From NCBI GenBank assembly GCA_946409515.1, contig CAMJWS010000005.1, positions 1 through 64,000 on the forward strand: DNA of 64,000 nucleotides, in the 5' to 3' direction. The notes beneath the pieces were generated by a model, which was not told the origin of the DNA, searched no databases, and saw only the letters and a list, made by a program, of their open reading frames with translations. The position numbers and the translations under genes were made by a program. Source of the stretch: an uncultured Caryophanales bacterium (GTDB taxonomy: Bacteria; Bacillota_I; Bacilli_A; RFN20; CAG-826). Positions 1 through 64,000 of this stretch are shown piece after piece (position 1 is the first letter of the stretch; each line of letters starts with the position of its first letter).

Positions 1-959
<959 letters not shown>

Positions 960-976
960 GGAAAGGAGTACAAGTT

Positions 977-3718
977 ATGTTATTAGAAGATGAAAACAAA
1001 GTCTTAGACGAAGAAGTCCAAGATGAAGAAACTGAAGAAGTTTCCGCTGAAGAAGAACAAGAACTTGAAGCTGGTATTGTCGCAGGGTTAACCGATGTTG
1101 ATACTGTGCCATTAGTCAAAGAATCCTTCCTTGATTACGCCATGTCTGTTATCGTCGCTCGTGCGATTCCTGATGTCAGAGATGGTATGAAACCAGTTCA
1201 TAGACGTATTGTTTACTCTATGAGTGAAACTGGTAATACTCCAGATAAACCATTCAAGAAATGTGCTCGTATCGTCGGTGACGTTATGGGTAAATATCAC
1301 CCTCATGGTGACTCCGCTATCTATGGTGCTTTAGCCAGATTAGCCCAACCATTCGCTATGAGATATATGCTTGTTGAAGGTCATGGTAACTTCGGTTCTA
1401 TCGATGGTGATGAACCAGCGGCTTACAGATATACCGAAGCCAGGATGGCTAAACTCGCATTAGAAATGGTCCGTGATATCAACTGTGATGTTGTTGATTT
1501 CATGGATAACTACGATGGTGTTGACCAAGAACCAACTGTCTTACCTTCTAGAATTCCGAACTTATTAGTTAATGGTAGTAGTGGTATTGCTGTTGGTATG
1601 GCCACTAACATCCCACCACACAACTTAGGTGAAGTTATTGATGGTGTTATTGCTATTGCAAGAAACCCACAAATCACTGTTGATGAATTAATGGAATATA
1701 TTAAAGGTCCAGATTTCCCAACAGGTGCAATCATCTTAGGTAGAAGTGGTATCCGTGATGCCTATGAAACAGGTACAGGTAGCATTGCTATTAGAAGTAA
1801 ATGCCACATCGAAGAACGTGGTGAACACGGTTTAAAACGTATCGTTGTGGATGAAGTTCCTTATGGTATTAACAAAGCTAACATGATTGAAAACATGGCC
1901 GCTTTAGTCCGTGATAAAGTCATTGAAGGTATCTCTGATATCCGTGATGAATCCAACAAAGATGGTATCCGTGTTGTTATTGAAGTTAAACGTGATGCGA
2001 TTCCAGAAGTTTTATTAAACCAATTATATAAGCTCACAAACTTACAAGTAAGTTTTGGTATCATCAACCTTTGCTTAGTGGACAACGCTCCAAAAGTATG
2101 TTCCTTACCAGTTTTATTGCAAAACTACTTAGACTTCCAAGTCAGTGTTATTGAAAGAAGAACAAAATTCTTACTTGAAAAAGATGAAGCTCGTGACCAT
2201 ATCGTCATTGGTTTAATCAAGTGTCATGATAACATCGATGATATCGTCGATATCATTAAAGAAAGTTCCACTCCAGAAGAAGCCACTAAGGTTTTAATGG
2301 AAAAATATGATTTCACTGAATTACAAGTGAACGCTATTTTAGCGATGACATTACGTAGATTAACAGGTATCGAAACCGATAAGTTAATTGCTGAACGTAA
2401 TCAATTAGAACTTAACATCGCTGAATATAAGAGAATCCTTTCTTCTAGAGAAAACGAAATCGAAGTCGTTATTAAAGAATTAGAAGAAATCAAAGATAAG
2501 TTCGGTGATGAAAGAAGAACTGAAATCTCTAACGTCGCGGCTAATATTGACGATGAAGATTTAATCCCACAAGAAGATATCGTTGTTACTTTATCTAGAG
2601 GTGGCTATGTTAAACGTTTAAGCGTTGATCAATTCAAAGCCCAACATAGAGGTGGTAGAGGTGTTCGTGGTGCATCATTAAATGAAAACGATGTCGTTGA
2701 ATTAATGGTCTATACCGAAACACATACCGACTTATTATTCTTCACAGATTTAGGTAAAGTTTATCGTATTCGTGGTTACCAAATCCCTGAATATCAAAGA
2801 ACAGGTAAAGGTATCCCAGTTATTAACTTAATCAATATCGAAAAGGGTGAAAATGTTAAATCCATTATCGCAGTTAACAAATACTACGATTATAGATATT
2901 TAATGTTCTTCACAAAGAAAGGCATTGTTAAGAGAACACCAATCTCTGAATACGAATCCATTAGACAAAACGGTAAGATCGCTATCACTTTAAGAGAAGA
3001 TGATAACTTATTAGCCGTTAAGGAAATCCAAGAAAAATCCGTCGCTAATGGTGTCATTGATCCAGAAAGAAATTACTACACCATGACTATGGGTGAAGAT
3101 GGTGTGGCTAAATTTGACTTGGTCAAAGAACCAAAACAAGAAGAAATCGCTAACTACTATGTTGATACTATCGTTGGTATCGCTTCTAGCGAAGGCAAGA
3201 TGGTTAACTTCCCAGTCGCTGAAGTTAGACCAATGGGTAGAACAGCCTCTGGTGTTATCGGTATTGATTTAGATGATGGTGTTGAAGCAGTTGGTGTCAC
3301 CGCTGAATACGAAGGTGAATTAGTCTTAGTCGTTACTGATAAAGGTTTCGGCAAGATGACTCACTTCTCTGAATATCGTATTACAAAGCGTGGTGCGAAA
3401 GGTGTTAGCACTCTTAAATCCACTGATAAAGTGGGCAAAATCGTTACCGTCCGTTCTGTTTCTAGTGAAGATGACTTAATGGTTATCACTAACTATGGTA
3501 TCGTCATTAGAACTCACTTATCCGAAGTTAGACAATCTTCTAGAAATACTCAAGGTGTGAAGATTCTCAACCTTGAAGGTAGACAAAAAGTCTCTTCTAT
3601 CGCTGTTGTTCCTTATGAAGAAGAAAGCGAATTCGACGAAGAAGAAACCCAAGATCCTTTAGAAGAAGGTCAAGAACAAGCACAAGCCGTCGAGGAAAAT
3701 AACGAATCTAACGAATAG
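977..3718 (+). CDS. gyrA: DNA gyrase subunit A
   Basis: GyrA, 913 aa, is the DNA-cleaving subunit of gyrase. An acidic N-terminal extension (residues 1-32) precedes the breakage-reunion domain; the catalytic Tyr is Y152 in YRYTEAR. The quinolone-resistance region reads GDSAIYG: Ser is kept at the E. coli S83 position (S113) but the D87 position is Gly (G117, codon 1325-1327). The C-terminal beta-pinwheel carries a GyrA box near residue 555 (QHRGGRGVRG), which supports gyrase rather than ParC. A very acidic tail ends the protein. The ATG has an SD (GGAAAGGAG). The protein is longer than the usual 820-880 aa because of its acidic ends. Confidence 0.98.
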   Translation: MLLEDENKVLDEEVQDEETEEVSAEEEQELEAGIVAGLTDVDTVPLVKESFLDYAMSVIVARAIPDVRDGMKPVHRRIVYSMSETGNTPDKPFKKCARIVGDVMGKYHPHGDSAIYGALARLAQPFAMRYMLVEGHGNFGSIDGDEPAAYRYTEARMAKLALEMVRDINCDVVDFMDNYDGVDQEPTVLPSRIPNLLVNGSSGIAVGMATNIPPHNLGEVIDGVIAIARNPQITVDELMEYIKGPDFPTGAIILGRSGIRDAYETGTGSIAIRSKCHIEERGEHGLKRIVVDEVPYGINKANMIENMAALVRDKVIEGISDIRDESNKDGIRVVIEVKRDAIPEVLLNQLYKLTNLQVSFGIINLCLVDNAPKVCSLPVLLQNYLDFQVSVIERRTKFLLEKDEARDHIVIGLIKCHDNIDDIVDIIKESSTPEEATKVLMEKYDFTELQVNAILAMTLRRLTGIETDKLIAERNQLELNIAEYKRILSSRENEIEVVIKELEEIKDKFGDERRTEISNVAANIDDEDLIPQEDIVVTLSRGGYVKRLSVDQFKAQHRGGRGVRGASLNENDVVELMVYTETHTDLLFFTDLGKVYRIRGYQIPEYQRTGKGIPVINLINIEKGENVKSIIAVNKYYDYRYLMFFTKKGIVKRTPISEYESIRQNGKIAITLREDDNLLAVKEIQEKSVANGVIDPERNYYTMTMGEDGVAKFDLVKEPKQEEIANYYVDTIVGIASSEGKMVNFPVAEVRPMGRTASGVIGIDLDDGVEAVGVTAEYEGELVLVVTDKGFGKMTHFSEYRITKRGAKGVSTLKSTDKVGKIVTVRSVSSEDDLMVITNYGIVIRTHLSEVRQSSRNTQGVKILNLEGRQKVSSIAVVPYEEESEFDEEETQDPLEEGQEQAQAVEENNESNE

Positions 3719-3720
3719 TT

Positions 3721-4737
3721 ATGAAAGTCCTAGTTTATTTTCAACCGAATAGAAAATATGACAACTACGAGGGCGCTAGAATGCGTAAAACCATTAAAGG
3801 TGCCCTCGAGGTTGTGGGCGCGACTCATACATCGAACATCTATGATGATTATGATATCGCTCATTTCATGTCGCCTGAGGATGAAAGTAAATTGAACATT
3901 GCGCTTGAAAGAGATGTGCCTGTTATCGTTTCTGCTTTATATGGGGAAGATGATCCTTCTGCAAGATTCTTGGCTCATAAAAGTAAAGACGGTAAAAGAA
4001 CAACTACATTAAGAAATAGAGCATTGAAAATGCTCAATAAAGCGACATTAGTATTAGTGCCAACTGAATCCGCAAAGGAATTTCTCATTGCCTCTGGTGT
4101 TGATAGACCAATTGAAGTTTGCATTCCTGGTATTAACTTAGCGAGATTTAATTTCTCTAGAGACGATGAAAAAGAACTCTTCTATCGTTACTTTAGAGAA
4201 GATAAAAATAAGAAGATTGTTCTCGCTGTTGGGGAATATGATAACAACTTAGAAGGTATTCATGCCTTCATCAACGCTGCAACAAAAAGAGACGACACGG
4301 TATTCTATTATGTTGGTAGTGAGACCACTAATATGAATAATGGTAGAGCTAAGACAATTATTAAAAATGCCCCTAAAAATGTGCATTTTAAAAATATCTT
4401 ACCTGATGATATCTACCGTAGCTTATTACTAAACGCTGATGTCTTTATGCTACCAGGCTATAATTTAGCCGGTATCATCTCCGTTGAAGAAGCGATGGCG
4501 GCTAAGTGTCAGTTAATCGTGAGAAAGTCTTCCATCTTCAAAGAATTACTTAAGAATGAGAAGACTGCTTATATCGCACAATTCTCTGAAACACTTACTT
4601 CCCTTTGCTTAGACTATTTAAATGGAGATATTAAAGCTACAACACAAGAAGCTTATGAACAAGTTTCTGAACACAGTTTACAAAAATTTGGTGGTCAATT
4701 AGTGAATATCTATAATTCATTAATTAATAATAAATAA
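3721..4737 (+). CDS. GT4-family glycosyltransferase, glycolipid-synthesis type
   Basis: A 338-aa GT-B fold glycosyltransferase. The N-terminal half begins MKVLVYFQ and the C-terminal nucleotide-sugar domain ends in an E-x7-E-like stretch (GIISVEEAMAAK near residues 250-265). Length and layout resemble LafA-type processive diacylglycerol glucosyltransferases of streptococci and Acholeplasma, which make membrane glucolipids and the lipoteichoic acid anchor; that role is inferred. The gene starts 2 nt after the gyrA stop and has no clear SD, so translation is probably coupled to gyrA. serS follows after 16 nt. A second GT4 gene lies at 26264-27334. Confidence 0.75.
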   Translation: MKVLVYFQPNRKYDNYEGARMRKTIKGALEVVGATHTSNIYDDYDIAHFMSPEDESKLNIALERDVPVIVSALYGEDDPSARFLAHKSKDGKRTTTLRNRALKMLNKATLVLVPTESAKEFLIASGVDRPIEVCIPGINLARFNFSRDDEKELFYRYFREDKNKKIVLAVGEYDNNLEGIHAFINAATKRDDTVFYYVGSETTNMNNGRAKTIIKNAPKNVHFKNILPDDIYRSLLLNADVFMLPGYNLAGIISVEEAMAAKCQLIVRKSSIFKELLKNEKTAYIAQFSETLTSLCLDYLNGDIKATTQEAYEQVSEHSLQKFGGQLVNIYNSLINNK

Positions 4738-4753
4738 AAGAGGAGAAAAGATT

Positions 4754-6037
4754 ATGTTAGACATTAATCGTATTCGTGAAAATCCTGAAGCCGTAAAAGA
4801 AGCCCTTAAAAAGAAATTATGGGATGCTGATTTTACTGAATTATTAGCTTGGGATAAAAGAAAAAAAGAATTAATCCAATTCGTTGAAGGTAACAAAGCG
4901 GAAATGAATAGACTATCCGCGAGTGTTCCACAAGCGAAAAAGAATGGTGAGGACGTTTCTAAAATCTTCGCTAAAGTTAAAGAAATCGCTGCTGCTAATG
5001 CAGAAAGTGACAAAGAACTTAAAGAATTAGAAGATAAAATCTTCAACTTCTTAGCGGAATTACCAAACATTCCTGATGATGATTTATTAGGTGGTGGTAA
5101 AGAAAACAATAAACCAATTAGATCATTTGGTAAGAAACCAGAATTTGATTTCCCACTTAAAGATCATGTTGAATTAGCCACTTCTTTAGGCCTTGTTGAT
5201 TATGATAGAGGCGCTAAAATTGCGGGACGTGGTGCATGGATTTATACAAATTTAGGTGCACAACTTGAATGGGCCTTACTTAACTATTTCATCACCACAC
5301 ACTTAAAAGATGGCTACACCTTTATCCTTCCTCCTCACTTATTAAACGAAGCTTCAGGTTTCGGTGCGGGCCAATTCCCAAAATTCAGAGAAGATGTCTT
5401 CTGGCTTGAAGGCTTAGAACCACAAAGATTCTTACTTCCAACCGCTGAAACAGCTTTAGTGAATTTATATCGTGATGAAATTTTAAAAGAAGAAGACTTA
5501 CCAAAGAAATTCTTCGCGTATACTCCATGTTATCGTAGAGAAGCTGGTTCCTATAGAACCGAAGAAAGAGGCATGATTCGTGGTTATCAATTCGACAAAG
5601 TCGAAATGGTCCAATATACCAAACCAGAAGATAGCGATGCCGCTTTCGAAGAATTAGTAAGAAAAGCAGAAGACTTAGTTAAAGGCTTAGGCTTACATTA
5701 TCAAGTTAGTAAATTAGCCGCTGGTGATATCTCTCACTCCATGGCAAGAACATATGACATCGAAGTCTATTTACCAAGTATGGGTATCTATAAAGAAGTC
5801 AGTTCCGCGAGTAACGCTAGAGATTATCAAGCAAGAAGAACAATGTGTCGTTATAGAGACAACGCCACAGGTAAGACCAGATATGTGCATACATTAAATG
5901 CTTCTGGCTTAGCTACTTCTCGTATCTTTCCGGCTATCCTTGAACAATTCCAACAAGCTGATGGTTCAGTCGTTATTCCAGAAGTCTTAAGACCATGGAT
6001 GGGCGGACTTGAAGTCTTAAAACCAATTAAAAAATAA
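4754..6037 (+). CDS. serS: Seryl-tRNA synthetase
   Basis: A class II synthetase of 427 aa that charges tRNA-Ser. The N-terminal ~110 residues form the long antiparallel coiled-coil arm that contacts the tRNA long variable arm. Motif 2 is seen at YRREAGSYRTEERGMIRGYQF and motif 3 at LNASGLATSRIFPAILE near the C-terminus. Length is normal for the family. The SD AGAGGAGAAAAG precedes the ATG. It is the last gene of the gyrB-gyrA-GT-serS run and is followed by a rho-independent terminator. No T-box leader is seen. Confidence 0.97.
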   Translation: MLDINRIRENPEAVKEALKKKLWDADFTELLAWDKRKKELIQFVEGNKAEMNRLSASVPQAKKNGEDVSKIFAKVKEIAAANAESDKELKELEDKIFNFLAELPNIPDDDLLGGGKENNKPIRSFGKKPEFDFPLKDHVELATSLGLVDYDRGAKIAGRGAWIYTNLGAQLEWALLNYFITTHLKDGYTFILPPHLLNEASGFGAGQFPKFREDVFWLEGLEPQRFLLPTAETALVNLYRDEILKEEDLPKKFFAYTPCYRREAGSYRTEERGMIRGYQFDKVEMVQYTKPEDSDAAFEELVRKAEDLVKGLGLHYQVSKLAAGDISHSMARTYDIEVYLPSMGIYKEVSSASNARDYQARRTMCRYRDNATGKTRYVHTLNASGLATSRIFPAILEQFQQADGSVVIPEVLRPWMGGLEVLKPIKK

Positions 6038-6044
6038 ACAAAAT

Positions 6045-6069
6045 GGACACATTAATTTGTGTCCTTTTT
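6045..6069 (+). terminator. Rho-independent terminator after serS
   Basis: A 7-bp stem (GGACACA/TGTGTCC) with a 6-nt loop is followed by TTTTT, just after the serS stop. It closes the gyrase-serS transcription unit. Confidence 0.85.
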
Positions 6070-6084
6070 ATTACCAGTAATAAG

Positions 6085-6093
6085 TGCTATAAT
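6085..6093 (+). promoter_or_regulatory. Extended -10 promoter of the SRP RNA
   Basis: TGCTATAAT gives a consensus extended -10, placing the start near 6100 at the base of the SRP RNA helix. No convincing -35 is present, as is usual for extended -10 promoters. Confidence 0.7.
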
Positions 6094-6098
6094 CATTT

Positions 6099-6180
6099 CG
6101 CCATCGCGATGAATATTTGCGAACCAGGTCAGGACAGGAATGTAGCAGCCTTAAGTATTATGTTCATGTGCGGTGGTTTA
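6099..6180 (+). ncRNA. ffs: Signal recognition particle RNA, small bacterial type
   Basis: The conserved domain IV core GAACCAGGTCAGGACAGGAA is followed by TGTAGCAGCCTTAAG: the symmetric and asymmetric loops bound by Ffh, with a GGAA tetraloop on an ACA/TGT stem. Flanking arms pair with each other (CCATCGC with GCGGTGG; ATGAAT with GTTCAT, allowing one G-U), closing a single hairpin of about 80 nt. No Alu domain is present, so this is the 4.5S-like form. The 3' arm ends only a few bases before the tadA start codon. Ends are estimated from pairing and the -10 position. Confidence 0.92.
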
Positions 6181-6185
6181 TTTCT

Positions 6186-6638
6186 ATGGATAAAGATATT
6201 GAATTCATGAAAGAGGCTTTAAAAGAAGCCGAACTAGCAGGAAAAGAAGATGAGGTACCAATTGGTTGTGTCATTGTAAAAGATGATCAAATCATCGCTA
6301 GAGCACATAACCAAAGAGATAAATCTCATAATCCTTTAGGCCACGCTGAAACACTAGCAATTAAGAAGGCTAGTGAAGTCATAAATGACTGGCAGTTAGT
6401 GGACTGCACATTATATGTGACCATAGAGCCGTGTATTATGTGCTCAGGAGCAATTATTCAATCTCGTATCAAACGCGTTGTATACGGGGCTCCTGATATC
6501 AAAGGTGGGGCACTTGGTTCATCAATCAATATCTTAGAAGCAAATAATATTAACCATCGCCCAGAAGTAACTAAAGGAATCCTTGAAGAAGACTGCGCTT
6601 CTATCATCAAAAACTATTTCAAAAGTAAAAGAAAATAG
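6186..6638 (+). CDS. tadA: tRNA-specific adenosine deaminase
   Basis: TadA, 150 aa, deaminates A34 of tRNA-Arg(ACG) to inosine. The zinc deaminase motifs HAE (in GHAETLAIKKA) and PCIMC (in EPCIMCSGAI) are intact. The ATG at 6186 gives MDKDIEFMKEALKEAE, the normal family N-terminus. An in-frame TTG upstream would lie inside the SRP RNA and is rejected. No SD is visible, because the bases before the ATG are the SRP RNA 3' arm, so translation may be weak or use a separate leaderless start. tadA next to the SRP RNA gene is a known Bacillota neighbourhood (B. subtilis tadA-scr-dnaX), but here the RNA lies upstream and dnaX is absent. Confidence 0.95.
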   Translation: MDKDIEFMKEALKEAELAGKEDEVPIGCVIVKDDQIIARAHNQRDKSHNPLGHAETLAIKKASEVINDWQLVDCTLYVTIEPCIMCSGAIIQSRIKRVVYGAPDIKGGALGSSINILEANNINHRPEVTKGILEEDCASIIKNYFKSKRK

Positions 6639-6653
6639 CTACTTATAAAATAA

Positions 6654-6681
6654 ACTTGGAAAACAACTCCAAGTTTTTTTA
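6654..6681 (+). terminator. Terminator after tadA
   Basis: Stem ACTTGGA/TCCAAGT with a short A-rich loop, followed by seven T. The next gene starts 13 nt further on. Confidence 0.85.
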
Positions 6682-6693
6682 TTATGTATATGC

Positions 6694-8148
6694 ATGAGTA
6701 ATAAAATAAATAATCCATTCACATTCATAAAACTTTCACAAGCTACAACTGTTTGCTTTGATAAAGAAAACGCTCTTTGTGATGGAGAATTAGATATTAA
6801 GCAATTAGTAATTCTAGATGATAAAAATAGTGAATCAGAAATAGCTCAAATTATTTCTAATGTTTTAAACGCTGTTGATGAAAGAAACCCATTAGCGAAC
6901 GCTCTTAAGAAACAATATGATTTCGAACAAAGCGCAAACATTAAGAAGATCTTTCCGTTTGATTATAAAGCTCGTTCAATGGGCGCTACTTTTAAAAGTG
7001 GAAAGACATATATTATTGGCTTAATCGATAACATCTCCATTAAAAATAAAGACAACGTCATTAGTAGATGTGAAGAATATTTTGATCAAGGACAAGATGT
7101 TTATGTCTTAGCGCAAAGCCTTGTTGAAAAGCATACTGATTTAGATCCAGTAGCGTTAATCATCGTCAAAGAACACATTAGAGAAACAATGAAACAATCA
7201 ATTGAATGGTTAAATGAACATAACGTTGATATTAAAGTTGTCTCAAGTGGTGATGTGATTAAAGCCTCTAATATTGCTTATGATGCTGGAGTTAAAAATG
7301 TTAATAGACAAGTATCAGTGGAAAATATGACCATTGAGGATATTGAAGGTAACGCTGATAAATATGTTGTTTTTGGTGGTGCCTATAGAGAAGATAAAAA
7401 CACTATTATCAAAGCCTTAGAAAACAAAGGTGAAAAAGTCATCTATATTAATGAAGATTTTGATGATTTTTCAAAGTCATTAAAGGAAAGCAAAAGAATA
7501 AATAATAATTTGCATAGAGCCGCTTTATTCTTAATCACTAAAGCCGTCTTAGCGGCATTCTTAACCGTGATGTTATTGATTGGATATAACACCAAAGCAT
7601 TTGATAATCCGTTTGGTTTATATCGCTTCTTTGTGTTAGATGCATTAATTAATGTTGTGGCGGTTATCTTATTAATGATGGATAAAAGCGGTAACGAAGT
7701 TAAAGGCAAATTCTTGTTCAATGTTTTAATGATATCTTTACCTGGTGGTTTTATGATGTTTACTGCGTCAGTTGCAATATTCATTCTCTACACAATGCAA
7801 AGAAATGACACTGTTAGCTTTGGCATCTATAGTGTTCAAACAGCGATAGCAATGAGTATGATTGCTTTTGCCTCTTTAAGCATTCCGGTTTTATATAAGA
7901 TTAGCCAACCTATTAATAGATATCGCCGAATCATGGTGATCGTAGTAGTGGCTACCGCTATTACTGCGCTTGTGAGTTCTGCTATTATTTCATACACATC
8001 TAATAAAGCTGATCCTTTATTTGGTGTGCCATTTATGGAAATGAATGGACCAACATATTTAATAACCACAATTATTGTTATTGTGTTAATCGGTTTATAT
8101 TCCGCTTTATATCAAATTTTTGGAAAGGGAGAACAATATGAAGATTAA
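6694..8148 (+). CDS. Truncated, catalytically degenerate P-type ATPase homologue
   Basis: A 484-aa membrane protein that aligns by eye with the C-terminal two thirds of CtpE-like cation P-type ATPases. The phosphorylation motif DKTGTLT reads DKENALC (Asp kept, the rest lost). The hinge motif near KVVSSGD is recognisable, but GDGVND is replaced by EDFDDF. Six hydrophobic helices follow (about residues 280-480), matching M5-M10. TM1-4 and the TGES actuator domain are absent, and the tadA terminator directly upstream leaves no room for them. It cannot be a normal ion pump; a regulatory or structural role is possible but unknown. The start lacks an SD; a TATTAT -10-like box ends 8 nt before the ATG. 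Confidence 0.8.
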   Translation: MSNKINNPFTFIKLSQATTVCFDKENALCDGELDIKQLVILDDKNSESEIAQIISNVLNAVDERNPLANALKKQYDFEQSANIKKIFPFDYKARSMGATFKSGKTYIIGLIDNISIKNKDNVISRCEEYFDQGQDVYVLAQSLVEKHTDLDPVALIIVKEHIRETMKQSIEWLNEHNVDIKVVSSGDVIKASNIAYDAGVKNVNRQVSVENMTIEDIEGNADKYVVFGGAYREDKNTIIKALENKGEKVIYINEDFDDFSKSLKESKRINNNLHRAALFLITKAVLAAFLTVMLLIGYNTKAFDNPFGLYRFFVLDALINVVAVILLMMDKSGNEVKGKFLFNVLMISLPGGFMMFTASVAIFILYTMQRNDTVSFGIYSVQTAIAMSMIAFASLSIPVLYKISQPINRYRRIMVIVVVATAITALVSSAIISYTSNKADPLFGVPFMEMNGPTYLITTIIVIVLIGLYSALYQIFGKGEQYED

Positions 8149-9037
8149 TCCAGAAGTATTAGAAGCTTTAAAAAATAATAAGCCAGTCGTGGCGTTAGAA
8201 AGCACAATTATTAGCCACGGTATGCCTTATCCTAAGAATGTGGAAACCGCTTTAAAGGTTGAAGAAGTCATTAGAGCGCATGGTGTAGTGCCTGCTACCA
8301 TTGGCATTATTGATGGCGAACCAATTGTAGGTATGTCGCCTGAAGAAATTGAACAATTTGGTAAGAATAAGAACATTGGTAAAGCATCTAGAAGAGACTT
8401 ACCAGTGGTGTACGCTAAAAAGTTATGGGCGGCCACAACAGTATCTTCGTCAATGATTTTAGCTAACCAAGCTGGCATCGAAGTATTTGTTACTGGTGGT
8501 ATTGGTGGTGTTCATAGAGGGGCTGAAGATTCAATGGATATCTCCGCTGACTTACAAGAGTTAGCAAAAACTAATGTTACCGTCGTTTGTGCGGGTGCTA
8601 AAGCAATCTTAGATTTACCACGTACTTTAGAATATTTAGAAACAATGGGTGTCCCAGTATTAGGCTATCAAACAAAAGAATTACCAGCCTTCTATAGTAG
8701 ACACTCTGGTTTAAATGTTGATTATGAAATAAAAGATCCTAAAGAAGCTGCCTCTATCATTTATGAAAAGAGGAAAAATAATCTTCAAGGTGGTATATTA
8801 ATCACAAATCCAATTCCTCAAGAATTCGCGATGGATGATAATATAATAAATAACGCTATTGAAAAAGCGTTAAAAATGGCCGATGAACAAGGTGTCAAAG
8901 GTAAAGAAATTACACCATTCTTATTAAAAACAGTCGTGGAACTAACAGGTGGAGAATCCTTAGAAAGCAATATCCACTTAATCCTTAATAACGCTGCTGT
9001 TGGTGCAGAGATAGCTAAAGAGGTTTGTAAAAAGTAG
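8138..9037 (+). CDS. psuG: Pseudouridine-5'-phosphate glycosidase
   Basis: PsuG, 299 aa, reversibly cleaves pseudouridine 5'-phosphate to uracil and ribose 5-phosphate. Family signatures are clear: ALESTIISHGMPYP at the N-terminus, TGGIGGVHRGAE mid-protein, and CAGAKAILDLPRTLEYLET, whose Lys is the Schiff-base residue in E. coli PsuG. The ATG at 8138 has a strong SD (AAAGGGAG) and overlaps the end of the preceding gene by 11 nt. The usual partner kinase PsuK is not nearby, so substrate must be phosphorylated by an enzyme encoded elsewhere. The next gene overlaps by one base. Confidence 0.95.
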   Translation: MKINPEVLEALKNNKPVVALESTIISHGMPYPKNVETALKVEEVIRAHGVVPATIGIIDGEPIVGMSPEEIEQFGKNKNIGKASRRDLPVVYAKKLWAATTVSSSMILANQAGIEVFVTGGIGGVHRGAEDSMDISADLQELAKTNVTVVCAGAKAILDLPRTLEYLETMGVPVLGYQTKELPAFYSRHSGLNVDYEIKDPKEAASIIYEKRKNNLQGGILITNPIPQEFAMDDNIINNAIEKALKMADEQGVKGKEITPFLLKTVVELTGGESLESNIHLILNNAAVGAEIAKEVCKK

Positions 9038-9603
9038 TGAAAACCGAACATCGTTTTGCAGAAGCATTAAAAAACATGATGTCAGAAATGCCACTTGAAG
9101 AAATATCTGTGGCGGCTTTAACACGCCGTTGTAGAGTCAATAGGCAGACTTTTTACTATCACTTCCATGATATTTATGACTTACTCGCATTAGTGTTCCT
9201 TAACGAAACTATTCCAGGAATTGACGCTGTTAACCATTCTGAAGAAATGGCAACAGCCATATTTGATTATTATTTAAAGAATGAAAGATTCATCGATGAA
9301 ACACTTAACTCTGCAGGTAAAGATCTATTTGTCGAATTTATTTATAATACCTGCTATAGATGTTTTACTAAGTTCATCAACAATATTGCTGAAAGTAAAA
9401 GAATAAACGCTAACGAGAAAAAGAATATCGTTCGTTTTAGAGCGTTTGCCTATTCCAATAGCATTGTTTATTACTTATCAACACATAAGAGTAAAACATT
9501 AAGCGGTTTATTAGCCTGTTTCTGTTTTGAAAACGATGAAAATATGCGAAAAGAAATATTGGATTTACTAGATTATAGATGGAGGACTAATAGACATGAT
9601 TGA
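9037..9603 (+). CDS. TetR-family transcriptional regulator
   Basis: A 188-aa TetR-type repressor. The N-terminal helix-turn-helix spans about residues 7-50 and includes SVAALTRRCRVNRQTFYYHF, the family's YYHF/YxHF recognition-helix signature. The C-terminal ligand domain resembles the DhaS-like group. Translation must start at the GTG that overlaps the psuG stop (TAGTG), because starting at a later ATG would remove helix 1. It overlaps the downstream alcohol dehydrogenase by 8 nt. It probably controls this run; its ligand is unknown. Confidence 0.88.
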   Translation: MKTEHRFAEALKNMMSEMPLEEISVAALTRRCRVNRQTFYYHFHDIYDLLALVFLNETIPGIDAVNHSEEMATAIFDYYLKNERFIDETLNSAGKDLFVEFIYNTCYRCFTKFINNIAESKRINANEKKNIVRFRAFAYSNSIVYYLSTHKSKTLSGLLACFCFENDENMRKEILDLLDYRWRTNRHD

Positions 9604-10768
9604 TTTTGATTTTGTCAGTCCCACAAAGATTTACTTTGGTAATAACAAAGAAGATTTAATCGGACAAATCTGTACACAAGGTGGATATAAAAGAGTCTAT
9701 ATCGTGATTGGTCAAGGTTCTGTTAAAAGAAACGGCCTTTTAAGTAGAGTGACTGATTCTCTTGATAAAGAAGGCATTAAATACCAAATCTTAGAAGGTG
9801 TTAGACCTAACCCCACGATTGATTTATGCCATAAAGGCATTGATGAAGCTCGTATTTTTGCTCCTAACTTAATACTCGCTATTGGTGGTGGATCAGTCAT
9901 TGATACCGCGAAAAACATCGCAGTTGGTTATTTCTATTCTGGTAATTCTTTTGATTTCAATTTACATATCGCTAAACCAAAGAAAGCATTACCAATCGGT
10001 GTTATTTTAACTATTGCTGCTTCTGGTAGTGAAACATCTAATTCTTGTGTTATTCAAGATGACGAAAAACAAATTAAGATGGGCTTTAACGATGATATTG
10101 TTAGACCAGTATTCGCTATTGAGAATCCAAAACTCACTTATAGTGTTTCTAGAGTACAGACAGCATATGGCATTGTCGATATTATGATGCATACTTTAGA
10201 AAGATATTTCCATACATCAAGTGATAATGAGCCAGCGGATGGATTCGCTGAAGCTTTATTAAGAAGCGTTATTAAAGCGGCAAAAGTCGTGGATAAGAAT
10301 CCAACAGATTATGATTCTAGAGCGGTTTTAATGCTCATGTCTTCTTTGTCACACAATGGCTTAACCAGTATTGGTAAGAAGATGTTATTATTTGTTCACC
10401 AAATTGAACACGCTGTTTCAGGCGTCTATCCTGAAGTCGCTCACGCTGCGGGCTTATCAGTCTTATTCCCAGCCTGGGCTAAATACTATGTTAATTACGA
10501 TGTTGATAAGTTTAATAAGTTAGCCACGAATGTCTTTGATTTACATAAAAAAGACAAAATGGAAAACGCTAAAGCGGGCATTAAAGAAATTGAAAAATTA
10601 TTCGCTTCTTTAGATATGCCCTTAACATTTAAAGATTTAGGTATTAAAAATGTTGATATTAAGCGTATAGTTAACATTGTGACGAATGATGGCACTAGAG
10701 TAATTGAGCACCCTAAAAAGAATATGGATTCTGAAGTGGTGCAAACAATTATTGAAAGCTGCCTATAG
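9596..10768 (+). CDS. Iron-containing alcohol dehydrogenase
   Basis: A 390-aa group III alcohol dehydrogenase, closest in style to butanol dehydrogenase/YqhD proteins, which reduce aldehydes with NAD(P)H. The N-terminal dinucleotide domain has GGGSVIDTAK. Metal ligands are visible as D and H in GIVDIMMHTLE, H in VHQIEHAVSG and H in HAAGLSVLFP. It overlaps the TetR gene by 8 nt, and a likely SD (ATGGAGGAC) lies within that gene. Beside PsuG it could act on sugar-derived aldehydes, but that is speculative; a general fermentation role is equally possible. Confidence 0.92.
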   Translation: MIDFDFVSPTKIYFGNNKEDLIGQICTQGGYKRVYIVIGQGSVKRNGLLSRVTDSLDKEGIKYQILEGVRPNPTIDLCHKGIDEARIFAPNLILAIGGGSVIDTAKNIAVGYFYSGNSFDFNLHIAKPKKALPIGVILTIAASGSETSNSCVIQDDEKQIKMGFNDDIVRPVFAIENPKLTYSVSRVQTAYGIVDIMMHTLERYFHTSSDNEPADGFAEALLRSVIKAAKVVDKNPTDYDSRAVLMLMSSLSHNGLTSIGKKMLLFVHQIEHAVSGVYPEVAHAAGLSVLFPAWAKYYVNYDVDKFNKLATNVFDLHKKDKMENAKAGIKEIEKLFASLDMPLTFKDLGIKNVDIKRIVNIVTNDGTRVIEHPKKNMDSEVVQTIIESCL

Positions 10769-10780
10769 GAGGAAATCTTC

Positions 10781-11944
10781 ATGAAAAAAGAAGATGTATT
10801 AGGACTAATTATTTATTTAGTAATCATTGCCTTAGCCATTGTCTTTGGTATTACAGTTTTACAAACACATAACGCTGAAAGCGCACTTAATGGTGTATGG
10901 AATGGCGCTGCATATATTCTTTATGTTGGTGGCGCTGTGATATTAGGCGCAATATTTAATGCTGTTTTATATGAACTTGGTCATGTATTAGGTGCTAAAG
11001 TTGGTAAATATGAAATCTTAAGCATTAACGTTCTTGGTTTCTGCTTCTATAGAGATGAAGATAAAATTAAATTCCGTTTTGCTTCTTTTGATGGCTTAAC
11101 TGGTGAAACAAAAATTGTTCCAAAGAAAGGTATGGAAGATAAAGCAAACCCATATCCATATCTCTTATTTGGCTCCTTATTCTTTATCGTTGAAGCAGTC
11201 GCAGTTATGGTGGTTTTCACCATCTTTAAGAACGCTGAAAGCTATGCCTTGAGAGATGTTGCTTACTTTGTTCTTACTGTTGGTGCAATTGGTTTAGTAA
11301 TTCTAGTTTATAACATCTTACCTTTCCGTATTGACTCTATGACTGATGGTTATCGTTTAACCATGGTTTCTAACCCTAAAAATAGAGCTGCTTTTAATGA
11401 ACTCTTAAGAGTGGAATATGAAATCCAACAAGGTAATCAAGATGTTGAAGTTAAAATCTTTGATGAAATCACCAACTTCACCGCCGATCTTAACTTAAAC
11501 AAAGTTTATGCATTATTAGATAAAAAGGAATATGCCGCTGCAGAAGAAATCTTAGATAAGATTATTGCTGCGAAAGATGGAGTAGATGGTAAAGTCTATA
11601 TTCGCGCAAGAGCGCAAAAGATTTATATCAACTTAATCACTAGAGATTTAGAAGAAGCTAAAGCCTACTATGATAAGGAAGTTCCTGCTTCTGAAAGAAG
11701 AGATATTTCTAACGATGTTTCTATGGCGTCAATTCGTGCTTACTTATTAATGTCTGGTTTATTAGATAAATCTAGAAGCGAATGTATTATTGCCTTAAAT
11801 AATGTCTATCGTGCCTTCAAGCATACTCCTAAAAATAGACAACAAACTGAAATCACATTATTTAACGAAGCATTAGATAGAGTTTGTAAAGCCCATCCAG
11901 ATTGGGAATTAGATGGTTACAAGCTTCAAGTTGCTGAGAAATAA
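10781..11944 (+). CDS. M50-like membrane protein with altered zinc motif and C-terminal helical domain
   Basis: A 387-aa protein. The first ~190 residues hold about five hydrophobic segments with the layout of a site-2-protease (M50) core: LYELGHVLGAKVGK where HExxH is expected, and NILPFRIDSMTDGYRL where the NxxPxxxLDGG segment is expected. The first His of HExxH is Tyr (codon TAT), so ordinary zinc proteolysis is doubtful. Residues ~200-387 are soluble and helical, TPR-like (repeated A-E-E-I/L patterns). The SD AGGAGG precedes the ATG, and the gene closes the psuG-tetR-adh run before a terminator. It may bind rather than cleave membrane proteins. Confidence 0.7.
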   Translation: MKKEDVLGLIIYLVIIALAIVFGITVLQTHNAESALNGVWNGAAYILYVGGAVILGAIFNAVLYELGHVLGAKVGKYEILSINVLGFCFYRDEDKIKFRFASFDGLTGETKIVPKKGMEDKANPYPYLLFGSLFFIVEAVAVMVVFTIFKNAESYALRDVAYFVLTVGAIGLVILVYNILPFRIDSMTDGYRLTMVSNPKNRAAFNELLRVEYEIQQGNQDVEVKIFDEITNFTADLNLNKVYALLDKKEYAAAEEILDKIIAAKDGVDGKVYIRARAQKIYINLITRDLEEAKAYYDKEVPASERRDISNDVSMASIRAYLLMSGLLDKSRSECIIALNNVYRAFKHTPKNRQQTEITLFNEALDRVCKAHPDWELDGYKLQVAEK

Positions 11945-11966
11945 GCAAATATATTACACAAAAGAT

Positions 11967-11990
11967 AAAGCGCCTCAAATGGCGCTTTTT
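11967..11990 (+). terminator. Terminator after the M50-like gene
   Basis: Stem AAAGCGCC/GGCGCTTT with loop TCAAAT and a T-run. Confidence 0.88.
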
Positions 11991-12241
11991 GCATGCTTGA
12001 TTATTACAGATTTTTAAAATACTAATAATAATCACAAAAAGTTATGAAAGAGTCATTATTTTTTTAATTTTTAATGTTCTATCATCAGTAAAATAGTTTC
12101 AAAAATACAAAACTGTAATAAAAATTCGATTGGGTGAGGAAAAAATGAAAACACGTTATTGCGCACAAAAATCTTTGTATCTACAATATTTTTAGAATAG
12201 TTCGAATTATTTTAACCAAAATGGTATTGAAAGGAAAAAAT
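11991..12241 (+). promoter_or_regulatory. AT-rich upstream region of the GLUG protein, with a tiny possible leader reading frame
   Basis: These ~250 bases contain no substantial gene. A 16-codon frame at 12145-12195 starts with ATG after an SD-like GGTGAGG and ends just before the GLUG gene; it could be a leader peptide or chance. A TACAAT -10-like box lies at 12182-12187. The SD for the next gene is AAAGGA at 12230-12235. Confidence 0.4.
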
Positions 12242-13369
12242 ATGAAGAAATTATTATTTTTAAGTGTGCCTTTGATGCTTATGGGCACAATTGCATTTAC
12301 AGCAAATAGAGGCGTCGATGCAAAACAAGCTGATTTTGATGCTGAAAAACTCACTTTACGTGAAGAAAATATCAGACCAAACAATTATATTGCACGAGAA
12401 CCTGTAGGCATGGACGTGATAACAATGAGCGGTAATGGTACTGAATCAAATCCTTATATCATTAAAACAGCAGCCCATTTTGCTCAAATGCGATATGACT
12501 TAAACGCTTGTTATAAATTAAACAACGATATTAATTTTAATAACGCAGTAATCGACCCTATCCCAGGTACATTCCAAGGAAAATTATATGGCAACGGTAA
12601 AACGTTATCAAAATTCAAAATTAGTAGAAATTATCAAACAAGCACAAATTCTGAAAATCTTGGCTTGTTTCAAACCATTGGAAACTATGGCGACATTTAT
12701 AATTTGACCATTAAAGATTCTTTGGTAGAAGCAAAAGAAGCAGCAAATAGCTATACGCTTGTTTATGCTGGTTTAATTTGTGGTATGAATTATGGGACAA
12801 TTGAAAACATCACATGTTATAGATCAAGAGTAAACATCGAAAACAAAATCGCTTTGGCTGGTGGTATTTCTGGCTATTCTAATGCCCAAATCATTACTTG
12901 CCTTTTATACGGGTGTAAAGTTTTTGGCAGTGATGTAGTCGGTGGTATTACTGCTTCTGCAGACAATAATTCTCTAACTGAATGTTGTATAGTTAATGAG
13001 GATCGAGGCTTCTGGCCTTGGGAAGTAACAGAATCTCAAGTCAAATTGGTTGTCAAAAATGCCAATAGTAGCTTATGCGCTGGCGGTATTGCCGGATATT
13101 GCTATGGTAGTGCTATTATTGATTCTTGCTATGTCAAAAATACCAAATTCATTGTTAATGGTACTTTATCCAATTCTCCACTAATGGGCTACATTGCCGG
13201 TCATATGAATAGAGGTACTATTTATTACACTCAATCTTTCTTTACAGGCAACTCTAAAACAAATATTAACAGTGCGTACACAACATATTATTTTGCCAAC
13301 TACAATGGACACGTTGGCAAAGCAGAAGGTTACCCACGCGTTGTTGAAAGAGGATACACAGTTATCTAA
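12242..13369 (+). CDS. Secreted GLUG/beta-solenoid repeat protein
   Basis: A 375-aa exported protein. Residues 1-28 are a Sec signal peptide (MKKLLFLSVPLML...). The opening pattern SGNGTESNPYIIKTAAHFAQMR is typical of GLUG-type surface proteins, and later segments GLICGMNYGTIEN, GGISGYSNAQI, GGITASADNN and GGIAGYCYGSAII are degenerate GLUG repeats forming a beta-solenoid. There is no sorting signal or transmembrane anchor, so it is probably released or loosely attached. The start at 12242 has SD AAAGGA; an in-frame ATG 21 nt earlier lacks one and would weaken the signal peptide. Its composition looks AT-richer than its neighbours. Confidence 0.75.
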   Translation: MKKLLFLSVPLMLMGTIAFTANRGVDAKQADFDAEKLTLREENIRPNNYIAREPVGMDVITMSGNGTESNPYIIKTAAHFAQMRYDLNACYKLNNDINFNNAVIDPIPGTFQGKLYGNGKTLSKFKISRNYQTSTNSENLGLFQTIGNYGDIYNLTIKDSLVEAKEAANSYTLVYAGLICGMNYGTIENITCYRSRVNIENKIALAGGISGYSNAQIITCLLYGCKVFGSDVVGGITASADNNSLTECCIVNEDRGFWPWEVTESQVKLVVKNANSSLCAGGIAGYCYGSAIIDSCYVKNTKFIVNGTLSNSPLMGYIAGHMNRGTIYYTQSFFTGNSKTNINSAYTTYYFANYNGHVGKAEGYPRVVERGYTVI

Positions 13370-13382
13370 AAAAATAGATTAT

Positions 13383-13413
13383 AAAAAAGCGTCTCGTTTG
13401 AGGCGCTTTTTTT
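13383..13413. terminator. Bidirectional terminator between convergent secreted-protein genes
   Basis: Stem AAGCGTCTC/GAGGCGCTT (one G-U) with loop GTTT, A-run on the left and T-run on the right. It can end both the GLUG gene and the minus-strand endonuclease. Confidence 0.88.
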
Positions 13414-13419
13414 AATTAA

Positions 13420-15234
13420 TTATTTTTCCTTTTTCTTCTTAGACAAGACTAGAACTAAACCTGCTAAAGCGGAGATGCTGGTTACCGCACTAACTGCGAT
13501 AATTGAGCCGTTGCATCCAGCCTTATTACCAGATTGTTCACTTGATGGTTGTTGTGGAACAGAACTAATGGGCTCTGAACTATCTATATTGGAAGATGAT
13601 GCGCTTGTTGGGACACTACTTGAAGACGAACTACCTGGCCCTGGCGTTGGTGGGACATCGTTGCCTTTAATCTCAATAGTAATACCAGTTAGATAAACTC
13701 TACCAGTAGCAGAAATAGTTACTTTTGTGCAACTAACTTCATCTAACGGCTTTGTAAATGAACTACCAGTTTGACCGTTGTTTTCAATAACTTGGCCATC
13801 AAACTTAATAGTTAACACACTCGCAATAGGATCACCAGATCCAGTTGTATATGTCTTCGTATCAACTTTAATACTGACAATCTTTGTTCTAACTTCTTCC
13901 TTTAATGTGAAGGTCATATTGCCTTCCGCACTTGTAGAACCGAATTTAAAGCCTAATCTACCAGAGAACACTTTGGTGAATGAATCAAATGATTCGATTA
14001 AAGTATTGTCTTCTAATGCCGCCATAGCGGTAGCGGAAGTGTAGACATCACCTGTATCAGAACCATTCGCTTTAAATGTTGCACTGAATTCTGTTCCAGA
14101 TACCACTCTTTCAGTGACAGTGATACCACTATAAGTAGCGGTAAAGTTACCATATTTACATGTCACAGAAGTGGTGCCAACAGTTAATCTTTCAGGTGTC
14201 CAGGTGCAATTGGTTGGAGGAATAGTGCCTGTAGAATTATCATCATATGTTGCGTTAATTGTTAAACCTGTTGGATCAAATGATTGACCAGCATAGTATT
14301 CTTTTTTATTGGCTTCGCCACTGATGGAAATGCCAGTTAATTTTTTACCTTGTGTACCGCTTCCATCAGCAGGATAGACTGATTTGCATTGTTCGATAAC
14401 TCCAGCGCTTGCACAATCGGAGTAGATTCTCCATGCGTATTCTGGGTGGTCAACGAAAGGGTTTCTGTTCTTTTGATCTGTGGTTTGGCAGTAATTATTT
14501 CTATTACCTTCTAATTCATCTGGCTTATCTTGCATATGCCACTTTAATAATGTGTCATAGTCTTTAATTGTTTTTGTTGGTTTTAAATTATTGTCTCTAT
14601 AGTACTCAGAATATACGACATGGGTATACATAATGATTCTAGCTACATCGCCTTTAACACAATCTAATGGTTCAAAATAACCACCGTTTGAATAGCCATA
14701 GGTGACGCCACTATAAATCATCGCGCCTTGTTTATTACAATCAGCATAAAGCTTATTACCACGATCACTATTTGTTTTATTATATGTTGGTCTTAAATGA
14801 AGCATATCGCAGCCACCATTATCTTGACCCCAGTGGCCATTAGATAAGGATTGAGGCCAAACGTGCTCTCTATTCCATGTGCTAGCAGCGTTTTTCTTAA
14901 CACTATCACGAGTATAGAAATAGATCATGTTAGAGCTGTTTGTAGGATCTTCATCAGCTTTTTGTAATTGCACTTTCAAACCACTGCTATAGTCATACCA
15001 ATCTTTTGGTAAAACATATTTGCCTAAAGCAGTTTTGAAACCACCGGAAACGCCATCGCTACCGTTTGTATCTAAACTGTTATAGTAAGTGCCACTATAA
15101 GAATATGGATCAAAGTTTTCTTGACGGGCCGCGGCCTCTACAGGAGCTATTTGTTTGTTCTGGCTAATAGCTAAACCAGCACCGCAAACAAAAACAGCGG
15201 TGGCGATTGTTAATTTAAATAATTTATTTTTCAT
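13420..15234 (-). CDS. Cell-surface endonuclease I-family nuclease with Ig-like domain and C-terminal anchor
   Basis: A 604-aa exported nuclease. Order: signal peptide (1-~35); endonuclease I catalytic domain (~40-285) with WNREHVWPQSL and CDMLHLRPTYNKTNSDRGN; a bacterial Ig-like domain starting near GISISGEANKKEYY; a second beta domain; a Ser/Pro linker; and a tail NKAGCNGSI, a hydrophobic helix and KKKKEK. There is no LPXTG; the GCxGS-helix-Lys layout resembles non-sortase C-terminal sorting signals. It probably degrades extracellular DNA for nutrients. A TATAAT box (15244-15249, minus) lies 9 nt before the ATG with no SD, so the mRNA is likely near-leaderless. Confidence 0.88.
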   Translation of the reverse strand: MKNKLFKLTIATAVFVCGAGLAISQNKQIAPVEAAARQENFDPYSYSGTYYNSLDTNGSDGVSGGFKTALGKYVLPKDWYDYSSGLKVQLQKADEDPTNSSNMIYFYTRDSVKKNAASTWNREHVWPQSLSNGHWGQDNGGCDMLHLRPTYNKTNSDRGNKLYADCNKQGAMIYSGVTYGYSNGGYFEPLDCVKGDVARIIMYTHVVYSEYYRDNNLKPTKTIKDYDTLLKWHMQDKPDELEGNRNNYCQTTDQKNRNPFVDHPEYAWRIYSDCASAGVIEQCKSVYPADGSGTQGKKLTGISISGEANKKEYYAGQSFDPTGLTINATYDDNSTGTIPPTNCTWTPERLTVGTTSVTCKYGNFTATYSGITVTERVVSGTEFSATFKANGSDTGDVYTSATAMAALEDNTLIESFDSFTKVFSGRLGFKFGSTSAEGNMTFTLKEEVRTKIVSIKVDTKTYTTGSGDPIASVLTIKFDGQVIENNGQTGSSFTKPLDEVSCTKVTISATGRVYLTGITIEIKGNDVPPTPGPGSSSSSSVPTSASSSNIDSSEPISSVPQQPSSEQSGNKAGCNGSIIAVSAVTSISALAGLVLVLSKKKKEK

Positions 15235-15264
15235 AGCCCACTAATTATACACATATGAAACATA

Positions 15265-15292
15265 TAAAAAAAGACCGTATTTATTACGGTCT
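15265..15292 (-). terminator. Terminator of the tldD-tldE unit
   Basis: Read on the minus strand, stem AGACCGTA/TACGGTCT is followed by a seven-T run. It lies just beyond the tldE stop. Confidence 0.85.
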
Positions 15293-15311
15293 AATTTTAT
15301 TTGACTAATAC

Positions 15312-16637
15312 TTACTTTCCAGAAACAACAATCTTCTTAATTAATAATGATTCAGCAGAGACACCAGAAGGTGAAACGGTAACGTCATTACCGACCTCTA
15401 AGACATCTTTGAAGATTTCTAATAAGTTACCAGAAACAGTAATTAAATCTAATGGTTTACCTTTCTTACTATTTTCAATCATGAAACCAGTGGATTGAAG
15501 TGAGAAGTTACCAGATTGTGGATTAAGTCCAGCGTGTAAACCAGAAACATCAGTAATATAAACACCATTGCCAACTTCTTCAAATAATTGATCTAATGAC
15601 TTCTTACCTGGTTTAAGTGATAAGAAGGAAGAAGCAATACCGCGTTTAGAACCGCCACCATAGCCATTACCGGTTGTTTGTACACCTGCTTTAGCAGCAG
15701 TGGTTAAGTTATATAAGTATGTTTCTAATTTACCGTTTTTGATGATTGGCTTATTGTATGTAGCCACACCTTCATCATCAAACCATCTCGCAAAGACGTT
15801 CTTTTGAAGTGGTTTATCTTCAATTGTGACTTTGCTTGAGGCAATCTTTTGACCAATCTTACCAATGAATAAGGAGGAATTCTTTTGGACTTCTTCCGCA
15901 TTAGCATGGCCAATATAGGCTCTCATTAAGCTTGTAACAACATCTGGATGTAAGACTGCTTTATATTTATTGGATTCACAGGCCTCACCACCTAATTGAT
16001 CAACAGTTAATTTAACAATCTTTTTAGCGAATTCTTCAGGATTGAATTCTTCGAATTTATTACCTAAGAAGAAATCATAACCAGATTTTGTTTGTTCGCC
16101 TTCTTTAGCGACACACTGTCCAACGAATGTGAAATAGTTGGATTTTTGCACTAAGTTAAGACCGTTAGAGTTCATTAATGTGTGCTTTTCAGTGGATTCG
16201 CTATATTCAGTACCAGCTACTTCCACAATACGCTTATCAATACCCTTCATGGCTTTTTCTAAAGCATAGAGGTTCTTCATCTTTTCATCGATGGAAACTT
16301 TCTCTAAATCTTTATTGTAGGTATTAACTTTATGGTATTTTTCACTACCTTTAAAGATAAAGATAGGATCATCATTTTCAATGACTTTCGCATTAGCGAC
16401 AATTTCTTTAACTAACCATGCGGCTTTGTCTTTATTCCAAACGTCACAACTGGCAGAACCACATTTGCCGTTTAAGATACCTCTAGCCACGATAGCATAG
16501 CCATTGTTATCTTTATATTCATCGACTTCTCCATGGAATAAGGAGATATTCAAACTACGGAATTCGGAAATAGAGAGTTCAACCTGTTCTAAACCAGCTT
16601 CTTTTGCTAAAGCAAAAAACTTATCGTATTTACCCAT
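15312..16637 (-). CDS. pmbA: TldE/PmbA-type subunit of the TldD/TldE protease
   Basis: A 441-aa member of the PmbA/TldD family without the HExxxH metal motif, which identifies it as the TldE partner. TldD and TldE form a complex that degrades unfolded peptides inside the cell and in some bacteria trims modified peptides. The C-terminal region (GNGYGGGSKRGIASSFLSLKPG, later LHAGLNPQSGNFSLQSTGF) is characteristic. Its start lies 1 nt after the tldD stop, so the two are co-translated. No precursor peptide of a modified natural product is seen nearby, so general peptide turnover is the simplest role. Confidence 0.92.
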   Translation of the reverse strand: MGKYDKFFALAKEAGLEQVELSISEFRSLNISLFHGEVDEYKDNNGYAIVARGILNGKCGSASCDVWNKDKAAWLVKEIVANAKVIENDDPIFIFKGSEKYHKVNTYNKDLEKVSIDEKMKNLYALEKAMKGIDKRIVEVAGTEYSESTEKHTLMNSNGLNLVQKSNYFTFVGQCVAKEGEQTKSGYDFFLGNKFEEFNPEEFAKKIVKLTVDQLGGEACESNKYKAVLHPDVVTSLMRAYIGHANAEEVQKNSSLFIGKIGQKIASSKVTIEDKPLQKNVFARWFDDEGVATYNKPIIKNGKLETYLYNLTTAAKAGVQTTGNGYGGGSKRGIASSFLSLKPGKKSLDQLFEEVGNGVYITDVSGLHAGLNPQSGNFSLQSTGFMIENSKKGKPLDLITVSGNLLEIFKDVLEVGNDVTVSPSGVSAESLLIKKIVVSGK

Positions 16638-16638
16638 A

Positions 16639-18045
16639 TTATTTTAATTCTCCTCCTCTACCACCGACGGTCACTTCGCTAACTCTTAATGTTGGTTGAC
16701 CAACGTTAGTTCTAATAGAACCAGAAGAAGCACCACACATACCTTGGGCTAAATCTAAGTCATTAGCAACCATGTCAATTTTCTTTAAGATTTCGAAGCC
16801 TTTGCCAATTAAGGTCGCACCTTTAACTGGTTCAGCAATTTTACCATCTCTAATAATGTAAGCTTCAGAACAACCGAAGTTGAATTCACCAGTAGTTGGA
16901 TCAACAGAACCACCGTTAAAACCGACAGCGTATAGGCCTAATTTAGTGGCTTTAATGATTTCTTCTGGTGTACTCTTGCCGTTACAGATATAGGTATTGG
17001 ACATACGAGATGTTGGGACATAACGGTAATTTTGCCTACGGCAAGCACCGTTACCTTGTCTATCCATACGACGACCATTTAAATCATCAATCATATAGTC
17101 ATTGAGCTTACCGTTTTTAATAAGTAATCTCTTACTACCTAAATTACCTTCATCATCAATATCAATTGAACCCCATTCACCAGGAATAGTGGAATCATCC
17201 ACTGCACTGACGATTGGAGAAGCAATATAATCACCAATATTGTTTTCTGAGAAACAAGATAAGCCTTTAGCGACTGCGCTTGCTTCTAATGGGTGACCAC
17301 AAGATTCATGGAATAAGACGCCACCCCAACCATTACCAATAACAACTGGCATTTTGCCACTTGGGCATTCCGCTGCTGTTAACATCTTAAGAGCGGTTTC
17401 TGCGGCTTTCCTAGCGGTCTTTCTTGGATTAACTTTTTCAGTTCTGAAATATTCGATAGAGTGTTGTGCACCAGGACCTTCAAAGCCTGTTTCAAAACCA
17501 TTTTGATCAGCGGCAATAACTTGGAAAGCCATTCTACCGAATTCAGTAGTGCGCTTAAACCATTTTTCTTTGGAATTAAACACTGCGACGAAACGTTTGT
17601 TATCCGCAAAGCTACCAAATGTTCTAACGATACGTGGATCTTTTAAGGAATTGATTTCTTCAATACCTTCACGGATTAAAGCAATCTTTTCTTCCACTGG
17701 TACATCATCATAGCTACGTGTCACAGGATTACGATTCTTACATTTAATCATGTCTAATTTAGTGACGGTAATTAATCTCTTATCGTGGAATGATTTGTTA
17801 AGGGAATTGGCTAACGCTAATAAACCTTTCTTTGTTAATTCATTAGTATATCCATACACACATTGGTTATTTTTGAGTAAACGTAAACCAACACCGCATA
17901 AGGAATTGGAGCTACTTGTTTCAACTTTGCCGTTTTCAATTAAAACTGAATGAGCACTGCTATCTTCATAAAAGATTTCAGCATAATCCGCACCAGTCTC
18001 TAAAGCGGCATTGAGCACTTCAATAGCTAACTTTTTACTAATCAT
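16639..18045 (-). CDS. tldD: TldD metalloprotease subunit
   Basis: A 468-aa catalytic partner of the downstream gene. The zinc motif HExxxH is intact as FHESCGHPLEA, and the family's C-terminal metal-ligand region is present with GCSEAYIIRDGKI and MCGASSGSIRTNVGQPTLRV. The start has an ideal SD (AAAGGAGG, minus strand) 8 nt before the ATG. It is the first gene of a two-gene minus-strand unit. Upstream lies a 555-base gap shared with the divergent opp operon, including an inverted repeat at 18096-18113 close to its likely promoter. Confidence 0.95.
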   Translation of the reverse strand: MISKKLAIEVLNAALETGADYAEIFYEDSSAHSVLIENGKVETSSSNSLCGVGLRLLKNNQCVYGYTNELTKKGLLALANSLNKSFHDKRLITVTKLDMIKCKNRNPVTRSYDDVPVEEKIALIREGIEEINSLKDPRIVRTFGSFADNKRFVAVFNSKEKWFKRTTEFGRMAFQVIAADQNGFETGFEGPGAQHSIEYFRTEKVNPRKTARKAAETALKMLTAAECPSGKMPVVIGNGWGGVLFHESCGHPLEASAVAKGLSCFSENNIGDYIASPIVSAVDDSTIPGEWGSIDIDDEGNLGSKRLLIKNGKLNDYMIDDLNGRRMDRQGNGACRRQNYRYVPTSRMSNTYICNGKSTPEEIIKATKLGLYAVGFNGGSVDPTTGEFNFGCSEAYIIRDGKIAEPVKGATLIGKGFEILKKIDMVANDLDLAQGMCGASSGSIRTNVGQPTLRVSEVTVGGRGGELK

Positions 18046-18095
18046 ATTTATACCTCCTTTGTTAATTAATGTTTTCTAACTGAGGCAATATTACC

Positions 18096-18113
18096 ATAAT
18101 TCGAGTGAATTAT
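18096..18113. promoter_or_regulatory. Inverted repeat upstream of tldD
   Basis: ATAATTC-GAGT-GAATTAT, 7-bp arms, about 50 bp upstream of the tldD start. Its core ATTCGAGTGAAT recurs exactly at 57480-57491, upstream of an XRE regulator gene. It could be an operator; the binding protein is unknown. Confidence 0.4.
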
Positions 18114-18600
18114 GATACCAAAACGACTCAAGTTGACAAAAAGACATCTAGAGTTTGCATTTATATATATTAATAAGGATATATAGTGGTAACAAATCTT
18201 TATGAATGACGTTGAAGGATAAGAATATTAAAGCGCTACAATCAATATTTTGTGGATAAAAACATATTACTTAAAACCTCTCAAAAAATATAACTTTCAA
18301 AAAAGTAAGAATATATCGAAACAAAAGAATCAAATTTTAATTAAAAAATGCATTTTTGCAATTTTTTCTACCAAAAAGATAGTTGAACTATCAAAATAAG
18401 AAAAAACCACTAATTGTAGTGTATTTTATTTAAAACTTATATTTATAAAATATAAACAAAAACACTTTTATAAAAGTTATAACAAAGGTGGTTGACTGGT
18501 TAAAAAATCGCTCGTTAAAATAGACGCAATTTTATTCACGCAGTTGCGCTAAGCATATGCATAAAAAGAAAAAAAGAAAGGGCAAAGAAAGTAACACAAT
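18114..18600. promoter_or_regulatory. Long AT-rich regulatory gap with palindromes and the opp promoter
   Basis: No gene is seen in the 555-base gap between tldD and oppB. It contains a perfect 15-base palindrome GATAGTTGAACTATC (18378-18392), a perfect 14-base palindrome ACTTTTATAAAAGT (18464-18477), and a promoter TTGACT (18492-18497), 18 nt, TAAAAT (18516-18521). A second TTGACA sits at 18133-18138 with only weak -10 candidates. The opp leader from ~18528 holds a CGCAA/TTGCG hairpin (18525-18547), then an SD-like AAAGAAAG before oppB. Both palindromes lie upstream of the -35, as expected for regulator sites. Confidence 0.55.
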
Positions 18601-19545
18601 ATGGCAAAGAAGATAATCTTCTACGTTCTTAAAAGATTAGGGTTAGGCATACTAACTTATCTTATTGTTGTGACCATTACTTTCTGGGTCATGCAATTAG
18701 TGCCAGGTGGTCCATGGACTAGAGAAAAAGCTCTTAGTGATGCAGTTATTGCCGCTTTGAACCAACGCTATGGTCTTGATCAACCACTATTTGTTCAATA
18801 TTTACGTTATCTAGTTAACGCAATTAGACTTCCTGTTCCTGACTTCGGTGTTTCTTATTACTACAAAGGTAGAGCAGTTACTGACATCATCTTCAATGGC
18901 TTTAAAGTCTCTCTTGGTGTTGGCGCTGCCGCAGCAGTCTTAGCCTTAGTAGTGGGCTTAGCCTTAGGTACATATGCCGCTACTCACCAAAATAAGTTCT
19001 TTGATAGAGCTATCATGGTTATAACTACTGCTAGTGTTGCAATGCCAAGTTTCGTTACCGCTTTAATCCTCTTATATATTTTCGCGGTTAATTTACACGT
19101 CGTGCCAACAAGTCCTGTCGGTGCTGAAGGCATCGGACCATATGTCTTACCTGTTATAGCGGCAAGCTTATACCCAACAGCGTATATTACAAGACTTGTT
19201 AGATCATCTACCTTAGATGTTATTGGCCAAGATTTTATGAGAACCGCTAAATCTAAAGGTTTAAAACCAGATCGTGTCTTAATAAAGCATGGCCTTAGAA
19301 ACTCTGTGACACCAGTTATTACATATTTTGGCCCAATGTTTGCCTCAATTATTACTGGTTCATTAGTTATTGAAAAAGTTTATCAACTACCAGGTGTTGG
19401 TAGAGAATTCATTAGATCAATTCAAAATCGTGACTACCCACTTATTATGGGTACCACTTGCTTATTAGCATTATTACTGATTATTTTCACTCTAATCAGT
19501 GATGTCGCCTATATTATCGTCAATCCTCGTGTTGACTTTGACTAG
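18601..19545 (+). CDS. oppB: Oligopeptide ABC transporter permease OppB
   Basis: A 314-aa inner permease of the Opp peptide importer. It has the typical N-terminal helix (VLKRLGLGILTYLIVVTITFWVMQ), the GGPW/LDQP extracellular segment, and the EAA-type cytoplasmic loop that contacts the ATPases (DVIGQDFMRTAKSKGLKPDRVLIKHGLRN). Six membrane helices are evident. It is the first gene of oppBCDF-oppA, with OppC as its heterodimer partner. The gene lies about 70 nt downstream of the predicted transcription start. Confidence 0.93.
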   Translation: MAKKIIFYVLKRLGLGILTYLIVVTITFWVMQLVPGGPWTREKALSDAVIAALNQRYGLDQPLFVQYLRYLVNAIRLPVPDFGVSYYYKGRAVTDIIFNGFKVSLGVGAAAAVLALVVGLALGTYAATHQNKFFDRAIMVITTASVAMPSFVTALILLYIFAVNLHVVPTSPVGAEGIGPYVLPVIAASLYPTAYITRLVRSSTLDVIGQDFMRTAKSKGLKPDRVLIKHGLRNSVTPVITYFGPMFASIITGSLVIEKVYQLPGVGREFIRSIQNRDYPLIMGTTCLLALLLIIFTLISDVAYIIVNPRVDFD

Positions 19546-19564
19546 AAAGGAGGGAAAAAAGAAC

Positions 19565-20632
19565 ATGAAAAAGAACCCGTTAAGTTTCCAAATCGATGTC
19601 GAAAAATTTGGTTCTGCTTCTGAAAGTGAAAAAAGAAGCACTAATTTAATGCGTCCTAATTCCACGTTCTTTATGGATGGCGTTAGAAGATTCGTTAAGA
19701 ATCCTGTCGCCATGGTTTCCTTCTGCTTCATTGTTATCGTCTTATTCATGGTCTTTATTGTTCCACTCTTCTATCCATACGCTTATGATGAAGTCATTTG
19801 TTACCGTTATGTTGATAGACCAGATGGTACATTTAATAGATTAATGCCATTTACATTTGCACAAGCGGAAAAAGACGCCATTGCTAATGGTGCTTATGTT
19901 CCTCCACATATCTTTGGTACTGACTCTAATGGTCACGATTACTTCATTCGTATCTTAGTTGGCGCTAGAACAAGCTTAATTGTTGGCTTCTTTGCCGCAG
20001 CGATTGTTTTAATCATCGGTGGTACTATTGGTGCTTTATGTGGCTTTATCGGTGGTAAGTTTGACTTAATCGTCATGAGAATTGTTGATGTTATCTATTC
20101 CTTACCAGATATCTTGATTATTATTCTTTTATCCGCGACTTTAGCAGCAGTTTTTGATGGTAACCAAGGTGGTGCATTAGCACAGCTTGGTTCTGGGTTC
20201 GTTGCTATCTTCGTTGTTTTCGCCCTTCTCTATTGGGTAGGTATGGCAAGACTAGTTAGAGGACAAGTCCTTGCTTTAAGAAAACAAGAATATGTTATGG
20301 CGGCACGCGCTAATGGTGCGGGTACTGGCAGAATCATTTTAAAGCACTTAATTCCTAATACCATGAGTGTCATCATCATCTCCGCTGCGTTACAAATCCC
20401 AAGTGCGATTTTCACCGAATCATTCCTCTCTTACTTAGGATTAGGTGTTAAATATCCAACTCCATCTTTAGGTAGCTTAGCCAGTGATGCTCAATCATAC
20501 ATCGTTGGTAATAACCCTAAAGAACTATTCTTATTCTTAATTCCGGCGATTTCGATTTGTTTAATCGTTTTATCGCTTAATCTTCTCGGCGATGGCTTAA
20601 GAGACGCCTTCGATCCAAAACTTCAGAAATAG
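19565..20632 (+). CDS. oppC: Oligopeptide ABC transporter permease OppC
   Basis: A 355-aa second permease of the Opp importer. It has an N-terminal cytoplasmic region of ~45 residues, a first helix (VAMVSFCFIVIVLFMVFIV), a large external loop with FGTDSNGHDYF, and the EAA loop (REQ-like RKQEYVMAARANGAGTGRIILKHLIPN). The ATG at 19565 has SD AAAGGAGG 9 nt upstream; longer in-frame extensions overlap the end of oppB and lack an SD. The external loop (residues ~65-110) is longer than usual, which may relate to docking of OppA. Confidence 0.93.
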   Translation: MKKNPLSFQIDVEKFGSASESEKRSTNLMRPNSTFFMDGVRRFVKNPVAMVSFCFIVIVLFMVFIVPLFYPYAYDEVICYRYVDRPDGTFNRLMPFTFAQAEKDAIANGAYVPPHIFGTDSNGHDYFIRILVGARTSLIVGFFAAAIVLIIGGTIGALCGFIGGKFDLIVMRIVDVIYSLPDILIIILLSATLAAVFDGNQGGALAQLGSGFVAIFVVFALLYWVGMARLVRGQVLALRKQEYVMAARANGAGTGRIILKHLIPNTMSVIIISAALQIPSAIFTESFLSYLGLGVKYPTPSLGSLASDAQSYIVGNNPKELFLFLIPAISICLIVLSLNLLGDGLRDAFDPKLQK

Positions 20633-20641
20633 GTGAACGGT

Positions 20642-22444
20642 ATGGCTAGACAATATAAGTTATTAGAAGTTGAAAACCTCAATACTTCGTTCAAGATTGA
20701 CGCTGGTAAAGTGTTATCCGTCAACGGTGTCTCTTTCACCTTGGAAAAAGGAAAAGTCTTAGGCATCGTTGGTGAATCTGGTTCAGGCAAATCAGTTACT
20801 GCATACTCAATCATGGGTATCTTAGATAAAAACGGTAAAGTCGATGGTGGCAAAATCATCTATAACGGTACCGATTTATTAAGAATTTCTGAAAGACAAA
20901 TGAGAGACATTCGTGGTAACCGTATCTCCATTATCTTCCAAGATGCGATGACCTCACTTAATCCAACTTGGACAATTGGTAATCAATTAAGAGAAGCAAT
21001 TCTTACACACGCTAGAGATCCAATTGAAGCAGCAGTCTATGACATTAGAAACGCGATTGAAAGTGATGAACAAAGACTTGTCTCCATGAGAAAAGGTATT
21101 GCTCACCACCCAGATAATCAAAAACTAAAAGATGACTATGCGACTATTGAAAAGAAATTAGTGGATGATAAAGCCGCTTTCGAAGTCGAATATAAGAAAG
21201 CTGTTGAACGCTATAAAGTAATGAAAAAGGAAGCGCGCGAAAAATATAAAGCCGCATTGCCAGAGTTCAAAGCAATCTACGATGGTTTCAAAAATGATCA
21301 ATATGACACTAATATTCCTCACTTTGATGAAGAAGTAGTGGATGAAGCTAGAAGGCTAAAAGACAATATCGAAAAGGCTGATGCTGATCTCCCAATCAAG
21401 CAAGATAAATACAAACAAGCCGCAGCGAACCTTAATGATTATCAAAAATCAAATGAAGCCGCTAAGAAAGAGGCTGAAAAGGCAGCTAAAGAAGCGGCTA
21501 AAAAGGCTCCAAAAAATAAAAAGGCTAAAAAAGAACCTAAAAAGAAAGAGCCAAAGCAAGTCGATGAAAAACTTCTAGCTCTTCAAAATGAAGTCTCTAA
21601 AGCAAAAGATGAACTCAATAAAGCTATTAGAGCTACTAAGAGAAGTAGAAGACTCTTCAGAAGACATGCTAGAAGAGCCAAGAGATGGTACTACTGGGAA
21701 TGTATTTCCGAATATAAGGAAACAAAATATTCCGCGAATAAGAAAGCATTAAAGATGCTTGAAGAGGTTGGTATCACAGAGCCAAAGAAGAGAATGAAAC
21801 AACACCCATTTGAAATGAGTGGTGGCATGCTCCAAAGAGCAATGATTGCGATGGCTTTAGTGGAAAGACCTGACATCTTAATCGCTGATGAACCAACAAC
21901 CGCGTTAGACGTCACCATCCAAGCCCAAATTCTTGAATTATTAAAGAAATTACAAAAAGAATACGGCATGGCTATCATTATCATCACTCACGACTTAGGC
22001 GTTGTTGCCCAAATCTGTGATGAAGTTGACATCATGTATGCCGGTAGAATCGTTGAAAGAGGCACAGTGGATGATATCTTCTACAATCCTCAACACGAAT
22101 ACACTAAAGGCTTATTAAACAGTATGCCTAAGCTTGATAGCAAAGGTAAACGACTCGAACCAATTCAAGGCAACCCAGTTGATCTCTTCTGCTTACCAAA
22201 AGGTTGTGCCTTCTCAAGTAGATGTAAAGAATGTATGGAAATCTGTATTGAGAGATATCCAGAAGAAGTGCAATACGATGAGAAAGGTCACGCCGCTAGT
22301 TGCTGGAAGATGATTAAAAAACTCTATGAAGAAGGAAAAATTGACATCGTTAACGGTGTGCCTGAAGGTAAACCACTAATGTATAACGGTGCCATTATCG
22401 CCAATAAGAAAAAAGAAAGGAGCAAAAATGAACAAAGCAAATAA
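20642..22444 (+). CDS. oppD: Oligopeptide ABC transporter ATPase OppD with a large coiled-coil insertion
   Basis: An ATPase of 600 aa, where OppD is normally ~340. Walker A GESGSGKS is near residue 46 and the Q-loop ([12 protein letters not shown]) near 97. About 240 extra residues then run from ~125 to ~370, rich in Lys, Ala and Glu with heptad-like spacing ([18 protein letters not shown]), before the signature MSGGMLQRA near 392 and Walker [13 protein letters not shown]. The C-terminal oligopeptide-transporter segment with cysteines ([14 protein letters not shown]) is present. The insertion is in frame with intact motifs both sides, so it is not a frameshift. ATG 20642 follows SD AGGTGA. 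oppF begins inside its 3' end. Confidence 0.93.
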
Positions 22445-23696
22445 AGAACAATTTGATAGAGACATCAATCGTGATCCTAATCAAGATTTGTCTTTATTAG
22501 ATCAAGAAGTCAAAAAAGTCAAACGTGACATCAAAGATGACGACTATATCTTGGAAGTTAAAAACTTAAAGATGTATTTCCCAATCGCGACTTCTGTCTT
22601 TAAAACTGTTCCTTTAAAAGCGGTCGATGATGTTTCATTCAAGATTAGAAGAGGTGAAACATTAGGCCTTGTTGGTGAATCAGGATGTGGCAAAACTACT
22701 TTAGGTAGAGCTATCCTTCAACTCTATAAACCTACCAGCGGTCAAGTCATCTTCAATGGTGAAGAAATTAAGGGTAAAGCCGCATTACAAGAATTTAGAA
22801 AGAAAGCAACTATCGTCTTTCAAGATCCTTATTCTTCTCTTGATCCAAGAATGACTGTTAACGACATCATTAGTGAACCTCTTAGAATTCACCATACATG
22901 TCGAAAAGACGCGATGAATGCTCGTAAGGTCTATAAAGAAGAAAGCCCTGCAATTATCGCTAGAATCAAGCAACTTGAAAAAGAATATAAGGCGCTTGTG
23001 GCGCAAAAAGATGTTAGTAGATCAAAGCTCGAAAATAAGAAACAAGAACTTGTAGAAGAAAGAAAACATCTCAAAGAACTCAGGAATCAATGTAGTGAAA
23101 GATACTACATGAATAAGCGCGTCGCAGACTTAATGGAAGCCGTAGGCTTAAGTAAAGAACACGCTTCACGTTATGTACACGCTTTCTCTGGTGGTCAGCG
23201 TCAAAGAATTGGTATCGCTAGAGCGTTAGCCTCATCTCCAGAATTCATTATGTGTGATGAACCAGTCAGTGCTCTTGACGTTTCCATTCAAGCGCAAATC
23301 CTTAATACGTTCCAAGATTTACAAAAACAATTTGGTTTAACGTATCTATTCGTGGCTCATAACTTATTAGTTGTGAAACACATCTCAGACCGTATTGCAG
23401 TTATGTATCTCGGTCACATTGTTGAACTCGCCAATTCGCAAGAATTGTACGATAACCCCCTCCATCCATATACGATATCACTCCTATCATCTATACCAGA
23501 ACCTGACCCAAAGAAAGCCAGGGCCAATAAGAGACAGATCTTAGAGGGTGATATACCATCTCCACTTAAAGCTCCAAGTGGTTGCCCATTCAGAACAAGG
23601 TGCCCTAAGGCTACGCCTGAATGTGCGAACAAACTTCCAGAATTAAGGGAGATTAGCAAGGAACACTTTGTTGCTTGCCGACTATTCGACGAATAG
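22428..23696 (+). CDS. oppF: Oligopeptide ABC transporter ATPase OppF with a shorter coiled-coil insertion
   Basis: A 422-aa second ATPase. Walker [10 protein letters not shown] near residue 82, Q-loop [11 protein letters not shown], signature [14 protein letters not shown] and Walker [13 protein letters not shown] are intact. Between the Q-loop and signature (~157-229) sits an extra ~70-residue charged helix ([27 protein letters not shown]), at the same place as the larger insertion in OppD. The C-terminal cysteine segment ([14 protein letters not shown]) is typical of Opp ATPases. The start at 22428 has SD AAAGGAG and overlaps oppD by 17 nt. Confidence 0.93.
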
Positions 23697-23739
23697 TCAA
23701 ATGACCATATATAACGCCGAGAGGCTTATATAGGTTTCT

Positions 23740-23764
23740 AAAAAGTACAGCGAAGGTGCTTTTT
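23740..23764 (+). terminator. Weak terminator/attenuator hairpin between oppF and oppA
   Basis: A 9-bp stem AAAAAGTAC/GTGCTTTTT (one G-U) with a 7-nt loop, followed by GG rather than a longer T-run. Such partial terminators or 3'-stabilising hairpins commonly set different levels of binding protein and transporter mRNA. Confidence 0.5.
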
Positions 23765-23804
23765 GGAAAAAACAAATTCTAATTTTAATAAAGGAGGAAA
23801 TGCT

Positions 23805-25643
23805 ATGAAAATTAGAAAAAACTCATGGCTCGTTCTCGCTGGTACAGCGGCTATGGCATTAGCTGCCTGTGGCGGTCCAAAGAGCCAATCTCTTACAGTC
23901 TGTTTAGCTAGTGAACCACAATCTCTCGACCCAGCATTAAACTCTGCGGTTGACGGTGCCACTATGTTAGTCCACTTAGACAGTGGTCTTTATCGTTATC
24001 AAAAGAAAGGCGATGCTCTTGAATTAACTCTCGACTTAGCCGAAGAGATTTCAAAAGCACAAGCCGAAGTTATCGACCATGAACCAGATGGTGACGGTTG
24101 GAAAGAAGTTAAATATCCTAACGGCACAAGATATACCGTTAAACTTCGTAAGGGTATTAAATGGTCCGACGGTTCCGCAATTACTGCTGATGACTTCATC
24201 TATTCCTGGAACAGAGCTAGTGGTGCTTCTTTAGGTGGCGACTACTGCTATATGTTCGAACAAATCGCTGATGGTGTTGCCCATGAAACTGATGATGCAG
24301 CCTACCCATCACTTGCACTTAAGAAAGTAGACGACAGAACATTCACTTTCGACGTGATGGTAGACGTTCCATACATGGATCAACTCTTAGCCTTCCCAAC
24401 ATACTTCCCAGTCCAAAAAGCGGCTATTGACGCTAACGACAGCGAAGAAGCTGGTACATGGGCTACAAATCCATCCACATTCGTTTCTTGTGGTGCTTAC
24501 AAGATGTCAGCTTGGGAACACAATTCCTACATCACACTTGTTAAGAATCCTAACTACTGGGATGCCAAGAACATTAAATTAGACAAGATTACCTTCGCAC
24601 TTTCTGATGATGATAATGCTATGTTGGCCTCTTATAAGTCAGGCGAATATCAAATGATCGACAGTGTTCCAAATGAACAAATCGACACCTTGAAGAAGGA
24701 CTTCCCAAATGAATTCGTTATCGCTGGTCAAATGGGTACATACTACATCTCATTCAACGTTAACTCCACAGTCTTTGAAAAAGCTGCTGATGAAGCTGCT
24801 AGAGCTAAAGTTAGAAGAGCGTTAGGTTTATTCATCGACAGAGAATACATCGTTAAAGAAATTGGTAAAGCTGGCCAAATCCCAGCCAACGCCTTCGTCT
24901 CCGCAGGTTTAAGTGACCCAGCCGGTGGTGAATTCGTTGATCACAATGGTAAAGCTCGTGATGGTAAAGGCTATTACGACAAGGGCGAAACTGATGAAGC
25001 TTATGCCGCTAACATCGCTGAAGCTGTTGCTTTATTAAAAGAAGTTGGCTATGCCTACGATGAAACTCAAAAGAAATTCACAGACTTCCCAGCCTTCAAG
25101 TACTTGTACAATACTTCTTCAGGTCACCAAGCCATTGCTGAAAACGTCAGAGACACATTAGCAAGATATGGCATTACCGTTAACCTTGAAAACCAAGACT
25201 GGAGCCAATTCTTACAAACCAGAAAAGAAGGTAACTATGACGTTGCTCGTAATGGTTGGGTTGCTGACTACGATGATCCATCTTCATACTTAACAATGTG
25301 GACCACTGTTTCCGGTAACAATGACTGCCAATTCGGTAAAGGTGATCATAAAGACGCTGCTGTCTACGAAGCAGACTTAAATAACAACGGCACAATCGAA
25401 GACAACGAAAAGAACCTCACATGGGCTCAATCATATGACGTTTTAATGAACAACGCTGCTAAAGAAACAGATCCAGCAAAAAGATTCCAAATCTTGCACG
25501 CTGCTGAAGACGTCTTAATGTCCACAGGTGCTATCTGCCCAATCTACTACTACACAGATATTTATATGCTCAAGAGTAACGTTGAAGGATTCTTCTCCTC
25601 ACCATTAGGATACAAATTCTTCATGTACTGCAACGTTAAATAA
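23805..25643 (+). CDS. oppA: Oligopeptide-binding lipoprotein OppA
   Basis: A 612-aa solute-binding protein (SBP_bac_5 family) anchored by lipidation at LAAC-G (Cys near residue 21). Family motifs are clear: EPQSLDPALNSAVDG, KWSDGSAITADDFIYSW, NPNYWDA, and the Asp/Glu-rich ligand-binding lobes. It captures extracellular peptides for OppBCDF. The ATG at 23805 has a strong SD (AAAGGAGG); upstream in-frame codons would disrupt the signal peptide. Placement after oppF, behind a hairpin, fits separate tuning of its level. The codons look strongly biased, consistent with high expression. Confidence 0.95.
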   Translation: MKIRKNSWLVLAGTAAMALAACGGPKSQSLTVCLASEPQSLDPALNSAVDGATMLVHLDSGLYRYQKKGDALELTLDLAEEISKAQAEVIDHEPDGDGWKEVKYPNGTRYTVKLRKGIKWSDGSAITADDFIYSWNRASGASLGGDYCYMFEQIADGVAHETDDAAYPSLALKKVDDRTFTFDVMVDVPYMDQLLAFPTYFPVQKAAIDANDSEEAGTWATNPSTFVSCGAYKMSAWEHNSYITLVKNPNYWDAKNIKLDKITFALSDDDNAMLASYKSGEYQMIDSVPNEQIDTLKKDFPNEFVIAGQMGTYYISFNVNSTVFEKAADEAARAKVRRALGLFIDREYIVKEIGKAGQIPANAFVSAGLSDPAGGEFVDHNGKARDGKGYYDKGETDEAYAANIAEAVALLKEVGYAYDETQKKFTDFPAFKYLYNTSSGHQAIAENVRDTLARYGITVNLENQDWSQFLQTRKEGNYDVARNGWVADYDDPSSYLTMWTTVSGNNDCQFGKGDHKDAAVYEADLNNNGTIEDNEKNLTWAQSYDVLMNNAAKETDPAKRFQILHAAEDVLMSTGAICPIYYYTDIYMLKSNVEGFFSSPLGYKFFMYCNVK

Positions 25644-25665
25644 TCTTTGATAATCGTGTTTAACA

Positions 25666-25699
25666 AAAGGCCTCTTGCTTAACGCAAGGGGCTTTCTTT
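25666..25699 (+). terminator. Terminator of the opp operon
   Basis: Strong hairpin AAAGGCCTCTTGC/GCAAGGGGCTTT with loop TTAAC, followed by CTTTT. Confidence 0.88.
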
Positions 25700-25738
25700 T
25701 ATATTTACAATCAAAATCCATTATGATTGAATATTCTT

Positions 25739-25790
25739 AGTCGGTTGATATAGCGACCCTAATGAGTGGGACTTCGATACCGACTTTTTC
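25739..25790 (+). ncRNA. Structured RNA-like unit, copy 1 of 2
   Basis: The unit opens AGTCGGTTGATATAGCG, has a CCC/GGG inner arm, then CTTCGATACCGACT and TTTTT. The outer stem AGTCGGT/ACCGACT is perfect and is followed by a T-run, so the 3' end is a terminator-like hairpin. A TATGAT -10-like box lies at 25722-25727, about 12 nt upstream. It looks like a free-standing ~50-nt transcript rather than a leader, since no plus-strand gene follows closely. Copy 2 shares the internal sequences but has compensatory changes in the stem. I do not recognise the family. Confidence 0.55.
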
Positions 25791-25825
25791 TTTACATCAG
25801 TAATCTGCTATGTTTTAATTAATTT

Positions 25826-25876
25826 AGTCAGTTGATATAGCGTCCTTAATTGAGATGCTTCGATACTGACTTTTTA
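25826..25876 (+). ncRNA. Structured RNA-like unit, copy 2 of 2
   Basis: Same layout as the unit 87 nt upstream: AGTCAGTTGATATAGCG, an inner arm pairing GCGTC with GATGC, CTTCGATACTGACT, then TTTTT. The outer stem is AGTCAGT/ACTGACT, so the G-C pair of copy 1 is an A-T pair here: covariation that supports a real structure. TGCTATGTT at 25806-25814 is an extended -10-like box. The T-run overlaps the last codons of the minus-strand basic protein gene, so the two transcripts would be convergent. Confidence 0.55.
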
Positions 25877-26170
25877 TTTTTTCTTAATTCTTTTAACTTT
25901 TCGTTTATCGTTTGGATGAAATTTCCATCCTTCTCTTTTCTTGTCAAAGGATTCATTTTCATCTATATAAACTTTAGGAATTAAATACACATCTTGATTT
26001 GACTTGGGATTAGGATGTTTATAAAGCCTTATATTCTTTTTGATTCTCTTATGTTCTTTTCTAACAGACTTGGAAGATAAAATGATATTTTTTCTTTTGG
26101 AACCAACATCCTTGAATAAATAAGAATAATGTTTTCTTCTTCGATTGTATCTAAATTCGCTTCGTGACAT
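25874..26170 (-). CDS. Small, very basic protein of unknown function
   Basis: A 98-aa protein rich in Lys and Arg, beginning MSRSEFRYNRRRKHYSYL and ending in KRKVKRIKKK. No signal peptide or membrane helix is seen. The charge suggests nucleic-acid binding, but I do not recognise a named family. The minus-strand start has SD AGGAGG at good spacing, but that SD is the 3' arm of a strong hairpin (26171-26207), so translation or transcription is probably conditional. It is divergent from the glycosyltransferase at 26264 and converges on the small-RNA-like unit. Confidence 0.7.
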   Translation of the reverse strand: MSRSEFRYNRRRKHYSYLFKDVGSKRKNIILSSKSVRKEHKRIKKNIRLYKHPNPKSNQDVYLIPKVYIDENESFDKKREGWKFHPNDKRKVKRIKKK

Positions 26171-26207
26171 AAAAAGCCTCCTATTAATTAAATAGGGAGG
26201 TTTTTTG
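26171..26207. promoter_or_regulatory. Hairpin masking the SD of the basic-protein gene; also terminator-like
   Basis: On the plus strand GCCTCCTATT pairs with AATAGGGAGG, extended by flanking A/T runs. Read on the minus strand, the downstream arm contains AGGAGG, the SD of the gene starting at 26170, and the upstream arm carries the complementary CCTCC; TTTTT then runs into the ATG. It may act as an attenuator or thermometer-like switch. On the plus strand the following TTTTTTG would allow termination. Confidence 0.6.
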
Positions 26208-26263
26208 ATTTTTGTCCGAAAAAGTTATGCAAATATACAAAAAAAGATACAATAATAAGTGCT

Positions 26264-27334
26264 ATGGAAAAAATTAGAATCAATATGTTATCACAAGCCA
26301 CATCTGTTGATGGTCAAGGTGTTGGCAGTGCTTATATCGAACAAGTCGCATTGGTAAAAGAAAATGATGATATCTTTGAAGTGGAAATCAATTCAAAGAA
26401 ATCCAACTTTGATATTTATCATATGCATACATTTAATCCTCAATATGTGATGAGATTAAATAGACGTCATATTAATGTCACTTATGTGCACTGCTTACCT
26501 GAAACATTTGATGGCTCACTTAAAATGCCTAAGCCAATTTTCTGGGCATTTAAGAAATATGTTAAACACGCTTATAAGAAAGCCGATGAAGCAGTAGTGG
26601 TTAACCCTATCTTTATTGAACCATTAGTGAAACTTGGTTTAAAAAGAGAAAACATTACTTATATTCCTAACTTCGTGGATCATGAAAAATTCCATGAATT
26701 ACCTTTAGAAGAAAGAAACGCTTTAAGAGATAAATACGGTATCCCTCATGATAAGTTCGTCATTATGGGATGCGGACAAGTTCAAACAAGAAAAGGTGTT
26801 AAAGATTATGTTGAATGTGCGAAACGTAATCCAGATAAAGTCTTCGTTTGGGCGGGTGGCTTCTCCTTTGGTTCTATGACTGATGGTTATAAAGAACTTA
26901 AAGCCATCATGGATAATCCTCCAGAAAATGTGAAGTTCATTGGTATTATTCCAAGAACTGAAATGAACGGCATCTTCAATATGTGTGATTTATTATTCAT
27001 GCCATCATTTGATGAATTATTCCCAATGTCTATCTTAGAAGCTGTTAATTCTAGAAAACCTGTCTTGTTACGTAATCTAGAGTTATATGAAGATATCTTA
27101 TTCGTTAATAAAGATACATATGCAAAAGCCCCTGATGTTGATGGCTTCTGTGAACAAATCAATAAGTTAGCCACAGATAAGAAATATTACGAACACTATC
27201 AAGAAGGTAGTAAATATATCTCAGACTTCTATAGTAAGGAGCACGTTAAGAATCTTTGGCGAGAATATTATCAAAGAATCTATAACAAGTGGGCGCCACT
27301 TAAGAAATTAAAAACAAGAAAGAAAAATAAATAA
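26264..27334 (+). CDS. GT4-family glycosyltransferase
   Basis: A 356-aa GT-B enzyme. The N-terminal domain has INMLSQATSVDGQGVGSAY and IYHMHTFNP, seen in Bacillota glycolipid/LTA glycosyltransferases. The C-terminal domain has GCGQVQTRKGVKDYVE and the E-x7-E motif region DELFPMSILEAVNSRKPVLLR (~residues 245-265). It probably adds a hexose to a lipid or polymer at the membrane inner face; the acceptor is unknown. A TACAAT box ends ~9 nt before the ATG without an SD, suggesting a leaderless start. Together with the gene at 3721 it could form a two-step glucolipid pathway. Confidence 0.78.
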   Translation: MEKIRINMLSQATSVDGQGVGSAYIEQVALVKENDDIFEVEINSKKSNFDIYHMHTFNPQYVMRLNRRHINVTYVHCLPETFDGSLKMPKPIFWAFKKYVKHAYKKADEAVVVNPIFIEPLVKLGLKRENITYIPNFVDHEKFHELPLEERNALRDKYGIPHDKFVIMGCGQVQTRKGVKDYVECAKRNPDKVFVWAGGFSFGSMTDGYKELKAIMDNPPENVKFIGIIPRTEMNGIFNMCDLLFMPSFDELFPMSILEAVNSRKPVLLRNLELYEDILFVNKDTYAKAPDVDGFCEQINKLATDKKYYEHYQEGSKYISDFYSKEHVKNLWREYYQRIYNKWAPLKKLKTRKKNK

Positions 27335-27344
27335 AGGAACCAAT

Positions 27345-27761
27345 ATGAGTAAATTATTCGACACACTGTTTTCTTATGGATTTCACGATACAACAATATC
27401 AAATATAAAAGTCTGTGAACATCAAGTAAAAGTGCATTTTGATAAAGGTTTATACGCTTTAGATAAAAATGGCAGAGAAACAGAACTTACAAAGCCTATT
27501 GTTTTAGTTATTGATATTGATAAAAATCATGGTCTTGTCGCTTCACAAACTGTCACCGTCCTAAGATACTCTAATAAGAGGTTTCATAAAGGATTAAAAC
27601 GTTTAGATGTTGAAGAAATCAAAGAATCAGAATTAGCGAACCTATTAATTGGAAACGTCTACTATTCTGACTTTAATAACACGGTATTATTTGAAGCGTT
27701 TGGGAATGGTTGCTCCTATTACATTAATATTTCAGAATGTGTAGGATTCAAATTTGAATAA
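27345..27761 (+). CDS. Conserved-looking hypothetical protein, 138 aa
   Basis: A soluble, mixed alpha/beta protein starting MSKLFDTLFSYGFHDTTISNIKV, without signal peptide or membrane helix. The opening GFHDTTI..IKV pattern resembles small immunity-like or DUF proteins that begin with a GxHD segment, but I cannot name a family. It lies 10 nt after the glycosyltransferase with SD AAAGGAA, so it is co-transcribed. Confidence 0.65.
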   Translation: MSKLFDTLFSYGFHDTTISNIKVCEHQVKVHFDKGLYALDKNGRETELTKPIVLVIDIDKNHGLVASQTVTVLRYSNKRFHKGLKRLDVEEIKESELANLLIGNVYYSDFNNTVLFEAFGNGCSYYINISECVGFKFE

Positions 27762-27780
27762 ATAAGTAATAGCGTAATTA

Positions 27781-27789
27781 TGCTATTAT
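27781..27789 (+). promoter_or_regulatory. Extended -10 promoter 6 nt before a start codon
   Basis: TGCTATTAT (TG at 27781-27782, -10 hexamer 27784-27789) ends 6 nt before the ATG at 27796. Transcription would begin at or next to the start codon. Confidence 0.6.
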
Positions 27790-27795
27790 GACTTC

Positions 27796-28368
27796 ATGAA
27801 GAGAAAGATTTATCTTAAGACATCAGCTTTTTCTTTAATCATTCAAGCAGTCATTGTCATATTTCTTTTGCTTGATATCTTTCTCGCGGTATTTTTCACT
27901 TTTGGTGTTTTAACATTTAATTTCAAATTTGATTTTGAAAAACAAGTCGCTACTGTTTTTACGGTTATCTTTTATGCCAGTATCATTCCACTTACATATT
28001 TAGAATTAACATTCCTACTTGGGAATATCTACTTAGGTAAAAACAAAATATTCACACGTGGTGACTTCAAACTCGGTATATGTAAGACTCAATATCATTC
28101 AGAGATGAAATATGAAGATATTAAAAGAGTTTCCATTTTAGCGTTGCGTCGTAATTCTCGTGGAGGATATAAAAAGTCATTAAAGCCATTACCATATATG
28201 CTTTTAGAAAGTAAGAATGGTAGGCAGGTATTATTCTTATTACGCTTTATGTCCGTTAGAACGGTAAATCATTTATTGGATGAATTATCAAATAGATGTA
28301 GTGGACCAGCAATTAACGTAAATCAACTAGTAAAAGAATTTAGAAACTATAACAAAATCTATAAATAA
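27796..28368 (+). CDS. Two-helix membrane protein with C-terminal PH-like domain
   Basis: A 190-aa protein with two membrane helices (about 12-40 and 52-78), then a cytoplasmic domain with the strand pattern of bacterial PH/YcxB-like domains (KIFTRGDFKLGICKTQYHSEMKYEDIKRVSIL...). Function unknown. No SD is present; an extended -10 promoter sits directly upstream. It converges on arcC, and the two share a terminator. Confidence 0.65.
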   Translation: MKRKIYLKTSAFSLIIQAVIVIFLLLDIFLAVFFTFGVLTFNFKFDFEKQVATVFTVIFYASIIPLTYLELTFLLGNIYLGKNKIFTRGDFKLGICKTQYHSEMKYEDIKRVSILALRRNSRGGYKKSLKPLPYMLLESKNGRQVLFLLRFMSVRTVNHLLDELSNRCSGPAINVNQLVKEFRNYNKIYK

Positions 28369-28404
28369 AAAGCTGGGTATTACTTAATGATTGTCCCAGC
28401 TTTT
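28367..28404. terminator. Bidirectional terminator between the PH-like gene and arcC
   Basis: Perfect stem AAAAGCTGGG/CCCAGCTTTT spanning the gap and the last arcC codons, with T-runs on both strands. Confidence 0.85.
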
Positions 28405-29294
28405 AATTTGAATGCATCTTTCGCGTTATCTAATGAAGCGATAACTGCGGTCTTACTGTTATCTTTTAAGAAGTTAAGTACCGCTTGTACTTTTGGATAC
28501 ATGCTTCCTTTAGCGAAATGTCCTTCTTCTAGATATTTAGCTAAATCGGCTTTCTTAACGTCTTTTAAGACGACTTCGCTTTCTTGCTTATAATTTAGAC
28601 AAACGTTGTTTACAGCGGTCAAAATGACTAAATAATCAGCATCTATGAGCTCCGCGAGCTTTGCAGAAGCGTAATCTTTATCGATTACCGCGGCAACACC
28701 CTCTAATTTATTATCTTGTTTGATGACTGGAATACCGCCTCCACCTGCGCATATAACAACTTGTCCATTATCTAATAATGTTTTAATAGATTCTTTTTCA
28801 ATGATGTCGATTGGCAGTGGTGAAGGAACCACTCTACGATAGCCTCTTCCGGCATCTTCTTTCATGATATAGCCTTTTTCTTTATTTATTTGTTCAGCTT
28901 GTTCTTTTGTGTAGAAGGATCCGATTGGTTTACTTGGATGCAGGAAAAGTGGATCACAAGGGTCCACTTGTACTTGGGTAATAATAGTTGCGACAGTTTT
29001 ATTAATGTTATTTAGTTTAAAAGAATTATATAAGGCGTTTTGAATGTGATAACCGATATATCCTTCAGACATAGCTCCACATTCAGGGAATGGCATATTA
29101 GGTGTTTCCTTGGATGTTTCAAAAGCAAGATTAATCATTCCCACTTGTGGACCATTACCATGTACGATAGCGACTTCGTTACCATCCATAATTAAACCAG
29201 TAATAGCCTCAGCGACTTTTATTAATGCTTGTTTTTGTTCACTAGGATTATTGCCTAGTGCATTGCCTCCTAAGGAAACTACGTATTTTGCCAT
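28380..29294 (-). CDS. arcC: Carbamate kinase
   Basis: ArcC, 304 aa, transfers phosphate from carbamoyl phosphate to ADP, the ATP-yielding last step of the arginine deiminase pathway. The N-terminal LGGNALG, HGNGPQVG, the PFPECGAMSEGYIGY segment and the C-terminal AKGSMYPKVQAVLNF are diagnostic. It is separated by about 7 kb from arcA-arcB, so the pathway is split. It starts 5 nt after the stop of an XRE regulator gene without a clear SD, suggesting translational coupling to that regulator. Confidence 0.95.
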   Translation of the reverse strand: MAKYVVSLGGNALGNNPSEQKQALIKVAEAITGLIMDGNEVAIVHGNGPQVGMINLAFETSKETPNMPFPECGAMSEGYIGYHIQNALYNSFKLNNINKTVATIITQVQVDPCDPLFLHPSKPIGSFYTKEQAEQINKEKGYIMKEDAGRGYRRVVPSPLPIDIIEKESIKTLLDNGQVVICAGGGGIPVIKQDNKLEGVAAVIDKDYASAKLAELIDADYLVILTAVNNVCLNYKQESEVVLKDVKKADLAKYLEEGHFAKGSMYPKVQAVLNFLKDNSKTAVIASLDNAKDAFKLKAGTIIK

Positions 29295-29299
29295 ATTAA

Positions 29300-30091
29300 T
29301 TAATCTTTTTCGTCTGGATCTTTTGGATCATCGTCTTCGTCTTTTTCTTCTTCTTTACCTAAGACTTTGTTAATAGCACCCACAACGGAGTGATAAGCAG
29401 GAATCGCTAAGAACACGACCCACATTGGATGCCATAACATTGGCATAGTGATACCATATGAACCAAGAGCAATTGGTAAGAAGAAGCTCACAAAGAAGAA
29501 TGTAAATGTAGCCACGAACGCCATGTTGAAGTGGTTAGCGTTTCTCTTTACGATTGCTCTAGCAATAGAACAAATGATTTCTGGAATGAAGAAGACAACC
29601 CACATAATGTTCCACCAACCAAGGATCGCGCTTGTTACTACATAAGCGACAATCGCTAAGGTGAATAGTGTAGCTTCAATCGCCCCGATAATAGCCATCT
29701 TGGTATCAAATTGATGTTTCTTGACAGTGCCATCAGCGTTATAACAAGTCACGCCATCATCACCGATAGTGACTTTCTTACCGCCTTTGCCAACGAAGAT
29801 CACGTGATCATCTTTATTAATTTCTACTTTCTCTTCTTGCGCAGGCACTTCTCCTTTAACTTGTTCTTGGACAATTGTGTCAATATCTTCTTCAGTAGCG
29901 AGGAGTTCATCGAGAGATACTCCATATAATTTCGCTAAGCAAATAAGATTATCAGTATCTGGGGAAGCTTCCGCTCTTTCCCACTTACTCACGGCTTGTC
30001 TTGATAATCCTAATTTATCCGCGAGTTCTTCTTGGGAATAGCCATATTTTTTTCTTAATTTAACTAATCTGTCTGCAATTTCAATCGTCAT
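29300..30091 (-). CDS. XRE-family regulator with C-terminal membrane domain
   Basis: A 263-aa protein. Residues ~5-65 are an HTH_3 domain (GYSQEELADKLGLSRQAVSKWE), followed by an acidic linker and a small beta segment (HVIFVGKGGKKVTIGDDG), then four hydrophobic helices and an acidic C-terminus. It may sense membrane or envelope state, or be a ligand-gated repressor. The start at 30091 has SD GGAGG on the minus strand; a longer N-terminus would add a Cys/Gln-rich stretch outside the fold. An inverted repeat GCAAC/GTTGC at 30172-30186 upstream is a plausible self-operator. arcC follows in the same unit. Confidence 0.8.
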   Translation of the reverse strand: MTIEIADRLVKLRKKYGYSQEELADKLGLSRQAVSKWERAEASPDTDNLICLAKLYGVSLDELLATEEDIDTIVQEQVKGEVPAQEEKVEINKDDHVIFVGKGGKKVTIGDDGVTCYNADGTVKKHQFDTKMAIIGAIEATLFTLAIVAYVVTSAILGWWNIMWVVFFIPEIICSIARAIVKRNANHFNMAFVATFTFFFVSFFLPIALGSYGITMPMLWHPMWVVFLAIPAYHSVVGAINKVLGKEEEKDEDDDPKDPDEKD

Positions 30092-30171
30092 AATCGTTTC
30101 CTCCTGTTTTTGACACCAACAATCTAGCAATTTTTCGCTTGGTTGCGCCACCTAGTCTAGTTAGAATTTTC

Positions 30172-30186
30172 GCAACTTTTGGTTGC
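30172..30186. promoter_or_regulatory. Inverted repeat upstream of the XRE regulator
   Basis: GCAAC-TTTTG-GTTGC, with a related GGTTGCG half-site at 30141-30147, in the upstream region of the XRE gene. Arms of 5 bp are short, so this is only a candidate operator. Confidence 0.35.
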
Positions 30187-30189
30187 AAA

Positions 30190-31155
30190 TCACTTGTTTT
30201 TTGCTAAAAAGTCGCCAATAACAGCGTCATAACGCTCTTCATCACTTAATCTTACCCTAGAATGAAGTGCGCCTTCAAACCAAACAATTTCTTTCTTATT
30301 TGAGGAGCAAGCAGCATAGATTTCTTTGCTCTTTTCAGGTAAGCAATAGACATCTTTTGTGCCCCAAATAAAGAGAACAGGAATGTTGTCAAATTTAGGG
30401 ACATAATTAATTGTTTTTGCGTCTTTAATACTGCATTTTGTGAAGTGTTTGAACCACATCCAAATTTGATAATAAACAGGGAATAAAGCATGGCCACTTT
30501 CGATGTAGTGGTTCTTATAGATTTCTTCATAAGTGATAAAAGCACTGTCTAAGATAATGGCTTTTAAATAATCTTTTTTAAATGATGCGGTAGCAATAGA
30601 TGTCGCGCATGTACCAACACAGATACCGTGCAAATATAATTCTTTTTGATTATGTTCGTTATGCATGTATTCCATCCATAATTTAGCGTCTTCTGCTTCC
30701 TTAATACCGCATGTAGAATAAGTACCTTCAGAAAGGCCATGCGCTCTTTGGTCAACCACTAAAACATTAACACCAAGTTTCTTATATGGTTGAGCGTAGT
30801 AATAAGAATACACTAATGTTTCTCTTCTACCTGGAAGAATGATAACTGTTTTATCGTAGCCATAATCAAACCATTCACCAACGAGTTTAAGGCCATCGTT
30901 AGAAGTGATACTTAATTCTTTAATATAAGATTTATCACCTTCAACCCAGGCTAAACCTCTTTTCCACATTGTTTCTAATGCAGGGTTGCCTGGCTCAGAG
31001 CATTCTTTTCTACCCCAAGAGCCTAATTTACCGCGCATTAATGTCTTGCTATAAACTTTATAGGCCACAAGGAATGTGAAAAATACTGAAAATAGTAGAC
31101 CTAAAACTAATAAGGCACCAACAACGATGATAATGATGAGAACTGGTAAAGGCAT
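30190..31155 (-). CDS. Membrane-anchored alpha/beta hydrolase with Cys at the nucleophile elbow
   Basis: A 321-aa protein with an N-terminal membrane helix (~4-32) and an alpha/beta-hydrolase domain resembling YqkD-type enzymes. The nucleophile elbow, normally GxSxG, reads HGICVGTC, with Cys in place of Ser. The candidate acid is Asp in WGTKDVYC and the base is His in ALHSRV. Cys nucleophiles occur in dienelactone-hydrolase-like enzymes, so it may still be active on esters or thioesters; the substrate is unknown. It is the last gene of GT2-DegV-hydrolase, 3 nt after DegV. Confidence 0.85.
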   Translation of the reverse strand: MPLPVLIIIIVVGALLVLGLLFSVFFTFLVAYKVYSKTLMRGKLGSWGRKECSEPGNPALETMWKRGLAWVEGDKSYIKELSITSNDGLKLVGEWFDYGYDKTVIILPGRRETLVYSYYYAQPYKKLGVNVLVVDQRAHGLSEGTYSTCGIKEAEDAKLWMEYMHNEHNQKELYLHGICVGTCATSIATASFKKDYLKAIILDSAFITYEEIYKNHYIESGHALFPVYYQIWMWFKHFTKCSIKDAKTINYVPKFDNIPVLFIWGTKDVYCLPEKSKEIYAACSSNKKEIVWFEGALHSRVRLSDEERYDAVIGDFLAKNK

Positions 31156-31158
31156 AGA

Positions 31159-32100
31159 TTATTTCTTTAATAATTCGTTTAAGATAACAGCTTCTTTTTC
31201 ACACATTGGAGAAACTGGTTCATCGCCAGCATAGAAAGCTGCGGCTAAACCTGGACCAACATTACAACCAGTGGATTGACCAACTGGAACAAAGATTAAG
31301 TTCTTTGGATTGAATGTTTCTTCAATCATCTTTTTCATTTCCAAGGCTTGTGGTTCTCTTAATGAATAAGTGACAACGAATGATTTATTGGTTGGATCAC
31401 CAATTGTTCTTTTAATGTATTCTGGGAATAATTTCATCACTGTTTTATAACCACGTGCCTTACCAATGATTTGGGTTTGACCTGTTTCATTACATAAATC
31501 GCCTAATGGTTTGATACCGATCATATTGCCCATGAAGGCTTTACCTTTAGCGATTCTGCCTTTTCTTGCTAAGAAGAAGAGGTCATCAATGAAACCACAT
31601 TGGTGGATTCTTAATCTAAAGTCTTGTAAATATTTAACAGTGCTGTCAAAGTCCATACCTTTTTCACGGCATAAGCTTGCTTCAATCGCGATTAAATCAA
31701 TCGCGCCACTGTATCTTAATGAGTCGATAACTTTGATTTTAACTTCTGGATATTGTTCCATGACTTCTCTAGCGCCCACAGTGAAAGCACTGTAGCCGCC
31801 ACTCATCGTGGAGGAAATGGTAATAACAACAACGTTTCTGCCAGCTTTGGCTAAAGCGGTTAATCTATCGTTAATTGTTTGAGGAGAAGGAATAGAAGAA
31901 GAGAAGTTATTCTTCTTATTGGTCATTAATGTGAAATATTCATTAGGGGTCATTTTATCCCAATAAATATCGGTTTCTTTATTAGAGCCATCTGGCCAAA
32001 CAACTGTACTAATTGGGGTTTCTTCAATCCCATATTTTTCAATAATTTCTCTTGTAAAATCGCCACCAGCATCGGTGAGGATAGCAAAGCTTTCTTTCAT
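31159..32100 (-). CDS. DegV-family fatty-acid-binding protein
   Basis: A 313-aa DegV/FakB-type protein. These bind a fatty acid so that the FakA kinase can phosphorylate it for membrane lipid synthesis. Visible features are ILTDAGGDFTREI at the N-terminus, SSTMSGGYSAF (the fatty-acid carboxylate-binding loop), FLARKGRIAKGKAF and a C-terminal GCNVGPGLAAAFY. SD AAGGAG precedes the ATG. Its neighbours (a lipid-linked GT2 and a hydrolase) are consistent with membrane lipid metabolism. Confidence 0.88.
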   Translation of the reverse strand: MKESFAILTDAGGDFTREIIEKYGIEETPISTVVWPDGSNKETDIYWDKMTPNEYFTLMTNKKNNFSSSIPSPQTINDRLTALAKAGRNVVVITISSTMSGGYSAFTVGAREVMEQYPEVKIKVIDSLRYSGAIDLIAIEASLCREKGMDFDSTVKYLQDFRLRIHQCGFIDDLFFLARKGRIAKGKAFMGNMIGIKPLGDLCNETGQTQIIGKARGYKTVMKLFPEYIKRTIGDPTNKSFVVTYSLREPQALEMKKMIEETFNPKNLIFVPVGQSTGCNVGPGLAAAFYAGDEPVSPMCEKEAVILNELLKK

Positions 32101-32105
32101 GATGT

Positions 32106-33179
32106 TTAGTTCTCCTTGTTGTTCTTAACAACATATCTATTCTTTAACTTCCATACTAAGTATGCAAGTGGGAAATTAAGTAAAAATGACACTAAAAGGG
32201 CAATTGTATATCCAATTCCCATATAGATGTGACAGACTTCAGTTAAAAACGTCACCATCACAAATATTAATAGCGTTTTAAAAGTCGCATAGCCACCTTC
32301 AATTAATGTTCTTCTACCCATCTTCTTTGTGGGCCACACAAAAGCGGTTATACCAATGAGGGCTTGATAGTAAAAAAGATAAGAAGCCGCTAAAAATGAA
32401 TATTTATAAATACCAACATTTGGCCACACTGCAGTTAGAACTGTTAACATAGCGATGCTTAACAAAGCACAGACAAGAGGAGTAACTGCGTAACCCCAAA
32501 TTGTTCTTTGGATTCTAAATGTATCTAAAGATGGCTTGAAGTGAGAAGAACTGTTGTTATCTAAATAGATAGTTTCAATAGGTACTTCTTCGAACTTTAA
32601 TCTTTTGATTTGAAGGTCACAAATGACATTCATTTCATATTCATAATGGTCACCTTGTAAAGTGGTGATATTGAAAATATCCGCAATTGGGAAACCACGT
32701 AAACCACATTGATCATCAGGAACATATTCTTTAGTTAAAAGTGTTCGACATAATCTGGACATGAAGTTACCATTTCTGCTTCTTTTAGGCACACTTTTAT
32801 CAAACTTACGAGAGCCTAAAACAATATGGTTTGTTTCGTGTAATTTATCGTTAACTTTAATAATATCTTTAACAGCATGTTGTCCATCAGCATCACAAGT
32901 AATGAGGTAATTATGATCCTCGGGATGTAGGTTTACGTATGAAAAACCAAGACGCAATGCTGCCCCTTTTCCGCGGTTAGGATTTTGATCTAAAACAATC
33001 GCATATTTCTCCGCTTCTTTAAAGATATCAGTGAAGTGTTCACCTGAACCGTCGTTTACAACGACAACATCAAAACCTTCCTCTTTTAAACTGACTAAAA
33101 GTTCAATCATCAAGTGATCTGGTTTATAGGCAGGGATCAATATATAAGTATCGTTTCTTGGATAATTAACTTTTTCCAT
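32106..33179 (-). CDS. GT2 glycosyltransferase fused to a GtrA-like membrane domain
   Basis: A 357-aa protein. Residues 1-~225 are a dolichol-phosphate-mannose-synthase-like GT2 domain (ILIPAYKPDHLM, NRGKGAALRLGF, CDADGQH with the DxD metal site, GLRGFP). The C-terminal ~130 residues carry four helices like GtrA, which flips polyprenyl-phosphate sugars. The fusion probably makes and translocates a lipid-linked sugar for envelope glycosylation. A TATAAT box (33189-33194, minus) lies 9 nt before the ATG with no SD, so the unit probably begins leaderless. DegV and hydrolase genes follow at 3-5 nt. Confidence 0.87.
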   Translation of the reverse strand: MEKVNYPRNDTYILIPAYKPDHLMIELLVSLKEEGFDVVVVNDGSGEHFTDIFKEAEKYAIVLDQNPNRGKGAALRLGFSYVNLHPEDHNYLITCDADGQHAVKDIIKVNDKLHETNHIVLGSRKFDKSVPKRSRNGNFMSRLCRTLLTKEYVPDDQCGLRGFPIADIFNITTLQGDHYEYEMNVICDLQIKRLKFEEVPIETIYLDNNSSSHFKPSLDTFRIQRTIWGYAVTPLVCALLSIAMLTVLTAVWPNVGIYKYSFLAASYLFYYQALIGITAFVWPTKKMGRRTLIEGGYATFKTLLIFVMVTFLTEVCHIYMGIGYTIALLVSFLLNFPLAYLVWKLKNRYVVKNNKEN

Positions 33180-33218
33180 TACTACACAATTATAGACAAA
33201 AAAGGATATTTAATAAAA

Positions 33219-33310
33219 TATAATTGCGAATAGTATTTTATTTTGTTAGTATTTATGAGCAAACTTACTTTGGGCGACATTACGGCTCAAGGCGGAAGGA
33301 GAAAAAAGTT
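33219..33310 (+). promoter_or_regulatory. Promoter and leader of rpmE
   Basis: TATAAT at 33219-33224 predicts a start near 33231 and an ~80-nt leader. The leader has a hairpin TTGGGC/GCTCAA (33270-33290) just before the GGAAGGAG SD. Ribosomal protein L31 leaders are known in several phyla as autoregulatory RNAs; whether this is one is a guess. Confidence 0.5.
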
Positions 33311-33523
33311 ATGAAAAAAGGTGTCCATCCAGAATACCATCGTTGCACAGTCACATGCATCTCCTGTGGTAACACATTCGAAACAGGTTCTGTTTTAAAA
33401 GAAATCAAGGTTGATACATGCGCGAATTGCCACCCATACTACACTGGCAAACAAAGATTCGTTCAATCCGATGGTCGTGTCGATCGTTTCAACCGTAAAT
33501 ATGGCTTAAACGAAAAGAAATAA
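33311..33523 (+). CDS. rpmE: 50S ribosomal protein L31
   Basis: L31, 70 aa, zinc-binding (C+) type. [10 protein letters not shown] starts the protein, and cysteines in [10 protein letters not shown] and [11 protein letters not shown] form the zinc site, followed by the family signature [20 protein letters not shown]. The ATG at 33311 has SD GAAGGAG at normal spacing; earlier in-frame codons are leader sequence. It is a single-gene unit with its own promoter and terminator. Confidence 0.96.
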
Positions 33524-33542
33524 TTAAGTATCAAGAAAAAAA

Positions 33543-33576
33543 CAAAGCCCCGAGGCAAAATCGGGGCTTTTCTTTA
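33543..33576 (+). terminator. Terminator after rpmE
   Basis: Stem AAAGCCCCGA/TCGGGGCTTT with loop GGCAAAA and a T-rich tail. Confidence 0.9.
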
Positions 33577-33644
33577 TTTGGTGGTGATATGGGAGAAACA
33601 AGACAAATAGGTTACCACCAAATGCAGTGAGGGAAATGTATTTA

Positions 33645-35138
33645 TTAATATTCTGTATCCATTTGTTTGGTCTTGTTGACCATCGCTTTGAAATCATCTC
33701 TATACTTATCAGTAATGTAATCATCATTAATTCTTTCTAATAAGTGAGTATAAGATGATGTACCTTTGTACTTTGATTCAGTAATAGTTAAGGCATATTC
33801 GGCAACATAACCGGCGAAATCAAAGTCAGCGCGTCTAGAAACACTGATATCTGCTTTAGTGTTAACTACTTCCTTAGATTCCTCGGTAGTTGGATCTTTA
33901 TATCTAAGAGTGGTCTTAAAGAAGAAATTTTCTGGAGTCTCAGTTTTAAGTTCTAACTCGTATAAAGCAACAGTGGTGTGGTCAGACATGATTTCACCAG
34001 CGTCTTTCTTATCGTCTTCAAATTCTTCGTCACTCATTTGTCTGGTTTCGTAACCAAGTAAACGATATGAAGCGACATCGCTTGAGAATTCAATTTGACA
34101 TTTAGCGTCTTTAGCGACGACATATAATGATTTACCTAATTCTTCTTCGAAGACTTTTGTGGCTTCTAATTCATCATCGATATAGTAAGCATTGCCATTA
34201 CCGTTATCAGCGAGAGTGTATAAGGTATCATTGTTATTACTTCTATATCCACAGCAGGTGAGATAAACACCATCTGCGGCTTTTTGTTTAATTAAGGCGG
34301 TTAGTTCTTTACCAGAGACTTTGCCAACGTTGAAGTCACCATCAGTGAGAAGAACCACTCGGTTGTTACCACCGTTGATGAAATATTTATAGGCTAAGTT
34401 ATAGGCTTTTTCGATACCGTCTTCACCATAAGTGCTGCCACGGGATACTAAACTATCTACAACATTATTTAATTTAGTTTTGTCTTTGCCAGTTAAACCT
34501 TCACATTCAATCTTACCTGTTGAAGCATAGGAGACGATGGATACAACATCATCTTCACCTAAGTTATCAACAAGTGTATGAAGTGACTTTTTAACCAAGT
34601 TAAAGATTGGGTTCATTGAACCACTTTTATCAACTAAGACAACGATGTTATTTTTAACATTTTCTGTAATCGCAGGTTTAGCTTTAACAACCACACTCGC
34701 TAAATAGTGTTCATTGTTCCATGGGCAGGCATCTAATTCTAATTTAGTTACTAATGCATCATCTGTGTCATTAACATAACCATAAGAGAAGTAGTTGAGC
34801 ATCTCTTCAATGCGAGCACTGTTTTTAGCATTATACATACTGCCATTATTAACAGCTTGTCTAAGGATGGAATATGAGAACGCTGAACTTGTTAAAGAAA
34901 CGTTACTTGTTTTGTTTTCTCCAGAAACATTCACAAATGGGTTTTCAACAACTTCAGGAACATATTCATAACCATAGTCTTCTTGTTGTTGATAATAATT
35001 GCTTCGACCATTGTTATAGTTTGTATTTCCTCTTGGATTATAGTAGCCTCCATAACCACCATATCCATTACCAGCGGCACAGCCCACTAAACCAGTGGCT
35101 AAAAAGCCGAGAAATAAATATCTAATTTTAAGTTTCAT
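33645..35138 (-). CDS. vWA-domain lipoprotein, YfbK-like
   Basis: A 497-aa lipoprotein: signal peptide with lipobox LVGC (Cys near residue 20), a Gly/Tyr/Asn-rich linker, the YfbK N-terminal segment (ARIEEMLNYFSYGY), a von Willebrand A domain with MIDAS motif DKSGSM and LLTDGDFNVG, and the YfbK-type C-terminal domain. It would sit on the outer membrane face and bind a protein partner through a metal; no partner is evident. The gene has SD AGGAGG. Its promoter, RBS and signal-peptide region match those of the lipoprotein at 63437-63946. Confidence 0.88.
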   Translation of the reverse strand: MKLKIRYLFLGFLATGLVGCAAGNGYGGYGGYYNPRGNTNYNNGRSNYYQQQEDYGYEYVPEVVENPFVNVSGENKTSNVSLTSSAFSYSILRQAVNNGSMYNAKNSARIEEMLNYFSYGYVNDTDDALVTKLELDACPWNNEHYLASVVVKAKPAITENVKNNIVVLVDKSGSMNPIFNLVKKSLHTLVDNLGEDDVVSIVSYASTGKIECEGLTGKDKTKLNNVVDSLVSRGSTYGEDGIEKAYNLAYKYFINGGNNRVVLLTDGDFNVGKVSGKELTALIKQKAADGVYLTCCGYRSNNNDTLYTLADNGNGNAYYIDDELEATKVFEEELGKSLYVVAKDAKCQIEFSSDVASYRLLGYETRQMSDEEFEDDKKDAGEIMSDHTTVALYELELKTETPENFFFKTTLRYKDPTTEESKEVVNTKADISVSRRADFDFAGYVAEYALTITESKYKGTSSYTHLLERINDDYITDKYRDDFKAMVNKTKQMDTEY

Positions 35139-35158
35139 GTTTGGATGACCTCCTACTA

Positions 35159-35187
35159 ATTAGACGATATAAATAGGGGCAACTGCT
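35159..35187 (-). promoter_or_regulatory. Promoter-like motif shared by two lipoprotein genes (site 1)
   Basis: On the minus strand AGCAGTT (35187-35181) is followed after exactly 16 nt by TCTAAT (35164-35159), then AGT and the SD. The same elements with the same 16-nt spacing precede the lipoprotein gene that starts at 63946. Confidence 0.5.
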
Positions 35188-35244
35188 AAAAAATTTTTAA
35201 ACAAAATTGAGACACATAATTAATTATTTTTAACGAAAATGTGC

Positions 35245-35313
35245 GTTTAAATCATTTAAACCGCTACTTGAAAAGTAGGGGGTTGTCGCGAAATTTTAAA
35301 ATGTTATTATATT
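35245..35313 (+). promoter_or_regulatory. Twin inverted repeats and promoter of the EamA-arcA-arcB unit
   Basis: GTTTAAA-TCA-TTTAAAC (35245-35261) and CTACTT-GAA-AAGTAG (35264-35278) stand side by side just upstream of TTGTCG (35283-35288) and a -10 at TATTAT/TATATT (35305-35313). Placement right upstream of the -35 suits an activator or repressor site. The -10 ends 9 nt before the ATG. Confidence 0.5.
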
Positions 35314-35322
35314 GTCCGGCTT

Positions 35323-36285
35323 ATGAAAAAGAAGACTATTGCATTTATCACATTACTAATCGTTGTTGCCTTATGGGGTGTAGCGCCTGTTATTTCAAAA
35401 TCTATTTTCGATGGTGCATCTTATTCACCAGGTATCTTAATTGCCTTGCGTGGATTGTTTTCTATTATCGCGATGGCTATTGTCATCAATAAAGGCTTTA
35501 AGAAAATAAATAAATCCTATCTTATTTGCATACCTGCGGGCATTATATTAGCCGCAGCCTATATCTTCCAATTTGTGGGATTAAAATATACCGTTCCTTC
35601 TAAAAATGCTTTCTTAGAAAATATTTCATGTATCACCATTCCAGTATTCATGTTTATTTTCATTAGAGAAAAACCAACATGGTACAGCATTGTATCCGCT
35701 TTAATTTGTGTAGTTGGTTCCTTGTTCTTAGTGGGCAATGGTTTTGATTTCTTGCACTTCTTTAGAAGTGGTAACTTATTAGGTGATGGTTTATCTGCAG
35801 TTGGTGGATTATTCTTTGGTTTAGATATCGCCTTCACTAAAGTGTTCTGCAAAGATAAAGACCCATTATTATATGTATTTTTCCAATTAGTGGTCCTTAC
35901 AGTAGTGGCCACTGGTTACTCATTCATATTTGAAACAAATGTCTTCCATGAATTTGCTTGCTCATTTAAGATTCTTGATCTCTTACAAGTAATCTTCTTA
36001 GGCGTAGTGTGTACCGCTTTATGCTGGGTTGCTAGAGCCTGGGCAATGAAATCGATTGACGCTGTTACTGTGAGCTTATTAGTACCACTCTCAGCTGTTA
36101 TCGCTAGTGTATTATCAATTTGTTTAAAGATTGAAGAATTCACATGGAACTTATTAATCGGTGGCATTATTATCCTCTTATCCATTGCGGTTTCCGCATT
36201 ATTTGATTATCGTAAAGAGTGTCAAGCTAAGAAACATAGTATCGAGGAGGAAAACGAACATGAAGAATGTCCAAGTGAACTCTGA
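35323..36285 (+). CDS. EamA/DMT-family transporter, coupled to arcA
   Basis: A 320-aa drug/metabolite-superfamily protein with ten helices in two EamA repeats, with typical segments LWGVAPVISKS and FIREKPTWYSIVSALICVVGSLFL. These carry amino acids or metabolites. Its last 26 nt overlap arcA, so expression is tied to arginine catabolism, and no ArcD antiporter gene is in the window; arginine/ornithine transport is a reasonable guess. The C-terminus is charged and cytoplasmic. There is no SD; the -10 box lies directly upstream. Confidence 0.85.
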   Translation: MKKKTIAFITLLIVVALWGVAPVISKSIFDGASYSPGILIALRGLFSIIAMAIVINKGFKKINKSYLICIPAGIILAAAYIFQFVGLKYTVPSKNAFLENISCITIPVFMFIFIREKPTWYSIVSALICVVGSLFLVGNGFDFLHFFRSGNLLGDGLSAVGGLFFGLDIAFTKVFCKDKDPLLYVFFQLVVLTVVATGYSFIFETNVFHEFACSFKILDLLQVIFLGVVCTALCWVARAWAMKSIDAVTVSLLVPLSAVIASVLSICLKIEEFTWNLLIGGIIILLSIAVSALFDYRKECQAKKHSIEEENEHEECPSEL

Positions 36286-37483
36286 AATAGGTCGTTTAAA
36301 AGCGGTTCTTCTTCACGAACCAGGTGATGAACTCCATAACTTAACACCAAAGAAGTTAGATGACTTATTATTTGATGATATTCCATGGCTCCCATTAGCG
36401 AAGAAAGAACATCAAGCTTTCGCTAAAACTTTTAAGGATGCTGGAGTTAAGGTCGTTTATCTTACAGATTTAATGACTGAAGTTTTAGATTCCTCTAATG
36501 AAATTAAAAATCAATTCGTTGAACAATTTATCAAAGAAGCTCATATCAGAAGCAATACTCTTAGAGAAGTCGCTACTGAATATTTAAGAAATATTAAGGA
36601 TAATAAAGAACTCATTTTAAAAACCATTGCTGGTATTAAAAAGAGTGAATTACCTAACTATCAAGTTAAGTCTTTAGCGGATCATGTTGATGATTATCCA
36701 TTTGTTACTGATCCAATGCCAAACTTATATTTTACTCGTGACCCATTTGCCTCTATCGGTAATGGTGTCTCACTTAACAAAATGTATTCCATTACAAGAA
36801 GTAGAGAAACAATCTTTGGTGAATATATCTTTAAGTATCACCCAACATATAAAACCACACCTTTATATTATTCTCGCTATGAGGACGTGAATATCGAAGG
36901 TGGAGACATCATGGTTCTTAATAACCATGTTCTAGTCGTTGGCGTTAGCCAAAGAACATGCGCTGAAGCGGTAGAACGTTTAGCAAAGAATCTCTTCTAT
37001 AACAATGAAACAGATTTTGATACCGTCTTAGCGTTTACCATTCCACAAGCTAGAACATTCATGCACTTAGATACAGTCTTTACCCAAGTGGATGTAAATA
37101 AATTTGCGATTCATAAAGGCTGCTATGAAAAGTTAAAAATCTTTAGAATTACTAAAGACTTCAATAATGATAAGAAAGTCAAAGTTATGGAATTAGATCA
37201 AAAACTTGAAGACGTCTTAGAGTCATATATTGGCTTGCCAGTCACTCTTATCCCATGTGGTGGTGGAGACACTATTAGTGCGGACCGTGAACAATGGTCA
37301 GATGGTAGTAACTTCGTGGCTATTGCCCCAGGTGAAGTCATCGCTTATGAAAGAAACGACATCACAAACGCTGCGCTTATAAAAGCGGGTATTAAAGTCC
37401 ATATCATTCCTTCTAGTGAGTTATCTAGAGGTAGAGGTGGACCAAGATGTATGTGTATGCCATTAGTTAGAGAGGAATTATAA
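36260..37483 (+). CDS. arcA: Arginine deiminase
   Basis: ADI, 407 aa, hydrolyses arginine to citrulline and ammonia. Motifs: N-terminal [31 protein letters not shown], the EGGD motif ([11 protein letters not shown]), MHLDTVFT, and the catalytic Cys near the end in [15 protein letters not shown]. The ATG at 36260 follows SD GAGGAGG; a longer in-frame start would lie inside the EamA gene and add sequence foreign to the family. arcB begins 2 nt after its stop. Confidence 0.96.
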
Positions 37484-37485
37484 AA

Positions 37486-38475
37486 ATGAACTTATATAAA
37501 AGAAACTTATTAACTTTATTAGATTTCACTCCTGAAGAAATCCAATACTTATTAGATTTATCTCTTTCTTTAAAAAAGAAAAAACACAATGGTGAAGCCC
37601 ATGATGTTTTAAGAGGTAAGAACATTGTTCTTCTTTTTGAAAAAGATAGCACAAGAACGAGATGCGCTTTTGAAGTAGCGGCCGCTGATTTAGGTATGAA
37701 CGCTGTTTATATTGGTAGCAGTGGTTCTCAAATGGGTAAGAAAGAATCTATCGCTGATACAGCGAGAGTGTTAGGCAGAATGTTTGATGGCATTGAATAT
37801 AGAGGCTTTAAACAAAAGACTGTTGAAGACTTAGCTAAATATTCTAAAGTTCCAACATGGAATGGTTTAACTGAAGATTATCACCCAACACAAATCCTCG
37901 CGGACTTTATGACCATCATTGAACAAAAAGGCAAACTTAAAGGTATTAAGATGGCCTATTTAGGTGATGGCAGATATAACATGGGTAATTCCTACTTAGT
38001 AGGGGCCGCGAAAATGGGCTTAGATTACCGTATGGTTGGACCAAAAGAATTATGGCCAAATGAACAGTTAAAAAATAGATGTTTAGAAATCGCTAAGAGT
38101 ACCGGCGCTAAATTAACATTTACTGAAAGTGTTGAAGAAGGCGTTAAAGACGCTGATGTTGTTGCTACAGACGTCTGGGTTTCTATGGGTGAAGATGCTT
38201 CCGTTTGGGAAGAACGTATCAACTTATTAAAACCATATCAAGTTAATACCCGTGTCATGTCTTTAGCAGATCCTAAAGCCATCTTCATTCACTGTTTACC
38301 ATCCTTCCATAACTTAGAAACTAAAGTCGGTATGGAAGTTTATGAAAAGTTTGGACTTAACGGTTTAGAAGTTACTGAAGAAGTATTTGAAGGTAAACAA
38401 TCAGTGGTCTTTGATGAAGCCGAAAATAGATTACACACTATTAAAGCGGTCATGTTAGCCACTATGAAAGAATAA
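37486..38475 (+). CDS. arcB: Ornithine carbamoyltransferase, catabolic
   Basis: OTC, 329 aa, here converting citrulline and phosphate to ornithine and carbamoyl phosphate for ArcC. The carbamoyl-phosphate site [18 protein letters not shown], and the ornithine-site motif HCLPSFH are intact. An AGAGG SD lies in the arcA 3' end. Context with arcA supports the catabolic form. Confidence 0.96.
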
Positions 38476-38511
38476 AAAGTGTTATAGTAATAACAAGGAG
38501 GCTCATTTGCC

Positions 38512-40104
38512 ATGAAAAAAAGATTTTATATCACAACCCCAATTTATTATCCAAGCGCTAAGCTTCACATCGGTCATGCATATTGCACAACCTTAACCGA
38601 TGTTTTTGCCCGTTATAAACGCTTAAGAGGATTTGAATGCTATTTCCTTACCGGCGCTGATGAACACGGCATGAAGATTGAAAAGAATGCTGCAGCCGCA
38701 GGTAAGACACCACAAGAATTCGTGGACGGCATTGTTGAAGGTTTCTATAAGTTATGGGATTTATTAAAAATCTCTAATGATGACTTTATTAGAACTACAC
38801 AAGAAAGACACACAAAAGTGGTGCAAGACATCTTCTCGAAGATGCTCGCTAATGATGATATCTATTTAGGTAAATATAAAGGTTGGTACTGTAAAGAATG
38901 TGAAGCATTCTGGACAGATACACAAGCTGGACCAGATCATCTCTGCCCTGACTGTGGTAGACCAGTCCAAATGGCGGAAGAAGAAGCATACTTCTTTAAG
39001 ACAAGTAAATATGTTGATAGCTTAATGAAGTTCTTTGATGAAAATCCAAAGTTCTTAGTGCCTGAATCTCGTAAGAATGAAATGATTAATACATTCATTA
39101 AGCCAGGATTAGATGACTTATGTGTTTCAAGAACATCATTCTCTTGGGGTATTCCAATCAGAGAAAATCCAAAACACGTTATCTATGTTTGGTTAGATGC
39201 ATTAACCAATTACATTACCGCTTTAGGCTATGATAGTGATCATCCAGAATTATTCAATAAGTTCTGGCAAGATCCTGAATGTGAAACCATTCACATCTTA
39301 GGCGCGGATATCACTAGATTCCACGCTATTTATTGGCCAATGTTCTTAGAATCATTAGGTTTAAGAAAACCAGATAGAGAATTCGTCCATGGCTTATTAA
39401 TGATGAAAGATTCTAAGATGAGTAAATCTAAAGGCAATGTCGTTGATCCATATCCACTCGTAGAAAGATATGGTGTTGATGCGGTTAGATATTACTTAAC
39501 TAGAGAAATCAACTTCGGTAGTGATGGTAGCTTTGCGCCAGAATTGTTCGTTGAAAGAATTAACCAAGATCTCGCTAATGCGTTAGGTAACTTACTTAAT
39601 AGAACAGTTTCTATGATTAATAAATACTTCGATGGTGTTGTTCCTGGATATAAAGGCCGCATCAATGAAGTTGATGGTAATTTAGAAGATTTAACAAAGT
39701 TAACTATTGAATCTTATGAAAGATTAATGGATGACTTAAAGATTACCGACGCTATCGCACAAGTTAACGAATTAGTGAATAGAGCTAACAAATACATTGA
39801 TGAAACTGAACCTTGGGCCTTAGCCAAAGATCCAGAAAAGAAAGCTAATCTTGAATCAGTTATGACTCACTTAGCCAATTCCTTATATGTCGCTGGTATG
39901 CTCATGAAACCGGTCTTAGTTACTGCTTCTGATAAGCTATTTGACCAATTAGGCGTCACTGGTGATTTGCTCAATTATGACAAAATTAAGCAATACGGTA
40001 TCGTTTCTGGCTTAAAAGTGGAGAAGAAAGATCAACTCTTCCCAAGACTAGATGCCGCGGTTGAAGTTGAGTATATCCAAAGCTTAATGGCGAATAATAA
40101 ATAG
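38512..40104 (+). CDS. metG: Methionyl-tRNA synthetase
   Basis: A 530-aa class I synthetase that charges tRNA-Met. HIGH motif as AKLHIGHAY near residue 15; KMSKS as DSKMSKSKGN near residue 303; zinc knuckle CKECEAFW...CPDCG. It lacks the C-terminal tRNA-binding EMAP/Trbp111 domain found in B. subtilis MetRS, so it is the short form. SD AAGGAGG at good spacing. The 37-nt gap after arcB has a short GTTAT/ATAAC inverted repeat but no T-run, so read-through from arcB is possible. Confidence 0.97.
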   Translation: MKKRFYITTPIYYPSAKLHIGHAYCTTLTDVFARYKRLRGFECYFLTGADEHGMKIEKNAAAAGKTPQEFVDGIVEGFYKLWDLLKISNDDFIRTTQERHTKVVQDIFSKMLANDDIYLGKYKGWYCKECEAFWTDTQAGPDHLCPDCGRPVQMAEEEAYFFKTSKYVDSLMKFFDENPKFLVPESRKNEMINTFIKPGLDDLCVSRTSFSWGIPIRENPKHVIYVWLDALTNYITALGYDSDHPELFNKFWQDPECETIHILGADITRFHAIYWPMFLESLGLRKPDREFVHGLLMMKDSKMSKSKGNVVDPYPLVERYGVDAVRYYLTREINFGSDGSFAPELFVERINQDLANALGNLLNRTVSMINKYFDGVVPGYKGRINEVDGNLEDLTKLTIESYERLMDDLKITDAIAQVNELVNRANKYIDETEPWALAKDPEKKANLESVMTHLANSLYVAGMLMKPVLVTASDKLFDQLGVTGDLLNYDKIKQYGIVSGLKVEKKDQLFPRLDAAVEVEYIQSLMANNK

Positions 40105-40123
40105 TCTTAATCGCTTAAAAAAT

Positions 40124-40163
40124 ATCCCCTGCAATTTTCTTCGATTATTGCGGGGATTTTTTT
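40124..40163 (+). terminator. Terminator after metG
   Basis: Stem ATCCCC(T)GCAA/TTGCGGGGAT with one bulged T, then a T-run. Confidence 0.88.
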
Positions 40164-40197
40164 ATGAAATTTGCATAAAAAAATAAACTTGCTAAAA

Positions 40198-40203
40198 TAT
40201 AAT
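40198..40203 (+). promoter_or_regulatory. -10 box of the ABC operon, 7 nt before the start codon
   Basis: A consensus TATAAT ends 7 nt before the ATG at 40211. An in-frame ATG at 40202 overlaps this -10 box and cannot be in the mRNA, so 40211 is the start. Confidence 0.65.
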
Positions 40204-40210
40204 GCGCGTT

Positions 40211-42463
40211 ATGTATTATTTAATTCTCGCAGTTACATTACTTATCTTCCTCGGGGTAATAGTGTTAATTCACTATAAATTCCCTAAACTTCAAAAGCTC
40301 ATTGTTGAAAGAATAATGGTCTTTGTTTTAATGGCGGTTTTTGCTGTGAGATTTATGTCTTATAACGATGTGCAATTTGTGGACGCTAATTTCAATTTCT
40401 ACACTTTGGTCCGTGCGAATAACTATGATGGGGCAATGGTCAATCCATTCATTGGTGTCGTCGGTAACATCTTTATGTGGCTTGAAGTCACCGCGATGTT
40501 AATAGTGTTGCTTAGACCTTGGTCATATTTTAAAACTGCTAAGTTCTACACTAAGCATATTGCTTTACCAATCTTAGTATTGGCTGCGATTTCCTTGCAT
40601 CCAATGATTATGATGATGCAAGGAGATAACCACACTAGTGTTTTATCCATCATGCTTCCTATTGAAGTAGGCGGCTTATTATCACTGGCTATTTTCTATT
40701 TAGCAAAAGATTTCAAAGTAAAAATTTCTAAACACTCCTACGCTGAAGTTATTGTCTTTAGTGTTCTTATTAACTTATTCACCATGCCATGCTTCATACC
40801 ACACTTCTTCTTTGGTATGGGTCCATTAGGCAGAAACGTTATTGATTTCAGTGTTGTTCACCGTGTGTTCTTATATACTTCATGTATCATCATTCCATTA
40901 AGTGTTTATTTCTGCTTAAGAAACGCTCACCAAGATAAGATTCATTACTCCTTAGTGTTTATCTCATTAGGCACATTGATCTCCTATATGGTGGGTCATA
41001 AATATGACACGATTCTTAGACCCTGGGAATGGCCATTACATTTATGTAACTTAGCGATGATATTGCTTCCTATTTGCTATATCTTTAGGACAAAACGTTT
41101 ATTCTATTTCACATATTTTATTAACGTCTTTGGTGCGGTTTTAGCGATGCTAATGCCTGACTATCGTGATTCATTATTAGTGCTTAATCCAAATGTTTGG
41201 TATTTCTGGATTAACCACTGCTGTGCTTATATGATGCCTTTATTAGGCGTAGCCTTATATGAATTTGATCGACCAAAATTAAAGCAATTCGGTTTCTCTT
41301 CTATTTGGTTCCTCGCCTACTTCATGGTGGTTCTCACATTAAACACTGTCTTCACTGGTTTAGAAGGTACAGTGACCCCTATGGGTACCATTAGTGGCAC
41401 TGACTATTTCTTTATTAACTCCACATTTATCGCGGAAAAACTTGGTAAATGGGCGGAGAACATCTTTAATAACTTGGTTATTACATTTACAATCAATGGT
41501 CGTACAATGACCATGCATATTGTCTATCAACTAATCTATTATGTCGTTTATGCATTAATAGGATTTGGCGTTTGGTTCATTTATCAGTTGATGTTTGACA
41601 TCGCTGATTCGCATAAAGCATTACATTACAGATTGAAAGGTATTCGTATTGATAAACTCGCCCTTAAGTCGGCGTTAAATGGAAGGAGCTTAGATAAACC
41701 TATGGATGAAAATGTTGGTATTAGTTTAGAGCTAAAGAATTTCTCAAAGAAGTATGGTTTAAATAACTACTATTCTGCTAGAAATGTGAACTTATCCGTT
41801 AAAGGTGGGGAAGTGTTTGGCTTCCTTGGTCCTAATGGTGCGGGTAAATCCACATGTATTAAATCTATCGTCGGTATTCAACCAATTACTGATGGTTCCA
41901 TCTCTGTCTGTGGCTATGATGTTAAAACACAGGGTGTGGGCGCTAAATCGCTAATTGGCTTTGTTCCTGACCATTACGCTTTATATGAAAATTTAACAGG
42001 TAGAGAATACCTTAACTATATCGCTGATATTTACGAAGTTTCTAAAGAAGATAGAAATGAACGTTTGTCTAGATATATCGAAAGATTTGAATTAAAAGAT
42101 TCCATTGATAATAAAATCAAAACCTATTCTCATGGTATGAAACAAAAAGTCACAATTATTGCCGCTTTAGTCCATGATCCTAAGGTTTGGATTTTAGATG
42201 AACCTCTAACAGGTTTAGATCCAACATCTATTTATCAAGTGAAAGAGTGTATGAGAGAACACGCTTCTAAAGGCAATATCGTTTTCTTCTCCTCTCACTT
42301 AATTGATATCGTTGAAAAGTTATGCGATAGAATCGCCATTATCAAACATGGAGAAATCCAAGCCCAATTATCTCTTAAAGACATTGAAGAAAGTGGTCGT
42401 TCACTTGAAGAATTCTACTTAGAGACAATTGGTGATAACACCACAAAAGTTGAAGGTAAATAA
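40211..42463 (+). CDS. Fusion of a YwaF/TMEM164-like membrane domain with an ABC transporter ATPase
   Basis: A 750-aa protein. Residues 1-~480 have about 12 helices and look like YwaF (TIGR02206)/TMEM164 proteins, with WEWPLHLCNLAMILLP and NPNVWYFWINHCCAYMMP. A ~45-residue linker leads to a full ABC ATPase: Walker A GPNGAGKST near residue 540, YSHGMKQKV signature, and Walker B VWILDEPLTGLD. The downstream gene is the expected exporter permease, with a 1-nt TAATG overlap. The membrane part may be an enzyme or extra transport subunit; the exported substrate is unknown, though lipids are plausible given TMEM164. Confidence 0.82.
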   Translation: MYYLILAVTLLIFLGVIVLIHYKFPKLQKLIVERIMVFVLMAVFAVRFMSYNDVQFVDANFNFYTLVRANNYDGAMVNPFIGVVGNIFMWLEVTAMLIVLLRPWSYFKTAKFYTKHIALPILVLAAISLHPMIMMMQGDNHTSVLSIMLPIEVGGLLSLAIFYLAKDFKVKISKHSYAEVIVFSVLINLFTMPCFIPHFFFGMGPLGRNVIDFSVVHRVFLYTSCIIIPLSVYFCLRNAHQDKIHYSLVFISLGTLISYMVGHKYDTILRPWEWPLHLCNLAMILLPICYIFRTKRLFYFTYFINVFGAVLAMLMPDYRDSLLVLNPNVWYFWINHCCAYMMPLLGVALYEFDRPKLKQFGFSSIWFLAYFMVVLTLNTVFTGLEGTVTPMGTISGTDYFFINSTFIAEKLGKWAENIFNNLVITFTINGRTMTMHIVYQLIYYVVYALIGFGVWFIYQLMFDIADSHKALHYRLKGIRIDKLALKSALNGRSLDKPMDENVGISLELKNFSKKYGLNNYYSARNVNLSVKGGEVFGFLGPNGAGKSTCIKSIVGIQPITDGSISVCGYDVKTQGVGAKSLIGFVPDHYALYENLTGREYLNYIADIYEVSKEDRNERLSRYIERFELKDSIDNKIKTYSHGMKQKVTIIAALVHDPKVWILDEPLTGLDPTSIYQVKECMREHASKGNIVFFSSHLIDIVEKLCDRIAIIKHGEIQAQLSLKDIEESGRSLEEFYLETIGDNTTKVEGK

Positions 42464-44148
42464 TGAAACAACTATTGCGACTGACATTATTCCAACTCAA
42501 AGACAAAATTGATATGTCATGGGTGAAGTCTAAAAAGACTTTAATCCAATCAATTGTTTTTGGCATATTGAAATTTATCGTTGTTGCAGCGGTGGCCTTT
42601 GGTGTCTTATATGCCTTAACCACGGTTGGTTTTATTTCTAAATATCAAGATGTCTTACCGTTATTCACAATGTTCTTAACGGTCATCACTTTCTTAAATT
42701 TGTGTTCCTCAACTTATAACTTAACTAAGTCCTTATATCTCTCGGATGATAATAAAGTATTAATTACCTTACCAGTTAATGCGAACAAATTATTCTTCTC
42801 TAAATTATTCGTTTATTTCTTCTACGAACTGAAGAAATCATTAAATATTTTGGTTCCAGGTGTCTTTGGCTTCTTGTTATTTGAAACTATTGGCTTCAAA
42901 GGCAGTGAATTAAGCGCTTTAACAATCCTTTGGATGATTATCCCAATTATTTTATTGGTCGTCATCCAAGTCCTTTTATCCGCGGTTATTTCTATTCCAT
43001 TTATGTATGTTTACCGTTTATTTAAACGCAATCAAATATTCGATTTAATCGTTGTTGCCTTAGCGGTCGCAGCATTTATCTTTGTTGTGGTTAAACTCAT
43101 TAACCTAATCCCAGAAGATATCGATTTAGATAGACAGTGGCCGTCCATGGTTAATGGCTTTGAAAACTTTATTGTGACATTCGATAAATATGCTTATCCA
43201 ATTAATTTATATTCTCGTATCTTCTTTGGCGAATCATGTAGCAGTGGTTATCACTATCAATTAATTGGTTTTACCTTTGTTAGAACATTAATCGCTATTG
43301 GGGCTGTTGGATTATTAACATTGCTTGCCTTCCTTCTTATTAGACCAGTCTATTTCAAGATGATTTATAAGACTTTTGAATTTGATAAGAATCCTCAGTT
43401 AGTGGCGAAAAAGAATGTGAAGCACAAGAAATATATCACCTTCGCTAATAAGGAATTTAAGTTATCATTTAGAGACTTTGATATTTCTGGTTCATATATC
43501 GCGATATATATTATTATTCCTATTTTATTGTTATTTATGGACCGAGTGATTTCCGCAATCTCCACATCCATGAGAGGTGATAACATCGCTATCGCGGTTA
43601 ATGTCTTGTTAACCATTCTTCCTTTATTAGCGAGTAACTCCACAATTGCAACTCTATATTCTAAAGAAGGCAGAACAGCTTACTTAACAAAGAGTAATCC
43701 AGTTAATCCATTTATTCCATTAGCAAGTAAACTATTGTTTAACTTATTATTCTGCGTACCATCAATTGTGGCTTGTTCAATTATTTTTGCAAATTTTAGC
43801 GGATTAGGGGTACTAATTGCCGTCTTATTTAGTGTGTCAGTATTATTAATCCAATACGCACACATCTTCTATAGTGCGGCTCAAGATATCATGAATCCAC
43901 AAAATGAGGTCTACGCCACAACTGGTAGTGATTTCAATAATCCAAACGAGGCTAGAGCCACAATTATGGCATTCGTAGGATCATTTATCATTACTGTTGT
44001 CCTTTACTTCATGCTTAATGAATCCATGACCTTACACAACAACTATTTATCCGCTTTTATTAGATTATTTATCATCGCGGTAGTGTTATTCGCAGGATTC
44101 TTATATCTTTTCATTAGAAAGATACAAGCGTTCTATTATGAAAAGTAG
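42463..44148 (+). CDS. ABC exporter permease partner
   Basis: A 561-aa integral membrane protein with 10-12 helices in two halves. The segment YLSDDNKVLITLPVNANKLFFSKL is typical of the putative ABC-exporter permeases of Bacillota that pair with an upstream ATPase. It overlaps the ATPase stop by one base (TAATG), which couples their translation. A charged mid-protein loop (~residues 300-335) follows the sixth helix. Substrate unknown. Confidence 0.8.
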   Translation: MKQLLRLTLFQLKDKIDMSWVKSKKTLIQSIVFGILKFIVVAAVAFGVLYALTTVGFISKYQDVLPLFTMFLTVITFLNLCSSTYNLTKSLYLSDDNKVLITLPVNANKLFFSKLFVYFFYELKKSLNILVPGVFGFLLFETIGFKGSELSALTILWMIIPIILLVVIQVLLSAVISIPFMYVYRLFKRNQIFDLIVVALAVAAFIFVVVKLINLIPEDIDLDRQWPSMVNGFENFIVTFDKYAYPINLYSRIFFGESCSSGYHYQLIGFTFVRTLIAIGAVGLLTLLAFLLIRPVYFKMIYKTFEFDKNPQLVAKKNVKHKKYITFANKEFKLSFRDFDISGSYIAIYIIIPILLLFMDRVISAISTSMRGDNIAIAVNVLLTILPLLASNSTIATLYSKEGRTAYLTKSNPVNPFIPLASKLLFNLLFCVPSIVACSIIFANFSGLGVLIAVLFSVSVLLIQYAHIFYSAAQDIMNPQNEVYATTGSDFNNPNEARATIMAFVGSFIITVVLYFMLNESMTLHNNYLSAFIRLFIIAVVLFAGFLYLFIRKIQAFYYEK

Positions 44149-44160
44149 GGAGGGGAAGAT

Positions 44161-44652
44161 ATGAAGAAATCAACAATCTTATTACTTGTTATCGTCTATA
44201 TCGTTTCCTTCTTCGTGATTGGCTTATTAGGCCATTCCATCAGAAACTATAATCCAGAAGTCTATCCAGAAAGCGTTGAGATTATTGATCCTGATAATAG
44301 AACAGAGATGTCAAAAGACACTGTTGACCCTGACACAGGTGAGCTTTTGTATCATTATTATTTCGTCTATAAGAATTACAAAAGTGGGGATAGTGTTAGA
44401 ATTAAAGCAAATATCAAACCTGATAATTGTACCTATCCTGATGTAAAATTTACTAAGGATGAAAGCGACACATCATTTAAAATTGAGACGCACGAAACAA
44501 ATCCAAATATCGAAAAAAACTTCGCTTTAATCACGTTAACTGACGAATTAGAAACCGTTTTATCAACGCCATTCTTTGTGTCCACCACAAACCCTGGCAG
44601 TCAAATAAAACTTAAAGTATGTATCACATTTGTTAGTCCACTCTTATCTTAA
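44161..44652 (+). CDS. Membrane-anchored extracellular protein, third gene of the ABC unit
   Basis: A 163-aa protein with one N-terminal helix (~5-25) acting as uncleaved signal anchor and no lipobox, then an extracellular beta-rich domain (VEIIDPDNR..., YYFVYKNYKSGDSVRIKANI). The SD GGGAGGGG lies 12 nt after the permease stop, so it is probably an accessory subunit. No named family recognised. Confidence 0.65.
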   Translation: MKKSTILLLVIVYIVSFFVIGLLGHSIRNYNPEVYPESVEIIDPDNRTEMSKDTVDPDTGELLYHYYFVYKNYKSGDSVRIKANIKPDNCTYPDVKFTKDESDTSFKIETHETNPNIEKNFALITLTDELETVLSTPFFVSTTNPGSQIKLKVCITFVSPLLS

Positions 44653-44717
44653 AGATATTGTAAAATAATATTTATTAGGTATGATAATTGAGCAAGTTAA
44701 CAAAGGAGGTCTTTGTT

Positions 44718-47090
44718 ATGAAAAAAGCCAAATTAAGTACGTTATTGATTACTTTATTGTCATTAACAAGTCTAGTTGCTTGTAATCCAGGTGAAATTAC
44801 AAGTTCTAGTAATAATAGTGGTTCTTCTAATCAACCAAGCGCAAGCTCTGCTATCGAATTAACCGCTATTGCGTTAAACAAAACCGAAACAAGCATTTTA
44901 TTAAACTCCACAGAAACATTAACTGTGACATTCACTCCAAACAATGCCACCGATAAAGAAGTGGAATGGAGTAGTGATGATGCCACAATCGCTTCTGTTG
45001 AAAATGGTGTTGTCACCGCTAAGAAGATTGGTGTTGCTAACATCACTGTTAAGAGCAAGAAGAACGCTAGCATTTCTGCTACTTGTAAAGTAACAGTTAA
45101 AGATAACGTTATTTTATCTAACGTTTCCGCTAAACATGAATTCGTTTTATACGAGCAAAACAAAGTGAAAGACGAAAAGAATGATGACGGTTTCTATGAT
45201 CATACACAATCATATAAAGTTGGTGATGATAATGCTTTCAATGTTAAACCAGCTTTAACAGTCTTAGATGCTAAAACATATCAACCAGTCAGTGCTAGCC
45301 AATGGTTACACGATTTCACAATCAGCGCTAAACTTGGTAATGACACTGTCGGTGAAGAATATTTCAAAGTCTTAGACGCTCGTGAATGTAATGTTGACTT
45401 CACTGAAGCTGCTGTTGGTAAGACATTTACCATCAGTATTGCCCCAGGCGGTGTTGATGCTTCTAAAGTTGCTCAATTTACTAAATCCATTACCGTTGAT
45501 GTTGTGGATGGTTATAACGTTTATAACGCTAAAGAATTAGGCTATTTCGATACACGTCCTCAAGATTACGAACACGATGTTCCTAGAATGGAAGATGATA
45601 ATAACTGGAAAGCCAAATGGGCAGAATTCAAAATTGCCAACAATATGAATCCTGACTATTTACCAGCTTCTTTAATTCTTCAAACAGATATCGCAGTTAC
45701 CGCAAACGATGTTCCTAGTAACTTCTTCTATACAGCTGAACAAGCCGCTGCTTTAGGTGATACAAAAGCTGCTGGTTCCTTAGTGGACTTCACATTCTTT
45801 TATGAACGTACAGTTGCAGGCGACATGACAATCGATGGTAACTATTTCGATTTAGACTTCTCTGCTATCCCATTAATCAAAAGAGAAAGACAAAAAACAA
45901 CCGCAGAAGGTGCAGTTATTGGTCACGCTGCTGCATTTAAAGCAATCGCCGGTGGTGATATTACTTTCCGTAATATCAATATGACAGGTAACGCTAAGAA
46001 AGCTGCTAGTGATGAAGATAAGATTTACGCTGGTGGTATTATCTTCTCTAAAGCCGCTGGTTCTAAATCTTTAAAAGCTTATAACATGATTGCCACTAAG
46101 TTCTACATCACATTCTTTGGTGAAGATCCAGATACCAACGGTGACCCATTTACCGAATTTGAATTAGATAAAGTTAAATGCTTTGATAACTATAACTCAT
46201 TCTTATATAACTGGGGTTCAACAGTTACTGCAAAGAACTCATTATTCAGAAGCTGTGGTGGTCCAGTCCTTATTCAAGACCATACAAACACAGACACATA
46301 TGAATCAAATAACGGTTTCGTTATTGATGGCTTTGCGCCAGTCGCTAACTTCATTGACTGCACAATTAAAAACTATGTCAGTGGTTCAGAAGCATGGTTC
46401 CAACAATTTAACGCTACTTCTGTAACAAATGATATTAAGATGTTATCCGACTTGTTCTACGCTACAGGATTACCAAAATCATTTGTCACCAATGATAAAG
46501 GTGAAGGTAAGTTATACCAAGCCTTAGCCACTGCTGGTGAAAACGCTTTCTTTAACTTCATTGTCTTAAATAAATCTGGTCGTGCCGAAGGCATTACAAC
46601 CGTTCCAGCTTGTGGTACAGTCAATTTCACAAACACCGATAAGACAATCACATTCAATTATCGTCAACCACCAGTTGATGATCCTGTTTATTTAGCCTAT
46701 GTTGCATATAACACCGCTAGCGATGAAGAAAAGCAAGCTGCATATCAAGCTTTAGGTGCTGCAGCACTTGCCAAAGGCATCATTACTGATCCTAATGATC
46801 CAGAAGCTGGAAACAAGATTATGGGTTACTTTGAAAGCCTTTGTATGGAACATATGATGCTAAGAGGCGTCAATAACAATGGTGGCCCTGTCTTCGACTT
46901 TGGCGAACGATTTGGTTTATTAGCCTATGATGGTAGAAACCCATTCTTACAACCAATTCAAAATGTTGTAGCAGGCTCTGCTAGCCAATTCACACCAACA
47001 CAAGAACAATTAGCCAATATGCCAAATTACTGCACAATCTATTATGGCGGTATGGCATTAGTGATGGAATTAACCCCATACGTGGCTTAA
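44718..47090 (+). CDS. Large surface lipoprotein with BIG2 domain
   Basis: A 790-aa lipoprotein: signal peptide with lipobox LVAC (Cys near residue 22), Ser/Asn linker, a BIG2-type Ig-like domain (residues ~45-130: VEWSSDDATIASVENGVVTAKKIGVANITVKSK), then a long region with beta-solenoid-like segments (DITFRNINMTGNAKKA, CFDNYNSFLYNWGSTVTAKNSLFRSCGG). It may bind or process a polymer at the cell surface. SD AAAGGAGG; the start at 44718 gives a clean signal peptide. A TATGATAAT -10 box is seen near 44680. Catalytic residues are not apparent. Confidence 0.8.
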   Translation: MKKAKLSTLLITLLSLTSLVACNPGEITSSSNNSGSSNQPSASSAIELTAIALNKTETSILLNSTETLTVTFTPNNATDKEVEWSSDDATIASVENGVVTAKKIGVANITVKSKKNASISATCKVTVKDNVILSNVSAKHEFVLYEQNKVKDEKNDDGFYDHTQSYKVGDDNAFNVKPALTVLDAKTYQPVSASQWLHDFTISAKLGNDTVGEEYFKVLDARECNVDFTEAAVGKTFTISIAPGGVDASKVAQFTKSITVDVVDGYNVYNAKELGYFDTRPQDYEHDVPRMEDDNNWKAKWAEFKIANNMNPDYLPASLILQTDIAVTANDVPSNFFYTAEQAAALGDTKAAGSLVDFTFFYERTVAGDMTIDGNYFDLDFSAIPLIKRERQKTTAEGAVIGHAAAFKAIAGGDITFRNINMTGNAKKAASDEDKIYAGGIIFSKAAGSKSLKAYNMIATKFYITFFGEDPDTNGDPFTEFELDKVKCFDNYNSFLYNWGSTVTAKNSLFRSCGGPVLIQDHTNTDTYESNNGFVIDGFAPVANFIDCTIKNYVSGSEAWFQQFNATSVTNDIKMLSDLFYATGLPKSFVTNDKGEGKLYQALATAGENAFFNFIVLNKSGRAEGITTVPACGTVNFTNTDKTITFNYRQPPVDDPVYLAYVAYNTASDEEKQAAYQALGAAALAKGIITDPNDPEAGNKIMGYFESLCMEHMMLRGVNNNGGPVFDFGERFGLLAYDGRNPFLQPIQNVVAGSASQFTPTQEQLANMPNYCTIYYGGMALVMELTPYVA

Positions 47091-47109
47091 TTAAATTAAC
47101 AAAAGAAAC

Positions 47110-47141
47110 AAAAAGAGCGATCTGTGAGACCGCTCTTTTTA
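47110..47141. terminator. Bidirectional terminator between two lipoprotein genes
   Basis: Stem AAAAGAGCG/CGCTCTTTT with A-run and T-run flanks. It serves the convergent genes on either side. Confidence 0.85.
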
Positions 47142-47152
47142 TATCAATAAAA

Positions 47153-47923
47153 TTAATAAGTAAATGTTAATGATTTAATGAAGACTCTACCATTTTCAGC
47201 ATTGGTGCTAGCAAGTTGTAACTTATCAGAATTCATATCAATGGTGAATTCTTTTTCTACTGGCTTTTCATCTTCGCTTGGTTTTAAATCAACATTCATA
47301 ATAGGTGCACTTCCAGTAGTGGTCACTTTTAAGACAGAATTAGGATCTGTATTGTTGTGAGTGATAGGTTCATCCCCACTCCAAGTATCAACCCAAGGTT
47401 TGTAATATGTTTGAGCATCGATTGTTACTTTCTTAACGGTAACCGCGAATTTGAATTCTAAGTAGCCATTTTTATCTGCAGCACCGATTACCAAAACTTT
47501 ATCCCCTTTGTTAGGAGCATCGTTGATGATTTGACAACTTGTATTCTTCACACTGCTCACAAAAGTAGTGCCCGCTACTTGATTGATATATTCCAACAAT
47601 CTAGCGTCTAATTTTTCAGTACTAACTGAACCGCATGATGGATTAAATAAATTGATTGTTAATGTATTATCTGCGGTTGGCGTATTTGAAGAAGCAGCGC
47701 TTGAACTTATAGATGAGCTAGTGGTGGATGAACTTGATTCAATACTTGAAGCACTAGTGGATTCACTTGTGGAAGAACTACTTTCTTCTCTAGCATCCGC
47801 ACTTGAAGAAATAACTGTACTTGCTGATGTACCTTCTGGTGCTTTGCTACTTGTATTAGAAGTTGGGTTACAAGCCGCTAGTGTGATAACGCTAGCAAGC
47901 ATTAATACTTTAATTAATTTCAT
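47153..47923 (-). CDS. Serine-rich lipoprotein
   Basis: A 256-aa lipoprotein with lipobox LAAC (Cys near residue 18), a Ser/Thr-rich low-complexity linker (~20-80) and a beta-rich C-terminal domain ending in GRVFIKSLTFTY. That pattern (small beta domain, 'KSLTF' end) resembles carbohydrate-binding-like modules seen next to surface enzymes in gut Bacilli; function is not established. Minus-strand SD AAAGGAAA precedes the ATG. It converges on the large lipoprotein. Confidence 0.72.
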   Translation of the reverse strand: MKLIKVLMLASVITLAACNPTSNTSSKAPEGTSASTVISSSADAREESSSSTSESTSASSIESSSSTTSSSISSSAASSNTPTADNTLTINLFNPSCGSVSTEKLDARLLEYINQVAGTTFVSSVKNTSCQIINDAPNKGDKVLVIGAADKNGYLEFKFAVTVKKVTIDAQTYYKPWVDTWSGDEPITHNNTDPNSVLKVTTTGSAPIMNVDLKPSEDEKPVEKEFTIDMNSDKLQLASTNAENGRVFIKSLTFTY

Positions 47924-47977
47924 ATGATGGTTTCCTTTTCTAATGATGTTTTGATTTATTCAAAACACCGAATCCAT

Positions 47978-47983
47978 TATAAT
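47978..47983 (+). promoter_or_regulatory. -10 box of the rRNA methyltransferase gene
   Basis: Consensus TATAAT; the ATG follows after 14 nt, leaving a leader of about 8 nt and no SD. Confidence 0.6.
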
Positions 47984-47997
47984 GTTATGGGATATTT

Positions 47998-49335
47998 ATG
48001 CAAAAGATTATTTCAAATTGTTCATGTGTCGATATTTCTAGCGAAGGTAAAGGCGTTATTAAAAACGGGAAAGATATAATCTTTTGTGATGGCATTTTCC
48101 CTGGTGAAAAAGCGGATGTTGAAATACTATATCACCGCGCAGGAGTGTATTTTGGTAAAGTTAAGAAACTCTATAACTTATCCAAAGATAGAATCCAACC
48201 AAGATGTAAGATTTGTACATCATGTGGGGGTTGCCAATATCAACAATTAGACTATAAAGCACAGTTAAAATATAAAACTAAAAGAGTTAAAGAAGCTTTA
48301 ACAAGAATTGCTCATGTTAAACAAGAAGTTTTACCTTGCTTAGGTATGGAAGAACCATATAACTATCGTAATAAGATTCAAGTGCCTTTTAATAAGGATA
48401 GAAATGGCAAAGTGAAGTTTGGTTTCTATAAAGAAAACACTCATATCATTATGCCTATAAAAGAATGTGCGATTGAAGATAAAAGAGCGGCACCTATCTT
48501 ATGGGATATCAAATTACTTTTAGAAGAAATGAACATCCCTTGCTATAACGAAGATAGTGGTAAAGGTATCCTAAGATATGTTCTTATTAGAACTAGTTAT
48601 CATTATGATGAACTAATGGTGGTCTTAGTGACCACGCAAATGAACTTCCCAGGACAAAGGAATTTCACTAATGAGTTAGTTAATAGACATCCTGAAATAA
48701 CCACAATCGTGGAAAACGTTAATTCTAGACACACTAACGTGATATTAGGTAATCAAGAAAAAGTCTTATATGGTCCAGGCCATATTAAAGATGATATTTT
48801 AGGTCTATCTTTTGAGATTAGTGCCGCTAGTTTCTTCCAAGTAAATCCAATCCAAGTAGAAAAGCTATACGCGTCTGCGCTTAATTTGATTGACTTCAAT
48901 AAAAAAGAAGTCGTCCTTGATGCCTATAGTGGTGTTGGAACAATTGGCCTAATAGCCGCGAGAAACGCTAAAAAGGTTATCTCTGTAGAAATAAACAAGA
49001 GTGCGCATAAAAACGCCATAGAGAACGCAAAAAGAAATAATATTGATAATATTGAATTCCACTGTGCTGACGCAGGTGAATTTATTACTAAATATGACGA
49101 GGATATTGATGTTCTAATCATGGATCCACCTAGAAGTGGTAGTGATGAAACATTCTTATCAACAGTGATGAATAAACGTATTAAGAAAATAGTCTATGTT
49201 TCATGTAATCCAGAAACATTAGCAAGAGATATTCAATATCTATCTAGTATGTATGAAGTGAACTATGTTCAGCCTGTTGATATGTTCCCGATGACTGCGC
49301 ACGTGGAGACTATAGTAGGGCTATATCGAAAATAA
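47998..49335 (+). CDS. 23S rRNA (uracil-5)-methyltransferase, RlmCD/RlmD (RumA) family
   Basis: A 445-aa SAM-dependent methyltransferase that makes 5-methyluridine in 23S rRNA. N-terminal TRAM domain; Fe-S cysteines in CKICTSCGGCQYQ; SAM motif VLDAYSGVGTIGL; catalytic DPPRSG and YVSCNPETLARD. The last ~33 codons (49235-49335) are repeated, with mostly synonymous changes, at 51247-51347, and a more diverged version of the last 14 codons lies at 50526-50570. The present C-terminus (HVETIVGLYRK) may therefore come from an incoming allele. Near-leaderless start after TATAAT. Confidence 0.93.
   Translation: MQKIISNCSCVDISSEGKGVIKNGKDIIFCDGIFPGEKADVEILYHRAGVYFGKVKKLYNLSKDRIQPRCKICTSCGGCQYQQLDYKAQLKYKTKRVKEALTRIAHVKQEVLPCLGMEEPYNYRNKIQVPFNKDRNGKVKFGFYKENTHIIMPIKECAIEDKRAAPILWDIKLLLEEMNIPCYNEDSGKGILRYVLIRTSYHYDELMVVLVTTQMNFPGQRNFTNELVNRHPEITTIVENVNSRHTNVILGNQEKVLYGPGHIKDDILGLSFEISAASFFQVNPIQVEKLYASALNLIDFNKKEVVLDAYSGVGTIGLIAARNAKKVISVEINKSAHKNAIENAKRNNIDNIEFHCADAGEFITKYDEDIDVLIMDPPRSGSDETFLSTVMNKRIKKIVYVSCNPETLARDIQYLSSMYEVNYVQPVDMFPMTAHVETIVGLYRK
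49235..49335 (+). repeat. Direct repeat: methyltransferase 3' end, copy A
   Basis: 101 bp ending at the stop codon. It matches 51247-51347: the first 23 bases are identical and there are only three differences in the first 67, all A/G changes. A shorter third version is at 50526-50570. Confidence 0.85.
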
Positions 49336-49358
49336 GCGGCAAGTTTTGTAAATATATA

Positions 49359-49388
49359 TTGCCAAAATGGCAAGAAATAAATTATAAT
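49359..49388 (+). promoter_or_regulatory. Promoter with overlapping palindrome upstream of the toxin-antitoxin pair
   Basis: -35 TTGCCA (49359-49364), 18-nt spacer, -10 TATAAT (49383-49388), and the ATG only 6 nt later. The -35 lies in an inverted repeat TTGCC-AAAAT-GGCAA (49359-49373). An antitoxin carrying an HTH domain is a natural candidate to bind it. Confidence 0.65.
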
Positions 49389-49394
49389 ATTGCC

Positions 49395-49853
49395 ATGGAA
49401 CTAAAAGAGACAAGAAAACAATTAGGACTTACACAGCCTGAAGCAGCGGCTATTTTAAACATACCTTTTAGAACGTACTGTCGCTATGAAGATGAAGAAC
49501 AATATAAAGGGACATTTAAATATAACCAAATGCTTACTATCTTGAATGATTATGCTAGTAAAGCAGTTTTATCACTCGATTTGATTAAAAACGCAGTATC
49601 TAGTGTTTGCCAAAAATATGATGTTAGCGCAGTTTATCTTTTTGGTAGTTACGCTAAAAGCAAAGCAAGAAGTGATAGCGATATCGATTTAATGATTGTT
49701 TCAGGTATTGAAGGCATTGAGTATTATCAATTGTTAAATGAACTAGAAACCAAACTTAAGAAAAAGATTGATTTGCTAAGATTAGAAACAGCAATCCAAA
49801 ACGTTAAATTAATGAATGAGATTTTGAAGGACGGAATAAAAATCTATGGATAA
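49395..49853 (+). CDS. HTH-MNT fusion: antitoxin-type minimal nucleotidyltransferase
   Basis: A 152-aa protein. Residues 1-~50 are an XRE-like HTH (TRKQLGLTQPEAAAILNIPFRTYCRYE), and residues ~60-152 a minimal nucleotidyltransferase with GSYAKSKARSDSDIDLM (G84-S85, D96-x-D98), the MntA-type catalytic motif. MNT antitoxins inactivate HEPN toxins by adding AMP to a Tyr. The next gene is exactly such a HEPN protein, overlapping by 8 nt. The start at 49395 is set by the TATAAT box 6 nt upstream; a further 12 in-frame codons lie within the promoter. ATA codons are common here, unlike in the housekeeping genes, suggesting transfer. Confidence 0.88.
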   Translation: MELKETRKQLGLTQPEAAAILNIPFRTYCRYEDEEQYKGTFKYNQMLTILNDYASKAVLSLDLIKNAVSSVCQKYDVSAVYLFGSYAKSKARSDSDIDLMIVSGIEGIEYYQLLNELETKLKKKIDLLRLETAIQNVKLMNEILKDGIKIYG

Positions 49854-50514
49854 CGTAAAAAATGATTTTTATTATGTCAAAAGAATACTGAGAAGCATAG
49901 AGATTACATCTAGATATCTCAAGGACAAAAGCATGGATGATTTAATTAACGATGGTTTTCTATGCGATGCGATTGAAAATAGATTCACAAAAATAGCAGA
50001 AGATGCATCGAATTTATCAAAAGACTTTAAAAAGCAACTATCATCTATTCCTTGGGACGGCATAGCTTCGATAAGAAATAGAGTTTGTCACGATTATGAC
50101 GTAGTTGATTTTGCAATTCTTTATAAAACCATCAAAGTCAATTTTCCTTCTTTTAAAAAGAACCTACTTGAAGTTGCTACTGTTCATAAAATGAATCTCT
50201 ACCCAGATGCTTTTGAACTTATTGAGAACGGAAACAAAAAAGTAGAGATGAGACTTAATGATGAAAAAAGACAAAAACTTACTATTGGAGACCTCATTAT
50301 TTTTATAAACACTAAAACAAAAGAAGAAATAATAGTGGAAGTTATAGATTTAAAAGCTTTCAAATCGTTCAGCGAACTTTATTCTTCGTATGAGAAAACC
50401 GCAATTGGCTACAAAAAAGATGAAGTAGCAAATCCGAATGACATGCTTAATTACTATTCTCAAGAGCAAATAGACAAATATGGTGCTTTGGCTATAGAAA
50501 TTAAACCATATTGA
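49846..50514 (+). CDS. HEPN-ASCH fusion: probable RNase toxin
   Basis: A 222-aa protein. Residues 1-~110 are a HEPN (HepT/DUF86-like) domain with the RX4HXY motif R77-N-R-V-C-H82-D-Y84; the His/Arg pair is the RNase site and the Tyr is the AMP-acceptor in HepT/MntA systems. Residues ~114-222 are an ASCH domain with GxKxxExR (G129-N-K-K-V-E-M-R136) and GDLIIF, a PUA-like RNA-binding or RNase fold. It overlaps the antitoxin by 8 nt (ATGGATAA), the usual coupled arrangement. HEPN-MNT pairs are well known; the ASCH fusion is, to my knowledge, unusual. An alternative is that ASCH targets the toxin to a specific RNA. Confidence 0.85.
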   Translation: MDNVKNDFYYVKRILRSIEITSRYLKDKSMDDLINDGFLCDAIENRFTKIAEDASNLSKDFKKQLSSIPWDGIASIRNRVCHDYDVVDFAILYKTIKVNFPSFKKNLLEVATVHKMNLYPDAFELIENGNKKVEMRLNDEKRQKLTIGDLIIFINTKTKEEIIVEVIDLKAFKSFSELYSSYEKTAIGYKKDEVANPNDMLNYYSQEQIDKYGALAIEIKPY

Positions 50515-50525
50515 TTGTAATATTG

Positions 50526-50570
50526 ACACATGTAGAAACAGTAGTGCGTTTACAGATAATTAAGAAATAG
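50526..50570 (+). pseudogene. Remnant of a methyltransferase 3' end, copy B (diverged)
   Basis: Reads T-H-V-E-T-V-V-R-L-Q-I-I-K-K-stop in one frame, the canonical HVETVV.L end of RumA-family methyltransferases, between the toxin stop and the zinc-ribbon gene. It differs in nucleotide sequence from copies A and C, so it comes from a different allele or paralogue. No upstream part of the gene remains. Confidence 0.65.
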
Positions 50571-50582
50571 GAAGTAAAAAAT

Positions 50583-51185
50583 ATGGCTCTAATCAAATGT
50601 CCTGAATGTGGAAAAGAAATTAGCGATGAAGCTGAAGTGTGTATTCACTGTGGCTATCCGTTAAAAAATAAACAAGTAGTTGAATCAGATCAAAATAATA
50701 AGAAACAACCTGAATCCTATGTTATTGCATATAGATGTGGTCCTGGTGGTACTGTAATTTCTCTTACCGTCATTGGTCTAATTTTTGGCCTTTTAATGAC
50801 AGCGGCTTACATAATTTTAGGCATATATTATGGTGAAACAATTTGGCTTGGTATGAGCTTTTTCACTTTATTCGCTATTATCTTAGATGTGGGATCTATC
50901 TATCTTTTAATAAAAGTGGGCATGAATGCCTCTAATAAACACAACTGCATAGAATATGATGCAAATAATTGTAAGTTTGTCCTTAACACTTTATGGGGGA
51001 AAGAAATAGTAATAAATCCAAGTGATTATGTTGAACTTAAAGATAGTTTCTTCACTGATAATATGCTTATGTTCACATATCGACTACCATCAGGACGCCT
51101 TAAAAAAGTTAATCTTGGTTCATGTGCGGATAGAGATGGTCTTCGCGCAAGAATAAATAAGGTTATTGAAAAAATAGAAAAATAG
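50583..51185 (+). CDS. Zinc-ribbon membrane protein
   Basis: A 200-aa protein. The N-terminal zinc ribbon has two CxxC pairs (CPECGKEISDEAEVCIHCG), followed by a polar linker, two membrane helices (~58-85 and 90-115), and a PH-like beta domain to the end. Such zinc_ribbon_2 proteins are common in Bacillota with no set function. The SD-like AGGAAG lies inside the end of methyltransferase remnant B. It sits between remnants B and C, so it appears to be cargo of the same insertion locus. Confidence 0.7.
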   Translation: MALIKCPECGKEISDEAEVCIHCGYPLKNKQVVESDQNNKKQPESYVIAYRCGPGGTVISLTVIGLIFGLLMTAAYIILGIYYGETIWLGMSFFTLFAIILDVGSIYLLIKVGMNASNKHNCIEYDANNCKFVLNTLWGKEIVINPSDYVELKDSFFTDNMLMFTYRLPSGRLKKVNLGSCADRDGLRARINKVIEKIEK

Positions 51186-51246
51186 TCTCGCGCAAATAAT
51201 TAAGATTTCTTTTTTGATACAGCTTTATATATTGAAGTTTCCACTA

Positions 51247-51347
51247 AATATCTATCTAGTATGTATGAAATGAACTATGTTCAACCTGTTGATATGTTCC
51301 CAATGACTGCGCATGTTGAAACAGTTTGCTTACTGAAAAAGAAATAG
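51247..51347 (+). pseudogene. Remnant of a methyltransferase 3' end, copy C
   Basis: 101 bp matching the end of the intact gene at 49235-49335. It encodes KYLSSMYEMNYVQPVDMF and on to HVETVCLLKKK-stop. Most differences from copy A are synonymous (CAG/CAA, CCG/CCA, CAC/CAT, GTG/GTT, GAG/GAA), so both diverged while functional. Homology stops abruptly upstream of 51247. This is probably the original 3' end displaced by an insertion, or the remnant of a paralogue. Confidence 0.85.
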
Positions 51348-51362
51348 TTTATAACAGTAAAA

Positions 51363-52316
51363 ATGAATAAAAAGAGAAAAAGATTTATATTGCTAACAAT
51401 AGTGTATGAAGTAGTTCTTTTCGCTATATGTTTATTGGTGCCTATACTTGTCAAAGAACACACTGAAGCTTTGATATCAGTAAGTGTCATATTATTTGTC
51501 GTCCTTGGCGTACCATTAATAGTTGCGAATGAATACTTTTATGAGCTATTCGATAAAGAAAATAGAAAAAAACTAAGAGAAGAAAAAGAAGAAACAAAAC
51601 ATAAAAACGAATTACTTAGAGCTGAATTCGACTTACCAGATTATATTGAAACACAGTATGACAATAGATTGGTTACTAAGCCAAGACTTATAGTCGCTAT
51701 AGTTTTTCTAGTAATTGGGATTATTGTAACTTTCGGATCAGGCATTACTTTCGGAATTTTAGAATACGAAAACAACTTGTTGGAGGTTCTTTTAATAGTA
51801 CTTGGTCTTGCATTTATTGTTTATTCGTTTTTTATTGCGTTTAATAAACCAATTTGGGGCCTAGTTCATTCAACAGTACCATTCATCTGTTTCTTCCCAC
51901 TTCCAGTTATTTTAAAAACCACTAAAGTTATAGATAATGACATAATCATAGCGGTATTAACTATAGTTTCTGGAATAGCTTTCTATTCTATATTTTTGAT
52001 TCTAACTGTCGTAATTCCTAACAAAAGAATCAAAGCTGCAACTGATTTATATATCAAACAGTTTGAAATGAAAAACAAAGGATACAAATATAGTAAATTT
52101 AATGGTGCTCTCCATAATTCGTATCATGTGTCCACATCGTTTTATAACCGAAATAATGGTAAGACACTTATGATTTTTACGGATAACGACACTAATTACA
52201 TTGTCATTACTTCAAACTTAAGATATGGAAAATACTTGTTAAAATATGTACCTATCGTGTTTGAAAAGAATGTCGAAGTAAATAAAAACATCATTCAAAA
52301 AATCATGGATGAATAG
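51363..52316 (+). CDS. Multi-spanning membrane protein of unknown function
   Basis: A 317-aa protein with about six helices: two at the N-terminus (~8-60), a charged cytoplasmic stretch (KENRKKLREEKEETKHKNELL), four more (~105-225), and a soluble C-terminal domain with STSFYNRNNGKTLMIFTDNDTNY. No family recognised. A TATAAC -10-like box ends 7 nt before the ATG and no SD is present. It directly follows remnant C, so it may be further cargo or the first resident gene beyond the inserted segment. Confidence 0.65.
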   Translation: MNKKRKRFILLTIVYEVVLFAICLLVPILVKEHTEALISVSVILFVVLGVPLIVANEYFYELFDKENRKKLREEKEETKHKNELLRAEFDLPDYIETQYDNRLVTKPRLIVAIVFLVIGIIVTFGSGITFGILEYENNLLEVLLIVLGLAFIVYSFFIAFNKPIWGLVHSTVPFICFFPLPVILKTTKVIDNDIIIAVLTIVSGIAFYSIFLILTVVIPNKRIKAATDLYIKQFEMKNKGYKYSKFNGALHNSYHVSTSFYNRNNGKTLMIFTDNDTNYIVITSNLRYGKYLLKYVPIVFEKNVEVNKNIIQKIMDE

Positions 52317-52414
52317 TGTGTTTCCGATTAATGTTCTTTATGACATTTATCTAGAGAACTACTTAATAAATACCGGTAAAAAGACCAATTAATTTATCCT
52401 GATTAAATCTTGAA

Positions 52415-52444
52415 TTAAGCGCTTATTAAAAGGCGCTTTTAATA
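52415..52444 (+). terminator. Terminator after the 317-aa membrane protein
   Basis: Stem AAGCGC/GCGCTT with an A/T-rich loop, then TT and A/T-rich sequence. It lies 98 nt beyond the stop. The rest of the 233-base gap (52317-52549) carries a TATAAT box at 52479-52484 for the next gene. Confidence 0.65.
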
Positions 52445-52549
52445 ATTCTCGCGAATATTGCGTCAATTAATGTGCTATTATAATAACAACAGATAAGTCG
52501 TTATTATTTTCGCTGAAACAGTTGAGTGTTTTTTTTGCATTTTATCGTT

Positions 52550-55087
52550 ATGAAAAGAATTTGGGTCGTCATCGTTAACATCATCATCATGATCTCTATG
52601 GTGACTTTCGTCGTGGTTTACTCTAACTTCGAAGCCGAAGAAAGTAAACGTACACAAATAGAACATTTCGAAAACACCACGATTACAATGGAACACGTCA
52701 CTGAGAACTATTTAGAAGGTGAACAACGTATTTGTGACGTCTGGGCTCATTACATTAATAGTGAAAATCTCACCATTGATGATGCGATATCTTTTATCCG
52801 TATCTCTCATGTTTTGCCAAATGCTTCCGCGCATGTTGTATTTCGTGATACTTTAACAGGTTTATCCACAAGAGCGAGAAGTACTGACGCTAGTGATTTT
52901 AATGTTTCTTATAAAGCGTTAGATTTCTTAAATGACGTAAATTGGATTCATGAAATTGGTACATCCATCAATATTTCACGCGCATACACTAATCCAGTTA
53001 ACGGTGATCAATCCATTGCCTTCTGTAATTTCATTAAAGTTAAAGAAGATGCCGCTAGTGAATTAAAAGACGCCATATTATTACGTGTTTTACCAATTAC
53101 TGAATTAAAAGAAAAATGGGTCTTCCCACAAGAAGAATTTGAAAACGCCGAACTATCCATTATCGATGCTGATGGTGACTATATTATTAAAGGTAATTCT
53201 TACAAGAATTCCAGTTTCTTTGAATTCTATAAGTCATATAACAAAATAGATCCTACTAAGGCTAGTGAGTTCTTTAAAAACATTACTTCATCCACTGGCT
53301 CGTTCATGATGTCTAATTCACGTGGTGAAGAATGCATCTTAGCGTTCACTCCATTCGAGGCCACTGGTGACTGGACATTATTAAGCTTAATGCCATCTAG
53401 GTATTTAGAAGCTAAGACTGAAAACTGGTTATTAATTGGTATTGTTTCTACTGGTTTATTTGTCTTATTCGTTTTTGACTTAGTCATTATGCTTTATTTC
53501 AATAAGCAATTAAAAGTCACCGCAAAAGAAGCAAAATCCGCTTCTAAAGCGAAGACTGACTTCTTATCAACTATGTCACATGATATCCGTACACCTATGA
53601 ACGCGATTATCGGTTTAACAACGATTACAGAAAAGAATTTAGATGATAAAAAATCGGTATCTGAAAACTTACGTAAGATATCCTTAGCGAGTAATCACTT
53701 ATTAACATTAATTAATGACATCTTAGATATTTCTAAAGTTGAAAGTGGTAAGGTCAATCTCGTACCACAGACCTTCTCTATTGTTGAAACAGTGGAAAAT
53801 CTTATGAATCTTTCCCAGCCAATGATTAAAGAAAAAAACATTGAATTTGACTTCCATATTAATCGTATGGAAAAAGAATACTTACACGCTGATCAATTAA
53901 GACTTAATCAAATCTATATTAACATTCTTTCTAATGCGATTAAGTACACTGAACCAAATGGTAAAGTGACCGTTGATATGAAGGAAGAAGAGAGTGAAAA
54001 AGAAGGCTGTGTAAAACTTACTTATATCGTTAGCGATACCGGTATTGGCATGTCTAAAGAATTTATGGCAAATATGTATCAGCCATTCTCTAGACAAACA
54101 GATAGTCGTGTTAATAGTATTCAAGGAACTGGCTTAGGTTTAGCCATCACTAAACAAATGGTGGACCTTATGGAAGGCACGATTGAATGTCAAAGTGAAC
54201 AAGGTGTCGGCACAACATTCACTGTGGTTTTAGATATTCCAGTCGCTGACCATCAACGCGCTGAAATGAAACTAAATGAAATGGATGTCTTAATCGTCGA
54301 TGATGACGAGATTCTATTAGAAACCGCTTTAGATACATTAGAATCTCTTGGTTTAAGAGCGGAACCCGCTCATGGTGGTTTAGAAGCCTTAGGTATGATT
54401 AAACACCGCGAAGAAACAGGTAAGAATTACGATATCGTTATTCTTGATTTAAAGATGCCTGATTTAGATGGTATTGAAACTATTAAACGCATTAGATCAG
54501 AAGTTAAATCTAATGTGCCTATCTTACTAATATCTGCTTATTCTTGGTCTGATGTTGAAGAACAAGCAAAAGAAGCGGGTGTTAATGGCTTCCTAAGTAA
54601 ACCATTATTCCGTTCCACTTTATATAACAAGATTAATGAAGTACTTGGTACTGAAATAGAATCTATGGAACCTGAAAATGATTATTCAGACTTACAAGGT
54701 CTTAATATCCTTGTCGCAGAAGATAATGAAATTAACTGGGAGATTATTTCCACATTACTTTCAATGTATGGCATCACTTCCGAAAGAGCGGAAAATGGTC
54801 GTGTAGTGGTGGATAAGATGAAAGAGGCAAAAGAAGGCCACTATACATTAATCTTCATGGATATTCAAATGCCTGAAATGAACGGCTTAGACGCTACTAG
54901 AACTATTCGTAAATTAGATAACGTGTGGGCTGCTTCTATTCCAATTATCGCAATGACCGCGGATGCGTTCGCTGAAAATATCGCGGAATGTTTAAACGCG
55001 GGTATGAACGGACATATTGCTAAACCAATTGATATAAAACTTGTCATTAAAGAGATTCGAAGAATAAGGGAGGAATCAAAGAAATGA
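52550..55087 (+). CDS. Hybrid sensor histidine kinase with two receiver domains
   Basis: An 845-aa membrane kinase. TM1 (~5-25), an extracellular sensor of ~270 residues (Cache-like), TM2 (~300-320), HisKA with phospho-His H344 in SHDIRTPMN, an HATPase domain (GTGLGLAITKQMV), then two receivers with phospho-Asp in VILDLKMPD (~D632) and IFMDIQMPE (D771). There is no HPt domain, so phosphotransfer needs an outside partner. The start at 52550 gives a clean TM1; an earlier GTG adds eight residues and is less likely. It overlaps a solute-binding lipoprotein gene by 4 nt (ATGA), suggesting joint sensing. Promoter TATAAT at 52479-52484. Confidence 0.93.
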   Translation: MKRIWVVIVNIIIMISMVTFVVVYSNFEAEESKRTQIEHFENTTITMEHVTENYLEGEQRICDVWAHYINSENLTIDDAISFIRISHVLPNASAHVVFRDTLTGLSTRARSTDASDFNVSYKALDFLNDVNWIHEIGTSINISRAYTNPVNGDQSIAFCNFIKVKEDAASELKDAILLRVLPITELKEKWVFPQEEFENAELSIIDADGDYIIKGNSYKNSSFFEFYKSYNKIDPTKASEFFKNITSSTGSFMMSNSRGEECILAFTPFEATGDWTLLSLMPSRYLEAKTENWLLIGIVSTGLFVLFVFDLVIMLYFNKQLKVTAKEAKSASKAKTDFLSTMSHDIRTPMNAIIGLTTITEKNLDDKKSVSENLRKISLASNHLLTLINDILDISKVESGKVNLVPQTFSIVETVENLMNLSQPMIKEKNIEFDFHINRMEKEYLHADQLRLNQIYINILSNAIKYTEPNGKVTVDMKEEESEKEGCVKLTYIVSDTGIGMSKEFMANMYQPFSRQTDSRVNSIQGTGLGLAITKQMVDLMEGTIECQSEQGVGTTFTVVLDIPVADHQRAEMKLNEMDVLIVDDDEILLETALDTLESLGLRAEPAHGGLEALGMIKHREETGKNYDIVILDLKMPDLDGIETIKRIRSEVKSNVPILLISAYSWSDVEEQAKEAGVNGFLSKPLFRSTLYNKINEVLGTEIESMEPENDYSDLQGLNILVAEDNEINWEIISTLLSMYGITSERAENGRVVVDKMKEAKEGHYTLIFMDIQMPEMNGLDATRTIRKLDNVWAASIPIIAMTADAFAENIAECLNAGMNGHIAKPIDIKLVIKEIRRIREESKK

Positions 55088-56361
55088 GGAAGTTAAACTT
55101 TATTGCTATCAGTGTTTTATCGGTAGCCTTATTAGCGTCATGCGGGGGTAACGACGCTAAAGAATTTAAACCAGCATTAAATGTAGACACAAAATGTAAC
55201 ATCAAAGTAGTAGGGGAATATAGTAACTTTGAAGCTTTAGAAGCGGAATTCGATAAGTTCAATGTTTACTATCCTCATGTCACTCTGACTTATGAAAAAC
55301 TAGATGACTATAACAACACTATCGGTACAGTTTTAGAAAGCGATAATAAACCAAACATCTTCTTCTCATACACATGGATGATGGGTAACGATAAATATAA
55401 TAACGTTGTTTCCCACATGGAAGATTTATCAGACGCTAAATTAAAACTAGATTTAAACTGCTTACGTCAAAGTCTAGTTAATAAGACCGCACAAGGTAAT
55501 GTCTTAATGATCCCAGTCTTCTCTAGAACATATGGTACCTTAGTGAATAATAATCTCTTTAAAAAAGAGAACCTAAAGATTCCTTCTACATGGAGCGAAT
55601 TATTAAGTGTTTCTTCCTCATTTAAAGAAAAAGGCTATAAGAGTCCAATGATGGGCTATAGTCTTAAAACATCTAGTTGCTTAATGAATACAGTTGCCTA
55701 TCCCGCATTTGTCGCTTCTTTAGCGAACAATCCAGATGCTTTAGCAAAGGCTAATAGCTTAGATCCTTCTGCGGGTGAATATATGCGTGAAGCGTTAACT
55801 AAGGTTAAACAACTTGTGGATAACGGTGTTGTTAATCTTGAAGAATGCGACAAGATTGAAGATAACTACACTAAGGTCATCTTACGTTTCTTTGAAGGTG
55901 ATGTCCCAATGATGATTTGCGCGGGTGACACTGTAAGTGGCACTAAAAAGCGTGAAAGCCAATCAGAAGCTTATACAAAGAATCCATTTGAATATTCATA
56001 TATTCCAATTCCTTTAACAGAAGAAGGTGGCTATTTCATGGATAGTCCATCTATTGAATTCTCCGTTAATAAGGATTGCAAAGATTTAGATATGACAAAT
56101 GAATTTATGCGTTTCTTAGTTAGTAAGAGTGAATTAAACGCAATGGCCTCTTTAAAGCGTTTAGTGACTCCTACTAAGGAATTAACATTTGACCCAGTTT
56201 ATGCTCCATTTGCAAAGGTTCCTTCTTCCCGTACCTTCTCTCCAGAAGTCTTAGGTATTAAGGATCAATTAACTGTGCAAATTAGAAATGCCGCTTTTAA
56301 AGTTGGCAAAGGCCAAATGACTATTGATGAGGCTGTTAATAGTTATGGCACAATCGAATAA
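55084..56361 (+). CDS. Extracellular solute-binding lipoprotein coupled to the hybrid kinase
   Basis: A 425-aa SBP_bac_1 (sugar-binding type) lipoprotein with lipobox LASC (Cys near residue 20). Motifs include the N-terminal IKVVGEYSNFEALEAEFDKF, an ENLKIPSTWSELL segment and the hinge region FFEGDVPMMICAGD. No permease or ATPase genes are adjacent, while the ATGA overlap ties it to the histidine kinase, so it more likely delivers ligand to the kinase sensor than to a transporter. A diguanylate cyclase gene follows. Confidence 0.88.
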   Translation: MRKLNFIAISVLSVALLASCGGNDAKEFKPALNVDTKCNIKVVGEYSNFEALEAEFDKFNVYYPHVTLTYEKLDDYNNTIGTVLESDNKPNIFFSYTWMMGNDKYNNVVSHMEDLSDAKLKLDLNCLRQSLVNKTAQGNVLMIPVFSRTYGTLVNNNLFKKENLKIPSTWSELLSVSSSFKEKGYKSPMMGYSLKTSSCLMNTVAYPAFVASLANNPDALAKANSLDPSAGEYMREALTKVKQLVDNGVVNLEECDKIEDNYTKVILRFFEGDVPMMICAGDTVSGTKKRESQSEAYTKNPFEYSYIPIPLTEEGGYFMDSPSIEFSVNKDCKDLDMTNEFMRFLVSKSELNAMASLKRLVTPTKELTFDPVYAPFAKVPSSRTFSPEVLGIKDQLTVQIRNAAFKVGKGQMTIDEAVNSYGTIE

Positions 56362-56367
56362 ATAGAT

Positions 56368-56373
56368 TATAAT
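56368..56373 (+). promoter_or_regulatory. -10 box of the first diguanylate cyclase gene
   Basis: Consensus TATAAT 11 nt before the ATG; no SD. It partly uncouples the cyclase from the kinase-SBP unit. Confidence 0.55.
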
Positions 56374-56384
56374 ATAAACCTGTT

Positions 56385-57404
56385 ATGTCGTTTCTAAACA
56401 GTTCAAACAAATATAAAACAATCAGCTTTACTTGCTTAGTGGCAAATATCGCTTATTTGATTTTACGTTCAATCTATTTAGTGTTTTTTATCATCGCTAA
56501 GGCTTACGCACTTATTTGGATAGATGTTGCTTCTATTTTGATTTATATTGCCTGTCTATTCCTTATTCATCGTAAGAAGTATTATCCATATGCCTTACTA
56601 TGTGGCAATGAATTCTTTGTCTTTATTATTACCACAACGTTGATGCTTGGCTTCAATAGTGGTTTCCATTTCTATCTTATTGGTTTATGTATTGTCTCGT
56701 TCTTCACATCATATTTCTCTAAAGGTAGAAGCACTAAAGGCTCAATAGTGTGGGTAACTCTTTCTTTAGCTATTTATCTCACCTTATTCTTTGTTACACG
56801 CTTTAACCAACCACTTTATGCCATTCCATCTTGGATGGAGATGATGTTTTTTGCAGCACATGCAGTGATAGTCTTCTCTTTCGTGGCGTTCTACTTAACT
56901 ATCTTCGTTAGATACGCTGTTTTCTTAGAAAATAGAATTTTAAATGAATCTAGAACAGATGAATTAACTCAACTTGCTAACAGATATGGTTTATATGATT
57001 ACTTCAATCAAGAGAGCAATAAGCAATCTAAAGTCTTAGCGTTATTTGATATCGATGACTTTAAATTGATTAATGACGAATTTGGTCACGCTACCGGCGA
57101 TTACATTCTTAAGAAAGTTGCAGAATTAGCCGCTGACATTTTCGCAGATCATTTTGTCTGCCGTTATGGTGGTGAAGAATTTGTCGCTGTTGTGGATAAG
57201 AATAATGATTTTGAAATATTAGAAAAATTCAGAGTTATGATTGAAGAAGCAACTTTTGAATATGAAGGTAATCAACATAGAATCACTATTACAATCGGTG
57301 CGGCTGCTTATCAAAAAGAAATAGCGTTGGAAAAATGGGTTAGCCTAGCAGATGAAAGAATGTATCTAGGTAAGAACTCAGGCAAAAATAAAGTCGTTAT
57401 CTAA
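56385..57404 (+). CDS. Membrane diguanylate cyclase
   Basis: A 339-aa protein with six N-terminal helices (residues ~15-185) and a C-terminal GGDEF domain. The active loop reads RYGGEEF, and the metal/substrate residues FDIDDFKLINDEFGHATGD are intact, so it should make c-di-GMP. No RxxD inhibitory site is seen at the usual place. It follows the kinase and solute-binding genes, an arrangement that fits a nutrient-sensing c-di-GMP module. It has its own -10 box and a terminator after it. Confidence 0.93.
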   Translation: MSFLNSSNKYKTISFTCLVANIAYLILRSIYLVFFIIAKAYALIWIDVASILIYIACLFLIHRKKYYPYALLCGNEFFVFIITTTLMLGFNSGFHFYLIGLCIVSFFTSYFSKGRSTKGSIVWVTLSLAIYLTLFFVTRFNQPLYAIPSWMEMMFFAAHAVIVFSFVAFYLTIFVRYAVFLENRILNESRTDELTQLANRYGLYDYFNQESNKQSKVLALFDIDDFKLINDEFGHATGDYILKKVAELAADIFADHFVCRYGGEEFVAVVDKNNDFEILEKFRVMIEEATFEYEGNQHRITITIGAAAYQKEIALEKWVSLADERMYLGKNSGKNKVVI

Positions 57405-57426
57405 TATATAAATAATTATTAAAAAA

Positions 57427-57457
57427 TGTAACGGAGAGTAATTTCCGTTATTTTTTT
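57427..57457 (+). terminator. Terminator after the first diguanylate cyclase
   Basis: Stem TAACGGA/TCCGTTA followed by seven T. Confidence 0.88.
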
Positions 57458-57479
57458 ATTTATGCGGTATGGTTATGAT

Positions 57480-57491
57480 ATTCGAGTGAAT
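57480..57491. promoter_or_regulatory. Second copy of ATTCGAGTGAAT
   Basis: Identical 12-mer to the core of the tldD upstream inverted repeat (18099-18110), in the upstream region of the XRE regulator at 57598. The outer arms are only partly kept here. Confidence 0.3.
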
Positions 57492-57597
57492 GTAAAGTTC
57501 AACCTGACAAATATTTTTTGAAAATTCCAGCACTATCTTGGTAGAAGTATGAACCTGACATCCCTTAAAATTGTGTCCGAAATGGAGGAGTAGTGGT

Positions 57598-58413
57598 ATG
57601 AAACTATTCGATAAAATAAGAATCCTTAGAAAAGCACGTGGTCTTTCCCAAGAACAACTTGGTTATAGTTTATCTAGAGTTAATAAAGATGGTATTTCTC
57701 GTCAAACAGTCTCTGATTGGGAAAACGGTAAGTTCGAACCTAAATTAGAAAACATCAGAGATTTAGCGGAAGTCTTTAATGTCACATTTGACGCTTTACT
57801 TGATGAATCAGTGGATTTAGATAACGAAGAAGTCTTAGATGCAGTATTAAATAAAAGAACATATGAGCCTAAGGAAGAACTTGAAGAAGAAGTAGCACCA
57901 GTCAAACCCGCTCCTAGCGAAAAGAAAACAGTCACTACAAGACAAGCATTACTTTTAATTGTTAGTGGTGTAGCAATTTTCTTAACACTTATAACTGTTA
58001 TACAAGATTTTCTCTTTTTAATTGCGGAGCCTAGAAATTTCCTTACTCCTCTTGTGATTATGCCTCTTATTGAACTTTTGTACTTTGTTGCTTCTGCTGT
58101 CGCACTTCTATTACTTATTTTTGCGATCAAAAGAAATAAAAAACCTATCGCCACAGTGATAATCATTGCGGTGACATTCTTCATCATCACTTTTATCAAT
58201 ACTTATAGTGCCATAACAAGCCTTATTCTACTTGTGCAAAGACATACAGAAGGCACAAAATATTCAATAAATGGTATGGAAACTACTTATGGAAACATGA
58301 TTGCCTCCTATATCTTCAGGATTGCGATCCCATTTATTATGTTCTTGCCACCCGCTGTTTTCCCTTTGGTTGTTTTATCAAGCTATAGAAGACTAAAAAA
58401 AGTGGAACAATAG
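57598..58413 (+). CDS. XRE-family regulator with C-terminal membrane domain
   Basis: A 271-aa protein: HTH_3 domain (residues ~5-70: RGLSQEQLGYSLSRVNKDGISRQTVSDWE), an acidic and Pro-rich linker (~90-120), then four helices (~125-260). It is the same architecture as the regulator at 29300 but with a different membrane part. The ATG at 57598 has SD GGAGGAG; nine in-frame upstream codons are not needed by the fold. It probably regulates nearby envelope or signalling genes. Its 3' end contains a terminator for the convergent HD-GYP gene. Confidence 0.82.
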   Translation: MKLFDKIRILRKARGLSQEQLGYSLSRVNKDGISRQTVSDWENGKFEPKLENIRDLAEVFNVTFDALLDESVDLDNEEVLDAVLNKRTYEPKEELEEEVAPVKPAPSEKKTVTTRQALLLIVSGVAIFLTLITVIQDFLFLIAEPRNFLTPLVIMPLIELLYFVASAVALLLLIFAIKRNKKPIATVIIIAVTFFIITFINTYSAITSLILLVQRHTEGTKYSINGMETTYGNMIASYIFRIAIPFIMFLPPAVFPLVVLSSYRRLKKVEQ

Positions 58414-58420
58414 TCCACTT
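58394..58420 (-). terminator. Terminator of the HD-GYP gene
   Basis: On the minus strand, stem AAGTGGA/TCCACTT with a 7-nt loop is followed by TTTTTT. It lies within the last codons of the plus-strand XRE gene. Confidence 0.75.
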
Positions 58421-58433
58421 AAGATAATATTTA

Positions 58434-59642
58434 TTAATTTTGTTGTACAATATCAAGGAAGATAGGCGCTAGTTCAGGATCGAACTGTGTACCAATGCCT
58501 TCCTTCATGATTTGGATAGCCTTCTCTTTTGGGAAGGCTTCTTTATATGGCCTTTTGGAAATAAGAGCGTCATAAACATCAGCGAGAGACATTATTCTAG
58601 CTTCTAATGGGATATCTTCGCCTTTTAAGCCTTCTGGATAGCCCTTGCCATCATATCTTTCGTGATGATATTTAGCGATGTTAATCGCGACATTAATATA
58701 ATTCTCATCATCGACGTTACGCATACTGTTTTGGATAACTTTTGCGCCATATTCAGTGTGTTTCTTCATAATGTCATATTCTTCAGGAGTTAACTTTCCT
58801 GGTTTATTTAAAATACTATCTGAGATTTTAATCTTGCCTAAGTCATGAATAGGGGCCGCCATAACGACATTTCTAAAATATAAGCGTGGTAATTTAGAAT
58901 ACTTTTCTTTCTTTCTAAGCTTTTCTACGAGCATAGAAACATAACTTTCAGTTCTCACGATGTGACCACCTGTGGTCTCATCTCTTTCTTCAACCGCTGC
59001 AGCTAAACTTGTAATTAAGTTATTTTGAATCTTTTCAATGCGTAAACCTGATGATATTTCTTTAACGTTTCTTAAACAGACTACTGAGTAGATGATTAAA
59101 CCAATAACGGTGAAAGTTATAGTGTTAACGCAGTCTAATTTAAAAGCGCTGAATTCTTTATAGTAATGAGAAATGATTAAATAACCAATACATTCACAAA
59201 TCATGAAACCATACATTCTAATTGGTCTATCATCAATAGCAATTGGTAATAAGCTAATAAAAACAATAACACTAGTAGCAGGAATTGCTGCATTACTAGC
59301 TTGAGTGGACAATAATACCGCATAGATAATCGTTAATACCATCTGCCCATAACAAACCGCGAAAGAGAAGTAAGCGTTCTTAAATCTTCTACCTAATGTC
59401 ATGACGATTAAATAGATAGCGATACTACCCACTAATAACATAATATAAGGGGCAAGGGTATCGGTTTTAGTGAATATATCCACAATCAAAAGAATGAGGC
59501 TGAAAGCAGCGCTTAATAAGGAAGTAATCTTTAATACGCGTCTATTTCTAGCCCAGACAATTGCTTTAATTTCGTTATAGTCTTTACGTGGAATACCACA
59601 AAAGAATAGATAGTTAATAAGACCGGTAAAAACTTTTCTCAC
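58434..59642 (-). CDS. Membrane HD-GYP phosphodiesterase
   Basis: A 402-aa protein with six or seven N-terminal helices (~35-195) and a C-terminal HD-GYP domain. The metal motifs APIHDLGKIKI, KKHTEYG and HHERYDGKGYPEGLKGEDIP are complete, so it should hydrolyse c-di-GMP and oppose the two cyclases nearby. The start is GTG at 59642: a TATAAT box on the minus strand ends 7 nt upstream and no ATG start fits, giving another leaderless start. It sits alone on the minus strand between plus-strand genes. Confidence 0.92.
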   Translation of the reverse strand: MRKVFTGLINYLFFCGIPRKDYNEIKAIVWARNRRVLKITSLLSAAFSLILLIVDIFTKTDTLAPYIMLLVGSIAIYLIVMTLGRRFKNAYFSFAVCYGQMVLTIIYAVLLSTQASNAAIPATSVIVFISLLPIAIDDRPIRMYGFMICECIGYLIISHYYKEFSAFKLDCVNTITFTVIGLIIYSVVCLRNVKEISSGLRIEKIQNNLITSLAAAVEERDETTGGHIVRTESYVSMLVEKLRKKEKYSKLPRLYFRNVVMAAPIHDLGKIKISDSILNKPGKLTPEEYDIMKKHTEYGAKVIQNSMRNVDDENYINVAINIAKYHHERYDGKGYPEGLKGEDIPLEARIMSLADVYDALISKRPYKEAFPKEKAIQIMKEGIGTQFDPELAPIFLDIVQQN

Positions 59643-59842
59643 GATAAAAATTATAAAGGAAAAAACATTAAGAAAAATAGACCAACTTTCAATTTGAGAA
59701 TGACACTTTCATTATTTTGTTTAGACACTAAAAAATGACGCTGATGAATACAAAAATATGACAGAATTGCTAAATGAATCGAAAGTTCCGATATTTATGG
59801 AACTTTTTGTAAATTTTATTAATAATAAATTTGGTGATAAAT

Positions 59843-60286
59843 ATGAAAAGAGAAAATGCCGCAAAAAGATACTATAAAAAGAACATGATCGCCTTCATCG
59901 CGGTTTTTGTTCCTTTAGATTTGCTTTTCTGGCTTATTACTCTTCCTTTCCTTAACTCAACAGTAAGTCGTTTTGATCTTTTTATCTACCCAATTGTATT
60001 AGCGTTAGTTGGTATTCCTTTCATCATCTATAACATCGTTCAATATGTTCATTATTCGAATGTCAGATTCGTCAGTATTCAAAGAGGTAAAGTTGTAAAC
60101 AGTGATTCACATAATTACGGTCGTTACGGAACTTATGTTGGTTTCCTTGTTGAAATTGAAAACGAAATTGGTGAGAAAAAGACCATTATGACAAAGCACT
60201 GTCACACTAAAGCTGATGGCTATTTTGGCCTCTATGTCACAGTGGGTCAAGACCCATCAACTGGTGATTGGATTATTCTTGAATAG
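59843..60286 (+). CDS. Two-helix membrane protein, paralogue 1 of 3
   Basis: A 147-aa protein starting MKRENAAKRYYKKNM. Two helices (~15-38 and 50-70) are followed by a beta-rich cytoplasmic domain with VNSDSHNYGRYGTYVGFLVEI and a C-terminal VGQDPSTGDWIILE. It resembles DUF3592-type proteins; function unknown. SD GGTGA before the ATG at 59843. Two tandem paralogues follow at 11- and 9-nt spacing, so the three form one unit. Confidence 0.72.
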   Translation: MKRENAAKRYYKKNMIAFIAVFVPLDLLFWLITLPFLNSTVSRFDLFIYPIVLALVGIPFIIYNIVQYVHYSNVRFVSIQRGKVVNSDSHNYGRYGTYVGFLVEIENEIGEKKTIMTKHCHTKADGYFGLYVTVGQDPSTGDWIILE

Positions 60287-60297
60287 AGGTGATTAGT

Positions 60298-60744
60298 GTG
60301 AAAAGAGAAAACACTGCCAAAAAATACTACAAAAAGAACATGATTATAATCATTGCTGTTTTTACGCCGCTCGCACTTTTGTCTTACCTTCTCCCTCTTT
60401 CTTTTATAAAAGCATGGGAACCATACTATGCGATACTTTGGATCTTTCCAATTATTATGACCATAGTGCCTTTACCATTTATCATTTATTACACTGTGCA
60501 ATATATTCACTACGCAAACGTATACTTCACTGAAATCCAAATGGCGGAAGTACTTGATTGTGACACTATTCAATATGGAAGATTTGGTCCTGTTATTGGC
60601 TTTTTTGTAAAAGTCCAACATAAGGGAAAAACCGCTACAGTCTGCACCAAACACATTCACCAAAGAGCTGATGGCTATATTGGTAGTCGAGTTGAAGTTG
60701 GTTTTGACCAAAAAAGATGCGAATGGATTGTTCTCGAGGATTAA
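60298..60744 (+). CDS. Two-helix membrane protein, paralogue 2 of 3
   Basis: A 148-aa protein, same plan as the preceding gene: N-terminus (V/M)KRENTAKKYYKKNM, two helices, a GRFGPVIGFFVKV strand pair, and a VGFDQKRCEWIVLE end. The start is taken as GTG at 60298, because it aligns with its paralogues and follows SD GAGGTGAT; an in-frame GTG 9 nt earlier overlaps that SD. Confidence 0.72.
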   Translation: MKRENTAKKYYKKNMIIIIAVFTPLALLSYLLPLSFIKAWEPYYAILWIFPIIMTIVPLPFIIYYTVQYIHYANVYFTEIQMAEVLDCDTIQYGRFGPVIGFFVKVQHKGKTATVCTKHIHQRADGYIGSRVEVGFDQKRCEWIVLED

Positions 60745-60753
60745 GAAATTGTT

Positions 60754-61194
60754 ATGAAAAGAAAAAACACTTGTATTGGTCATTACGTCCGTAATCTAGC
60801 GTTTGTTGGTGCTATTCTTTTCCTTATTTTCCTTATCTTTGGTGCCGCTGCTATAGCGATGTATACCGCTAAGCAAACATTTAAATGGTATTGGCTTGCC
60901 TTTTTAGTGTTTGTTGGATTAGCGCTTCCTTTTGTTATCTATAATTTGTGTCAATTAATTTACTACTTAAATATTCGTTTTGAGAAGATAGAAAGAGGCA
61001 CGGTTGTTGACTGTGAAACGGAGCAAACTAGTAGGCTTGGTGTCTTTATCAGCTTTCGTGTCGCAATCAAAGAAAATGATAAAAAAGTGACCATCAATAC
61101 TAGACCCGTTTATGGAAAACCAGATGGCTATTTTAATAGAATGATTGAAGTTGGATATGACCCAAAAAGAAGGGAATGGATTGAACTCCAATAA
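60754..61194 (+). CDS. Two-helix membrane protein, paralogue 3 of 3
   Basis: A 146-aa protein and the most diverged of the triplet: MKRKNTCIGHYVRN, two helices, VVDCETEQTSRLGVFISFRVAI, and a VGYDPKRREWIELQ end. The shared C-terminal VGxDxxxxxWIxL pattern marks the family. Weak SD. The cluster may encode subunits of one complex or be a recent gene expansion. Confidence 0.72.
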   Translation: MKRKNTCIGHYVRNLAFVGAILFLIFLIFGAAAIAMYTAKQTFKWYWLAFLVFVGLALPFVIYNLCQLIYYLNIRFEKIERGTVVDCETEQTSRLGVFISFRVAIKENDKKVTINTRPVYGKPDGYFNRMIEVGYDPKRREWIELQ

Positions 61195-61227
61195 CAATTT
61201 TGAAGTGATTTTTGCGCTCTAGTATTT

Positions 61228-61233
61228 TATACT
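61228..61233 (+). promoter_or_regulatory. -10 box of the second diguanylate cyclase gene
   Basis: TATACT 6 nt before the ATG at 61240; no SD. Confidence 0.55.
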
Positions 61234-61239
61234 ATTTAT

Positions 61240-62343
61240 ATGTTTGCAGAGATGCTCGATCACTACATCTTACAAAATTGGATCTTAATCCTAATATTAT
61301 TTGCCTTCGTTGTTTTCTTAGTCTCGACTGCTCTTATCGATAAGAAAGCAACAAGACGTTTATTATTCTTAATTGGTGAAATATTTGTTTTATCAATTTG
61401 TGTTTTCTGTGAATTCCATTTTGCACATGATGAATTTAAAGATATTGCCGTTTTACGCACTGTAAGAACAGTCTTAATGGCGATTAGATATAGCGCGGCG
61501 CCTATATTATTAGCCCACGTTATCTTTACTGTGGTTAAACGAATGAAGGCTCTAGTTTTCATTCCCGCTGGTGTATTAGCGGTTATTGATATTGTTTCTA
61601 TCCCAACTGGTATTGTCTTCTCGCTTAGTGAAGAAAATAAATTAATAAGAGGTCCATTAGGATATTTACCATTTATTGTTGCAGGCCTATATTGTGCTTT
61701 CTTAATTTACGTTCTCATTAGACGTAGTAATAAACGTTCAGTTGAAATCATTCCGATTATCCTTTTAGCGGTGTCTTTTGTTTCTTGTATTACATTCCCA
61801 TTTATCTTCCGTGCTGACTTTGCACAGATCTTCTGCCCGACTATCGCAGTGGCTTTATTCATTTACTATGTCTTCTCTATTCTTTCTTTGGTGAAGAAAG
61901 ATGCTTTAACAGGCTTACTTAATAGACAAGCCTATTATTCTGAAACAAGTAGAAATTACAAAGATATTACAGCAATTGTCTCTATTGATATGAATGGTTT
62001 AAAGAAAGTTAATGACACATATGGTCACCAAGCTGGCGATGAAGCCTTAATCGCTTTAGCGATTTGCTTCTCCAGAGCGTGTAAAGTCAATCAATCCGCT
62101 TATCGTATGGGTGGTGATGAATTCGCCATTGTCTGTCGTAAGAACACTGAAGAAGAAGTTTTTAAATTAATTGAAAGAATTAATGAACTAGTTAGTAAAA
62201 CTAAATACACATGTTCCATCGGTTATAGCTTCCAAAAAGATGGTCACACTGAATTAGAAGAACTCTTAAAAGTGTCTGATGAACGCATGTATACCGCGAA
62301 AGCGGAATATTATAAAGAACATCCAACAGGGGATATTGAGTAA
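61240..62343 (+). CDS. Membrane diguanylate cyclase
   Basis: A 367-aa protein with seven or eight helices (residues ~10-225) resembling 7TM sensor cyclases, then a GGDEF domain with RMGGDEF and SIDMNGLKKVNDTYGHQAGD intact. It should make c-di-GMP. It lies beside the HD-GYP phosphodiesterase and the other cyclase, giving a compact c-di-GMP region. No periplasmic ligand domain is evident; the helices themselves may sense. Confidence 0.92.
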   Translation: MFAEMLDHYILQNWILILILFAFVVFLVSTALIDKKATRRLLFLIGEIFVLSICVFCEFHFAHDEFKDIAVLRTVRTVLMAIRYSAAPILLAHVIFTVVKRMKALVFIPAGVLAVIDIVSIPTGIVFSLSEENKLIRGPLGYLPFIVAGLYCAFLIYVLIRRSNKRSVEIIPIILLAVSFVSCITFPFIFRADFAQIFCPTIAVALFIYYVFSILSLVKKDALTGLLNRQAYYSETSRNYKDITAIVSIDMNGLKKVNDTYGHQAGDEALIALAICFSRACKVNQSAYRMGGDEFAIVCRKNTEEEVFKLIERINELVSKTKYTCSIGYSFQKDGHTELEELLKVSDERMYTAKAEYYKEHPTGDIE

Positions 62344-62388
62344 TATCTCCTTTTTATTGCCTCTATAGAGTTATAGAATACTTTTAAT

Positions 62389-63033
62389 ATGATTAGGGAA
62401 GATATCAAACAATTCTTAAACACATTATCTGAAGATATCACCTTAGTAGCGGCGACTAAGTATGGTGATATCGATGATTTAAAAGATCTCTATAGTAGTG
62501 GCGTTTCTAACTTTGGTGAAAACCGAGTGGACGCATTTCTCGCCAAATATGAAGCCTTAAAAGATTTAGATATCTCTTGGCACTTCATAGGGCACTTACA
62601 ACGTAATAAAGCACATCTAGTATTAGATAAGATTGATTATTTACATTCACTAGATTCATTAGAACTAGTTAAAACGATAAATAAGTACCGTCTAAGCCCT
62701 TTAAACTGTTTTGTGGAAGTTTCTATTAATCTTGAAGAAAACAAAAACGGTGTGCCTTATTATGAGGTAAAGGACTTTATCAAAGAGTGTTTACAATACC
62801 CTAACGTAAATATTGTGGGTCTCATGATGATGGCTATTGCTAATTCAGATGAAGAAAGCCTTCATCAACAGTTTAGAAAACTAAAAGAATTAAAAGATAA
62901 TTTAGAAAAAGAATTAAATATCTCTTTACCATATCTATCGATGGGTATGAGTGATGATTATAAAGTAGCAATAGAGGAAGGCGCTACACATATTAGATTA
63001 GGAAGAGTATTATTTAATGAAGACAAGGACTAG
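62389..63033 (+). CDS. yggS: YggS/PROSC-family PLP homeostasis protein
   Basis: A 214-aa PLP-binding protein with alanine-racemase-like barrel fold and no known catalytic activity; it balances PLP and amino-acid pools. The PLP Lys is K24 in LVAATKYGD; further signatures are NFGENRVDAF, WHFIGHLQRNK, LSMGMSDDY and IRLGRVLF. A TAGAAT -10 box ends 9 nt before the ATG with no SD. In many Bacillota it precedes sepF/yggT; here a small unknown gene follows instead. Confidence 0.94.
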   Translation: MIREDIKQFLNTLSEDITLVAATKYGDIDDLKDLYSSGVSNFGENRVDAFLAKYEALKDLDISWHFIGHLQRNKAHLVLDKIDYLHSLDSLELVKTINKYRLSPLNCFVEVSINLEENKNGVPYYEVKDFIKECLQYPNVNIVGLMMMAIANSDEESLHQQFRKLKELKDNLEKELNISLPYLSMGMSDDYKVAIEEGATHIRLGRVLFNEDKD

Positions 63034-63038
63034 TAATT

Positions 63039-63383
63039 ATGGCATTAAAAGACGAATGGAAAAATACAGGTAAAAATACAGGTAAAGCCTTTGCTAACTT
63101 TGGTAAGGCTTTAGGCAAAACAATGAAAACAGTATTTACCGATGATGAAAATATGATTGAAAGTAATGGCCACACTGAAGTGAGCAATGCTTGGAGAGAA
63201 ACAGGTAAAGCCTTCGGTAGCGCAGGTAAATCATTTGGTAAAGCAATGGGCGATACATTCACTGGCTCAGATAAAGAACCTAAAGAAAATAAAGAAACCA
63301 AAGAGGAAGAAAAACCTGCAGAAGAAAACACCGATAATGGTGTTCCACTAATTGAACAAAAAGAAGAAAAGAAAGAGGACTGA
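63039..63383 (+). CDS. Small helical protein with acidic tail
   Basis: A 114-aa protein starting MALKDEWKNTGKNTGKAF. Residues ~9-32 and ~50-75 are Gly/Lys/Ala/Phe segments of two related halves (TGKAFANFGKALGKTMK and TGKAFGSAGKSFGKAMGD) that could form amphipathic helices; the C-terminal 35 residues are Glu/Lys-rich. No signal peptide. Similar short proteins occur in gut Bacillota without a known role. It follows yggS by 5 nt. Confidence 0.7.
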   Translation: MALKDEWKNTGKNTGKAFANFGKALGKTMKTVFTDDENMIESNGHTEVSNAWRETGKAFGSAGKSFGKAMGDTFTGSDKEPKENKETKEEEKPAEENTDNGVPLIEQKEEKKED

Positions 63384-63404
63384 GTTGATACCCAGTCCTT
63401 TTTC
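63376..63404 (+). terminator. Terminator after the yggS unit
   Basis: Stem AGGACTG/CAGTCCT overlapping the stop codon of the preceding gene, then TTTTTC. Confidence 0.85.
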
Positions 63405-63436
63405 ATAAGGAATATGTATGGCAAAAGGAGCCAAAT

Positions 63437-63946
63437 TTATTCTCGGGTTATATAAGTGGCGACAGCGTAATCAATGATTTCTTTAGCCGCATCCTTACCA
63501 ATATCATAGACATAATGTTGCGCTTTAGGAGCGCCTTTACCACCTGCATAGGCATTAGTGGATAAGATACCATCTTCGTTGATATACATGGCACAAGTGT
63601 CAAACACATCAAGGTACGCTCTTATTTCATATAAAACATAACGTCCGTTTTCGTTTTTGACTTCTTTGTCTACTTCACCCGCTGATGGGGATAGTGGCTT
63701 TATTACTTCTTGGAGTTTATCTCTAAATGTTAGAGTCCTATCACTAAATTCCTTATAGTTGTTTTCGTTATCTAGATGAATAACGCCACGTGGTCTATTA
63801 GGGTCATCTTCTTTTCTAGCACCGGCTTCATTTAGCCAATACTCTAAATAATATGGTTGTGCTTTTCTATGAGTACGTATTTGACAGCCAATTAAACCAG
63901 TGGCTAATAACATAGAAACAGGAATAAGCAAGTATTTAGTTTTCAT
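63437..63946 (-). CDS. Small lipoprotein of unknown function
   Basis: A 169-aa lipoprotein with lipobox LIGC (Cys near residue 21) and a soluble domain without a recognised fold (YLEYWLNEAGARKEDDPNRPRG near the start; YAGGKGAPKAQHYVYDIGKDAA near the end). Its promoter, SD region and signal-peptide DNA closely match those of the vWA lipoprotein at 33645-35138, though the mature proteins are unrelated. SD GAGGAG-like on the minus strand. Confidence 0.75.
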   Translation of the reverse strand: MKTKYLLIPVSMLLATGLIGCQIRTHRKAQPYYLEYWLNEAGARKEDDPNRPRGVIHLDNENNYKEFSDRTLTFRDKLQEVIKPLSPSAGEVDKEVKNENGRYVLYEIRAYLDVFDTCAMYINEDGILSTNAYAGGKGAPKAQHYVYDIGKDAAKEIIDYAVATYITRE

Positions 63947-63967
63947 ATTTTGGATCGCTCCTCACTT

Positions 63968-63996
63968 ATTAGACACAGAAGTTGAATAAAACTGCT
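63968..63996 (-). promoter_or_regulatory. Promoter-like motif shared by two lipoprotein genes (site 2)
   Basis: On the minus strand AGCAGTT (63996-63990), 16 nt, TCTAAT (63973-63968), matching site 1 at 35159-35187 in sequence and spacing. Confidence 0.5.
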
Positions 63997-64000
63997 AAAC

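Follow-up and report, generated by a model that had tools for sequence, protein, structure and literature searches.

Two tandem hairpin RNA units that look like antidotes to a convergent MazF-like toxin in an uncultured Caryophanales bacterium

Closest described systems

The pairs txpA/RatA and bsrG/SR4 of Bacillus subtilis are type I toxin-antitoxin systems with a convergent RNA. Type III toxins have a MazF/PemK fold and are encoded in operons in which a single promoter is followed by tandem repeats, a terminator and then the toxin gene on the same strand; the precursor RNA is cut by the toxin, and the resulting monomers are pseudoknotted (PMC5086642). In these systems the RNA neutralises its endoribonuclease toxin by direct binding. 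Direct binding of an RNA has also been shown to neutralise the toxic protein of the AbiF-RCd22 system of Clostridioides difficile (PMC12373285).

Here we describe a locus in a 64,000-nucleotide stretch of DNA (the window) in which two hairpins resemble RNA antidotes, each transcribed on its own, to a small MazF-like toxin encoded next to them. The features of the locus are as follows.

25704 to 25732, plus strand: predicted promoter of unit 1 (-35 TTTACA at 25704-25709, 17-nt spacer, TGn extension, -10 TTGAAT at 25727-25732)
25739 to 25789, plus strand: unit 1, hairpin RNA and T-run (hairpin at 25739-25785; R1 covariance match)
25791 to 25819, plus strand: predicted promoter of unit 2 (-35 TTTACA at 25791-25796, 17-nt spacer, TGn extension, -10 TTTAAT at 25814-25819)
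25826 to 25875, plus strand: unit 2, hairpin RNA and T-run (hairpin at 25826-25871; R1 covariance match)
25874 to 26170, minus strand: open reading frame for a 98-aa basic protein, predicted to be a MazF-fold endoribonuclease toxin (model pLDDT 93.0; Foldseek match to MazF)
26177 to 26200, minus strand: inverted repeat in the sequence, holding the Shine-Dalgarno of the toxin-like gene (CCTCCCTATTTAATTAATAGGAGG)

The locus resembles the type III systems ToxIN/AbiQ, CptIN and TenpIN in its MazF/Kid-like toxin fold (here predicted), in a structured small RNA as the presumed antitoxin, in RNA monomer size (34-50 nt in known systems, PMC5086642; about 46-75 nt here), and in RNA sequences that are conserved within toxin groups and differ between them. 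However, in place of the type III operon, each RNA here has its own predicted promoter, is self-terminating and is convergent to the toxin gene, and the arrays mix RNA classes. No convincing sequence match that would place the protein in the ToxN, CptN or TenpN families was found in Pfam, NCBIfam, PADLOC or PDB sequences. Since operon organisation and sequence both fail, we set the locus apart from the described type III families; we nevertheless say that it probably works like type III, because a MazF-fold toxin with matched structured RNAs follows type III logic. The likeness to AbiF-RCd22 lies in a non-coding RNA that is separate from the gene and has both a sigma-A promoter and a terminator of its own (PMC12373285; predicted here), whereas RCd22 is 100-130 nt long with two motifs and lies upstream of the gene, and AbiF is an Abi_2/Cas13-related protein rather than one of MazF fold (PMC12373285). 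MazEF and PemIK of type II share the toxin fold, but their antitoxin is a protein, and none was noted before the window's gene (the 103 loci discussed below were examined for RNA units). As in txpA/RatA and bsrG/SR4, toxin gene and RNA are convergent with overlapping 3' ends; the toxin type differs, and so do the conserved RNA structure and the tandem and orphan RNA units seen here. The 98-aa basic protein with its predicted MazF fold does not match the small hydrophobic peptide toxins of type I.

Hairpin units and their promoters

The preliminary description placed two units at this site with corresponding positions 87 nt apart, and the sequence bears this out, together with the blocks TTGATATAGCG and CTTCGATA common to both units, the T-run behind each hairpin, and the compensatory outer-stem difference (AGTCGGT/ACCGACT in unit 1 versus AGTCAGT/ACTGACT in unit 2). 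The outer stem of unit 1 is accompanied by an internal loop TGATATAG/CTTCGATA. Unit 2 folds at -16.6 kcal/mol (z -4.4), far more stably than its shuffles, and unit 1 at -14.2 kcal/mol (z -1.6), only moderately better. Almost no space separates the T-run of unit 1 from the -35 box of unit 2, whose own T-run overlaps the stop of the minus-strand toxin-like gene. The earlier remark that no gene follows closely therefore holds for the plus strand and fails for the minus strand, where the convergent gene abuts unit 2.

Both predicted promoters are of sigma-A type, and in each the -10 hexamer ends 6 nt ahead of the first paired base. The boxes first proposed as -10 elements, TATGAT and TATGTT, proved to cover the TATG/TGn extension, the actual hexamers being TTGAAT and TTTAAT. 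In a generic consensus promoter scan, which demands A at -10 position 2, the window's promoters did not rise above chance, and the promoter claim therefore rests on recurrence across loci. When the promoter criterion was removed, a proximal hairpin was detected in 80 loci; an extended -10 ended exactly 6 nt before the proximal hairpin in 30 loci and was very rare at other upstream positions, and -35 boxes with at least 5/6 consensus bases were spaced at 17 nt in 17/17. Because this spacing is fixed ahead of the hairpin, the predicted RNA runs from the hairpin foot to the T-run, and the hairpin, with the promoter ending 6 nt before it and the T-run behind, makes up about the whole of the predicted ~50-nt transcript.

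No Rfam match to the units was obtained for the window and eight related loci, permissive thresholds included. A homologue search did recover further units with compensatory changes in related loci; together with the missing Rfam match and the fixed-distance promoter, this fits the earlier idea that the units are duplicates, belong to an RNA family not yet recognised and are transcribed independently, transcription being a prediction. A plain search of GTDB contigs for the TTGATATAGCG..CTTCGATA pattern gave 58 matches: only 3/58 (L015, L041, L049) had a stem and T-run, and the other 55, lacking these, were treated as chance. Elsewhere in the window, positions 6098-6182 (plus strand) hold an ordinary bacterial small SRP RNA (RF00169, 61 bits).

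Covariation within the RNA classes

Across loci the units are structured, covarying and present in one to three or more copies, as predicted separate transcription units that are not always repeated. The alignments cover four RNA classes. The one found in the window (12 related units) has both-sided changes in 7 of 11 pairs, amounting to 20 such cells; 0/500 column shuffles reached 20 cells, and every slid register gave 0. Its stems vary while GATA and TTC of the internal loop are invariant. The related GATT...CGTA internal-loop class and a branched class likewise have both-sided changes, far more of them than their shuffled and slid controls; the fourth class (GTTAGTG...CACTAAC) is too conserved for covariation testing.

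Linkage to the toxin-like gene

A convergent unit of promoter, hairpin and T-run lies at most 60 nt from the stop codon at 70/103 toxin-like gene ends, a count taken over loci that are related to each other and hence not independent. The same detector was positive in 7.8% of dinucleotide shuffles and at 12/118 ends of other genes in those loci. It reported no proximal unit in 33/103 loci; some of these, such as L076 and L084, are misses of the detector, but L118 together with L122-L124 appears genuinely to lack one.

The linkage was also approached from the RNA. With covariance models as the sole query, 53 loci were counted credible, and in 42 of them a toxin-like gene, intact or broken, lies on the opposite strand 3' of the RNA, although some of these 42 were used in model building and match by construction. 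The distance from RNA to gene in the 42 is mostly a few nt, the farthest being 290 nt. The other 11 have no convergent toxin-like gene; among them L239 holds a toxin wreck and L241 is cut by a contig end.

Apparent orphan units, with no toxin-like gene nearby, were seen at L196, L205, L209, L219, L222, L237, L240, L255 and L256; L240 and L255 adjoin genes resembling phage-type regulators (ORF6N/RhuM-like by eye). L258, a borderline orphan-like unit, was left out of the count. Weak R1 matches (L259-L262) and an R2 match (L210) look like coding sequence and were dismissed as chance.

Pairing of RNA classes with toxin clades

Loci with similar toxins also tend to have similar proximal RNAs (Mantel r 0.594; 0/2000 permutations; 60 non-redundant loci), a much closer relation than that of the toxin to upstream DNA, DNA beyond the unit or the unit's promoter (r 0.18-0.22). 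One genome (G009) carries the second toxin subfamily at the window's site; its proximal unit belongs to the class found with that subfamily elsewhere (L104-L107), and its two distal units belong to the window's class. Units are also retained beside broken toxin genes (L088, L089, L200).

The toxin-like protein

AlphaFold models of two subfamilies were confident (pLDDT 93.8 and 93.0), and the best solved-structure matches of both were MazF endoribonucleases (Foldseek probability 1.00, TM about 0.6) at modest E-values (2e-3 and 0.1). The MazF fold was thus recovered from two separate alignments, and the best viral models, searched with one subfamily, were PemK/MazF proteins; no ToxN or CptN entry was among the 50 structure matches listed. 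The alignments keep a His (mostly HP) at a strand start, a Thr/Ser at the end of the next strand, and an Asp. By sequence order, we infer a resemblance of the His...Thr/Ser to the Arg...Thr pair of MazF and to the Thr/Ser nucleophile of ToxN/AbiQ. The 98-aa protein is thus predicted, on its model, to be a small MazF-fold endoribonuclease toxin.

At the equivalent site, related genomes have a convergent gene for a small basic protein together with one to three units. The contigs with this site are labelled as uncultured Erysipelotrichaceae or Bacilli bacteria, one of them from water-deer omasum. Two such proteins, used as queries against 224 genomes of the taxonomic family, found relatives in 31 and 32 genomes. 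A profile search placed the protein family in 72/279 genomes of the order (about a quarter), with several copies in some; when the class and the phylum were sampled evenly, only a single match lay outside this order. The two toxin subfamilies are homologous (profile comparison: probability 98.2%, E 5e-14). No convincing match to the family was found in Pfam, NCBIfam, PADLOC, PHROGs or PDB sequences, and none to the one subfamily searched in phage and plasmid collections.

Upstream of the genes, a Shine-Dalgarno inverted repeat like that of the window was counted at 36/102 family genes versus 5.2% of shuffles; the automatic count used a stricter stem and left the window's own locus unscored. 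A GGACAAA motif precedes 18/102 family genes versus 1.0% of shuffles. The inverted repeat is possibly a translational or transcriptional brake on toxin expression. The idea that the RNA loop kisses this hairpin was rejected by eye, since radC-linked toxins without a Shine-Dalgarno hairpin still keep the loop.

The window's own genome holds a second, divergent family member (L194, G000:C11:352-666, minus strand), with a weak candidate unit 46 nt past its stop. On G079:C14, positions 21900-38614 (L175, L176, L269, L276, L280, L281), four family genes form two pairs, spaced about 10.5 kb and equal in score, which looks like a duplication or an assembly effect. Family genes are often found immediately behind genes for competence or repair, namely comEC (TIGR00361, E 2e-43) and radC (E 6e-50). 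Others lie between repeated 5' pieces of a helicase gene, which we take to be comFA-like, broken at the Walker A motif (for these neighbourhoods: L105, L107, L078, L080, L161, L109, L111).

Proposed explanation and its rivals

We consider it likely that the locus represents a new type III-like toxin-antitoxin family in which free-standing hairpin RNA genes, frequently grouped in mixed arrays, supply the antitoxins. The minus-strand gene would encode a small MazF-fold endoribonuclease, and each plus-strand unit would be a complete antitoxin RNA gene, made up of its promoter, a hairpin of ~46 nt whose internal loop is conserved, and a U-run. With the U-run at the end of the hairpin, the antitoxin would act as its own terminator, and an RNA produced at monomer size would, unlike ToxI, need no cutting by the toxin. 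By binding to its cognate toxin, the antitoxin RNA would block it. The likely cognate antitoxin is unit 2, which lies at the toxin stop codon; unit 1 is an additional copy of the same RNA class.

Could the RNAs instead be type I antisense regulators that target the 3' end of the toxin mRNA? In favour of this, gene and units converge, with the T-run of unit 2 overlapping the stop codon; moreover, reading the sequence gives no obvious minus-strand terminator between gene and array, so that a long toxin 3' UTR would fully complement both RNAs. Such a UTR is just what antisense pairing would need, the convergent overlap itself being limited to the U-run and stop codon. But pairing of this kind requires neither invariant internal loops with covarying stems, nor structural classes that follow toxin clades, nor other-class or orphan units, and the basic protein with a predicted MazF fold is no hydrophobic peptide. 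The invariant loops, covarying stems and distal other-class units argue against antisense as the main mechanism, and we regard a type I system as unlikely, although the RNAs could act both as antisense and as type III-like antitoxins.

It is more doubtful still that the protein is an RNA-binding regulator rather than a toxin, the units serving as decoy or autoregulatory RNAs with CsrA/CsrB-like logic. A small basic protein adjoining structured RNAs would suit such a role, and nuclease activity does not follow from a fold match by itself; against it stand the MazF fold with conserved His and Thr/Ser, and the toxin-like behaviour of the family, namely patchy spread, multiple copies in one genome, genes found broken, and toxins exchanged at a single site. 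A further rival sees in the units ordinary terminators, serving either the convergent gene or the opp operon upstream and alike by chance or local duplication; we hold this to be very improbable. Each unit does end in a T-run, and terminators are common between convergent genes, but the opp operon already has a separate terminator at 25667-25695. Nor would terminators account for the fixed-distance promoter, tandem copies, invariant internal loops and controlled covariation, for the excess at toxin-like over other gene ends given above, or for RNA-first searches that land on toxin-like genes.

Implications

Together, the two hairpins and the toxin gene seem to represent a toxin-antitoxin family of uncultured gut bacteria that is new and has not been described before. 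A literature search with incomplete coverage of subscription papers and preprints turned up no comparable family of convergent RNA antitoxins. The family occurs in about a quarter of the sampled genomes of one order (72/279) and yet is missing from the family libraries searched. With RNAs this small, sorted into matched classes, both RNA-protein specificity and protection by orphan units are directly testable. If the type III-like reading is right, the RNA-neutralised toxins would gain a protein family, several RNA classes and a gene architecture that differs from those known. We suggest, tentatively and with less confidence than the family itself, that stand-alone, self-terminating hairpin genes in mixed arrays form a heritable bank of RNA antidotes that permits toxin exchange at one site; if so, a genome would gather and keep antidotes to several related toxins, as cognate and orphan units.
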